Source: an uncultured Bacilli bacterium
GTDB taxonomy: Bacteria; Bacillota_I; Bacilli_A; RFN20; CAG-826
Direction: 5' to 3'
DNA length: 39,979 nucleotides
Assembly (NCBI GenBank): GCA_905235515.1
Contig: CAJOLV010000007.1
Location: 1 to 39,979, forward strand
Shown: in pieces, positions 1-39,979 of the stretch
How the letters are laid out: every line of letters starts with the position of its first letter
Numbering within the stretch: position 1 is the first letter of the stretch
The notes under the pieces: generated by a model
Seen by the model: the letters and a program-made list of their open reading frames with translations, nothing else
What the model was told of the DNA's origin: nothing
The model's database searches: none
Made by a program: the position numbers and the translations under genes

Positions 1-435
1 AGGACATTTATATGTTTCTTTAATAATTTTAGTGACTTTCACATTTATTGGATCTGCATCAATTTGATATCTAACTTTTTCTCCAATTTTAACTAAGTCC
101 CTTCCACATGTTGGACAAACTAAAGTATCTGGCTTAAGAACGATCACATCAGAAACATATTTTTCAAAATCAATATCTTCAAATTTCTTCTTTCTAGGAG
201 AAGCTTTTTTATCTTCTTTAATAATCTCTTCAACTTCGTTAATTACAACTTTATTAGTCTTTTCGGTTTTAGGAACAAATTGTCTAACATAAGCGATAGT
301 CTTCTTTTCTTTTTGATACATTAAAGCAAGAAGAGCTTTTTCTTTTTCTTTTCGTTCATTAAATAGTTCGGCTTTAAGCTTATTATTTTCTTCTTCTAAC
401 TCTTTAATGCGTTTTAAAGCTTCTTCTAGATTCAT
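1..435 (-). CDS. tnpC: IS66 family transposase TnpC, N-terminal part (runs off the left edge)
   Basis: This is the first 145 codons of the main IS66 transposase; the catalytic DDE region lies beyond the left edge. The visible protein starts MNLEEALKRI and has a Glu/Lys/Leu-rich coiled-coil segment at about residues 1-45. A basic linker follows, and then the zinc-finger region seen in IS66 transposases, with CPTC near residue 117 and a second Cys-Pro (YKCP) at the edge. ATG at 435 is the only ATG before an upstream in-frame stop, and no clear Shine-Dalgarno precedes it, so translation may depend on coupling to tnpB. The tnpA-tnpB-tnpC order is the canonical IS66 layout. Whether the full transposase is intact cannot be seen from this window. 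Confidence 0.9.
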   Translation of the reverse strand, partial: MNLEEALKRIKELEEENNKLKAELFNERKEKEKALLALMYQKEKKTIAYVRQFVPKTEKTNKVVINEVEEIIKEDKKASPRKKKFEDIDFEKYVSDVIVLKPDTLVCPTCGRDLVKIGEKVRYQIDADPINVKVTKIIKETYKCP

Positions 436-516
436 ATCAATAGTGTATCAAAATAATTTTAAAATTACAAAGTAATTTTAATTAGTAATAGATTAATAAG
501 ATAATTATAATAAAAA

Positions 517-532
517 GAGACTTATTAGTCCC
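517..532 (-). promoter_or_regulatory. Stem-loop with U-run between tnpB and tnpC
   Basis: On the minus strand GGGACT and AGTCTC form a six-pair stem (one G-U) around AATA, directly after the tnpB stop and followed by TTTTTA. It resembles a weak intrinsic terminator or attenuator that would lower read-through into tnpC. Inferred from base pairing only. Confidence 0.4.
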
Positions 533-880
533 TTAATAATATTTCACATCTAGTTGAGGCTTTACTTTATGTTCGATAACATCAAGTCCTTTGAATAGCC
601 AATCTAATTGCCTTTTATCGATGTTTATTCTTTCTCCGATTTCTGGCCATTTAAAATTACCAACGGTGATTTTGTTTTGTAATAACCAAAAGCCATATTC
701 GTTTTCATAATAGATTTTGACCATTTTCTTGTTTCTAGCACAGAATATAAAAACAGAATTAATAATTTCAGCAGGAGAAAAATTAAAAGCGACAAGTTGC
801 TGTATTTTCATTATTCCCATCTTCATGCTTGTCGGTCCTGAATATAAGTGAATTTGGTTTATGCAGTCAAACTTAATCAT
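533..880 (-). CDS. tnpB: IS66 family accessory protein TnpB
   Basis: This 115-residue protein has the usual IS66 TnpB (Orf2) length and motif order: LYSGPTSMKMGI near the N-terminus (family pattern: G-x-T-D-M-R-K-G), then SVFIFCARNKKMVKIYYEN (family: lFvFcnrrrdriKil), then GFWLLQNKI and GNFKWP. TnpB is required together with TnpA and TnpC for transposition of IS66-type elements, although its biochemical role is unresolved. Its ATG overlaps the tnpA stop by four bases (ATGA), indicating translational coupling. It looks intact. The familiar Asp of the T-D-M-R motif is Ser-Met here, a mild divergence. Confidence 0.92.
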   Translation of the reverse strand: MIKFDCINQIHLYSGPTSMKMGIMKIQQLVAFNFSPAEIINSVFIFCARNKKMVKIYYENEYGFWLLQNKITVGNFKWPEIGERINIDKRQLDWLFKGLDVIEHKVKPQLDVKYY

Positions 881-1242
881 AATATTTTATCCAGGATTTT
901 CATCGCTTGTTCTAATGAGGTGGTGATTTTAAGGTTCTTATATTCAATAACGACTATCGAATGATCAAATCTAGAGAAGTGGCGTGATTTCTTGATTATT
1001 TCATTGTCAGTTAATATGTTCATAGTCGCATCATTTGATTTAATCAAATTGTTTGGACTGTTTTCATCAAAGTTTAATCGAACGAATCTTCCTTCAATAT
1101 CGTGATATGCATCAACCCATGTTCTAAATGTTTCTCTATTTAAGCCATTTCTATCGGCGAATGTTTTAACGGGAAGACCTGATACTTTCCATTTCTTAAC
1201 AGCTTCCATTCTCTCAAAATCTGTATAGTATTTCCGTGACAT
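877..1242 (-). CDS. tnpA: IS66 family accessory protein TnpA
   Basis: A 121-residue protein with an N-terminal helix-turn-helix of the IS66 TnpA/IS3 OrfA type (residues about 1-50: MSRKYYTDFERMEAVKKW, then VKTFADRNGLNRETFRTW). This probably contributes to recognition of the element's ends. The start is set at 1242 because AAAGGAG lies seven bases upstream of this ATG; the in-frame ATGs at 1272 and 1284 have no such site and would put the hairpin described separately inside the coding region. The stop overlaps tnpB by four bases. It appears intact. Confidence 0.88.
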   Translation of the reverse strand: MSRKYYTDFERMEAVKKWKVSGLPVKTFADRNGLNRETFRTWVDAYHDIEGRFVRLNFDENSPNNLIKSNDATMNILTDNEIIKKSRHFSRFDHSIVVIEYKNLKITTSLEQAMKILDKIL

Positions 1243-1247
1243 AAAAA

Positions 1248-1270
1248 GCTCCTTTCGTAACGAAAAGAGC
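1248..1270 (-). promoter_or_regulatory. Hairpin that hides the tnpA ribosome binding site
   Basis: On the minus strand the arms GCTCTTTTCG and CGAAAGGAGC form a ten-pair stem (one G-U) with a three-base TTA loop. The 3' arm contains the AAAGGAG Shine-Dalgarno of tnpA, five bases before the start codon. Other insertion sequences use such structures to block translation from transcripts that enter from neighbouring DNA. The pairing is seen; the role is inferred. Confidence 0.6.
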
Positions 1271-1295
1271 ATATATTCATACAAAAAATGTTGGT

Positions 1296-1320
1296 AGGGT
1301 GTTATTTAACGACGTTTACA
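1296..1320 (-). repeat. IS66 element terminal inverted repeat (tnpA-side end)
   Basis: Read on the minus strand the element appears to begin TGTAAACGTCGTTAAATAAC at 1320. IS66-family elements typically start with (T)GTAA-x-CGTC, so this is taken as the outer end, about 50 bases outside the tnpA hairpin. The other end lies outside the window, so neither the matching repeat nor the 8-bp target duplication can be checked. Confidence 0.6.
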
Positions 1321-1377
1321 ATGATTTAGTGAATGGTTTTCCAAACACTATATTTTCTAAAACATACTGAGCAAAAG

Positions 1378-1411
1378 CGCCATAAGTGGTAAAAAATATA
1401 TACTTTTGGCG
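1378..1411. repeat. Imperfect inverted repeat between the IS end and the ATPase remnant
   Basis: CGCCATAAGT (1378-1387) and ACTTTTGGCG (1402-1411) are inverted copies matching at 9 of 10 positions with an AT-rich 14-base spacer, just before the RBS of the ATPase remnant. It could be an operator of the lost gene or a trace of an older insertion. Confidence 0.35.
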
Positions 1412-1433
1412 GAATTGCGTGGAGGATGATACT

Positions 1434-1855
1434 ATGATTGTTGGAAGAAAAAAGAGCTAGATTATCTTAGAAATACAATAAATGATGATAAATCTAATTT
1501 CATTGCCATATATGGAAGGAGAAGAATTGGAAAGACTTTTTTGGTTAATGAAGCGTTTAATTATAAATTTACTTTTAAAACAGCGGGCCTTGCTCCAAAC
1601 AAGGAAAACCCTAAATCATCGAATAAAGCCGCTCAAATAAAACATTTTGTAGAAAATTTAAAAAAATATGGAATGGATATTAATGAGAAAGTTGAAAACC
1701 GGGAAAAAGTTTTTTCATTATTGGATGATTTTGTAAAAAATAATTCAATTAAGTCTGCAATTCACCTTATTCTAGTTACGTCATATGGTTTAAATGATAA
1801 GTCAAAACTAAATTTAGTAACTAAAGTTTTGACTTTGTAAGACCTATTCATATAG
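1434..1855 (+). pseudogene. Degraded DUF234-type AAA ATPase
   Basis: ATG at 1434 follows GGAGG and opens MIVGRKK, then reads into a stop because the A-run at about 1444-1449 is one A short. Restoring one A gives the normal start of the DUF234/archaeal-type ATPase family (MIVGRKKELDYL), followed by the Walker A stretch IYGRRRIGKTFLVNEA and the typical F-x-F-K-T-A-G-L. After about 75 residues the protein jumps directly to the family's C-terminal signature (SIKSAIHLILVTSYGLNDKS), so Walker B and most of the middle are deleted. A premature TAA at 1838 stands where the family usually has an acidic residue before DLF, and the old stop is at 1853. It therefore carries three lesions and is non-functional. 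Confidence 0.8.
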
Positions 1856-2020
1856 GCATGAGTTAAATGTGGAATTCCTTTTATTGTTTATAAGTGAGTT
1901 TCAAATTTTCACGATTATGATAGGGGTTGCACTCTCTTGAGGTAAAGGGGGTTGCAATTGCGCGAAGGTTTGTACAAAATGGTGAAATTCCCCTAATGGA
2001 ATAGGTTTTCGTATTTATAT

Positions 2021-2089
2021 TATAATAGTGGGCACATGGATGAACTCTCTGGGGTCCATTGAATTGCGGGAATTGACTCCCGTTTTTTT
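2021..2089 (+). ncRNA. Possible short transcript: -10 box, hairpin and intrinsic terminator
   Basis: TATAAT at 2021-2026 would start RNA near 2033. The expected product has an ATGGA/TCCAT stem (2036-2060 region) and then CGGGA-N6-TCCCG (2067-2082) followed by seven T. This makes a roughly 55-base transcript unit. No -35 box close to consensus is visible, and no known RNA family is recognised. It may be a fossil of a regulator of the lost genes. Confidence 0.3.
2067..2089 (+). terminator. Intrinsic terminator-like hairpin
   Basis: Five-pair stem CGGGA/TCCCG with a six-base loop, directly followed by TTTTTTT (2083-2089). It lies between the ATPase and DUF3800 remnants. Confidence 0.55.
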
Positions 2090-2102
2090 CTTTTAAATCT
2101 TT

Positions 2103-2256
2103 ATGAAAAGCAAAAAAAGAATTAGACATTTATGTCGATGAAACAGGCGATGAGTTCCAATATTGCAAGGCTAATCCACTATATATTATTTCTTTTGCGT
2201 GCGCTGAAAATGTTAAACTAAATGACTTCGCCGTTATCTATCTAGAGTCAGTATGA
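2103..2256 (+). pseudogene. DUF3800 protein, N-terminal fragment
   Basis: Reading MKSKKELDIYVDETGDEF then NPLYIISFACAEN resembles the start of DUF3800 proteins (pattern: xELxIFVDESGDFG...YYIVSxVF). An A-run at 2112-2118 holds one A too many, so the ATG at 2103 is out of frame with the rest. The frame closes at 2256 after about 50 codons, whereas intact family members are much longer. The Asp of the D-E-T-G-D motif is kept. This is a decayed 5' fragment, and the family call rests on a short match. Confidence 0.5.
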
Positions 2257-2339
2257 TGCGAATTATTGCTTACCATTATTATTTTGAAGAACTGTACATT
2301 TTTATGGACATTATTCTTTGTGATTAACATAATTTAGTC

Positions 2340-2518
2340 ATGAAAATTAGAACACTTTATCACGGCGTGATGTCGTCATCGGATATCGTGCTGACGATAA
2401 TTATTTCAATTACGCTTGGAATTTCTTAAATAACGTTATTTCATTAGAAAAAATCTCAAATTGTTTCAAAGGGAAGAGAAAAAACATTTATAATCATCAT
2501 TGGATATTTGTTGAATAA
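2340..2518 (+). pseudogene. DUF3990 protein remnant
   Basis: ATG at 2340 gives MKIRTLYHG, the typical opening of DUF3990 proteins (LYHGS). The next recognisable piece, DVVIGYRADDNYFNYAW then FLNNVISLEKIS, is the family's later conserved block (DVVIGYRADDSYFSFA...FLNNTISL), but it is in another frame starting about 2369. The central part is therefore deleted with a frameshift at the junction. The frame ends at 2518. DUF3990 genes are common in gut Bacillota, often beside small DUF3791 genes in toxin-antitoxin-like pairs; no partner is visible here. Confidence 0.65.
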
Positions 2519-2545
2519 TAACAATAATAGTAATTGGTAAACTAT

Positions 2546-4378
2546 ATGGAAAAGAAAAACAAGCACTTATTCTTCTGGATTGCCTTTCCAATTGGATGGA
2601 CAATTATTTTAACATTCATTATTTTTTATTTTGATTTGGCTAATGGTCCATTAATTTGGTTCATTTTAGAATTGACTCTCTTAGTAGCGTTCTTTCTTAT
2701 CAGGGTCTTGTTCAGAGATAAGAAGAAATGGATGAGATTATTAACGTGGGTTGGTTTTGTTTTTACCACAATTGCTATTATGAGTTTTAATCAAACGCCA
2801 TATCGAAAGAAAAGTGCAGCGTATTATAAAAATCCTGAATTAATCGCCGAACCTTTGCAACTTAATCAAGGCAAAGTTCAAGGTTTCTATAATGAAGATA
2901 AAAGCGTTCAAGTATACGCTGGTATACCATACGCCCAAGCGGAAAGATGGAAAGAACCAAAAGAATATACTTGGGAAGGCACTCTTGATGGTAGATATTT
3001 TGGAGCGAGAAGCATGCAACCAAAATCTAGTTCATTAATGAATTCTTTAGTGGATATGTATTCCGAAGGTGGATGGCATCCAAATTTCAAAATGCAACCT
3101 CACCAAGATAGAGAAGAAGGTGGATTATATTTAAATATTTGGAAACCAAATACTGCTGATACTAATTTACCAATCTTATTCTATGTTCATGGTGGTTCTT
3201 TAACTACTGGCTCAGGTGCGGACGATAATATCAATGGTGAAACCATGGCGAAACACGGTGTCATTATGATCACCATTCAATACCGTTTAGGTATATTTGG
3301 TTATTTTGCTCACCCAGATTTAAAACAAGAAGCCTTAAATGAAACAGGTCATGCGACAACTGGTAACTATGGTTTGTTGGATCAAGTGTTTGCCTTAAAA
3401 TGGGTCAATGATAATGCAGATAAATTTGGTGGTGATAAAAACAATATCACTATCGCAGGAGAAAGCGCCGGTAGTTCCAGTATCTCCGCCCTATGTTCAA
3501 CCCCGTTAGCGAAAAACCTATTTAAAAACGCTATCGGTGAATCATCATCTTTAGTAATTAGGAAAGTTCCTCATACTTATAGAACTGAAAAAGAGGCCTA
3601 TGAGACTAGTGAAAAAATTTTAAAAGAATTCAAATGTTCAACTATTAATGAATTAAGAAAAATTAAAGCAGAAAAATTAGTGGAAACATCATATTCAAAT
3701 TCAGCAATGATGTTAGATGGTTATGCCTTAACTAAAGATCCATATCAAGTTTATAAAGATGGTGAGAATAATGAGCAAGCCTTATTAAATGGCTATAATG
3801 TCAAAGAAGCTGATGCTTTTGTTGTTCCAATGTATCTTTTATCTCCAACTAATAAAAAGAATATTACCGATAGATTGATTAATACATTTGATAAAGAATG
3901 CGCTAATCAAATCTGTGCTTTATATAAAGATGAAATTGATAAAGATGCTTTTAATACATTTAATGAAATCTTTACAGTTTACTGGTTTGTTTTACCACAT
4001 CATTCTTGGTCGAATATGGCAAGAGCAAATGGTTTAGATGTATATAGATATCAATTCACTAAAGAGAATGGTTATTATGGAACTTACCATTCTGGTGAAA
4101 TAGTGTATGCTTACGGAAATCTTCATTTAAGTGATAAGCAATTTGCCTATGATAAGAATGATTATCAATTAGAAAAGACAATGACAAATTATTGGGTCAA
4201 TTTCGTAAAGACAGGTAATCCAAATGGAGAAGGTTTACCGGCTTGGAATAAATATTCATCGGATACCGATAAAGTCATGGAACTAGGCTCACATGTCGGA
4301 CCTATCGAAGATAAATATTTAGCGCTTTATGACATCATAGATGCGTTCTTGTTAAGACAGATTGAGCAGGATAATTAA
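2546..4378 (+). CDS. Membrane-anchored type-B carboxylesterase
   Basis: A 610-residue alpha/beta-hydrolase of the carboxylesterase type B (COesterase) family. About 80 N-terminal residues contain three predicted membrane helices (roughly 7-30, 35-57 and 63-82). The catalytic domain follows: oxyanion loop His215-Gly-Gly in YVHGGS, nucleophile Ser307 in GESAG, and catalytic His515 in YHSGE. An acidic residue after GYNVKEAD is the likely third triad member. The family hydrolyses carboxylic esters; the natural substrate is unknown. The domain would face outside if the third helix is the anchor. ATG 2546 is preferred over TTG 2534, but neither has a strong RBS. The HAD gene starts four bases after its stop, suggesting co-transcription. 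Confidence 0.85.
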   Translation: MEKKNKHLFFWIAFPIGWTIILTFIIFYFDLANGPLIWFILELTLLVAFFLIRVLFRDKKKWMRLLTWVGFVFTTIAIMSFNQTPYRKKSAAYYKNPELIAEPLQLNQGKVQGFYNEDKSVQVYAGIPYAQAERWKEPKEYTWEGTLDGRYFGARSMQPKSSSLMNSLVDMYSEGGWHPNFKMQPHQDREEGGLYLNIWKPNTADTNLPILFYVHGGSLTTGSGADDNINGETMAKHGVIMITIQYRLGIFGYFAHPDLKQEALNETGHATTGNYGLLDQVFALKWVNDNADKFGGDKNNITIAGESAGSSSISALCSTPLAKNLFKNAIGESSSLVIRKVPHTYRTEKEAYETSEKILKEFKCSTINELRKIKAEKLVETSYSNSAMMLDGYALTKDPYQVYKDGENNEQALLNGYNVKEADAFVVPMYLLSPTNKKNITDRLINTFDKECANQICALYKDEIDKDAFNTFNEIFTVYWFVLPHHSWSNMARANGLDVYRYQFTKENGYYGTYHSGEIVYAYGNLHLSDKQFAYDKNDYQLEKTMTNYWVNFVKTGNPNGEGLPAWNKYSSDTDKVMELGSHVGPIEDKYLALYDIIDAFLLRQIEQDN

Positions 4379-4382
4379 TAGT

Positions 4383-5054
4383 ATGTTGTTTTTAGGCAAA
4401 AATATTAAATTAGCAATTTTTGATTTAGATGGCACTTTGATAGAATCCACCTCAATTTGGACAGATATTGATCGAATGTTTTTTGCTAAACGAAACATGG
4501 AGATTCCTCCTACTTATGGAACAGAGATTGCACACGTAGGTTTAAATAAGGCCGCTAAAATAACAGTGGAAAAATATCTCCCAAATGAAGATGTTGAATC
4601 TATTAAAAAGGAATGGCTAGACATGTCTATTCAAGCATATAGAGAAACAATCCCTTTAAAGGAAAATGCTTTAGAAGTATTAAAAATCCTTCATGATAAT
4701 GGAGTGATTATTGCTTTGGCGACCGCGAACAGTAAAGACATCTATGAGCCATGTTTAACGCGATTGAAAATGTTTGAACACTTCGCTACAATTGTGGATG
4801 TTAACTCTTGCAAGGAAGGCAAAAACTCTCCTGAAATCTATGACAAAATTGCCACTATGTTTGGCGTTAAAAGAGAGGAAACGGTCATCTTTGAAGATAT
4901 GTTAGTTCCTATCAAAACAGCATTTAAGGCTGGCTATAATGTAGTGGGGGTTTATGACAAATATTCAACCAAAGATGAAAAAGTGGTAATTAATAATAGC
5001 CACTTATATATCAAAAACTATTTAGAGATTATTAATCTTTTAAAATTGATTTAA
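4383..5054 (+). CDS. HAD superfamily phosphatase (beta-phosphoglucomutase-like)
   Basis: A 223-residue HAD hydrolase with nucleophile Asp14 and acid/base Asp16 in motif I (FDLDGTL), Thr/Ser of motif II in LATANS, the motif III Lys in CKEGKNSPEIY, and the motif IV acidic residues in FEDMLVPIKTAFKAG. The helical cap lies between motifs I and II (about residues 20-90), as in the beta-phosphoglucomutase/phosphoglycolate phosphatase subfamily. It dephosphorylates a small phosphometabolite; the substrate cannot be assigned. ATG 4383 begins four bases after the esterase stop, and the next gene begins six bases after its own stop, so the three genes are probably one transcript. An in-frame upstream start at 4362 would overlap the esterase and adds nothing conserved. 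Confidence 0.8.
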   Translation: MLFLGKNIKLAIFDLDGTLIESTSIWTDIDRMFFAKRNMEIPPTYGTEIAHVGLNKAAKITVEKYLPNEDVESIKKEWLDMSIQAYRETIPLKENALEVLKILHDNGVIIALATANSKDIYEPCLTRLKMFEHFATIVDVNSCKEGKNSPEIYDKIATMFGVKREETVIFEDMLVPIKTAFKAGYNVVGVYDKYSTKDEKVVINNSHLYIKNYLEIINLLKLI

Positions 5055-5060
5055 ACTATT

Positions 5061-5696
5061 ATGACTTTTGAAATATTAATACAAATTATCTTTTTAGGAA
5101 TAGGTTTATCCGCTGATGCATTTTCGGTTGCTTTAACCGATGGATTAACATATTCAGATATCAATAAGAAGAAATCGTTCTTTATCGCTTTTGTCTTTGG
5201 CTTTATGCAAGCTCTCATGCCATTGATTGGTTTTTGGCTTGTTGAAGTAGTGGAAATCACTGCTGGAGATATTGCTGGAGAAAATGCTGGTCAAGTGATG
5301 GCCACAGTGGTGTGCTGGATTGCTTTTGCCTTGCTCTTATTTATCGGCATAAAGATGCTTATTGAATCTATATTAGAAATGAAAAAACCAGCGGAGGAAA
5401 AAGAACCAAAGAAATTCTCCCTTAAAGAAGTGTTGTTATATGGCATCGCTACTGCGATTGATGCTTTAGCGGCTGGTGTTGCTATGCATACTGGCATTTC
5501 AACTACATCGACTGTGTGGTTACATGTTTCTATTATTTTAGTATTAACATTCTCCATCTCCTTATTTGGTTTGTTCTTAGGTAAACAAATCATGAAATTG
5601 TTAAAGGGTAAATACGAGATATCTGGCATTATTGGTGGTATTATTCTCATCTTGTTTGCGGTCTGGGTCATACTCAGCCATTATTTAGGTATTTAA
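5061..5696 (+). CDS. mntP: MntP-like manganese efflux pump
   Basis: A 211-residue membrane protein with six predicted helices in two related halves, as in the MntP (formerly YebN/DUF204) family of Mn(II) exporters. Each half has its conserved acidic motif: Asp19 in GLSADAFSVAL and the Asp of GIATAIDALAAGVAM. GFMQALMPLIGF is also typical. It protects cells from excess manganese. The start at 5061 is six bases after the HAD stop and lacks a clear RBS, so it may rely on coupling. Family assignment is good; metal specificity is inherited from the family. No Mn-responsive leader is seen because the gene sits inside an operon. Confidence 0.85.
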   Translation: MTFEILIQIIFLGIGLSADAFSVALTDGLTYSDINKKKSFFIAFVFGFMQALMPLIGFWLVEVVEITAGDIAGENAGQVMATVVCWIAFALLLFIGIKMLIESILEMKKPAEEKEPKKFSLKEVLLYGIATAIDALAAGVAMHTGISTTSTVWLHVSIILVLTFSISLFGLFLGKQIMKLLKGKYEISGIIGGIILILFAVWVILSHYLGI

Positions 5697-5722
5697 CATT
5701 TAAAAACCGATAGATTAATCTA

Positions 5723-5747
5723 ATTCGTCAACAAGGTTGGGCTTTTT
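5723..5747 (+). terminator. Weak intrinsic terminator candidate
   Basis: A CAAC/GTTG stem with an AAG loop followed by GGGCTTTTTT, shortly after the mntP stop. The stem is short, so this is a weak call. Confidence 0.3.
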
Positions 5748-5803
5748 TACATAAACAATTGCAAAATAAAATGATAAAATTAATTCAAAACGGGGTGTTA
5801 ATT

Positions 5804-6709
5804 ATGCAATTAGTAATTTTAGCGGCAGGTATGGGCTCCAGATTCGGTGGCCTTAAACAAATGGAACCAATGGATGATTATGGAAATTTCATCCTTGATT
5901 ATTCGGTTCACGATGCCTTATTAGCGGGTTTTGATTCCGTTATTTTCATTATCAAAAAAGAGCATTTAGAAATATTTAGAGAAACAATTGGCAAACGCGT
6001 TGAACCATTAGTGAAAACACAATATGCTTTCCAAGATTTAAACGATTTACCAGAACCATATAAATGTCCAGAAGGTAGAAGTAAACCATGGGGCACCGCT
6101 CATGCGATATTAGCGGCAAGAGATTTAATTAATGATGATTTTATTATCATCAACGGCGATGATTACTATGGTCAAGAGACCTATAAAGTCGCTGCAGAAT
6201 ACTTAAAGAAATTACCAAAAGATAGTAAAGGTAAATATGCAAATGTAGCCTTTAGAGTGGCTAATACACTCGCTGAAAACGGCTCAGTTAAAAGAGGTGT
6301 TTGTTTTCAAGATAAAAAACATTTCTTAACTAAGATGATTGAATCTAGTGTGGAACGCGATAAAGATGGTGTTATTAACGCTACTCCATTAGATGAAAAG
6401 ATTCCTCCATTTAAATGTGATGATAGTCAATTAGTGTCTATGAATCTATTTGTCTTTACAAAAGATGTGATGGGATTATTAAAAGAAAAATTTCCAGCAT
6501 TCTTAAAAGATAATATTAGTAATCTCAAAAGCGAATATCTCATTCCAGAAGTGGTGAGCGAAATAGTGGGCGAAGGTAAAGCTACACTAGAATTATTAGA
6601 AACTCCATCAGTCTGGTATGGGGTAACATATCGAGAAGATAAACCATCAGTAGTTAAAGCCTTAAAAGACTTCACTGATAAGGGTTTATACAAAAAAGGA
6701 TTGTATTAA
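5804..6709 (+). CDS. Sugar-phosphate nucleotidyltransferase-like protein
   Basis: A 301-residue NTP_transferase fold protein. The nucleotide-binding signature is at the N-terminus (ILAAGMGSRFGGLKQ), and the metal-binding Asp pair is in IINGDDYYG at about residues 110-120. Such enzymes couple NTPs to sugar phosphates or related alcohols; the specific substrate is not recognisable. ATG 5804 is chosen because GGGGTG lies six bases upstream and the conserved motif starts immediately. The longer reading from 5759 lacks an RBS and adds a non-conserved extension. It is followed by a bidirectional terminator and stands as a single gene. Confidence 0.75.
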   Translation: MQLVILAAGMGSRFGGLKQMEPMDDYGNFILDYSVHDALLAGFDSVIFIIKKEHLEIFRETIGKRVEPLVKTQYAFQDLNDLPEPYKCPEGRSKPWGTAHAILAARDLINDDFIIINGDDYYGQETYKVAAEYLKKLPKDSKGKYANVAFRVANTLAENGSVKRGVCFQDKKHFLTKMIESSVERDKDGVINATPLDEKIPPFKCDDSQLVSMNLFVFTKDVMGLLKEKFPAFLKDNISNLKSEYLIPEVVSEIVGEGKATLELLETPSVWYGVTYREDKPSVVKALKDFTDKGLYKKGLY

Positions 6710-6726
6710 ACAATCCTTATTTTTTA
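6692..6726. terminator. Bidirectional intrinsic terminator between convergent genes
   Basis: AAGGATTG (6696-6703) and CAATCCTT (6711-6718) form an eight-pair stem with a seven-base loop. It is flanked by an A-run on the left and a T-run on the right, so it can end both the (+) nucleotidyltransferase and the (-) glnS transcripts. Its left arm lies within the last codons of the nucleotidyltransferase. Confidence 0.85.
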
Positions 6727-8370
6727 TCCATTGAATGATGATTTTAATGGACAAGTTCTATTAAAGATTAAATGTTCTTTACTAGATTCTTTATCTGTAC
6801 AGAAATAACCATTTCTAATGAATTGATATCTATCTAATGGTTTTGTATTAATTAATGAAGCTTCCACAAATCCTTCTAATTTAATCCAAGAATTTGGATT
6901 TAATCTTTCAATGAAGTCTTTACCTTTAGTTTCTTCAGTTTCATCAAACACTAGAGGTTCATATAAGTTAAAGGTAGCAGGTAATGCCGTAGTGGCCTCG
7001 ACATAATGAATCGTGCCATTGGGTTTTCTGCCTTCAAAGCCACTGCCAGATTTTGTTTCCGGATCATATGTACAATGTAATTCAACAATATTGCCATCGT
7101 TATCTTTAGTAACTGAATTACATCTAATGAAGTAGGCGTGCATTAATCTCACCTCATCACCAAGAGATAATCTCTTCCATTTACGATTTGGTTTTTCTTC
7201 AATGAAGTCTTCTTGTTCAATATATAGATATTTACCAAAGGCAATTTGTCTAGTTCCTAAAGCCTCATTTTCCATATTGTTAGAAGCTTCTACATATTCA
7301 ATTTGACCTTCTGGATAATTATCAATAACCACTTTTAATGGATGAAGGACCGCCATCGGGCGAGTAGCGATTAATTTTTGTTCTTCTCTTAAGAAGTAAT
7401 CTAGATTATCAGCATTAGTAGTGGAATTAATTCTGGATAATCCAGTATAGATAATAAAGTTTTTAATACTTTCAGCGGTAAATCCTTTTCTCTTAAGACC
7501 AACTAATGTTGGCATACGTGGATCATCATATCCTGTCACATAATGACCTTCCACTAATTGACGTAAGTATCTTTTTGACATCACTGTATTAGTGATATTT
7601 AATCTACCCCATTCATATTGATGTGGGACATGTTCCATTTCACATTTTTCAACAAACCAATCGTATAGGACTCTATGGTTATCATATTCTAAGGAACAAA
7701 GAGAATGAGTGACTCCTTCAAAAGCATCTTGTAATGGATGAGCAAAGTCATACATTGGATAGATACACCATTTGTTACCTTGTCTATGATGTGAAACATG
7801 TAAGATACGATACATGACTGGGTCTCTCATATTAATGTTAGGAGATGACATATCAATCTTTGCTCTTAAGGTTTTTTCACCATTACCATATTTACCTTCT
7901 CTCATCTCTTCAAAGAGTTTTAAATTCTCTTCAACAGATCTATTTCTCCATGGAGATTCTTTACCAGGTTCGGTAAGAGTGCCTCTATATTCAGTCATTT
8001 GTTCCGGAGATAAATCATCAACATAGGCTAAGCCTTTTTTAATTAAAAGAATGGCTTTTTGGTATGTTTTTTCAAAATAATCACTACCAAAATAAATATT
8101 CTTTGGTGTATAACCCAACCATTTTAAATCCTCAATAATCGCATCGACATATTCCGCACCTTCATTAACAGGATTAGTGTCATCAAATCTCAAATTAGTG
8201 TAACCACCAAAAGCTTTAGCTAATTCAAAATCATTAACAATGGCTCTCGCGTGACCGATGTGCAAATAAGCATTTGGTTCAGGTGGGAAACGAGTGATAA
8301 TTTCTTTCACTCGACCTTCTTCAAGGTCTTTTTCCATGATTGTTTTGATAAAGTTATTGATTTCTTCCAT
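6724..8370 (-). CDS. glnS: Glutaminyl-tRNA synthetase
   Basis: A 548-residue class I synthetase, close to the ~550 residues of E. coli GlnRS. It charges tRNA-Gln with glutamine in the cytoplasm. The HIGH-type motif is in PPEPNAYLHIGHARA near residue 30, the KMSKS-type motif is VMSKR, and the C-terminal half carries the two beta-barrel anticodon-binding domains typical of GlnRS/GluRS-B. YDFAHPLQDAFEGVTHSLCS is characteristic of GlnRS. The start at 8370 has GAGGA seven bases upstream. It lies 37 bases after the kinase gene and probably shares its transcript. Most Bacilli make Gln-tRNA through GatCAB, so a full-length GlnRS is noteworthy. Confidence 0.96.
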   Translation of the reverse strand: MEEINNFIKTIMEKDLEEGRVKEIITRFPPEPNAYLHIGHARAIVNDFELAKAFGGYTNLRFDDTNPVNEGAEYVDAIIEDLKWLGYTPKNIYFGSDYFEKTYQKAILLIKKGLAYVDDLSPEQMTEYRGTLTEPGKESPWRNRSVEENLKLFEEMREGKYGNGEKTLRAKIDMSSPNINMRDPVMYRILHVSHHRQGNKWCIYPMYDFAHPLQDAFEGVTHSLCSLEYDNHRVLYDWFVEKCEMEHVPHQYEWGRLNITNTVMSKRYLRQLVEGHYVTGYDDPRMPTLVGLKRKGFTAESIKNFIIYTGLSRINSTTNADNLDYFLREEQKLIATRPMAVLHPLKVVIDNYPEGQIEYVEASNNMENEALGTRQIAFGKYLYIEQEDFIEEKPNRKWKRLSLGDEVRLMHAYFIRCNSVTKDNDGNIVELHCTYDPETKSGSGFEGRKPNGTIHYVEATTALPATFNLYEPLVFDETEETKGKDFIERLNPNSWIKLEGFVEASLINTKPLDRYQFIRNGYFCTDKESSKEHLIFNRTCPLKSSFNG

Positions 8371-8407
8371 ATTAGAGTCCTCGGAGATATTTTACCTTGA
8401 TAATTAT

Positions 8408-8962
8408 TTATCGCAACAAGAATTCCTTTATTCTATTAAGTAATTCTTCATTAGATTGATAAGAGAAATCATCAGTGTCTATTTCAATTATTTCTCCAAT
8501 CATTTTTTCTTTTTTACGATCTTCACAATATTTTTTAAATGATTGATAGTCATTGAGCATATTAATCGCATGGACTGGATGTCTAGTCTCATGATCTCTT
8601 CTATTCACATATCTTTGAAATAAGATTTCTGGAGATCCTACTAGATTAAGATTAAGAATTTGATAATTGTATTTATTAGCAATAGTGGAAATCTTTTTTA
8701 AATAATCTTCATGAAAGTTTGCTTCTAGTATCAAATCGGCGTTTTCACGAGCGTTTTTAATAAAAACATCTACTAACATATCCATCGCTTTAATCGATAA
8801 GAGATGGCTTTCTTGATATGTAGAACAAGGTGATTGGTCCGCTAATCGCTCTTTATATTCATCTTTAGTGAATAATGGAAGATTAAATCTTTCACTTAAT
8901 AATAAAGCAAAGTGACTTTTACCAGTTGCGATATCACCGTTAACAAGAATTAATTTATTCAT
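8408..8962 (-). CDS. P-loop kinase-like ATPase (AAA_33 type)
   Basis: A 184-residue single-domain P-loop protein. Walker A is GDIATGKS (residues 9-16). DLILEANF around residue 80 is in the position of Walker B, and RRDHETRHP (about 135-143) is a basic segment resembling the lid of small-molecule kinases. Proteins of this type phosphorylate small substrates or nucleic-acid ends, but the substrate is unknown here. AAAGGA precedes the ATG at 8962. It precedes glnS by 37 bases. Confidence 0.7.
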   Translation of the reverse strand: MNKLILVNGDIATGKSHFALLLSERFNLPLFTKDEYKERLADQSPCSTYQESHLLSIKAMDMLVDVFIKNARENADLILEANFHEDYLKKISTIANKYNYQILNLNLVGSPEILFQRYVNRRDHETRHPVHAINMLNDYQSFKKYCEDRKKEKMIGEIIEIDTDDFSYQSNEELLNRIKEFLLR

Positions 8963-9039
8963 ATCTTTCCTTTAAATCCAAAAATTTGGCAATTCGATTA
9001 TTAATTACATCATCTAAATGTATTTCTTCAGTTACTCTT

Positions 9040-9237
9040 TTAAATCTTCTTGTGAATTGTTGCTAATCTAATTCTCTTTTTCGTTTTTAAACCAATGTCT
9101 TGGAAAGTTCTTCCTAATTCATCATCTTTAGCAATTAAAGTTAAATCACTATCTAATTCACCAAGTACATGTAGTACCGCACAATAAGAGCCAATAGAAA
9201 CACTAGGGCATCCTTTTTCAATTTGCCATAAAATCAC
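9040..9237 (-). pseudogene. Truncated XRE-type HTH regulator (HipB-like)
   Basis: The readable 65 codons correspond to the second half of a HipB-like helix-turn-helix protein: LWQIEKGCPSVSIGSYCAVL (recognition helix and following helix), then ALxxLxxDLxLIAKDDELGR-type sequence (here GELDSDLTLIAKDDELGR) and a basic tail. The first HTH helices are missing because a TAG stands directly upstream in frame. The GTG opening at 9237 has no good RBS. In intact loci this regulator usually precedes a HipA-family kinase toxin gene; no such gene follows. Most likely a decayed toxin-antitoxin or regulator remnant. Confidence 0.65.
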
Positions 9238-9296
9238 CTAACGTTTAATATAATAAACAAAACAGGCCAAAACGTAAATTTTATTAAGCATAAGAT

Positions 9297-9324
9297 AAAA
9301 AAAGGATGTGGTTGCCCACATCCT
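9297..9324 (-). terminator. Strong intrinsic terminator of the ABC operon
   Basis: On the minus strand AGGATGTGG and CCACATCCT form a nine-pair perfect stem with a four-base loop, followed by seven T, 19 bases after the ATPase stop. Confidence 0.92.
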
Positions 9325-9342
9325 AATTATATGTGAGAAGAA

Positions 9343-10845
9343 TTATTCAGCTTTTTCTTCTTCTGCTGGTTGAGCTTCTTCTTGAGTAGGAGCTTCTTCC
9401 TCTTTTGGTTCTTCTTTCTTTTTCTTTTTACCAAAGAGTTTTTTGAAGAGACCTTTCTTAGATTCATCAACATCAGCGTTTGGATTACTACCTTCAGCGA
9501 TTAATTCAACTTTTTCAAGTTCGCCTTCTGGTTTTGGTCCAACTTCGAGAACTTCAACAGAACCTAATGCGAGGTTTTCTTTACTCACTGCGTCAAATAA
9601 GATGACGCCATCACCGATGATGTCGAATTGAATTTCTTGGTCAACTTTGTAGTCAATGGAACCAAAGACAACCGCGGAGAGGATATCACCACCAAAGTTA
9701 ATTTTAACTGTGGTTTCCATACCGGTTGGAAGAGTGGAATAGGCTAAGCCAGATAATTTACCTTTATTAACGATTGGTAAGAATTCTGGACGAATACCGA
9801 TAACGGCTTTTTCACCCAATTCTTCTAAGCCTTTAATAGCTTCTTTAACTTTGAATTTAGCTTTAACGCCTAAGAAGTTCACTGTGACTTCATTTTCTTT
9901 CTTTTCAAGAACCTTAGCAGGAATGAAGTTCATGGTTGGGTTACCAACGAAGTCTGCAGCGAATAAGTTGACTGGTTTTTTATAAACTGTTAATGGAGCA
10001 TCTAATTGATTAACAACAGCGTTATTCATTAAACAGATTCTCGTTGCCAAGGTCATCGCTTCGAGCTGATCGTGTGTAACATAGATGAATGTAGAATCTG
10101 TATCGCTATGTAAACGTTTTAATTCTGTTCTCATCTCACCACGAAGTTTGGCGTCTAAGTTAGATAATGGTTCATCCATAAAGAGAACCTTTGGTTTGGT
10201 CGCTAATGTACGTGCAATAGCGACACGTTGTTGTTGACCACCAGAGAGTTCTGCTGGATAACGATCACGGAATTGAGTAATCTTAAGCATTTTAAGAACT
10301 TCATCAATTCTCTCTTCCATTTCCGTTTTTGTTAAGTGACGATAGTTCTTTAATGGAAGAACTTTTTCATTCTTTGCTTCTTCTAAGCGGACTTTTAATT
10401 CTTCTTTTTTAGCAGGATCTTCTTCTTGCTTTAAAAGATTTGTCAAACCTTCAATTTTGTCTGGATCTGGACCTAAGATTGGATCCCCGTTTTTATCTAA
10501 TTTATCGGATTCAATCTTTAAATTTTCCAAACCAAAACGAATGTTTTTATAAACGGTCATATGTGGCCATAAGGCATAGTTTTGGAATAAGAAACCGATA
10601 TCACGACGAGCTGGGCTCAAATTGATACCATTTTCTGCATCAAAGACAACCTTATCACCGATGATGATACGACCTTCTGTTGGAGTCTCTAAACCAGCAA
10701 TCATACGGAGAGTGGTGGTTTTACCACAACCAGATGGACCGAGGAGTGTGATGAATTCACGATCTTCAATAGTGAAATTTAAATCTTTAGCACCATAGAA
10801 GTCGCCCCAACGTTTTGTAACATGTTCTAATACAATTTTTGGCAT
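9343..10845 (-). CDS. ABC transporter ATP-binding protein (Fe3+/polyamine-type importer class) with charged C-terminal tail
   Basis: The 500-residue ATPase of the importer encoded with the two genes upstream. Seen: Walker A GPSGCGKT (36-43), Q-loop LFQNYALW (Gln88), signature LSGGQQQ (200-206), Walker B VLFMDEP (220-226), H-loop YVTHDQ, then a TOBE-like regulatory region (about 290-430). Two oddities: about 65 extra, mostly charged residues between the Q-loop and the signature (roughly 108-172), and a tail from about 445 that is Lys-rich (GLFKKLFGKKKKK) and then almost purely Glu/Pro/Ala. The start is 10845 because GGAGG lies eight bases upstream; it lies four bases beyond the permease stop. 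Substrate not known. Confidence 0.9.
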   Translation of the reverse strand: MPKIVLEHVTKRWGDFYGAKDLNFTIEDREFITLLGPSGCGKTTTLRMIAGLETPTEGRIIIGDKVVFDAENGINLSPARRDIGFLFQNYALWPHMTVYKNIRFGLENLKIESDKLDKNGDPILGPDPDKIEGLTNLLKQEEDPAKKEELKVRLEEAKNEKVLPLKNYRHLTKTEMEERIDEVLKMLKITQFRDRYPAELSGGQQQRVAIARTLATKPKVLFMDEPLSNLDAKLRGEMRTELKRLHSDTDSTFIYVTHDQLEAMTLATRICLMNNAVVNQLDAPLTVYKKPVNLFAADFVGNPTMNFIPAKVLEKKENEVTVNFLGVKAKFKVKEAIKGLEELGEKAVIGIRPEFLPIVNKGKLSGLAYSTLPTGMETTVKINFGGDILSAVVFGSIDYKVDQEIQFDIIGDGVILFDAVSKENLALGSVEVLEVGPKPEGELEKVELIAEGSNPNADVDESKKGLFKKLFGKKKKKEEPKEEEAPTQEEAQPAEEEKAE

Positions 10846-10849
10846 AATA

Positions 10850-12769
10850 TTAACCTCCGATGCCTTTATCAATAGATGCGCCTGTTAACTTATTGACACC
10901 AATGTTAATAAGAACAACTAAGACGACTAATAGTAAGTTCATAGCGTTAGCGAGCTGATCCGCACCAAAGTTTTGTAAATAACCAAGGTAGTTTGTCGCT
11001 AAAGTTTTTTCTGAAGTGACTAATGTAAACAGTGTGTATTCACGCATACATGATATAAATGGTAATAAGTATCCACTCATGAAACTTGCCTTTTGAATCG
11101 GGAAGATGATACGTGTCATTCTCTTATGCCATGGAGTGCCGACAATGATTGCAGCTTCTTCAATTTCTCCAGAGAGCTGTAACATAGCGTTTGTACCGCT
11201 TCTGGAAGCAAATGGAATGAATTTAATACCACCAACAATAATGACAATACCCATAGCGGATAATTCACTTGTTGTAGTAGTAACATCAAGGAATGAGAAT
11301 GTTTTTGTCTTAATAAGAGCAAAGAATACCGCACCGAATGAAAGGGCTGGAATTAAGTATGGTAAGAAGGAAACTGTACCAATATAGCTTGCTAATTTGC
11401 CACGTCTATTGTGGCTAACAGCGTAGCCAATCAAAATACCAAATGTTCCACAAATTAAAGCAACAATGAAAGAAACTAATAAGCTTCTTCCAAAGGAAGC
11501 CATAATTGTTTTGTTGTGAAAGACACCAACTTGGACACCGAATCTTGACTCAATATATGGGTCATTAATGACGCTGTTTTTCGAGAACCAATAATTCCAT
11601 GTGAATGTTGAAATATCACCTGGAGTGGATTCTAATGATTCTAATGCGAAAGAGAGTAGTGGGACGATAGAGAAGAAGACGACAATGAGAATGACGATTG
11701 TGGCGATAACCCATTTCATCCACTTCAAATCAATTTTGGAAATTTGACCAGATTTACCAGAAACTGTGGTAAAGCTTCTTCTTGATTTAGTAAACCAGTT
11801 ATTTATCGTTAAGATGAGAATAGAGAACACCATTAAAATGGTGGCAATAACATAACCGGTTCCCCTAACACCAGTCGTTAAAGCTGCTCTCAACTTAATT
11901 GAAATAGCGTCAAAGCTACCATCTCTATTTAAATAGAATGGAACTGTATAACTGGAAACTGATCCTGCGAAAACTAATAAGATTGTGGAAATCATCGCAG
12001 GCGCAACGATAGGAAGTGTAATCCTTCTTAAAATCTTAAATCTAGAAGCTTTTAAGACGATTGCAGCTTCTTCAAGGTTAGCATCCATATTTCTTAAAAT
12101 GCCACCAATTAAAATATAAGCGAATGGAGTGTAGTGAATGCCCATAACGAAGGCTGTTGGCCAAAAGCCAAAGACTAACCATTGTGGTGTATATACTCCA
12201 AAAAATTCTTCAAGCATACCGCAACCAGGAGCGGCGGCAATGTGGGAATTCTTGAAAAAATTTGTCCAGAACATGGCCAATGACCATGATGGAATAATAT
12301 AAGGGAAAATAAATACAGTTGAGATAAATTTCTTAAATGGAATGTTGGTTCTTGTGACTAAGAAAGCCATAATTCCACCCGCACCAACTGAGATTAAACA
12401 CGCGACAAGCGACATTAATATTGAACGATATAAAGGAGTCCAGAAGAAGTTAGCGGAGAACCCGGCAGTAGTTTTATTAGCTAATAAGTATGGCCAATAT
12501 AATATAGTGAGGTCTCCACGTTTAAGTTTGAGATTAAGATTCTCAAATTCTTCTTTTAATGCTCTTGCCTCTCCACTTGACTGAACAGTGAACGATCCTA
12601 AAACCATTTTAATTAGAGGATAGATAACTGCTAACGTTAAGAAGATTGCAAAAAAGACAGTGATAATATTTTCAGGTTTAGAAAAATAACGCTTGATGCT
12701 GTTTAATACTTTTTTTAAGCGATGGGAGAAAGTTTCCTTTCTTTCTATCGCCATTGAGTTATCAGACAT
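10850..12769 (-). CDS. ABC importer permease, two fused permease domains
   Basis: A 639-residue membrane protein with about 12 helices: two BPD_transp_1 permease domains in one chain, as in FbpB-like Fe3+ and related importers. Each half has its EAA loop that contacts the ATPase: EEAAIVLKASRFKILRRITLP (domain 1; the usual Gly is Lys) and EEAAIIVGTPWHKRMTRIIFP (domain 2). A periplasm-facing insertion sits after the first helix. It forms the channel for the substrate delivered by the lipoprotein encoded upstream. AGGAG precedes the ATG at 12769. The class suggests iron, thiamine, polyamine or a phosphorylated compound; context does not decide. Confidence 0.9.
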   Translation of the reverse strand: MSDNSMAIERKETFSHRLKKVLNSIKRYFSKPENIITVFFAIFLTLAVIYPLIKMVLGSFTVQSSGEARALKEEFENLNLKLKRGDLTILYWPYLLANKTTAGFSANFFWTPLYRSILMSLVACLISVGAGGIMAFLVTRTNIPFKKFISTVFIFPYIIPSWSLAMFWTNFFKNSHIAAAPGCGMLEEFFGVYTPQWLVFGFWPTAFVMGIHYTPFAYILIGGILRNMDANLEEAAIVLKASRFKILRRITLPIVAPAMISTILLVFAGSVSSYTVPFYLNRDGSFDAISIKLRAALTTGVRGTGYVIATILMVFSILILTINNWFTKSRRSFTTVSGKSGQISKIDLKWMKWVIATIVILIVVFFSIVPLLSFALESLESTPGDISTFTWNYWFSKNSVINDPYIESRFGVQVGVFHNKTIMASFGRSLLVSFIVALICGTFGILIGYAVSHNRRGKLASYIGTVSFLPYLIPALSFGAVFFALIKTKTFSFLDVTTTTSELSAMGIVIIVGGIKFIPFASRSGTNAMLQLSGEIEEAAIIVGTPWHKRMTRIIFPIQKASFMSGYLLPFISCMREYTLFTLVTSEKTLATNYLGYLQNFGADQLANAMNLLLVVLVVLINIGVNKLTGASIDKGIGG

Positions 12770-12792
12770 AATTTTCTCCTGTAATAATTAAT

Positions 12793-12826
12793 AAGGCGAG
12801 GGGACAAGGATTGTCCCGCCCGCCTT
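12793..12826 (-). promoter_or_regulatory. Intercistronic stem-loop between binding-protein and permease genes
   Basis: On the minus strand AAGGCG...CGCCTT with inner GGGACAA/TTGTCCC make a long GC-rich hairpin in the 88-base gap. No uninterrupted U-run follows. Such hairpins commonly stabilise the upstream binding-protein mRNA or partly end transcription, giving more binding protein than permease. The pairing is seen; the role is inferred. Confidence 0.65.
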
Positions 12827-12857
12827 TATTTAGTTTTAAGCAATAAGTTTATTTGAA

Positions 12858-14243
12858 TTATGCTTTGTTGCTGCTAACCATTGTTAAGATAGCATTGATT
12901 GTGGACTTTCTAACGTTCTTTAAATACTCATAGTTTTCGTTGAGTTCTTTTTCCATGTGTGTTTCTTTGGTCCAGTCACCTTTTGCATATCTGAATGTGC
13001 TGTCAGCTTTACCTGGGTAGTAGTAACCATATTGGTTAGCTGGGTTACCTTGGGCATCTGGGTTTTTACTGTTATAAATTGCTGTTGTATATGTTTCTTG
13101 CTCTAACATTGTACGAGCGAATAAGCATGCTGTATATGGGAATTTGGCGTTGTTAATGATTTGGGAATCCATGCAGTACATGAAACCATTGAAGCCTTCG
13201 ATTTCCCAATCCCATTTAACTGTATCCATAGCACAGATTTTACCAGCGTTTTCGCCTTCTTTAATAACTAAATCTTTTAAGATTGGATCTGTATCTTGGC
13301 CTTCGATTGCGTAGAATTTGCCAACTGCATCTTTCATTTTTGCGAAAGCACCATAGTAGACGTACCCAGCATTCCAGTCATCTTTCAATTGTGTTTCTTT
13401 CATGGCTGTACCATCAGATGTGTGCCAACGTGTAACGTTTTTAATTAATTCTGCAACCCATTGTTGACCGGCGTTTTGATAGTCACCAGATTGTTCCCAA
13501 TCTTTTCCATAGTAGCTCTTATATGCTTTGAGAATTCTGTCTTGGTTTTCTTCAGCATAAGCACTGACTAAGAAGGACATATTGATTTGTTCTGTGTCAG
13601 GTTTTTGGAAAGATAATTTGTCAAGGTGTTCTGGGTCCGCATCAGTACCGGCTAATTGCCAGATGTTATGTAATGTTTTACCAGTAATATGTGTGAAGTT
13701 GCTGTTTGTCCAGAATAATTTATTGAAGTGGACACCAAACAATGGTGTTTTTCCTTCTTCTGGTAAACCTAAAGCATCCACATCACTTGGAACATAGTTG
13801 AATAAGATACCATCTTCGAGATAATCGGAGAATGAACGAGCATCTTGTGCTAATGCATAGTCAGCGAAATATTGTCTTTCGGCTGTGTCTAATGCTGTTA
13901 ATAATTGATAGTCCTTATAACCATTGTTAACGTTGATGTTGTCACCTTCTTCTTTACCTTCGGTGTACTTTAACCAATCGTATTTTCCTGCAACGGTTTT
14001 TGCAACAGACTTAAGAACAGAAGTTAAACCGACGACTTTGAATTGTTGTCCTGGTTGTGCTTCGACTTCTTCTCTTGAAGCTTGCTCGAGCTCTTCAAGA
14101 GTCATCTTGCTAGCTTTGCTAACTGCTAAAGCAGTACCAGTGAGTTCTTCATCGTCACCACCAGCATTATCACCACAAGCAACGAGTGTGCCAGATGTTA
14201 ATAAGAGGGCAGAAACGATAGCAAAAATTTTACTTTTTTTCAT
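12858..14243 (-). CDS. Extracellular solute-binding lipoprotein of the ABC importer
   Basis: A 461-residue lipoprotein. The signal peptide begins MKKSKIFAIVSALLLTSG and ends in lipobox LVAC with Cys25 or so as the lipid-modified residue, followed by an acidic linker (GDNAGGDDEE). The mature part is rich in aromatic residues and resembles large extracellular binding proteins, but no substrate motif is recognised. ATG 14243 has GGAGG six bases upstream and is directly followed by the signal peptide. The reading frame extends further upstream to 14402, but that stretch is the promoter region. First gene of the operon with permease and ATPase, which all share orientation and spacing. Confidence 0.88.
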   Translation of the reverse strand: MKKSKIFAIVSALLLTSGTLVACGDNAGGDDEELTGTALAVSKASKMTLEELEQASREEVEAQPGQQFKVVGLTSVLKSVAKTVAGKYDWLKYTEGKEEGDNINVNNGYKDYQLLTALDTAERQYFADYALAQDARSFSDYLEDGILFNYVPSDVDALGLPEEGKTPLFGVHFNKLFWTNSNFTHITGKTLHNIWQLAGTDADPEHLDKLSFQKPDTEQINMSFLVSAYAEENQDRILKAYKSYYGKDWEQSGDYQNAGQQWVAELIKNVTRWHTSDGTAMKETQLKDDWNAGYVYYGAFAKMKDAVGKFYAIEGQDTDPILKDLVIKEGENAGKICAMDTVKWDWEIEGFNGFMYCMDSQIINNAKFPYTACLFARTMLEQETYTTAIYNSKNPDAQGNPANQYGYYYPGKADSTFRYAKGDWTKETHMEKELNENYEYLKNVRKSTINAILTMVSSNKA

Positions 14244-14287
14244 AAATACCTCCGTAAAATTTAAATAGCAAAAATACAGGTACAAAA

Positions 14288-14318
14288 AACAACGATATTG
14301 TTCATTAAATACATGTAT
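14288..14318. repeat. Two short palindromes in the binding-protein leader
   Basis: AACAA-N5-TTGTT (14288-14302) and ATACATGTAT (14309-14318) lie between the proposed promoter and the RBS on the minus strand. They could be operator half-sites or leader hairpins. Confidence 0.35.
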
Positions 14319-14338
14319 ACATATTGCTTTGCATAAGT

Positions 14339-14368
14339 AGAATAACATATCTGAGATATTGTGCGCAA
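14339..14368 (-). promoter_or_regulatory. Promoter of the ABC importer operon with internal palindrome
   Basis: On the minus strand TTGCGC (14363-14368) and TATTCT (14339-14344) are spaced 18 bases apart. The spacer holds the perfect palindrome ATATCT-C-AGATAT (14347-14359), an ideal place for a repressor to block RNA polymerase. Start of transcription would be near 14332, giving a leader of about 90 bases. No cognate regulator is adjacent. Confidence 0.5.
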
Positions 14369-14476
14369 ATACTTTTTTTATTTCGAGCGCATAGGCGCGC
14401 ATGCTTAGTTTGTTTAGGATTTAATTAACAAATAGAATCAATGTTTAACTAAGATTATTTTTGTGAGTCAGCCAAC

Positions 14477-14502
14477 AAAAAACGCCCACAAATGTGAGCG
14501 TT
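14477..14502 (-). terminator. Intrinsic terminator of the aldolase operon
   Basis: On the minus strand AACGCTCACA pairs with TGTGGGCGTT (ten pairs, one G-U) with a two-base apparent loop, followed by a T-run, 20 bases beyond the aldolase stop. Confidence 0.88.
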
Positions 14503-14522
14503 CATTTTTGCGATTTTAGAAT

Positions 14523-15464
14523 TTAGTCTTTAGCGTGACCAGCAGAGTGGAAAACATTGACTAATTTATCAGCGACTAATTCTTCAATAGCGTTTAAGCC
14601 ACCATTGATAAATAATCTAGCATCAAATGATTCTGGATGTTCAACGAGAGCTTGTCTCATGCCGCCGACATAAGCGACTCTGATATCGGTACCGACGTTG
14701 ATCTTAGCAACACCTTTTTGGCTTGCTTCGACTAACATTGCTTCTGGGATACCAATGGCTTCTGGCATACAGCCACCATAGGAATTTAATCTCTTTAATG
14801 CACTAGCTGGAACACTGGATGCACCATGTAAGACTAATGGATAACCAGGCATTCTTTCAGTAATTTCTTTTAAGATATCAAATCTTAATTGTGGTTTTTG
14901 ACCTGGTTTGAATTTATATGCACCGTGAGCGGTACCAATAGCAATAGCTAATGAATCAATACCAGTTCTCTTGACGAATTCTTCAGCTTGATCTGGGTGA
15001 GTGAATTGTCCGTATTTATCATCGACAACAACATCTTCTTCAATACCAGCAATAGCGCCTAATTCAGATTCAACAACAACGCCTCTTGCATGAGCATATT
15101 CAACAACTTCTTTAGTTTGACGAATATTTTCTTCAAAATCATAGGCAGAAGCATCAATCATTACTGATGTGAAACCGATATCAACACATCTCTTGCAAAG
15201 TTCAACACTCTTACCGTGGTCTAAGTGGAGAGCGAATGGGATGGTGATTTCTTTAGCTGCGCATTCACAGACTTGGCGAATATAGTTTTCACCGATGAAT
15301 TGAAGAGCACCGCTAGAAATAGCAATGATTAATGGTGATTGTGTTTTTTCACCTGCTCTTAAAACTGCCTTGAGAATATCAACGTTATCAACATTAAATG
15401 CTCCAATGGCATAGCCGCCTTTTTCGGCTTTTTCAAACATTTCTTTTGTAGTTACTAATGGCAT
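14523..15464 (-). CDS. fba: Class II fructose-1,6-bisphosphate aldolase
   Basis: A 313-residue zinc-dependent aldolase of the ketose-bisphosphate class, which splits fructose-1,6-bisphosphate into dihydroxyacetone phosphate and glyceraldehyde-3-phosphate in glycolysis. Catalytic Asp82 and zinc ligand His83 are in HLDHG, Glu134 is in SELG, and the other zinc ligands are His180 (GTAHG) and His213 (VLHGASS). NVGTD provides the phosphate-binding loop. GAGAGGAT precedes the ATG. It is the last gene of the operon and is followed by a strong terminator. The tagatose-bisphosphate or other ketose-bisphosphate aldolase activity cannot be excluded by sequence alone, but the glycolytic role is the default. 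Confidence 0.9.
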   Translation of the reverse strand: MPLVTTKEMFEKAEKGGYAIGAFNVDNVDILKAVLRAGEKTQSPLIIAISSGALQFIGENYIRQVCECAAKEITIPFALHLDHGKSVELCKRCVDIGFTSVMIDASAYDFEENIRQTKEVVEYAHARGVVVESELGAIAGIEEDVVVDDKYGQFTHPDQAEEFVKRTGIDSLAIAIGTAHGAYKFKPGQKPQLRFDILKEITERMPGYPLVLHGASSVPASALKRLNSYGGCMPEAIGIPEAMLVEASQKGVAKINVGTDIRVAYVGGMRQALVEHPESFDARLFINGGLNAIEELVADKLVNVFHSAGHAKD

Positions 15465-15484
15465 AGTAAATCCTCTCTTTCCTT

Positions 15485-16414
15485 TTACATTTTAGCGATT
15501 TTATTTGCGCTTTGAAAAACATTTAGTAATTTTTCTTTGACTAGTTGCTTGCTTAACTGACGGGCTGGAACTAAGAAATTTCTAGGCTCAAACTTATCTT
15601 TTTTCTCGTTTAAGGACATTCTTAATCCTCCAACAAATGCGACACGGAAATCTGTGCCAATATTTATTTTACATACCGCAGTACGCGCAACCCTTTTTAA
15701 TAATTCTTCTGGAACACCTTTTGTTCCTTTTAGTTCTCCGCCATTATCGTTGAATATGTGCAAGTATTCATCTGGTATGGAACTTGAACCATGTAGCACA
15801 AGTGGAAAACCAGGAAGCATTTTTTCGACTTCTGCAATTAAGTCAAATTGTAATTCTGGTTCTTCTCCTTCTTCGAATTTGGCTAAACCATGTTTTGTAC
15901 CCATTGAAACCGCTAAAGAGTCTACTCCTGTTCTTTCAACAAATTCTTTTACCATTTCTGGGTCGGTAAATTTTTTAAATCTTGGATCATCTCTTTTTGA
16001 ACATGGACCCAATTCACCTTCGACTGTCACCCCATGTTTATGAGCGTAATCAACTACAGATTTTGTGATTCTTACATTATCCTCAAAATCATAAGATGAA
16101 GCATCAATCATCACAGATGTAAAACCCTCATCAATGCATGATTTACAAATCTCAAAACTAGCACCATGATCTAAGTGAATTGCCCATGGAATATGAATAT
16201 CTTTAGCGGCAATTTCTAATATCTCTTTAATGTTTCCGGGATGGAAAAACTCCCTAGAACCCGCACTAAATGAGAGAATTATTGGAGAATTACATTCTTC
16301 TGCGGCTTCTAATGCGGCTTGACATTGGGTGAGAATATCAACATTAAATGCCCCAACAGCGTATTTGCCTTTGTAGGCATCTTCAAACATTTTTTTCGTA
16401 TTAACAAGTGGCAT
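15485..16414 (-). CDS. Class II ketose-bisphosphate aldolase paralogue
   Basis: A 309-residue relative of the next gene, with the full catalytic set: Asp82 and His83 (HLDHG), Glu134 (EGELG), His175 (MGTKHG) and His208 (VLHGSSS). It differs in many other places, for example Lys in GTKHG where the neighbour has Ala, and an FSAGSREFFHPG segment where the neighbour has ISSGALQFIGEN. It probably acts on a related ketose bisphosphate such as fructose- or tagatose-1,6-bisphosphate. The start is set at 16414 to match the neighbour's MPLV N-terminus. The start lies inside the surE 3' end (14-base overlap), so it is likely translationally coupled. The second copy lies 20 bases downstream. Confidence 0.85.
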   Translation of the reverse strand: MPLVNTKKMFEDAYKGKYAVGAFNVDILTQCQAALEAAEECNSPIILSFSAGSREFFHPGNIKEILEIAAKDIHIPWAIHLDHGASFEICKSCIDEGFTSVMIDASSYDFEDNVRITKSVVDYAHKHGVTVEGELGPCSKRDDPRFKKFTDPEMVKEFVERTGVDSLAVSMGTKHGLAKFEEGEEPELQFDLIAEVEKMLPGFPLVLHGSSSIPDEYLHIFNDNGGELKGTKGVPEELLKRVARTAVCKINIGTDFRVAFVGGLRMSLNEKKDKFEPRNFLVPARQLSKQLVKEKLLNVFQSANKIAKM

Positions 16415-17150
16415 AATCAATATCTTTCTTCTTTAATTCTTTTAAAGCTTCTAGGTCTCCAACTGGTAGACATAGTGGAGTAATAGAAATATAGCCTTGA
16501 TCTGTCGCTGGTATATCATAAGTCGCATCAGATTTATCAACTTGATAGTCGTGATCAACTTTATAAATGTGTTTAGGAATATTATGAACATCCATATAGA
16601 AACTGGATGGTCGTGGATATAATCTAGTGAATTTAATACCTAATGGTTTTTCATATCTCGGTTCTTGCATATTCACGTTCAAGAAATATTTAGTGCTTGT
16701 TAAATCGTTATCAAGAATGTATTTAAATACTTTTTCCATCTCTTCATCGATTTGTGGATGACCCTCCACAAAGAATTTAGCAACAGAGAACGCAACAGCT
16801 TTTTGACCAAACATCAAAGCTTGATAACACGCTCCACAAGTGCCGGAATACATCGCATCATAAGACATATTGTAGCCATTATTAACGCCAGACACGACTA
16901 AATCAATTTTATCTTTTAAAAGTATGGAGGCAACAATCACGCAATCGGCAGGAGTGCCTTCTACTGACCAAGTTCTTTCATCAATGTTATGAATAACAAG
17001 ATTCTTAAAGAAAGTAATACCACAAGATTTACCACTTTGATGGTAATGAGGAGCGATGACATAGACATCGCCATATTTCTTTAAGATTTCTTTTAAGGCT
17101 AGTAAGCCAGGGGCTAAGAAGCCATCATCATTGGTTAATAATATGTTCAT
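16401..17150 (-). CDS. surE: 5'-nucleotidase SurE
   Basis: A 249-residue SurE, the usual family length. SurE is a metal-dependent phosphatase acting on 5'/3'-nucleotides and short polyphosphate. Metal-binding Asp8 and Asp9 are in LLTNDDG at the N-terminus; GTPADCV, SGVNNGYN and YSGTCGACYQAL are the other conserved blocks, including the metal-binding Asn. AAGGAG lies nine bases before the ATG. The gene overlaps the RDD gene by 23 bases upstream and the aldolase paralogue by 14 bases downstream, which indicates a tightly coupled operon. Confidence 0.95.
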   Translation of the reverse strand: MNILLTNDDGFLAPGLLALKEILKKYGDVYVIAPHYHQSGKSCGITFFKNLVIHNIDERTWSVEGTPADCVIVASILLKDKIDLVVSGVNNGYNMSYDAMYSGTCGACYQALMFGQKAVAFSVAKFFVEGHPQIDEEMEKVFKYILDNDLTSTKYFLNVNMQEPRYEKPLGIKFTRLYPRPSSFYMDVHNIPKHIYKVDHDYQVDKSDATYDIPATDQGYISITPLCLPVGDLEALKELKKKDIDYATC

Positions 17151-18156
17151 TGTTGTTTTCTCCTTGCTCAGTGATTGCTTTTAAATTTTCAAATGGATTT
17201 GATAAGCTTTGATTAACTATGTTAACACGACCGGCAAAGTCATGAATTCCGCTATTGGAACGAGTGAATAATAACACTGCAGAATTAACGAAGAACGGGA
17301 TAAATGAGAATGTTATTGCGTTAGCCCAGAAATATAAAGTAATAGGGCTGATAAATGTAAAAACCACGAATATCGCGTTTCTCAATAAGATTCTATCCCA
17401 GTAAACTGGACCCATCTCTTTACTATTCACTGGAATCAATTTTCCAATCATATATCCCAGAGTGCGATGTCTCTTATCAATTAATGGAATAGCGATATAA
17501 AATACACTGCTAGATATTATGACAATAATTAATATAGAAAAAGCCATACAATTAAAAGTCGTGTAATAAGATTCAATGATTAATGGATCCTCAAATAAAA
17601 AATCTAAGGCGCTGTTATATTGTTGTTCTAAAAATGCTTTCGCGGTGTCACCAGAAACATCGGCTTTTCTAACAATGTTATCACCATCTAATTCGTAATA
17701 TCCGGAATTAAGTTTTGTTTCGTTATATTTATCAAGTTTATTATCTTTAACAGCTCTTTCATCTTCACTGTAATAAGCGGTGATAGGGATGTCATAGTTC
17801 TCTTCAGGTGTTTTAGTAGTGTCATAACTATCGCTAATAAGAACAAAACTACCATCCAAAGTGTTATATAAATGTGATGAATTATAAGCATCAACTATTT
17901 TGGCGGCTGCCTCGTTATAACCAAGACTTGGGAAAATAGTGAAATAAGTGACAGCAAACAAGCCACCTGCTAAGACAGCGGCAAAAAGAAAATCTAATAA
18001 ACCAACACCAATACGTTTAATTAAAGAAGGACGAGCATTATCTTTTCGTCTCTCTTCTTCCATTAATTTCTTGTCGTAATGAGAAGGTTCTTTATCTGGA
18101 ATATTAGCGATACTTTTTTGTATAGCTTCTTGTTTTCTTTGACTTTGTTTACTCAT
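17128..18156 (-). CDS. RDD-family membrane protein
   Basis: A 342-residue protein with a charged N-terminal cytoplasmic part (1-45), then the first RDD helix (RIGVGLLDFLFAAVLAGG, with R and D). A roughly 130-residue extracytoplasmic loop follows, then three or four more helices. IDKRHRTLGYMIGKL and SGIHDFAGRVNIV are RDD hallmark segments. RDD proteins have been linked to ion or small-molecule transport, but the role here is unknown. The large outside loop is unusual for the family. ATG 18156 is chosen: the aldo/keto reductase ends in ATGAGTAA, so this start overlaps that stop and translation is probably coupled. Confidence 0.75.
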   Translation of the reverse strand: MSKQSQRKQEAIQKSIANIPDKEPSHYDKKLMEEERRKDNARPSLIKRIGVGLLDFLFAAVLAGGLFAVTYFTIFPSLGYNEAAAKIVDAYNSSHLYNTLDGSFVLISDSYDTTKTPEENYDIPITAYYSEDERAVKDNKLDKYNETKLNSGYYELDGDNIVRKADVSGDTAKAFLEQQYNSALDFLFEDPLIIESYYTTFNCMAFSILIIVIISSSVFYIAIPLIDKRHRTLGYMIGKLIPVNSKEMGPVYWDRILLRNAIFVVFTFISPITLYFWANAITFSFIPFFVNSAVLLFTRSNSGIHDFAGRVNIVNQSLSNPFENLKAITEQGENNNEHIINQ

Positions 18157-18991
18157 TTTTCGCGTACATTTTTTCAACAATTAGAGGATCTTCAGGACGA
18201 CCAATAATTGGGTATTTCTTATCTAATTTGACTATTTCATTAAATTCTTCTTCACTTAATTCAAAATCAAATAAATCAAAGTTTTGGGCAATGCGACCAG
18301 CGTTACTACTCTTTGGAATGGCAATCATATTTCTTTGCAAAACAAATTTAATCGCAATTTGTGCGGGGGTTTTGCTATGATTTTTAGCAATTTCAACCAA
18401 TTTTGGTTCTTCTTGAATTTCTGGTAGCACTCCATGACCAAGAGGAGCATACGCCATTATTGCACAGCCATATTTGTCATACCATTTTTGTTCTTCCCAT
18501 CTTTGAGCGTAGATATTGGCTTCAATTTGATTGACCATTGGAGGTATCTCACAATTGTTTACTAAATCAATTAATCTACTTGGCTCAAAGTTAGAAACAC
18601 CAATGGCTTTAATTCTTCCTTGCTTATAATAATCCTCTAATACTTTATAGGCGTGATAGTAGTTACCATATGGCCAATGGATTAATACTAAATCAATATA
18701 ATCTAAACCAAGTTTCTTAAAAGATTCTTCTAATTTAGGAATCGGATCATCATGGTTTCTAAATCTTAATTTGGTGACAACAAAAAGCTCTTCTCTAGGA
18801 ACACCAGATTCTTTAATGGCTTGTCCAACCATTTCTTCATTGGCATATACCTGAGCGGTATCTAATAAACGATAGCCAACTTTTAAAGCGGTTTTGATAA
18901 CTTCTACGCCTTCACCTTTATCGTTAGCTTTATATGTACCAAAACCAAGTTGAGGAATTTTGACCCCATTTCTTAAAACTAAATATTTCAT
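18149..18991 (-). CDS. Aldo/keto reductase
   Basis: A 280-residue NADPH-dependent aldo/keto reductase (2,5-diketo-D-gluconate reductase-like branch). The catalytic tetrad is complete: Asp45 and Tyr49 (LDTAQVYANEE), Lys74 (VVTKL) and His105 (LIHWP). The C-terminal IPKSSNAGRIAQNFD binds the 2'-phosphate of NADPH. It reduces small aldehydes or ketones to alcohols; substrate unknown. ATG 18991 matches the family's N-terminus; the upstream ATG at 19012 would add seven odd residues (MVKYWCC). A -10 box lies directly upstream of 18991, so the leader may be only a few bases. First gene of the operon running to fba. Confidence 0.88.
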   Translation of the reverse strand: MKYLVLRNGVKIPQLGFGTYKANDKGEGVEVIKTALKVGYRLLDTAQVYANEEMVGQAIKESGVPREELFVVTKLRFRNHDDPIPKLEESFKKLGLDYIDLVLIHWPYGNYYHAYKVLEDYYKQGRIKAIGVSNFEPSRLIDLVNNCEIPPMVNQIEANIYAQRWEEQKWYDKYGCAIMAYAPLGHGVLPEIQEEPKLVEIAKNHSKTPAQIAIKFVLQRNMIAIPKSSNAGRIAQNFDLFDFELSEEEFNEIVKLDKKYPIIGRPEDPLIVEKMYAKNE

Positions 18992-19002
18992 GCAACACCA
19001 GT

Positions 19003-19011
19003 ATTTTACCA
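19003..19011 (-). promoter_or_regulatory. Extended -10 promoter of the aldo/keto reductase operon
   Basis: Minus-strand TGGTAAAAT fits an extended -10 element. Transcription would start near 18996, five or so bases before the chosen ATG. TTGTTA (19029-19034) is too far away to be a good -35 box. Confidence 0.45.
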
Positions 19012-19060
19012 TAATTAGATTGTTTTTTTAACAAAAATAATCTTATGAGAAAATCAGTTG

Positions 19061-19083
19061 TGATAGTCAACACTATCATTTTT
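19061..19083 (+). terminator. Hairpin in the divergent intergenic region
   Basis: TGATAGT (19061-19067) and ACTATCA (19072-19078) form a perfect seven-pair stem with a four-base loop, followed by five T. No (+) gene precedes it, so it may instead be an operator for one of the two divergent promoters. Confidence 0.5.
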
Positions 19084-19092
19084 GCTTCATTA

Positions 19093-19122
19093 TTGAGAGT
19101 GTATCTATCATTTTGTTAAAAT
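19093..19122 (+). promoter_or_regulatory. Promoter of the GPH symporter gene
   Basis: TTGAGA (19093-19098) and TAAAAT (19117-19122) with an 18-base spacer. The RBS AAAGGAG and ATG 19153 follow at suitable distance. Confidence 0.6.
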
Positions 19123-19152
19123 AAATGTGCTGTTTATTAAAGGAGTGTGATT

Positions 19153-20817
19153 ATGGGCTCTAAAACTAGAGTTGCCAAGGCTTATACTGGCAACAAGGTT
19201 CCAAAGTTCACTAGATGGTTTTATCCATTCAGTGGCATTTTTCGTGATGCATGTTATGCATTAGTTGGTTCGTTCCTTCTTCAATACGCGATTACATCAG
19301 GTGTATTGAGTAGTGATTCCGCAGAATTTGCCAAGCAATACGGTGTTGTTACTATTGCGATGATGGTGGCGTTAGTATGGGATGGTATCAATGACCCAAT
19401 CATGGGATTTATTGTCGAAAAGGTTCATTTCAAATTAGGTAAATTCAAACCTTGGATTTTGATTGGCGCTATCGGTAATACTTTTGCGGTCATGCTTTTA
19501 TTCTTGGTTAGACCAGCAAATAGTTGGCTATTTGTTGTCCTTATGATTGTTTTCTATGTTTTATGGGATACATTCTTCACAATGAATGACATTGGTTATT
19601 GGGCAATGTTACCATCACTTTCAAGTGATGATAAAGAACGTGCCACCCTTACTTCCCGTGTCTCAATCTGTGCTGCTATTGGTGGTTTCTTAATGACTGG
19701 CGCTGCGACATTATTACCAACTATGTTCGGTGCTAGTACTGGTAAAGGTGCGGCGGCAGTTTATGGTGTCATGGCCATTGTTATTAGCTTATTATTCTTA
19801 GCATCTCAAGCCGCTGTTTTCTTCTTCTGCCAAGAGAAGGCCAGAGACTTAAAACAAGAAGAAGTTTCAGAAAAGTCCAGCCTCGCAGATCTATTTAAAA
19901 TTGTTGGCAAAGATTCACAAATCCGTGTTGTGGTTATTGCAATGTTCTTATATTACCTCGCTAGTGGTGTATTAACTGGAGGCATTGGTCTTAATTATTA
20001 TTATTTAGCGGTTGGATATGGTTCTTCTAGTGGTGGATTAGTCGTCACAGTTATTTCCATATTCTATGTCTTATCTATGATATCTTCACAAGCTCTATTC
20101 CCGATAATTGCCAAGAAAATGTCAAAACAAAAGATATTAACTATTGCAACAGTTATCGCAATGGCAGGAGCTTTAGGATTCTTATTAACATGCTTCCCAA
20201 TCTTTGGTGAAAAACCATTATCATTAATCCTTAATGGCGCCGCTCCAGCCTATGGTTCTGGCATGGATTTTGGATGGGCTTTTGGTGGATTAATGTTCTG
20301 TAACTATTTATTCCCATTCGCCTTCTTCTTCGGTGCTGGTTTAGTCTACATGGTTATCTTGGTAATGTTCCAAGACTCCATTGATAACCATGAATATCAA
20401 TTTGGTGAAAGAAAAGAATCTGTTATTTCTGCTTGGAGACCATTAGATGTTAAATTAGGCTCTGCTTTATTACGTGGGTTCCAATATTTAATTTTCTTAT
20501 CAGCTGGCGTTATGGCGACAGTTAATGGCATTTCCACTGCAGAAGGTAATTTAAATTCTGGTGAATATAGCTCAGAACAATTCGTCTCTAAGATTTCTGA
20601 ATTAATGGAAGGCGTTAATAGAACATCCTTAAATATTATTGGTTTATGGATCGCTATTATTCTTGTTGCTTGCTTTGTTGCCGTGTGGTGCCTCATCCAC
20701 TTTGGATACAAGATTAATGAAAAACGTCACCAAGAAATTGTGGCTGAACTCGAACAACGTCACGCTGCATCTGGTTTTAATACCGATGAAGTTGAACAAC
20801 CAATTCCTCAAGAATAG
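19153..20817 (+). CDS. GPH-family sugar:cation symporter (MelB-like)
   Basis: A 554-residue MFS transporter of the glycoside-pentoside-hexuronide family with about 12 helices. The diagnostic loop WDGINDPIMG after helix 2 and KLGKFKPWILIG are present, as is the central DDKERATLTS segment. It imports a glycoside, pentose or uronate with Na+ or H+. It is longer than the ~460-500 residues typical, with extra sequence in the second half and an acidic hydrophilic C-terminus. GGAG precedes ATG 19153 by seven bases; the nearer GTG at 19147 is too close to it. It is monocistronic between its own promoter and a terminator. No catabolic genes adjoin it, so its substrate is unknown. Whether it also serves the sulfoquinovose operon 4 kb downstream is open. 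Confidence 0.85.
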   Translation: MGSKTRVAKAYTGNKVPKFTRWFYPFSGIFRDACYALVGSFLLQYAITSGVLSSDSAEFAKQYGVVTIAMMVALVWDGINDPIMGFIVEKVHFKLGKFKPWILIGAIGNTFAVMLLFLVRPANSWLFVVLMIVFYVLWDTFFTMNDIGYWAMLPSLSSDDKERATLTSRVSICAAIGGFLMTGAATLLPTMFGASTGKGAAAVYGVMAIVISLLFLASQAAVFFFCQEKARDLKQEEVSEKSSLADLFKIVGKDSQIRVVVIAMFLYYLASGVLTGGIGLNYYYLAVGYGSSSGGLVVTVISIFYVLSMISSQALFPIIAKKMSKQKILTIATVIAMAGALGFLLTCFPIFGEKPLSLILNGAAPAYGSGMDFGWAFGGLMFCNYLFPFAFFFGAGLVYMVILVMFQDSIDNHEYQFGERKESVISAWRPLDVKLGSALLRGFQYLIFLSAGVMATVNGISTAEGNLNSGEYSSEQFVSKISELMEGVNRTSLNIIGLWIAIILVACFVAVWCLIHFGYKINEKRHQEIVAELEQRHAASGFNTDEVEQPIPQE

Positions 20818-20840
20818 TTAATATTCAAAATAGTATGAAG

Positions 20841-20865
20841 ACGCTACTTTGTAGCGTTTTCTTTT
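20841..20865 (+). terminator. Intrinsic terminator after the GPH symporter
   Basis: ACGCTAC (20841-20847) and GTAGCGT (20851-20857) make a seven-pair stem with a TTT loop, followed by a T-rich tail. Confidence 0.9.
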
Positions 20866-20897
20866 GTGACAAAAAATATAATAATCAATCTAGTGTG

Positions 20898-20926
20898 TTT
20901 CCAAATATTAGATAATCGTGTATAAT
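20898..20926 (+). promoter_or_regulatory. Promoter of the small orphan gene
   Basis: Consensus TATAAT at 20921-20926 with TTTCCA (20898-20903) 17 bases upstream. Confidence 0.5.
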
Positions 20927-21003
20927 AAAAACACTTAAAAAGGCGAAATAATAACCAATATTAAAAAAGTCTTTTTTTCTACATAAAGGAGATAATATTT
21001 ATT

Positions 21004-21264
21004 ATGAAAGACACCAATGCGTTTAGAACACGCGCTAAAGATGAAGTTGCAAAATTAGAAAAAGATGTATATGGCAGAGACATTAGCCATGAAGAAATTG
21101 AAATGGTATTCCTCACATACATCATGGGATATATTAAAGGAATGTTTGTTGTCGCAAGAAACACTTGTGGTAGAATTTACGAAGTAAGCAGCAATCCTCA
21201 AAACGGCAAATTCTATATCGACGTCTATAAAAAAGATGGGTCTAAAGTTGTCGCGGTTGAATAA
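21004..21264 (+). CDS. Small protein of unknown function (86 aa)
   Basis: A small soluble protein with no recognised family. It starts MKDTNAFRTRAKDEVAKLEK (a charged helix), has a central hydrophobic stretch (FLTYIMGYIKGMFVVA, possibly one helix), and ends in a beta-like KFYIDVYKKDGSKVVAVE. It is likely a real gene: it has its own promoter with TATAAT, an AAAGGAG RBS (spacing about 12), ordinary codon use and its own terminator. It stands alone between the GPH symporter and the UDP-FucNAc cassette. Function cannot be inferred. Confidence 0.7.
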   Translation: MKDTNAFRTRAKDEVAKLEKDVYGRDISHEEIEMVFLTYIMGYIKGMFVVARNTCGRIYEVSSNPQNGKFYIDVYKKDGSKVVAVE

Positions 21265-21291
21265 TATTAAACAAATACTATTAGATTAAGG

Positions 21292-21316
21292 AAAAGTGCA
21301 ATTTTTGCATTTTTTC
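21292..21316 (+). terminator. Intrinsic terminator after the small orphan gene
   Basis: TGCAA (21297-21301) and TTGCA (21305-21309), extended by A-T pairs, form a stem with a TTT loop and a T6 tail. Confidence 0.7.
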
Positions 21317-21366
21317 TTTATATAATCCTATTTATATATATAATATAAGCGTAATGAGGTGCTAAT

Positions 21367-22560
21367 ATGACATTAAAAGAATTACGCAAGAATTGCAAAT
21401 TAACACAAAAAGAAGCCGCTGATGTAGTGGGTATGCCTTTAAGAACATTTGTTTCTTATGAAAGCGATGAAAATAATGTTGATCAAATTAAATTAGAAGG
21501 TATCAAAGATAGATTGATGGAATTTATGGCGAAAGATACCTCTATCTTAAAAGATAAAGTTTTATTAATTACCGGTGGAACAGGCTCCTTTGGCCACGCC
21601 GTAGTGGACCGCTTTTTAAATACTGATATTAAAGAAATTAGAATCTTATCTAGAGATGAAAAGAAACAAGATGATATGCGTAAAGCCTACAACAATGAGA
21701 AATTAAAATTCTACATTGGTGATGTGCGTAACTTAGATAGCATCGTGGATGCTTTTAAAGGCGTTGACTATGTTTTTTCCGCGGCAGCGTTAAAGCAAGT
21801 TCCTTCTTGTGAATTTTATCCAATGGAAGCTGTGAGAACTAATGTGATTGGTTCTGATAATGTTATTACTGCTTGTGTTCGTAATGGTGTCAAAAAAGCC
21901 ATCTTTTTATCAACTGATAAAGCGGCCTATCCAATTAACGCAATGGGGATATCAAAAGCCTTAATGGAAAAGAATGTGATTGCAAGAAGCAGACAATTAT
22001 TACCAGGAGATACAGTTTTATGTTTAACAAGATATGGCAATGTTATGGCCTCTCGTGGTAGTGTCATCCCTCTTTTTCTAAATCAAATTCATGAAGGTAA
22101 ACCAATCACCATTACAAATCCTGATATGACAAGATTTATGATGACATTAGATGATGCGGTTGATTTAGTCTTATATGCTTTTGAGCATGGTGAACAAGGC
22201 GACTTATTCGTTCAAAAAGCACCTGCCGCAACAATTGAAACACTTGCTAAAGCAGTTATTAATTTAACTAATAGTAAAACTGGTATCACATATATTGGTA
22301 CAAGACATGGTGAAAAATTATATGAAACATTAGTGACTCAAGAAGAAATGCTCAAGAGTATTGATCTTGGTAACTTCTTCTGCATCAAAGCAGATAACCG
22401 TGATCTTAACTATGACAAATATTTCACCAAAGGTAATAAAAAACTCAATATTGGTGAAAGCTATACATCACATAATACTGGTCGATTAGATGTCAAAGGA
22501 ATGGAAGAGTTATTAAAGAAATTAGAACTCTTTGGTGGACCAGTTAGGCAACACGATTAG
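21367..22560 (+). CDS. capE: HTH domain fused to CapE/FnlA-type UDP-GlcNAc 4,6-dehydratase/5-epimerase
   Basis: A 397-residue protein with two parts. Residues 1-55 form an XRE-like helix-turn-helix (LKELRKNCKLTQKEAADVVG, then a PLRTFVSYE recognition helix). From about 61 it is an extended SDR enzyme of the FlaA1/CapE type: NAD-binding GGTGSFG (70-76), the STDKAAYPINAMGISKA active-site block and RYGNVMASRGSVIPLF. CapE/FnlA enzymes convert UDP-GlcNAc to UDP-2-acetamido-2,6-dideoxy-beta-L-arabino-4-hexulose, the first step to UDP-N-acetyl-L-fucosamine for capsule or wall polymers. The RBS (GAGGTG) precedes the HTH start and no stop separates the parts, so the fusion is real in this sequence. It heads the capE-F-G cassette. 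The HTH may give direct transcriptional feedback, which is an inference. Confidence 0.9.
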   Translation: MTLKELRKNCKLTQKEAADVVGMPLRTFVSYESDENNVDQIKLEGIKDRLMEFMAKDTSILKDKVLLITGGTGSFGHAVVDRFLNTDIKEIRILSRDEKKQDDMRKAYNNEKLKFYIGDVRNLDSIVDAFKGVDYVFSAAALKQVPSCEFYPMEAVRTNVIGSDNVITACVRNGVKKAIFLSTDKAAYPINAMGISKALMEKNVIARSRQLLPGDTVLCLTRYGNVMASRGSVIPLFLNQIHEGKPITITNPDMTRFMMTLDDAVDLVLYAFEHGEQGDLFVQKAPAATIETLAKAVINLTNSKTGITYIGTRHGEKLYETLVTQEEMLKSIDLGNFFCIKADNRDLNYDKYFTKGNKKLNIGESYTSHNTGRLDVKGMEELLKKLELFGGPVRQHD

Positions 22561-22565
22561 TGTTA

Positions 22566-22593
22566 TTAGAATTTAACTTTATACAATTATAAT
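22566..22593 (+). promoter_or_regulatory. Candidate promoter upstream of the antitoxin remnant
   Basis: TATAAT at 22588-22593 with a poor -35 (TTAGAA, 22566-22571). It could still drive capF and capG separately from the HTH-capE gene. Confidence 0.35.
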
Positions 22594-22632
22594 GATATAA
22601 ATGTATCAGAATAAATGTACAGGGAAATCAAG

Positions 22633-22829
22633 ATGGAAATTGAATCTTCAACATCATTAAGAAACCAATACAATGAAATTTCAGATTATTGCAAAACAAC
22701 AGGAGTACCTGTTTTTTAACTAAAAATGGTGAAGGAGATCTCGTTGTGATGTCTATTGAAGCTTTTGAAAAGAAAGAAAAACAATTATTGCTAAAAGAAA
22801 AGATTCATATGGATATTTTTGAATTATGA
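22633..22829 (+). pseudogene. Phd/YefM-type antitoxin with a one-base frameshift
   Basis: ATG 22633 (AGGGA upstream) opens MEIESSTSLRNQYNEISDYC and continues to GVPVF, then hits TAA. The T-run at 22712-22717 has six T. A seventh T would restore LTKNGEGDLVVMSIEAFEKK, the classic Phd/YefM continuation (x-VFITKNGxGDxVVMS). The frame then reads through to a TGA at 22827-22829. Phd/YefM proteins are DNA-binding antitoxins of RelE/YoeB or Doc toxins; no toxin gene follows. Its final stop overlaps the capF start (ATGA), so the remnant now sits inside the cassette as a leader-like element. A homopolymer sequencing error is possible and would make this an intact orphan antitoxin. Confidence 0.8.
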
Positions 22830-23923
22830 AAGTATTAGTAACGGGTAGTAATGGATTTATTGGTAAGCATATGTGTCTTCAATTGGAAAGACACAATTTT
22901 ACTGTTTTAAAATACGATTTAGATAACACCGACGAAGACTTAAAACAATTTATCAATGATGCTGATTTTATTGTCCATTTAGCGGGTATTAACCGCCCAT
23001 TAACAATCCAAGAATTTTATGATGGAAATAGCAATTTCACCGCAAAACTCGTGGATTTTGTGAAAAATTCAAATAAAAACACACCGATTATTATGTCTAG
23101 TTCGATTCAGGCTAGCTTAGATAATGATTATGGTAAATCTAAGAAAATGGGCGAGGATTATTTGTTAAATTCTGGCTTGCCAGTATATGTTTATAGATTA
23201 GCAAATGTCTTTGGCAAATGGTGTCGTCCAAACTATAATTCTGCAGTGGCGACATTCTGTTATAACATCGCTCATAATTTACCGATTCAAATTAGAGATA
23301 GAGAATATGTTGTGCACTTTAATTACATCGATGATATTTGTGAAGAATTTATCAACACCATTAATGGCGATTTAGATGGAAGAAAAGATATCTTATATGT
23401 TCAACCAACACATGATTGCTCATTAGGTAAACTTGCTGATTTACTCTATTACTTTAAAGGTGAAATTGAATCAGATAGACACTTACCGCTTATTCATAAT
23501 GAATTCGAATTGAAACTATTTAAGATGTTCTGTGATTATTTAAGTGATGATGGGTATTCATTTAATTACGCTTATGATAATCGTGGCAGTTTTGAAGAAT
23601 TATATAAATCTAAGAAGTGGGGCCAAATCAGTGACAATGTGGCCTTCCCAGGAATCACTAAGGGAGGACATTACCACACTTATAAAAAAGAAATATTCTA
23701 TACAGTGATTGGTCAATGCGAGATTAAGCAAAGAAATATTGATAATGATGATATGATTTGTGATGTGGTGGATGGTAAAAACTCGCGCCCTGTTGATATT
23801 AAAGTGGGGTATACCCATCAGATTAAAAATATCGGTCAAGAAAATAGTCATACAATTATGTGGATCTCAGAAATATATAATCCCGAGACTCACGATACAT
23901 ATAGAGAAGAAGTGGAGAAATAA
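22826..23923 (+). CDS. capF: CapF/FnlB-type bifunctional epimerase/reductase
   Basis: A 365-residue two-domain enzyme. The N-terminal SDR domain has the NADPH-binding GSNGFIG (7-13) and a YGKSK active-site block. The C-terminal cupin domain (about 250-365) has the metal-binding KGGHYHTYKKEIFYTVIG strand. In CapF the cupin epimerises C3 and the SDR domain reduces C4 of the CapE product, giving UDP-2-acetamido-2,6-dideoxy-L-talose. There is no RBS close to the ATG. The start overlaps the stop of the antitoxin remnant, so initiation may be by coupling or from a weak site. capG starts two bases after its stop. Confidence 0.92.
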   Translation: MKVLVTGSNGFIGKHMCLQLERHNFTVLKYDLDNTDEDLKQFINDADFIVHLAGINRPLTIQEFYDGNSNFTAKLVDFVKNSNKNTPIIMSSSIQASLDNDYGKSKKMGEDYLLNSGLPVYVYRLANVFGKWCRPNYNSAVATFCYNIAHNLPIQIRDREYVVHFNYIDDICEEFINTINGDLDGRKDILYVQPTHDCSLGKLADLLYYFKGEIESDRHLPLIHNEFELKLFKMFCDYLSDDGYSFNYAYDNRGSFEELYKSKKWGQISDNVAFPGITKGGHYHTYKKEIFYTVIGQCEIKQRNIDNDDMICDVVDGKNSRPVDIKVGYTHQIKNIGQENSHTIMWISEIYNPETHDTYREEVEK

Positions 23924-23925
23924 AA

Positions 23926-25074
23926 ATGAGTAAAAAAATTAGAGTTGTCACTATTATTGGAACTAGACCAGAAATCATTAGATTATCTGAAGTTATCAAA
24001 GCATTAGACAAGGATCATGATATTGAACATATTCTTATCCATACAGGGCAAAATTATGACTATGAGTTAAACCAAGTCTTCTTTGAAGAACTTGAATTAA
24101 GGGCTCCAGATTATTACCTCAATTGTGCGGGCGCTCATTTAGGTGAAACAATTGGTAACGCAATCTCTAAATCATATGATTTATTAAATCAATTAAAACC
24201 GGATGCAGTGCTTATTTTAGGTGACACAAACTCCGCTTTATGTGCGATATCCGCAAAAAGATTAAAACTTCCTATTTTCCATATGGAAGCTGGTAATAGA
24301 TGTGGTGATTGGAATGTTCCAGAAACAATCAACCGCAAAATTGTTGATCATATCTCTGATATCAATCTCCCATATACAGACCACGCCTACGCTAATTTGA
24401 TGAAAGAGGGCATTGAAAAACAATATACATTCGTGACTGGTTCACCAATGTTAGAAGTTTTAAATGCAAACAATGAGAAGATTGAAAGCTCAAAAGTCTT
24501 AGAAGAAATGGGACTAGAAAAAGGAAAGTATATTGTAGTCTCTTCTCATAGAGAAGAAAACATTGATATCAAAAAGAACTTTGATCAATTAATGCCTGCT
24601 ATTAATGAAATCGCAGAAAAATATCAATTACCAGTTATCTTCTCTACTCACCCAAGAACAAGAAAGAGATTAGAAGCTAATAACTTTAAGATGCATCCAC
24701 TAGTGAGAAATCTTAAACCATTAGGTTTTTTAGAATATGTCAAATTACAAGAAAACGCCTTTATTGTTTTATCTGATTCTGGCACATTAACTGAAGAATC
24801 ATGGATGAGACATTTCCCTGCTGTTTTAATTAGAACTAGCACTGAAAGACCAGAAGGTGTAGAAGCAGGAAGTATCGTAGTGTCTGGTATTGATAAGAAA
24901 GGAATTATGCTTGCTATCGATGCTGAATTAATGAGATATAAATTCGCAAAATGTCCAGAACATTATGATGTCGCTGATGTTTCTGATCGAGTTGTGAAAA
25001 TCATTAAAGAGAAAATCTCAGTTGTAAATAAAGAAATTTGGAAAAAGTATTCAACCCAAATCCAGAATGTGTGA
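23926..25074 (+). CDS. capG: CapG/FnlC-type UDP-N-acetyl sugar 2-epimerase
   Basis: A 382-residue non-hydrolysing UDP-GlcNAc 2-epimerase family protein. In this cassette it should convert UDP-2-acetamido-2,6-dideoxy-L-talose to UDP-N-acetyl-L-fucosamine. Family motifs: GTRPEIIRLSEVIKAL at the N-terminus, LGDTNSALCAISAKRL, FHMEAGNRCGDWNVPETINRK, SSHREENID, and the uridine-binding SDSGTLTEESWM. Related family members make ManNAc from GlcNAc; the neighbouring capE and capF favour the FucNAc branch. It is the last gene of the cassette. No downstream glycosyltransferases or polymerase genes are visible, so the polymer itself must be encoded elsewhere. Confidence 0.93.
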   Translation: MSKKIRVVTIIGTRPEIIRLSEVIKALDKDHDIEHILIHTGQNYDYELNQVFFEELELRAPDYYLNCAGAHLGETIGNAISKSYDLLNQLKPDAVLILGDTNSALCAISAKRLKLPIFHMEAGNRCGDWNVPETINRKIVDHISDINLPYTDHAYANLMKEGIEKQYTFVTGSPMLEVLNANNEKIESSKVLEEMGLEKGKYIVVSSHREENIDIKKNFDQLMPAINEIAEKYQLPVIFSTHPRTRKRLEANNFKMHPLVRNLKPLGFLEYVKLQENAFIVLSDSGTLTEESWMRHFPAVLIRTSTERPEGVEAGSIVVSGIDKKGIMLAIDAELMRYKFAKCPEHYDVADVSDRVVKIIKEKISVVNKEIWKKYSTQIQNV

Positions 25075-25104
25075 AGTATTATAATAAAAAATACGATATA
25101 TTTA

Positions 25105-25124
25105 TAAAGCTATAACCCGCTTTA
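25105..25124 (+). terminator. Weak hairpin after capG
   Basis: TAAAGC (25105-25110) and GCTTTA (25119-25124) form a six-pair stem with an eight-base loop. No T-run follows, so termination is uncertain. Confidence 0.3.
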
Positions 25125-25178
25125 AAAATATTAAATAAATCATAATTATCTGACAACTTGGTTTGATTTTTATTATGC

Positions 25179-25194
25179 CCAAATAATTATTTGG
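25179..25194. promoter_or_regulatory. Perfect 16-base palindrome, candidate operator of the sulfo-TAL operon
   Basis: CCAAATAATTATTTGG is its own reverse complement. Its right end overlaps the proposed -35 box (25191-25196), the expected place for a repressor that keeps the operon off without substrate. No regulator gene lies inside the operon. Confidence 0.55.
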
Positions 25195-25220
25195 TTTATA
25201 TCTTTTTTTAATGATAGAAT
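25191..25220 (+). promoter_or_regulatory. Promoter of the sulfo-TAL operon
   Basis: TTGGTT (25191-25196) and TAGAAT (25215-25220) with an 18-base spacer. A long T-run lies in the spacer. Confidence 0.5.
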
Positions 25221-25240
25221 ATTAAAGGATTATTCCACAT

Positions 25241-25252
25241 AGATTATAATCT
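25241..25252. promoter_or_regulatory. Second palindrome before the first sulfo-TAL gene
   Basis: AGATTATAATCT is a perfect 12-base palindrome just upstream of the RBS (AAGGGGG). It also contains TATAAT and may be an alternative -10 box or a second operator. Confidence 0.4.
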
Positions 25253-25268
25253 TAAAGGGGGATTTGTT

Positions 25269-26711
25269 ATGTCTACCAATTTATCTAATACCTCTGGTAT
25301 TGCTATGAAAGATAAGATTGGCTACGCCCTAGGTGACGTTGGTTCGTTACTTGTTTTTGGCTTAGTTAATACTTTCTTACAAATTTTCTACACTGATAAA
25401 CTCGGTATTACTCCAGTAGTGGTCATGTTAATCATGATTATTGCCCGTGTATGGGATGCGATTAATGACCCAATTTGGGGAAGAGTTGTTGATAGTGTCA
25501 ACAGCAAGCCAAGAAGAAGATATAAAAAGTGGTTACTTTACTTATGCTTACCATTAGCCTTCTCATCAATTTTAATGTTTATTGATGTTAATGGCTGGTT
25601 CCATTTAAGCAACGCTGCTTGTGTCGCATACGCGATTGTTTCCTATATTCTTTTTGGAATGTTATATACAGGCACAAATATTCCTTATGGCTCAATGTCT
25701 TCTGTTATCACTTCTGATGATAAAGAAAGAAATGCCTTATCAGTTTTCCGTAGTGTTGGCTCCACAGTTGGTGGCTTTGGCCCAATGATTGTAAACTTCT
25801 TTGTTTGGGATAAAGTCGATGGTGTCAGTGTCCTAAATTCCACAAAGTTAATTATTGGTGTTTCCATCATGGCGGTTCTCTCTGTTGTATGTGCTATTTT
25901 GTGCTATAAGATGTCAGAAGAAAGAGTGGTTGTACCACCTCGTAGTAAAGAGCAAAAACATAGAGGTGAAACTCTAAGAGTGTTAAAAAACCTCGTAAAA
26001 ACCCGCTCTTTTGTCATTATTTCTATCGTTGGTATGTTGTTCTTGGCTGCTCAAATGTTCCAAACAACATACAATATGTATGTCTTTAAAGTCTTCTTTA
26101 ATAATCCGGGTATGGCCACTTTATCAACAGTGTGTCAATACTTACCAGTAGCGGTTGTGATGTTCTTCTCTGGTAAATTAGTTCGTAAATTTGGTCGCAA
26201 AGAAATCTGCGCAATTGGTTTATTATTCACTGCTGTTTGCTTTGGTATTCTTGCCGCAATTCCAATTGAGGCTTTCAATAGAGGTATCTTAATGTGGATC
26301 TTCTTAGCCTTCAGCTTATTAGCGGGTTTAGGCAACGCCTTTATATTCTTGATGATCTGGGCTTTAGCCAACGACTCTATTGATGATTATTTTGTTAAAA
26401 CAAAATCTCACGATGAAGCAACAGCCTATTCCATCTTCACATTTATGAGAAAGTTAGGTCAAACTATCGCCGCTATTATCGTTAATGTTTCTTTAATCGC
26501 GATTGGCTATGGTCAAACTACTGATTGGGCGCCAACAGAAGCGGCTGCTACATCAATGTATTATCAATCTATTATCATTCCAGCTGGATTATCTTTATTA
26601 ATGTTTGTTTTATTAATGTTTGCTTACCCATTATCTAAGAAGAGAGTGGAAGCTTTACAAGGTGAGAAAGCTGCTGTTTTAGAAGAAAAACCAGCGGAAG
26701 TTCAAGAATAA
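25269..26711 (+). CDS. GPH-family transporter, probable sulfoquinovoside importer (sulfo-TAL operon)
   Basis: A 480-residue MFS transporter of the GPH family with about 12 helices. WDAINDPIWGRVVD after helix 2 and SDDKERNALS in the middle loop are family marks. The closing segment is acidic and hydrophilic. As first gene of the seven-gene operon, with the glycosidase starting one base after its stop, it is the likely importer of sulfoquinovose or its glycosides; this substrate is inferred from context. AAGGGGG lies about seven bases before the ATG. It is clearly separate from the other GPH gene at 19153: the two differ in length and in most residues. Confidence 0.88.
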   Translation: MSTNLSNTSGIAMKDKIGYALGDVGSLLVFGLVNTFLQIFYTDKLGITPVVVMLIMIIARVWDAINDPIWGRVVDSVNSKPRRRYKKWLLYLCLPLAFSSILMFIDVNGWFHLSNAACVAYAIVSYILFGMLYTGTNIPYGSMSSVITSDDKERNALSVFRSVGSTVGGFGPMIVNFFVWDKVDGVSVLNSTKLIIGVSIMAVLSVVCAILCYKMSEERVVVPPRSKEQKHRGETLRVLKNLVKTRSFVIISIVGMLFLAAQMFQTTYNMYVFKVFFNNPGMATLSTVCQYLPVAVVMFFSGKLVRKFGRKEICAIGLLFTAVCFGILAAIPIEAFNRGILMWIFLAFSLLAGLGNAFIFLMIWALANDSIDDYFVKTKSHDEATAYSIFTFMRKLGQTIAAIIVNVSLIAIGYGQTTDWAPTEAAATSMYYQSIIIPAGLSLLMFVLLMFAYPLSKKRVEALQGEKAAVLEEKPAEVQE

Positions 26712-26712
26712 T

Positions 26713-28695
26713 ATGAACGCTAAAGAATTAAGAGAATATTTCATTTCTCAATTAACGAGTGGTGATTGTGTTTTTAAAGTTGCCCAAGGCAAGGCTAAAT
26801 ATAAAATGTCTCGTGGCTCTTTTAAGACTAAAAGTCATATTCGTAATGAACATACTTTGAAATATAAAACAACAACTGGAAATAGATATATCTTTTCCGA
26901 TGGAAAAGTAGAAGGGGAATTAATCTTAGATGATAATCCCGATATCGTCAAATTCCATTTCCATGTTGACACTGGTTATAATCGTTTCTATTTAAAATTT
27001 AAAACTTTTAAAGATGAACACATCTATGGTTGTGGTGAACAATTCACAACCCTTGATTTAAAGGGTAAATCTGTGCCAATCTGGGTTAGCGAACATCAAC
27101 AAGTGATGAAAATCGCGATAAAGTTATTAAGATGGAAAATCAAAGGTAAACCAGAACCAGATCGCGTCAGTAAATATAAGAATCATCAAACATATTGTTC
27201 TTTCCCAATCTTTATTTCTAGTCAGAACTACGGATTTTATGTTCATGATGATAGTTATGGCATAATGGTCTTTACAAAAGATGGAGTAGAATTAAGGTTT
27301 AGAAACATCCCTCAATCTGTCAGTATGATTTGTGCGGATAATCAAAAAGAATTAATTGAAAAATTCGCTCATTTATTAGGTATTGCTCCACAAGTTCCTG
27401 ATTGGGTCAATGATGGTGCGATTCTTGCTATGCAAGGTGGCACAGAAGTGTTAAGACAAAAATATCAAGAAGCCAAAGAAAAAGGTATTAAAATCGCTGG
27501 TATCTGGGCGCAAGATTGGTGTGGTCATGTCGTCACATCATTTGGCTATCAAGTCTATTGGAACTGGAAAGTTGATGATGAATTATACAAAGGCTTAAAA
27601 GAATTTATTGATGAACTCCATAAAGATGGAGTGAAATTTTTAGGCTATATTAATACTTTCTTGAAGAAAGACGCTCCATTATATAACGAAGCAAAAGCTA
27701 TGAATATCTTAGTAAGAAAGACTAATGGAGAAGTCTATCATATTAAATCAACAACATTTGATGCTGGTATTGTGGATTTAACTAATCCAACTGGTTATGA
27801 ATGGTATAAAAATATTATCAAACAAAATATGATTGAATTCGGTCTTGATGGTTGGATGGCTGATTTTGGCGAATATTTACCAACCGACTCTATCGTTTAT
27901 GGTGGACCAGCGGAGAGACTACACAACAAATGGCCAACATTCTGGGCAAAATGTTGTTATGATGCGATTCATGAATCGAATAAGCAAAAAGATATCTTTA
28001 TCTTTTCTAGGGCAGCTTTTGGTCATACACCTCAATACACAAATAGTATATGGAATGGTGATAACCATGTTGACTGGTCTGATGAATATGGTATTGGTTC
28101 AGTTATTCCTGCCGCTTTATCTTTAGCTAGTTGTGGAGTCGGAGTCACTCATAGTGATATCGGTGGTTACACAACTGTAATGTTTATGAAACGTAATGCG
28201 GAATTATTTAAAAGATGGTCAGAAATGAATATCTTTACTCCTATCTACCGCACTCACGAAGGTAATAGACCAAATGATAATGTGCAATTTAATCATCCAG
28301 ATGTCGTTGAAGAATTCGCTGAGAATTCCCATATCTATTATGAATTAAAAGAATACCGTTTAGCGGTGCAAAAGGAATATCAAGAAAAAGGCACTCCAAT
28401 GATTAGACCTCTCTTCACTCATTATGAGGATGAGGAAAGTAGAACCAATAAAAGAGAATTCCTATTTGGTGAAGATATCTTAGTCTCCCCAGTTTTAAGA
28501 GAAAAAGAATTTAAGCATAAGATTTATCTTCCAGAAGGAAAGTGGATTCAATTCTTTACTGGTAGAGAATTTGAAGGTGGACAATTCTTGATTGATTCTC
28601 CATTAGGTTTACCAATCGCTTTCTATAAGAAAGAAAGTAAATTTAAAACATTATTTGAAAACATTTCTAAGAAACACCTTAAGGAGGGTGAATAA
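26713..28695 (+). CDS. GH31 glycosidase of the sulfoquinovosidase type
   Basis: A 660-residue intracellular GH31 enzyme expected to release sulfoquinovose from its glycosides. Nucleophile Asp384 lies in WMADFGEYLPTD and acid/base Asp454 in VDWSDE, both in blocks typical of YihQ-like sulfoquinovosidases, as are HSDIGGYTT and RTHEGNRPNDN. Of the five YihQ residues linked to sulfonate recognition (Gln, Gln, Arg301, Trp304, Tyr508), four are kept: Gln241, Gln267, Trp283 and Tyr486. The Arg301 position is Gln280, with spacing identical. The call as sulfoquinovosidase therefore depends on the operon. It could be a sub-clade with altered binding or an alpha-glucosidase/xylosidase. It starts one base after the transporter stop. 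Confidence 0.85.
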   Translation: MNAKELREYFISQLTSGDCVFKVAQGKAKYKMSRGSFKTKSHIRNEHTLKYKTTTGNRYIFSDGKVEGELILDDNPDIVKFHFHVDTGYNRFYLKFKTFKDEHIYGCGEQFTTLDLKGKSVPIWVSEHQQVMKIAIKLLRWKIKGKPEPDRVSKYKNHQTYCSFPIFISSQNYGFYVHDDSYGIMVFTKDGVELRFRNIPQSVSMICADNQKELIEKFAHLLGIAPQVPDWVNDGAILAMQGGTEVLRQKYQEAKEKGIKIAGIWAQDWCGHVVTSFGYQVYWNWKVDDELYKGLKEFIDELHKDGVKFLGYINTFLKKDAPLYNEAKAMNILVRKTNGEVYHIKSTTFDAGIVDLTNPTGYEWYKNIIKQNMIEFGLDGWMADFGEYLPTDSIVYGGPAERLHNKWPTFWAKCCYDAIHESNKQKDIFIFSRAAFGHTPQYTNSIWNGDNHVDWSDEYGIGSVIPAALSLASCGVGVTHSDIGGYTTVMFMKRNAELFKRWSEMNIFTPIYRTHEGNRPNDNVQFNHPDVVEEFAENSHIYYELKEYRLAVQKEYQEKGTPMIRPLFTHYEDEESRTNKREFLFGEDILVSPVLREKEFKHKIYLPEGKWIQFFTGREFEGGQFLIDSPLGLPIAFYKKESKFKTLFENISKKHLKEGE

Positions 28696-28697
28696 AT

Positions 28698-29378
28698 ATG
28701 AAGTTTTTTATCGACTCAGCAAAATTAGATGAAATTGATAAGGCCTATCGCTGTTATGGCATTGACGGCATTACCACAAACCCACGCCATATCCAAAATA
28801 GTGGTAAAACATTTATTGAAGCTATTACAGATATCGCGAATTGGTTAAAAGAAAACAAATTAGAAGGAATGGATAAATTCCCTGTTTCAGTAGAAATTAA
28901 TCCACATTTGGATAATGCGGATGACATGGTTAAAGAAGCAAAGAAAATATCTAAATTATCTCCTAATTTTGTCATTAAGATCCCTTGCAATTTAGAGGGC
29001 TTAAAAGCAGCGAAAAGATTAGAAGAAGAAGGAATTAGAACTAATGTCACATTAGTGTTCTCCCCATCTCAAGCTATCCAAGCCGCTAGAATTGGTGCGA
29101 AATTTGTCTCTCCATTTGTTGGTTGGAAAGAAGCCAATGGTGAAGATGCTAGAGAATATATGGAAATTATTAGCAATATCTATCACGTTAAAGGATATAA
29201 AACAGAAATTATTGGCGCAGCGATTAGAACAGGTCGCGAGATTGCCTTAATGACAGAATTAGATATCGATATCATCACTTGTGGTTTAGCAGTGTTAGAA
29301 GATGCATTTATTCATCCATACACCAAACAAGGATTAGAAATCTTCTGTAATGCTTGGGATAACACTAAAGGCAATTAA
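28698..29378 (+). CDS. sftT: Transaldolase/fructose-6-phosphate aldolase family, probable sulfofructose transaldolase
   Basis: A 226-residue class I aldolase of the small transaldolase (FSA/TalC-like) family. The Schiff-base Lys94 is in NFVIKIPCN. KFFIDSA at the N-terminus and GITTNP are also family marks. In the sulfo-TAL pathway this enzyme splits 6-deoxy-6-sulfofructose, releasing sulfolactaldehyde and moving the dihydroxyacetone unit to glyceraldehyde-3-phosphate to give fructose-6-phosphate. AAGGAGG lies about eight bases before the ATG and the glycosidase stop is two bases upstream. The role as SftT is inferred from the neighbours; ordinary fructose-6-phosphate aldolase is the alternative. 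Confidence 0.85.
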   Translation: MKFFIDSAKLDEIDKAYRCYGIDGITTNPRHIQNSGKTFIEAITDIANWLKENKLEGMDKFPVSVEINPHLDNADDMVKEAKKISKLSPNFVIKIPCNLEGLKAAKRLEEEGIRTNVTLVFSPSQAIQAARIGAKFVSPFVGWKEANGEDAREYMEIISNIYHVKGYKTEIIGAAIRTGREIALMTELDIDIITCGLAVLEDAFIHPYTKQGLEIFCNAWDNTKGN

Positions 29379-29379
29379 T

Positions 29380-30213
29380 ATGAAAGTCGCATTTATCGGT
29401 TTAGGCATTATGGGCTTGCCAATGGCCACTAATGTTAGTAAACAATATGATTTAATTGGTTTTGACATTGTTAAAAAGGAAACAAATTTTCTTTTTGCTT
29501 CATCTTATCAAGAATGTGCTGAATTCGCTGATGTGATTATCTCAATGGTGCCAAAGAATGAGCACTTTAAAGCATTAGTGAATGAAATGTTACCATATCT
29601 AAAAGCAGGACAAATATGGATTGATATGTCGACAATTTCTCCTGCTACTGCCTTAGAGATGAAGTCACTCTTATTAAAGAAGGGTGTCAAATTATGTGAC
29701 GCTCCAGTTGTGAAGAGTCAACCAGCCGCTATTAAAGGCGAATTAGGTATTTATTTTGGTGGAGATAAAGATTTATTTGAACATGTAAAACCAATCTTAT
29801 CTTGTATGGGCAAAAACATTATCTATATGGGTGAGAACGGTCGTGGATTACAAATGAAAATCATTCATAACGCCTTAGTGGGACAAATCCAAAATGGTGT
29901 TAATGAGATTCTTGGATTAGCAGAAAAACTCGGTCTAGATTTAACAGATGTTGTGACCGCTTTAGGCTATGGAGGCGCGCAATGTTTCTATCTAGATACC
30001 AAAGCAAATAACATTTTGAATCACACTTATCCAACGGCATTTTCTGTTGAAAATATGAATAAAGATGTCCATTTTGCAGGGGAAATTGCCGATTCTATTA
30101 ATGCCGATGTTCCATCATTACGTAATGTGATTAAAGTATATGAAAAAGCAATGGAAGAAGGTTTAGGGAAAAATGATTTCTCTAATACTTATGAAGTTGT
30201 GAATGAAAAATAG
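29380..30213 (+). CDS. HIBADH-family dehydrogenase, probable sulfolactaldehyde reductase
   Basis: A 277-residue beta-hydroxyacid dehydrogenase-family enzyme. The Rossmann motif is GLGIMG at the start, and the catalytic Lys160 is in QMKIIHNALVG. In sulfo-TAL clusters of fermenters such an enzyme reduces sulfolactaldehyde to 2,3-dihydroxypropane-1-sulfonate, recycling NADH. The sulfonate-binding set of E. coli YihU (Arg in VGRTS, Asn and Ser after the Lys) is not conserved: here PVVKSQ (Lys112, Ser113) and MKIIHN-x-x-V. ATG 29380 begins one base after the transaldolase stop, with AAAGG nine bases upstream; the further upstream start overlaps the transaldolase and is not conserved. Confidence 0.82.
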   Translation: MKVAFIGLGIMGLPMATNVSKQYDLIGFDIVKKETNFLFASSYQECAEFADVIISMVPKNEHFKALVNEMLPYLKAGQIWIDMSTISPATALEMKSLLLKKGVKLCDAPVVKSQPAAIKGELGIYFGGDKDLFEHVKPILSCMGKNIIYMGENGRGLQMKIIHNALVGQIQNGVNEILGLAEKLGLDLTDVVTALGYGGAQCFYLDTKANNILNHTYPTAFSVENMNKDVHFAGEIADSINADVPSLRNVIKVYEKAMEEGLGKNDFSNTYEVVNEK

Positions 30214-30228
30214 AAAGGATTAAACCTT

Positions 30229-31560
30229 ATGAAAAAAGCAAAGATTGGCTTAGTGTGTTTGGTTAGAAAAACCTTCGATTTTGAAACAGCTTATCAACTC
30301 TATCTAGAGAGAACTAAAGAAGTAATGAAAGATACGTCTGTTGATTGGTTTAATTATCCAAATATGGTTATTACTCCAGAAGAAGCTACAGAAGCTAGTA
30401 ATTATTTCTTAGACAATAAAGTTGATGCGATAGTGGTAGTCAGTGCGACATTCCATTTAGGCCATCTCGCCTTAATTATTAATGACTTGTGTCGTAAGCC
30501 GTTGCTTTTATGGGGATTTGATGAACTTCCATATGATGGTGGCAAGATTAGACTTAACGCCGTCTGTGGTGTTAATTTAAATGCCTCTAATTTATATAAA
30601 GGTGGTAATGACACATATATTGTTCATGTTGGCAATGAAATTGATCAAGACTTTATCAAGGCGATTAAAATGAAAGTTGCGATTGAAGGATGCAAAGTTG
30701 GTTTAATCGGTTATCGCGCGGATGGATTCTTTAATGTCGGTGTTGATGAATTACATTTATATAAAGAAATTGGTACATTAGTGACCCATTATGAATTAAA
30801 TGATTTATTCTCTGGAGACGCTAGTGGAGAAGAAATTAATCAAGAAAGAGAAAATCTATTGAAGATTTTTGATGCCTCCAAATTAAATGATTATCAAATC
30901 AATCAAGTCGCCAAACTCGTTGTTTTAGCGGATAAATTCACTAAACGTGAAGCCTTAGACGTAATCGCGATTAGATGCTGGCCAGAATTTGCGAAAAACT
31001 ATGGTGTCTCACCATGTGCGATGATGTCCGTATTACAATCTCGTGGCTTATTATTTGCTTGTGAAGGCGATGTTGAAGCAGCAATTAGTATGGTGGCGGT
31101 GAGGGCCGCTGGAGAAATAACTCCTTTTATGGCGGATCTCTCTCAAGTTAACTATCAAGAAAATTTCGCCTTATTATGGCATGATGGTGTCGCTCCATGC
31201 AATTTGTGGGATGGCGTTTGTAAACGCTCATTAGAGACATATTTTGCGGGTGGTAAAGGTGTCACCGCTGATTTTGTTCTTAAAAGTGGCAAAATGTCTA
31301 TTTTAAGAATCGATACTGCGAGAGGTAAAACAAGGCTATTCTATGAAGAGGGTGAAGCCATTAATATGAAAAAAGAACTCTCTGGAACATACGCTAAAGT
31401 GATTTTTGATCATCATATTAAAGATGTCATTGATACAGTAGTATATACCGGTGTTGCTCATCATGTAATAATGGGCTATGTCCAATTTAAAAAAGCAATG
31501 CGCTACCTAGCGAGAATTAAAGGTTGGGAAGTTATCGATGTATCAAAAGATAGAATCTAA
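30229..31560 (+). CDS. sftI: FucI-like isomerase, probable sulfoquinovose isomerase
   Basis: A 443-residue protein of the L-fucose/L-arabinose isomerase superfamily (FucI C-terminal-like domain in the second half). Characteristic segments are GLVCLVRKTFDFE at the N-terminus, GYRADGFFNVGVDELHLYKEIG in the middle and RCWPEF. Such enzymes interconvert aldoses and ketoses with a divalent metal. In sulfo-TAL clusters this family member converts sulfoquinovose to 6-deoxy-6-sulfofructose. AAAGGA precedes the ATG. Its last 23 bases overlap the DUF4867 gene. Metal ligands cannot be named with certainty from sequence alone. Confidence 0.85.
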   Translation: MKKAKIGLVCLVRKTFDFETAYQLYLERTKEVMKDTSVDWFNYPNMVITPEEATEASNYFLDNKVDAIVVVSATFHLGHLALIINDLCRKPLLLWGFDELPYDGGKIRLNAVCGVNLNASNLYKGGNDTYIVHVGNEIDQDFIKAIKMKVAIEGCKVGLIGYRADGFFNVGVDELHLYKEIGTLVTHYELNDLFSGDASGEEINQERENLLKIFDASKLNDYQINQVAKLVVLADKFTKREALDVIAIRCWPEFAKNYGVSPCAMMSVLQSRGLLFACEGDVEAAISMVAVRAAGEITPFMADLSQVNYQENFALLWHDGVAPCNLWDGVCKRSLETYFAGGKGVTADFVLKSGKMSILRIDTARGKTRLFYEEGEAINMKKELSGTYAKVIFDHHIKDVIDTVVYTGVAHHVIMGYVQFKKAMRYLARIKGWEVIDVSKDRI

Positions 31561-32149
31561 AGAATTCTTAAAATATGGATATATCTTAGAAGGCGATTAT
31601 TCTGATATCGTTAATTTTCTTTTAGAAAAATCACCTATGCCAGAAAAGAACAATCTCTATGTTCGCGATGATATCAATATGAGAAATCTTCCATCTGTCT
31701 CTAAGATTAAAGAAGAAGTCTTTGGCTTAGTGGATATTGAAACTGGTTATTGTAATGGCTATAACTCAAAATTAAATTGTTTAGAATATCATGCTTCTTT
31801 TGAAGTAGATGTCGCAGCGACAGATTTAGTGCTTTTATTAGCCGCTTTAGATGATGTTCACGAAGGTGTAATTGATTCTAAAGATGTGAAAGCTTTTTAT
31901 GTTAAAAAAGGAACTTGTGTAGTGCTAAACCCATTCACATTCCATTTTTCTCCATGCAAATTATCTGATGATGGATTTAAATGTGCAATTATTTTACCTA
32001 ATGGCACGAATCGTGATTTAAGCATCACTCCAAAAGATAAAAAATTATGGAAAGAAAATAAATGGTTATACGCTCATAAAGAGAGTAACCAAGCATCATT
32101 AGGTGCATATATTGGTATTAAAGGGGAAAATACCGAAGTCAAATATTAA
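31538..32149 (+). CDS. sftX: DUF4867 family protein (SftX-like)
   Basis: A 203-residue protein of the DUF4867 family, recognised by the blocks GYCNGYNSKLNCLEYHASFE, AATDLVLLLA, VKAFYVKKGT and AYIGIKGEN. DUF4867 is a characteristic but functionally unassigned member of sulfo-TAL gene clusters. The fold looks cupin-like (beta-rich with KGTCVVLNPFTFHFSPC), so a role in sugar binding or mutarotation is possible; that is inference. It overlaps the isomerase by 23 bases with a GGGAAG site before the ATG, which indicates coupled, matched expression of the two proteins. Confidence 0.85.
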   Translation: MYQKIESKEFLKYGYILEGDYSDIVNFLLEKSPMPEKNNLYVRDDINMRNLPSVSKIKEEVFGLVDIETGYCNGYNSKLNCLEYHASFEVDVAATDLVLLLAALDDVHEGVIDSKDVKAFYVKKGTCVVLNPFTFHFSPCKLSDDGFKCAIILPNGTNRDLSITPKDKKLWKENKWLYAHKESNQASLGAYIGIKGENTEVKY

Positions 32150-32157
32150 ATATTTTT

Positions 32158-32877
32158 ATGACAATTCTAGAAATACTATTTTTAATAGTCATTTTCGTTA
32201 GCAATATTGTTCAAGGCATTACAGGATTTGCTGGTACAGTTATCGCAATGCCGTTTTCCATTAAATTAGTGGGTATTGATGCGGCAAGACTGATATTAAA
32301 TTTAGTCGCTATTGCAATATCTCTTTTAGTCGTTATTTTTAATTTTAAAAAGATTAGATTTAAAACATTATTACTCCTACTTGTCTTTGTGGGGATTGGA
32401 TTTGGTTTAGGTTATTTAATCCACTTTATGAATCTTAATGGCGAACATGCATTAAAAGCTTATGGTGCGGTGATATGTATGATCGCTATTATCTATTTCT
32501 TCTTTGATGTTGATGGTAATAAGATTCCAAAATGGATTCATCCAATTGTTTTAATCATAGCTGGAATGATGCATTTCCTTTTTGTTAGTGGTGGTCCGTT
32601 AGTGGTTATATTCGCTGTGACAATGATTAAAGACAAAAATGAGTTTAGAGCGACATTATCAATGATGTGGCTGATATTAAATTCCATCATTCTGGGTATA
32701 GGAATAGGGGATGGTTTTTTCACCCCTCATCTATTGCTCATCGGTGGAATCGCAATTGCAATAAGCTTGTTATCATTATTCATTGCTAAATTGTTATTAA
32801 AGAAAATTGACTCTCGACAATTCTTAAAAATCGCTTATGTACTCCTATTTATTTCTGGAGTTTTTGCGGTTTTATAA
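32158..32877 (+). CDS. TauE/SafE-family sulfonate exporter
   Basis: A 239-residue membrane protein with about eight helices, of the TauE/SafE family that exports sulfite and organosulfonates. VQGITGFAGTVIAMPF near the N-terminus and FVSGGPLVVIF in the second half are the duplicated family motifs. As the last gene of the operon it is the probable exporter of the sulfonate end product, 2,3-dihydroxypropane-1-sulfonate. No good RBS precedes the ATG, nine bases after the DUF4867 stop. The substrate is inferred from the operon. Confidence 0.88.
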   Translation: MTILEILFLIVIFVSNIVQGITGFAGTVIAMPFSIKLVGIDAARLILNLVAIAISLLVVIFNFKKIRFKTLLLLLVFVGIGFGLGYLIHFMNLNGEHALKAYGAVICMIAIIYFFFDVDGNKIPKWIHPIVLIIAGMMHFLFVSGGPLVVIFAVTMIKDKNEFRATLSMMWLILNSIILGIGIGDGFFTPHLLLIGGIAIAISLLSLFIAKLLLKKIDSRQFLKIAYVLLFISGVFAVL

Positions 32878-32942
32878 AATATATCAAAAATAATAAAAAA
32901 ACCAGGCAAACGGAGAGGCTAGATAAGGATGTTTTCTAATAC

Positions 32943-33635
32943 TTATTTAGTAGCGATATATTGATACAAAGAATAGCAATTTGACTCTTTATTTATCTTT
33001 ACTGGAGTGTAATCGCTATCTAATGTCACATTTAATTCTTGATGATAAATAAGAGAAACCTCTTTATTGGTTTCGTTATACATTGTGGATGTCACATAAG
33101 TCTTTGTCCCTATATTCATAGAAACAGTCTTATGTTTGATGTTGTCATTAATATATTTTGTGGAAAAGTTTTCTGGCACAGCTTGTAAATTATATTTATC
33201 AAATATTTTTGTCATTGATGTATTTGGGTCATTTTCTAATAAATAACTAACCGCCTCTTCAAGGGTTGTTCCAACACTGCTGACATCAATTGAATAGTCA
33301 TAAATACTAGTGTCGTTTTTACCCACTAAATAAAATTTGTTAGTGTCATCAAAATGGAAAGATATTAATTCAGTTGCCGCATCAAAGTGATTAACTATTG
33401 TTTCATCATTTAAAATTTTTAATAAACGATTATATTTAGTGATGTTTTCTGTATTATCAATAACTTCTTCATCTTTAGGTGTATTATCACTTGGAGTTTG
33501 ATTTTGAGATCTTAAGCCCATCCAATAGAAAAAGAAAATAATTCCGATAATAGTAATCACTAAAAGTGATAGATAAGCCACAATAGTGATAATTTTCTTA
33601 ATATTATGAGATTTTTTGTCTTCGATTACTGGCAT
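32943..33635 (-). CDS. Single-pass membrane protein of unknown function
   Basis: A 230-residue protein with a short cytoplasmic N-terminus, one membrane helix at about 17-40 (ITIVAYLSLLVITIIGIIFFF) and an outside domain of about 185 residues. The first part outside is a low-complexity Asn/Thr/Glu/Asp linker; the rest is a beta-rich domain without recognised family. It diverges from the GntR gene with 127 bases between them, so the two may share control. GAGG lies about 15 bases before the ATG, a rather long spacing. Function unknown. Confidence 0.65.
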   Translation of the reverse strand: MPVIEDKKSHNIKKIITIVAYLSLLVITIIGIIFFFYWMGLRSQNQTPSDNTPKDEEVIDNTENITKYNRLLKILNDETIVNHFDAATELISFHFDDTNKFYLVGKNDTSIYDYSIDVSSVGTTLEEAVSYLLENDPNTSMTKIFDKYNLQAVPENFSTKYINDNIKHKTVSMNIGTKTYVTSTMYNETNKEVSLIYHQELNVTLDSDYTPVKINKESNCYSLYQYIATK

Positions 33636-33704
33636 ACGTGTATATTTAATCCTCTTTTATTATCAATAATATTTATCATCAAAACAATCCATAATCATGC
33701 ATAG

Positions 33705-33733
33705 TTGACATTGTTTGAGTTATATGGTTAAAT
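33705..33733 (+). promoter_or_regulatory. Strong promoter of the GntR/lipoprotein operon
   Basis: Consensus TTGACA (33705-33710), 17-base spacer, TTAAAT (33728-33733). Transcription would start near 33740. Confidence 0.7.
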
Positions 33734-33749
33734 AGTTGTGTAGTTAACC
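33726..33749. promoter_or_regulatory. Inverted repeat, probable self-operator of the GntR regulator
   Basis: GGTTAA (33726-33731) and TTAACC (33744-33749) are inverted, with 8 of 9 matching positions when extended inward. It covers the -10 box and start site, just before the GntR RBS. This is the standard place for a GntR autorepressor. Confidence 0.6.
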
Positions 33750-33762
33750 GGAGGAAAACGTT

Positions 33763-34134
33763 TTGTCTAATTTAAATGAAAGCTTACCAATTTATATCAG
33801 AATAGTGGAGGGAATTAAAGATCACATTCTCTCAGAAGAGTTAAAAGAAGAAAGCCAATTACCATCCACGACTTATTTATCAAAAGAATATAAGATTAAT
33901 ATCGCGACTGTAAACAAAGCCGTTAATCAATTAGTTGATCAAGGCCTCGTCTATAAAAAACGTGGTATCGGAATGTTTGTTAAAGCAGGCGCGGTGAAAA
34001 AATTAATTGATGAAAGAAGAAGTGTCTTTAAAGAAAGATACATCAAAGCAACACTAGTGGAAGCAAGAAGATTAAACTTCACAGTGGATGAATTGCAAAA
34101 ACTAGTGCAAGAAACTTATAAAGAAATAAAATAA
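33763..34134 (+). CDS. GntR family transcriptional regulator, YtrA type
   Basis: A 123-residue regulator with an N-terminal winged helix (about 8-75: LPIYIRIVEGIKDHIL, QLPSTTYLSKEYKINIATVNKAV, GLVYKKRGIGMFV) and only a short two-helix C-terminal part, which defines the YtrA subfamily. YtrA proteins usually control ABC exporters induced by cell-wall stress. The start is TTG (33763), set by GGAGG eight bases upstream; no ATG fits. It is followed 41 bases later by two large lipoproteins, with no ABC genes, so its targets here seem to be envelope proteins. An inverted repeat on its own promoter suggests autorepression. Confidence 0.88.
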   Translation: MSNLNESLPIYIRIVEGIKDHILSEELKEESQLPSTTYLSKEYKINIATVNKAVNQLVDQGLVYKKRGIGMFVKAGAVKKLIDERRSVFKERYIKATLVEARRLNFTVDELQKLVQETYKEIK

Positions 34135-34174
34135 AAGTAGATTGATACTTAAAAAAAGGAGGAAACAAGAATAT

Positions 34175-36988
34175 ATGAAAAAACTAGCACTCATAACAAT
34201 GATTCCAATGATGATTCTTTGTTCTTGCTCTTCAATCAAGAAAGAAGATAACGATTATAGTGATGAGGAGTCTCGTCAACTATTAGAGGAAGCTTTACAG
34301 GAAATCCCCATCGAAGTATTGCCTTATGAAGAAGAACTAAAACCGTTAGAACTACTTGATAATATCGAACAAGAAAGCACTGAATCACTAGTGAAGTTCC
34401 ATGAAGGTGATAATGATCAATATGTTTATGTCGTTGGCACTGATTATATTGAAGCAGAAGCACCTTATTCTTCTAGTGGTAGTTATGATCCAACTAGTAC
34501 AGATGTCACTTTAGTGGATGAAAATGATAATGAAATCCCAATGACATTAATTAATTCTTCAAATGGTAAGGCGACATTTAAAGTTCCAGTTTCTACTTTT
34601 GAAGAAAAGCATGGTTATCACGTTAAATTAAATAGTGATGTAGTCAAGTTCTGCTCTAAGGAACCCACTATTAGACAAATTACTTACTATTCTTTAGATA
34701 TCAATGATAGCAATAGAGCTAGAGATGTTGTTAAAAACACGGGAATTAAATCATTTGATATTAATAAAGTTCAATATTTCGATGTCGACGCTTTATCAGC
34801 TTATTTCATCTTTGATGAATATTTAGATATCGATCCAAGCAGACAAGATGATACAGGATTAAAATTTAGAATCGCGGATTTAACAAAAGACCAAGATGAT
34901 GAAGAAACAGTTTATGGTAAATTAATATCTTGTCAAAAGAACCCTAATGGTGCGGGATATCTTGTGAGATATGAAGCCTGTAAAGGTTCAGACATTTATA
35001 GCACATTAAATGTCAATGATTCTGTTCCTGTTAATGAAAATACTTGCTCTAATATCACCATCTTTGATGATGAAGAGACAATTGAAAATCAATTAGGCAA
35101 AGCATTCTTAGCTCACCCAGATATCGTTACCGCGATGAGTGGTATGATGAATTATTTTGAAGTAACACCTGATGATTATTTACAAGCTTCTAAATATGAA
35201 TGGGCCTCTCGTCTAAATATCAAATTCACTGCTGGATTTGATGGCAACACTGATACATTTAACTGGGGATTTGATGCTTCATTAAACTTCACTCCAAAGG
35301 ATGATATCGCTGTTACATTACATGTTAAATATCATCAAACAATTAGATATACAGTCTCTGCCTCATTATCTATTGAAACTTGGTTATTTATTCCTACTGG
35401 TGTCAATTACCGATTGGAAGTGAAAGAAGATGACAGTAAAGAAGTAGAAGTTGGTATTAATATTTCCACTAACTTAGCTCCATATGATGAAGAAGCCGTT
35501 CAACAAGGTATTGAAAACGATTTAATCGATGCCTTTACCAAGAATAAAGATGTGAAATCTAAATTTATGGGTGATCCATCAACAACTACTGCTGATGGCA
35601 AGAGCTATCCATTATTAAGATTTGACTGTTATTACTTCTTCCCATTAGATATTAGATTTGAAATTGACTTCTATTGGAAATTACAATTATCCATCGAAGC
35701 AACAGTGAAATATTCTAGTCACACTCAAAGAGTGGATGTCTCATTATCTAACAATAAAGGTTGCGACCCTCATTCTGAAACCGCTGCCATAAGTGATAAG
35801 AGTGTCACCATTAACTTTATGGGTTCATTCCACGCGGAAATCGGCTTAAGAGCCTCATTAGGTTTAGGTATAATCGGCTTATATAAATTCTTCCACGCTG
35901 AAGTATTTATCACCGCTTACGGTGCAGTTGATGCGCAAGGATTTATATTAGTAGGTGTTGCCTGGGGCGATAATAGAGAAGCTTCTATTACTGGCACAAT
36001 GGGTGGCAAATTTGAAGTCTCCGTTGGTGTCAAATGGGGTGTCGATATTAACTTACTCTTTGGTGGCTTTAATAAAGAGTGGCCAATTGTTAAAGCAATC
36101 TTACTTGGCTTTGCTCATGATTCCGCTATCAATAATTTTATAGAAAGCGAATCAACAATTGAAATTACTGATCAAGATTATGGTCATTATATCAATTTAG
36201 ATGAATATCATGTTTTAGGCGCTGCGACATTCGATGCGAAAAACTTTGGCTCTGCCTTCTTAGATATGAAACATGATGACGCCGCCGATACTCGTTATGG
36301 TGCGTGGTTATCACCAGCAAAAGCCAAATATTTCACCTTTGAATTAACAAAAGGTAGTGAATACATTGATTTCAATGACTACAAGATTAACATCAAGAGT
36401 GTTTACGCTATTGAAGAATTTGAGGCCGAAATTAAAGTGACAGTGAATCCAAGCCTTACAGTCACTGGTGATGTAAAACATCAAACATTAGAAAAGACCA
36501 TTAAGATTCACTTTACAAACAATTTAAAGAAACAGATTAATATTATTAATCTCGATGGTGAAGTCGAATCTATCGGTTCCTATGTCATCGGTATCGGCGC
36601 TAAATTACCAGTGCCAAACGCTCCAAGATATCAGAAATTTGCTGGTTGGAGAGAAGTTGGTACAGAAAACATTATTCCTTATGATGAGGATGACCCAACA
36701 ACTGGCATCTATACACCACAAGAAACTGGTGAAATAACATTCGAATATGTCTTTGAAGATTATTATACTTGGACAGTTATTTGGTTAGATGGTTTTGGCA
36801 ATGTCATTAAGACAGAACAAGTCTTCTATAATGAATCTGCGATTGAGCCAACTGCTGAAGAACGTGACCAATATATGATCTCTTATGACCCAGATTGCTA
36901 TTATGAATTTATTGGCTACGACACTGATTATACCTGTATTACAGGTAACACAGTCATACGTGCCATGTATGAATATAAAAGGAAGTAA
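34175..36988 (+). CDS. Large surface lipoprotein
   Basis: A 937-residue lipoprotein. The signal peptide MKKLALITMIPMMILCSC has a likely lipobox LCSC (Cys18). An acidic linker follows (residues about 22-60), then a long beta-rich region with no recognised family. The C-terminal 130 residues resemble the InlB B-repeat/Flg_new type: GAKLPVPNAPRYQKFAGWRE and a second unit with WLDGFGNVIKTEQVFY. AAAGGAGG lies 12 bases before ATG 34175. Codons and composition match the neighbours. It probably acts at the cell surface, binding or structuring the envelope; specific function unknown. The last stop overlaps the start region of the next lipoprotein (TAATG). Confidence 0.75.
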   Translation: MKKLALITMIPMMILCSCSSIKKEDNDYSDEESRQLLEEALQEIPIEVLPYEEELKPLELLDNIEQESTESLVKFHEGDNDQYVYVVGTDYIEAEAPYSSSGSYDPTSTDVTLVDENDNEIPMTLINSSNGKATFKVPVSTFEEKHGYHVKLNSDVVKFCSKEPTIRQITYYSLDINDSNRARDVVKNTGIKSFDINKVQYFDVDALSAYFIFDEYLDIDPSRQDDTGLKFRIADLTKDQDDEETVYGKLISCQKNPNGAGYLVRYEACKGSDIYSTLNVNDSVPVNENTCSNITIFDDEETIENQLGKAFLAHPDIVTAMSGMMNYFEVTPDDYLQASKYEWASRLNIKFTAGFDGNTDTFNWGFDASLNFTPKDDIAVTLHVKYHQTIRYTVSASLSIETWLFIPTGVNYRLEVKEDDSKEVEVGINISTNLAPYDEEAVQQGIENDLIDAFTKNKDVKSKFMGDPSTTTADGKSYPLLRFDCYYFFPLDIRFEIDFYWKLQLSIEATVKYSSHTQRVDVSLSNNKGCDPHSETAAISDKSVTINFMGSFHAEIGLRASLGLGIIGLYKFFHAEVFITAYGAVDAQGFILVGVAWGDNREASITGTMGGKFEVSVGVKWGVDINLLFGGFNKEWPIVKAILLGFAHDSAINNFIESESTIEITDQDYGHYINLDEYHVLGAATFDAKNFGSAFLDMKHDDAADTRYGAWLSPAKAKYFTFELTKGSEYIDFNDYKINIKSVYAIEEFEAEIKVTVNPSLTVTGDVKHQTLEKTIKIHFTNNLKKQINIINLDGEVESIGSYVIGIGAKLPVPNAPRYQKFAGWREVGTENIIPYDEDDPTTGIYTPQETGEITFEYVFEDYYTWTVIWLDGFGNVIKTEQVFYNESAIEPTAEERDQYMISYDPDCYYEFIGYDTDYTCITGNTVIRAMYEYKRK

Positions 36989-36993
36989 TGATT

Positions 36994-39219
36994 ATGAAAA
37001 AGTTAGCATTATTAATTCCTACTCTCTTAATTAGTTCTTTAACGGGTTGTAGCACAAAGTTTAACCCAGAAGAAAATAACACTGAGAATGACCCTTCATT
37101 AAATGGAGCATCATTTGAAATCACTTTTGACAAAGATGTTCATCTCGATGCTGGCAATATTACTCAACAAAATGTATCTTTCCACTTTGATGAAAGATCA
37201 GTGAATGAAATTCCAAGTGACCCAGATGTCTTTGTCGAAATTGGCCCTCACGGTGCCTTATATCTGGAAAACTATATTCCTGGTCTTACAGAAGTGAGTG
37301 TTACCGCAAAACATACAACGGATTACGAAGGAGAATTCTTCCTTGGTAGATCTTCTACACCAAACAATATTGAATACTTCAGTCTATATTCAATGACTTC
37401 TAGCTTTATTTCAATAAATTCTGATCAACCATACTTTGCTATCTTTAATAGAGGAGACAATAATCTTCTTTTAGAAAAAATTGTTATCAGTGGAGAACAT
37501 ATCAATCCTGAAACTGGCTTAAAAAACAAGATTAAAGTGAATGATTTACAATCTGCTTATAACGCTAATGAAGTGATAAAACCATATGATATTTTCCCAA
37601 TCAATGATTCGGATATCCCAAGTAATAGAATCGTGAAAAAAATTGGTCCAGATGAATATAAAGAACCTGGTCAATACATATTTGGTTATGAAGTCTATAA
37701 CAAAACTAAATATGGTGAACAAGGGAAGATGTTATATTCCTCTTTAGCTCATTTAACTATCAAGGGAACAGAAGATTATAATCATCTCGCTATCTTCCAT
37801 TTAAAAGATAATAATGTCATCATTCCAGTGGCAAACCATGGCAAAGTGGACATTTCTCAATATCCCGCTCTTGCGACATATAACTGGAATAATCAATATA
37901 ACGATATTACCTCAACTTTCTATAGAGATAGAGACTTCTATCCAACATTCTCAGTAGTGGGTATGCCAGTTAATAAAAATGGTGATGGTTGTATGCCTGT
38001 CGCAACAACATATTGCACGGTGAATAAATCATTCCATATGCCAGACCCAGTCATGGATGATGGATATAAATTTGGTGGATGGTTTTTAGATAGAGAATTA
38101 AGCAAACCATTTGATGAAGACGGCGAATATTTCGGTAATTTAAATCTCTACGCGAAATGTATTGAAACTGAAGATAACTTTAGAAAAGTTTATTATCACG
38201 ATTATGATGGAACATTAATCGACCGCGTTGATTATCTCTACGACAATCAATCATTAGTTTTACCAACATTTAGTGATATTCCAACTAAATCAGGCACTAA
38301 TAAGTTGATGTACGCAGTTGTCATTGGTAGTAACCGTTTAGATATGCTAAGACCAAAAGGTAATTATCCAATGCAAGGTTATTATAATGGCGATACATTA
38401 GATTATGATTTAATCAAAGATATCGCTGGAGATATCCACTTATATATCTCTGAATTTGAAAACTACGATAGTGGACCTTCACAATTTACTAGATTCTTTG
38501 AAGATGGCGATAAAAATATGGTTGCTAGTGGTTTCAAAATGAAAGAAGCCTACCAAGAAGGAGATCTCATCTTGCCAGGAAGATATGTGGAATATACAAA
38601 ACCATCATATGAATATGATTATAAAACATACACTGATGTTGCAAGAACTGATCAATTCGCAATTACTGATGAAATCCATGGTTATCTCATGGATCAATCA
38701 TCTTATAATTCAATCGCTACTTATGGTTATGCAAATAAGTATCATATGCACGCTAAACCATTAGAGGGTATCTTAAGACATGAATCAGTATTAAAAGTCG
38801 GTAGACGTGCCTTCTTCAACCGCTATGGTTTAAAAGGAACATATTTCCCGAGAAACGCTAAAGAGTTTGATATTGAAGCATATGCAAATACGGAATTTAA
38901 TGGAAACGTCTTCCTACCAAAGACTCTAACTACAATTGGTAAAGGAGCTTTCTTGGGTAGTTCAAATATCAAAGTTGTAGCGTTACCAAAGACTTTGAAA
39001 AAGGTTGGTGCGAATGCTTTCTCTACCGGCACATTTGATGAAAAAATCTCTGAATTTAAAGATATTCAAAATAGGAATGTTTTAGAACAAATTATCTTCT
39101 TATATGAAGGTAGTGAAACAGATTTCAATAAATTAGATGAAGCATCTAGATTAGAAATTGAAAATAACGCTGCTAAAATAATCTATAACGTTGACTATCA
39201 TCCATATTACGGTAGATAA
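36994..39219 (+). CDS. Surface lipoprotein with InlB-type and BspA leucine-rich repeats
   Basis: A 741-residue lipoprotein. The signal peptide MKKLALLIPTLLISSLTGC ends in lipobox LTGC (Cys19), followed by an acidic Asn/Glu-rich linker. A middle region carries an InlB B-repeat-like unit (KFGGWFLDRELSKPF, LNLYAKC). The C-terminal part (about 590-690) has BspA/LRR_5-type repeats: VGRRAFFNR, LPKTLTTIGKGAF and LPKTLKKVGANAF. Such repeats usually bind host or bacterial surface ligands. ATG 36994 is preferred (AGGAAG eight bases upstream); the overlapping ATG 36988 adds two residues. It overlaps or abuts the upstream lipoprotein gene, so the pair is made together under the GntR promoter. Confidence 0.8.
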   Translation: MKKLALLIPTLLISSLTGCSTKFNPEENNTENDPSLNGASFEITFDKDVHLDAGNITQQNVSFHFDERSVNEIPSDPDVFVEIGPHGALYLENYIPGLTEVSVTAKHTTDYEGEFFLGRSSTPNNIEYFSLYSMTSSFISINSDQPYFAIFNRGDNNLLLEKIVISGEHINPETGLKNKIKVNDLQSAYNANEVIKPYDIFPINDSDIPSNRIVKKIGPDEYKEPGQYIFGYEVYNKTKYGEQGKMLYSSLAHLTIKGTEDYNHLAIFHLKDNNVIIPVANHGKVDISQYPALATYNWNNQYNDITSTFYRDRDFYPTFSVVGMPVNKNGDGCMPVATTYCTVNKSFHMPDPVMDDGYKFGGWFLDRELSKPFDEDGEYFGNLNLYAKCIETEDNFRKVYYHDYDGTLIDRVDYLYDNQSLVLPTFSDIPTKSGTNKLMYAVVIGSNRLDMLRPKGNYPMQGYYNGDTLDYDLIKDIAGDIHLYISEFENYDSGPSQFTRFFEDGDKNMVASGFKMKEAYQEGDLILPGRYVEYTKPSYEYDYKTYTDVARTDQFAITDEIHGYLMDQSSYNSIATYGYANKYHMHAKPLEGILRHESVLKVGRRAFFNRYGLKGTYFPRNAKEFDIEAYANTEFNGNVFLPKTLTTIGKGAFLGSSNIKVVALPKTLKKVGANAFSTGTFDEKISEFKDIQNRNVLEQIIFLYEGSETDFNKLDEASRLEIENNAAKIIYNVDYHPYYGR

Positions 39220-39237
39220 TTCATAAAAATATTAGTA

Positions 39238-39271
39238 AAACCGGCATATTCTTATAGAATTGCTGGTTTTT
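39238..39271 (+). terminator. Intrinsic terminator of the lipoprotein operon
   Basis: AAACCGGCA and TGCTGGTTT pair (nine pairs, one G-T), extended by an inner ATTC/GAAT, and are followed by T-rich DNA. Confidence 0.88.
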
Positions 39272-39325
39272 ATATACGCGTTTTTGTCACTATTATAAAA
39301 TAATGGTGATTTGAGAGCGTTTTAG

Positions 39326-39832
39326 ATGAAAAATGAATTAATCCATGTGAGCCATGAATGTATTCCTCTATTTATAAATGATGATTCTGAAATACTTATA
39401 TTAGGGTCTCTTCCCAGTGTTAAATCTCGAGAGGAAGGATTTTATTACGCTCATCCGAGAAATAGATTTTTCCTTACTTTAAGTCAAGTCTTTAATGATA
39501 ACGTTCCTCAAACAATTGATGAGAAAAAAGACTTTTTAAAGAGACATAAAGTAGCGTTATATGATGTGTTATACGAATGCGATATTCATGCGAGCAGTGA
39601 CGCTAGTATAAAAAATCCAAGAGTTATTAATATTGTCAAAATACTTGATGAACATCCAAATATTAAAAAGATCGCCATCAATGGTGGAAAGGCCAAAGTA
39701 TTGTTTGATAAATATCTTCTTCCTTTAGTAAAAGACAAAGAGAAAATATTATATTTGCCTAGCACCAGCCCTGCTAACGCAAGAATGTCACAATCTGATT
39801 TATTTAAGTATTATTTAAATCTAATAAAGTGA
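39326..39832 (+). CDS. DNA-deoxyinosine glycosylase (uracil-DNA glycosylase superfamily)
   Basis: A 168-residue repair enzyme of the hypoxanthine/deoxyinosine DNA glycosylase family. It removes deaminated bases (hypoxanthine, perhaps uracil) from DNA to start base excision repair. The N-terminal active-site block is ILGSLPSVKSREEGFYYAHP, with NRFF after it, and the C-terminal loop is LPSTSPANA, both typical of this family. GAGAG lies about ten bases upstream of the ATG. It is a single gene between two terminators. Confidence 0.88.
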   Translation: MKNELIHVSHECIPLFINDDSEILILGSLPSVKSREEGFYYAHPRNRFFLTLSQVFNDNVPQTIDEKKDFLKRHKVALYDVLYECDIHASSDASIKNPRVINIVKILDEHPNIKKIAINGGKAKVLFDKYLLPLVKDKEKILYLPSTSPANARMSQSDLFKYYLNLIK

Positions 39833-39858
39833 TGAATATATTAACTATCTAATTTTTT

Positions 39859-39879
39859 CACTTCTACGAAGTGTTTTTT
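39859..39879 (+). terminator. Intrinsic terminator after the glycosylase gene
   Basis: CACTTC and GAAGTG form a six-pair stem with a TAC loop, followed by TTTTTT. Confidence 0.88.
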
Positions 39880-39899
39880 GTTTTACAGGCCAATAAAGC

Positions 39900-39938
39900 A
39901 AAGTGTTGATGATTAACCATCAGCGCTTTTTCTTTTTG
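39900..39938 (+). terminator. Second intrinsic terminator
   Basis: AAAGTGTTGATG pairs over all 12 positions with CATCAGCGCTTT (two G-U), with a six-base loop and a T-rich tail. With the terminator 21 bases upstream it forms a tandem pair. Confidence 0.8.
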
Positions 39939-39979
39939 TGGTATCATATTTTTGCCAAACCAGAAAGGATATTTTTAAG
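39939..39979 (+). promoter_or_regulatory. Promoter and RBS of a gene beyond the right edge
   Basis: Extended -10 TGGTATCAT (39939-39947) is followed by AGAAAGGA about 14 bases from the edge. The coding start must lie at or beyond 39979. Confidence 0.5.

Follow-up and report, generated by a model that had tools for sequence, protein, structure and literature searches.

The YihQ-like GH31 glycosidase encoded in the window (the whole stretch of DNA that was analysed, 39,979 nucleotides) carries a glutamine where GH31 sulfoquinovosidases have an arginine that is regarded as their signature of sulfonate recognition. It shares this residue, together with several linked changes, with a large group of homologues from gut and rumen bacteria that we refer to as the Gln class. 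Sulfoquinovose (SQ) is a plant sulfo-sugar, and yihQ serves as a marker for the breakdown of sulfolipids. We consider it probable that the protein is a YihQ-lineage α-glycosidase that supplies the adjacent sulfo-transaldolase (sulfo-TAL) pathway by cleaving a sulfoquinovoside taken up by the cell, and that it holds the sulfonate without the usual Arg (Table 1). Either this key Arg is dispensable and there is a second solution to sulfonate binding, or many "sulfoquinovosidases" do something else; for many of the genes currently counted under that name, the encoded enzyme may have a mode of substrate binding that has not been described.

Table 1. Features of the GH31 gene and its operon, in window coordinates
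Feature	Position	Strand	Basis
GPH/MFS_2 symporter, probable glycoside importer	25269..26711	+	Domain matches, neighbourhood
YihQ-like GH31 glycosidase, Gln class (QQQWY), 660 aa	26713..28695	+	PRK10426/NF007746 score, AF2, fold matches
Rewritten N-loop V125..H128..K137, start of helix 131-144 in model (Arg-type: T-S-E-(P/Q)-G-V-G-R)	27085..27123	+	Alignment, AF2
Gln280, codon CAA, at YihQ Arg301 position	27550..27552	+	Alignment, codon reading
Thr347-Thr348 in place of Gly368-Glu369 (invariant in Arg-type enzymes)	27751..27756	+	Alignment
Asp384, catalytic nucleophile (YihQ Asp405)	27862..27864	+	Alignment
Asp450, acid/base (YihQ Asp472)	28060..28062	+	Alignment
His452, two residues after acid/base Asp450 (Arg-type: Ser/Asn/Cys)	28066..28068	+	Alignment
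Sulfofructose transaldolase (SF-TAL)	28698..29378	+	BmSF-TAL 8bc3, 270 bits; signature positions
3-Sulfolactaldehyde (SLA) reductase-like protein (HIBADH family), Lys at YihU Arg123	29350..30213	+	Profile, alignment
Divergent sulfoquinovose-isomerase-like protein	30229..31560	+	SftI model, 186 bits (cut-off 700)
DUF4867 (SftX-like) protein	31538..32149	+	Domain match
TauE/SafE-family exporter, probable sulfonate exporter	32158..32877	+	Domain match

The GH31 protein scored 681 bits against the NCBIfam model PRK10426/NF007746 (cut-off 553), and its closest relatives of solved structure are all GH31 sulfoquinovosidases: YihQ (5AED, E 3e-153), BmSQase (8R56), E. rectale SftG (6PNR), and the A. 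tumefaciens enzyme (5OHY). The AF2 model (mean pLDDT 93.8) has the GH31 fold with both catalytic Asp residues, and Foldseek ranked GH31 sulfoquinovosidases at the top (TM 0.89-0.91), with 37-39% identity in the fold alignments to those of the QQRWY type, followed by other GH31 enzymes at 0.73. Confidence in the model is lowest for the block around Gln280 (pLDDT 68); in a control model of an Arg-type protein, the segment matching the N-loop had a pLDDT of about 50.

Positions 27511-27561 correspond exactly to codons 267-283 of this gene, over which HMMER aligned the protein with YihQ (5AED) collinearly and without gaps (GIWAQDWCGHVVTSFGYQVYWNWK against GIWAQDWSGIRMTSFGKRVMWNWK). This bears out the original prediction, which had proposed a YihQ-like spacing, the equivalence of Gln267, and a Gln at the Arg301 position, as well as the retention of Gln241, Trp283, and Tyr486: the window residues Q241/Q267/Q280/W283/D384/D450/Y486 map to Q262/Q288/R301/W304/D405/D472/Y508 of YihQ. 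Thus, Trp304 and Tyr508 of the YihQ sulfonate site are kept, whereas the sulfonate Arg of the QQRWY and KERWY types is absent. In all four GH31 sulfoquinovosidases with solved structures, the equivalent of YihQ Arg301 presumably grips the sulfonate of sulfoquinovose, and no Gln-class member is among these four. Four further observations went beyond that prediction, namely that Gln is common, that a second loss (Gly-Glu to Thr-Thr) accompanies it, that the N-loop is rewritten, and that a His lies close to the acid/base.

Compared with the QQRWY enzymes (YihQ 5AED/5OHT, SftG 6PNR, and BmSQase 8R56), the window protein has in common the fold, the catalytic Asp residues, the equivalents of Q262/Q288/W304/Y508, and a location in SQ clusters, but differs in Arg301 (Gln), Gly368-Glu369 (Thr-Thr), the GVGR N-loop (replaced), and Ser/Asn474 (His); among the sampled Arg-type proteins, Gly368-Glu369 and the GVGR loop show little or no variation. 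With the KERWY type (A. tumefaciens 5OHS/5OHY), it has the fold, catalytic Asp, Trp, and Tyr in common. However, that type, also seen in rhizobial relatives, keeps Arg and Gly-Glu and has Lys/Glu for Gln/Gln, whereas the window protein has Gln/Gln and no Arg. Being sulfoquinovosidase-like by context and fold and lacking the Arg of the defining motif, the protein is best regarded as a putative member of this activity class.

Across the 140 distinct YihQ-like proteins collected (171 sequences), these positions fall into two states with no mixed signatures. R301, G368-E369, and S/N/C474 occurred in all 40 Arg-class proteins, in which the N-loop motif (Table 1) includes an R157 that is 100% conserved, and Arg is invariant in the QQRWY and KERWY subtypes alike. 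In the Gln class, 99 of 100 proteins had Q, T-(T/S/V), and H/L (the remaining one is unaligned at one site), with His at the 474 equivalent except for Leu in two, and with an N-loop of the form V-(A/S)-E-H-Q...K, in which His128 and Lys137 are each conserved at 97%. When the signature columns were left out of the tree (a quick method with SH-aLRT support and no bootstrap), a single R/Q change separated the two classes (SH-aLRT 98). Proteins from Pseudothermotoga (L113) and Spirochaetota (L114) have Gln and Thr-Thr together with the Arg-type GVGR loop, and are without His128, Lys137, and His452; therefore, the Gln swap is separable from this latter set. They branch beside the Arg class and, when an outgroup of other GH31 enzymes was included, below everything else (support 92 and 81, with very long outgroup branches), a weakly supported rooting from which Gln may be the older state. 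These intermediates, to which L239 and L238 also belong, have Leu at position 474 and are key to the order of changes. Lys137, which lies on helix 131-144 of the AF2 model, was considered as a replacement for the Arg and rejected as a firm claim: Arg-type proteins have Arg157/Lys159 in the same loop, and the basal Gln proteins are without Lys137.

The original prediction had also called for a survey of how frequent Gln is, and it proved to be common. The 140-protein set came from an alignment-based scan of GTDB genomes and further genome searches and divides into 100 Gln and 40 Arg proteins, a ratio biased towards Gln because the window protein was the search seed. An even draw of 299 genomes from the family of Pseudobutyrivibrio (Lachnospiraceae) yielded 24 YihQ-like genes (13 Gln, 11 Arg) in 21 genomes, three of which carry both types. 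Gln-class proteins were found in Lachnospiraceae, Oscillospiraceae, Erysipelotrichaceae, Acholeplasmatales, Treponemataceae, and others, and the four relatives sampled from a plasmid collection were all of the Arg type. Every homologue found in the family and order of the window organism has Gln, and the state is conserved at about 40% overall identity with fixed co-varying residues; sequencing error, drift, or single-genome noise was therefore rejected as its origin.

The gene lies among SQ-degrading enzymes. An SF transaldolase, an SLA reductase, an SQ isomerase, a DUF4867 protein of the SftX-like family (PMC11968277), and an exporter are all present in one operon, which corresponds to a sulfo-TAL pathway, although its isomerase is of a divergent kind that scores under the SftI cut-off. 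This fucose-isomerase-like protein has relatives of 51-53% identity in three other loci (L086, L087, and L114) and no PDB match at 0.01; many other Gln loci have SftI-type isomerases scoring 390-416 bits. Searches of the window's genome (92% complete) found no second YihQ-like gene, the other PF01055 match looking like a GH36-type protein in our reading, and no GH188 sulfoquinovosidase, the sole Gfo/Idh/MocA protein being closer to generic dehydrogenases than to 8QC2.

In most genomes, the Gln-class gene is likewise the only YihQ-like gene and sits in a sulfo-TAL operon, with some members in sulfo-transketolase (sulfo-TK) and possibly sulfo-EMP clusters. A transaldolase was present in 65 of the 89 distinct Gln loci with context and a transketolase in 4, one locus having both. 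The W138/K139/E140 set of BmSF-TAL, which differs from that of ordinary transaldolase, was matched by 68 of the 69 transaldolases that adjoin Gln genes, the other being gapped, and by 9 of 9 that adjoin Arg genes. At the YihU Arg123 position, every one of the 66 reductases from Gln loci has Lys, as do those of five Arg-type loci, while the other 13 Arg-type loci have Arg, as in YihU. A sulfo-TK cluster surrounds the Gln gene of L114 (isomerase, transketolase halves, RpiB, Fe-ADH, TauE, and DUF4867), a PfkB kinase adjoins that of L116 with no aldolase seen in the locus, and in Acholeplasmatales the neighbours are an aldehyde dehydrogenase and a two-subunit CoA ligase, which we take to be the sulfoacetate branch of sulfo-TK. 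In 11 Gln loci, no sulfoglycolysis gene occurred in the stretch covered, and most have a GPH symporter alone beside the gene; in two of these genomes (G753 and G756), no convincing SQ isomerase was found.

Both classes occur in one cluster in four genomes (G748, L236+L237; G376, L062+L063; G934, L228; G750, L233+L234). In these mixed sulfo-TK/TAL clusters, the Arg gene stands by ABC-importer or pathway genes and the Gln gene, in most, by a GPH symporter, with a single pathway set between them. The same division is seen over the non-enterobacterial loci, where Gln genes adjoin GPH symporters in 54 cases and an ABC importer in 1, and Arg genes adjoin ABC importers in 12 and a GPH symporter in 1 (counts from related genomes and so not independent). 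This importer split and the shared pathway genes suggest that the two classes act on different imported compounds, probably two sulfoquinovosides brought in by the ABC and GPH importers, and supply a single pathway with SQ.

Read from sequence, the Gln class is best interpreted as a third GH31 motif class (QQQWY), SQ-releasing, with a predicted sulfonate site rebuilt without the Arg/Glu pair. The window protein would be a cytosolic retaining α-glycosidase that hydrolyzes an imported sulfoquinovoside, most simply sulfoquinovosyl glycerol, through D384/D450, as expected from family membership, and the free sulfoquinovose released would enter the adjacent sulfo-transaldolase pathway. The sulfonate may be held by neutral or rearranged donors, i.e., the Gln280 amide, the Trp283 indole N-H, the Thr347/348 hydroxyls, and possibly Lys137 or His452. 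Arg301 and Glu369 would have been exchanged together for neutral residues, and their joint loss looks like a charge-neutral swap of a putative pair. A more far-reaching version is tentative, and we regard it as possible rather than likely. In it, the Gln proteins would form a third functional class among GH31 sulfoquinovosidases, with Arg-free sulfonate binding that is possibly ancestral; where both classes co-occur, they would have a symporter of their own and act on a second natural sulfoquinovoside.

The original prediction had left two options, that this clade recognizes the sulfonate differently or that it acts on another α-glycoside. Different recognition is the better supported by the sulfo-TAL and sulfo-TK contexts, the SF-TAL signature, and the pathway shared with Arg genes. 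The other option, an unsulfonated or differently substituted α-glycoside (e.g., an α-glucoside) as the substrate of an enzyme accessory to these clusters, is less likely because the operon transaldolase keeps the SF-transaldolase signature, and we consider it quite improbable. It draws on the absence of two otherwise invariant residues, the Arg and the Glu, on the 11 Gln loci without sulfoglycolysis genes nearby, mostly with just a GPH symporter, and on the genomes in which a full Arg-type gene co-occurs, so that a second sulfoquinovosidase would be unneeded. These 11 loci also weigh against our main reading, as does the Arg itself, which is invariant in all Arg-type sequences and so presumably important for sulfonate binding. 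However, the Gln gene is the only YihQ-like gene of the sulfo-TAL operon in most genomes, the QDW..W..Y set that it keeps is the SQase-specific one and not that of other GH31 enzymes, and the partner enzymes have SF and SLA signatures. In addition, the Gln gene is common to clusters with differing downstream routes, which share only SQ and SF (PMC11968277).

The remaining alternatives concern what is cleaved and whether the enzyme is active. The enzyme may cleave SQ glycosides and be novel in its aglycone: His128/Lys137/His452 would make up a new +1 site that accommodates a second natural sulfoquinovoside, and the change to Gln280 would be a secondary adjustment; we think this unlikely. The position of His452 two residues from the acid/base, the rewritten N-loop, and the different importers of Arg and Gln genes within one cluster would fit such a site, but the basal L113/L114 proteins have Gln and Thr-Thr without these three residues, and we know of no second abundant sulfoquinovoside in the rumen. 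A different C6-acidic sugar (another sulfo-hexose or a sulfate ester) is a very improbable substrate: the anion site is changed while the gluco-type catalytic residues are kept, and the window isomerase is divergent; however, Gln genes also occur with SftI-type isomerases, and one isomerase is common to the Arg and Gln genes of L236/L237. Least probable of all is a decayed or inactive sulfoquinovosidase, which would account for the loss of one otherwise invariant binding residue but not for intact catalytic residues and a Gln and signature that stay fixed in several phyla and at about 40% identity.

In the literature searched, GH31 sulfoquinovosidases are treated as one group, and neither a description of the Gln class nor a measured activity for any of its members was found. 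The GH188 family offers a precedent for clades with an altered sulfonate site in unusual SQ clusters, but it is an unrelated NAD-dependent family in which the changed residue binds via its backbone and the Arg/Lys stay (PMC11465081). In a cow-rumen yihQ survey (2026), all variants were treated as YihQ, and 64% (YIHQa) and 47.5% (YIHQb) of them grouped on a long branch with BK011_07555, one of two yihQ copies in Mariniplasma MZ-QX, the other being BK011_09290 (PMC13219744). In a genome with two copies (G430, a single contig of 2.16 Mb), the Gln copy lies at 1,523,870 and the Arg copy at 1,875,009, and the ratio of these positions (0.813) equals that of the locus tags 07555 and 09290. Because of this match, the rumen long branch is probably the Gln class, counted there as the dominant yihQ group. 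The Gln clade, to which about half of the YihQ-like genes of the even Lachnospiraceae sample belong, is probably also the largest rumen group. The Arg codon should fall outside the amplicon of that survey (primers 1201F/1526R), if numbered on a yihQ gene, and His452 should fall within it; existing amplicon data could therefore be split into both classes.

Several neighbouring genes of the window were also noted. UDP-sugar genes (FnlA-like, WbcJ-like, and a WecB-like epimerase; 21367-25074) lie directly upstream of the operon and suggest capsule or cell-surface sugar synthesis, and a second GPH/MFS_2 transporter (19147-20817) shares about 36% identity with the operon symporter. Opposite the operon end, an ORF of 230 aa (32943-33635, minus strand) has no Pfam match. 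Further along, two large adjoining ORFs (34142-39219) encode 948 aa, with no Pfam match, and 743 aa, with BspA leucine-rich and Listeria-Bacteroides repeats.
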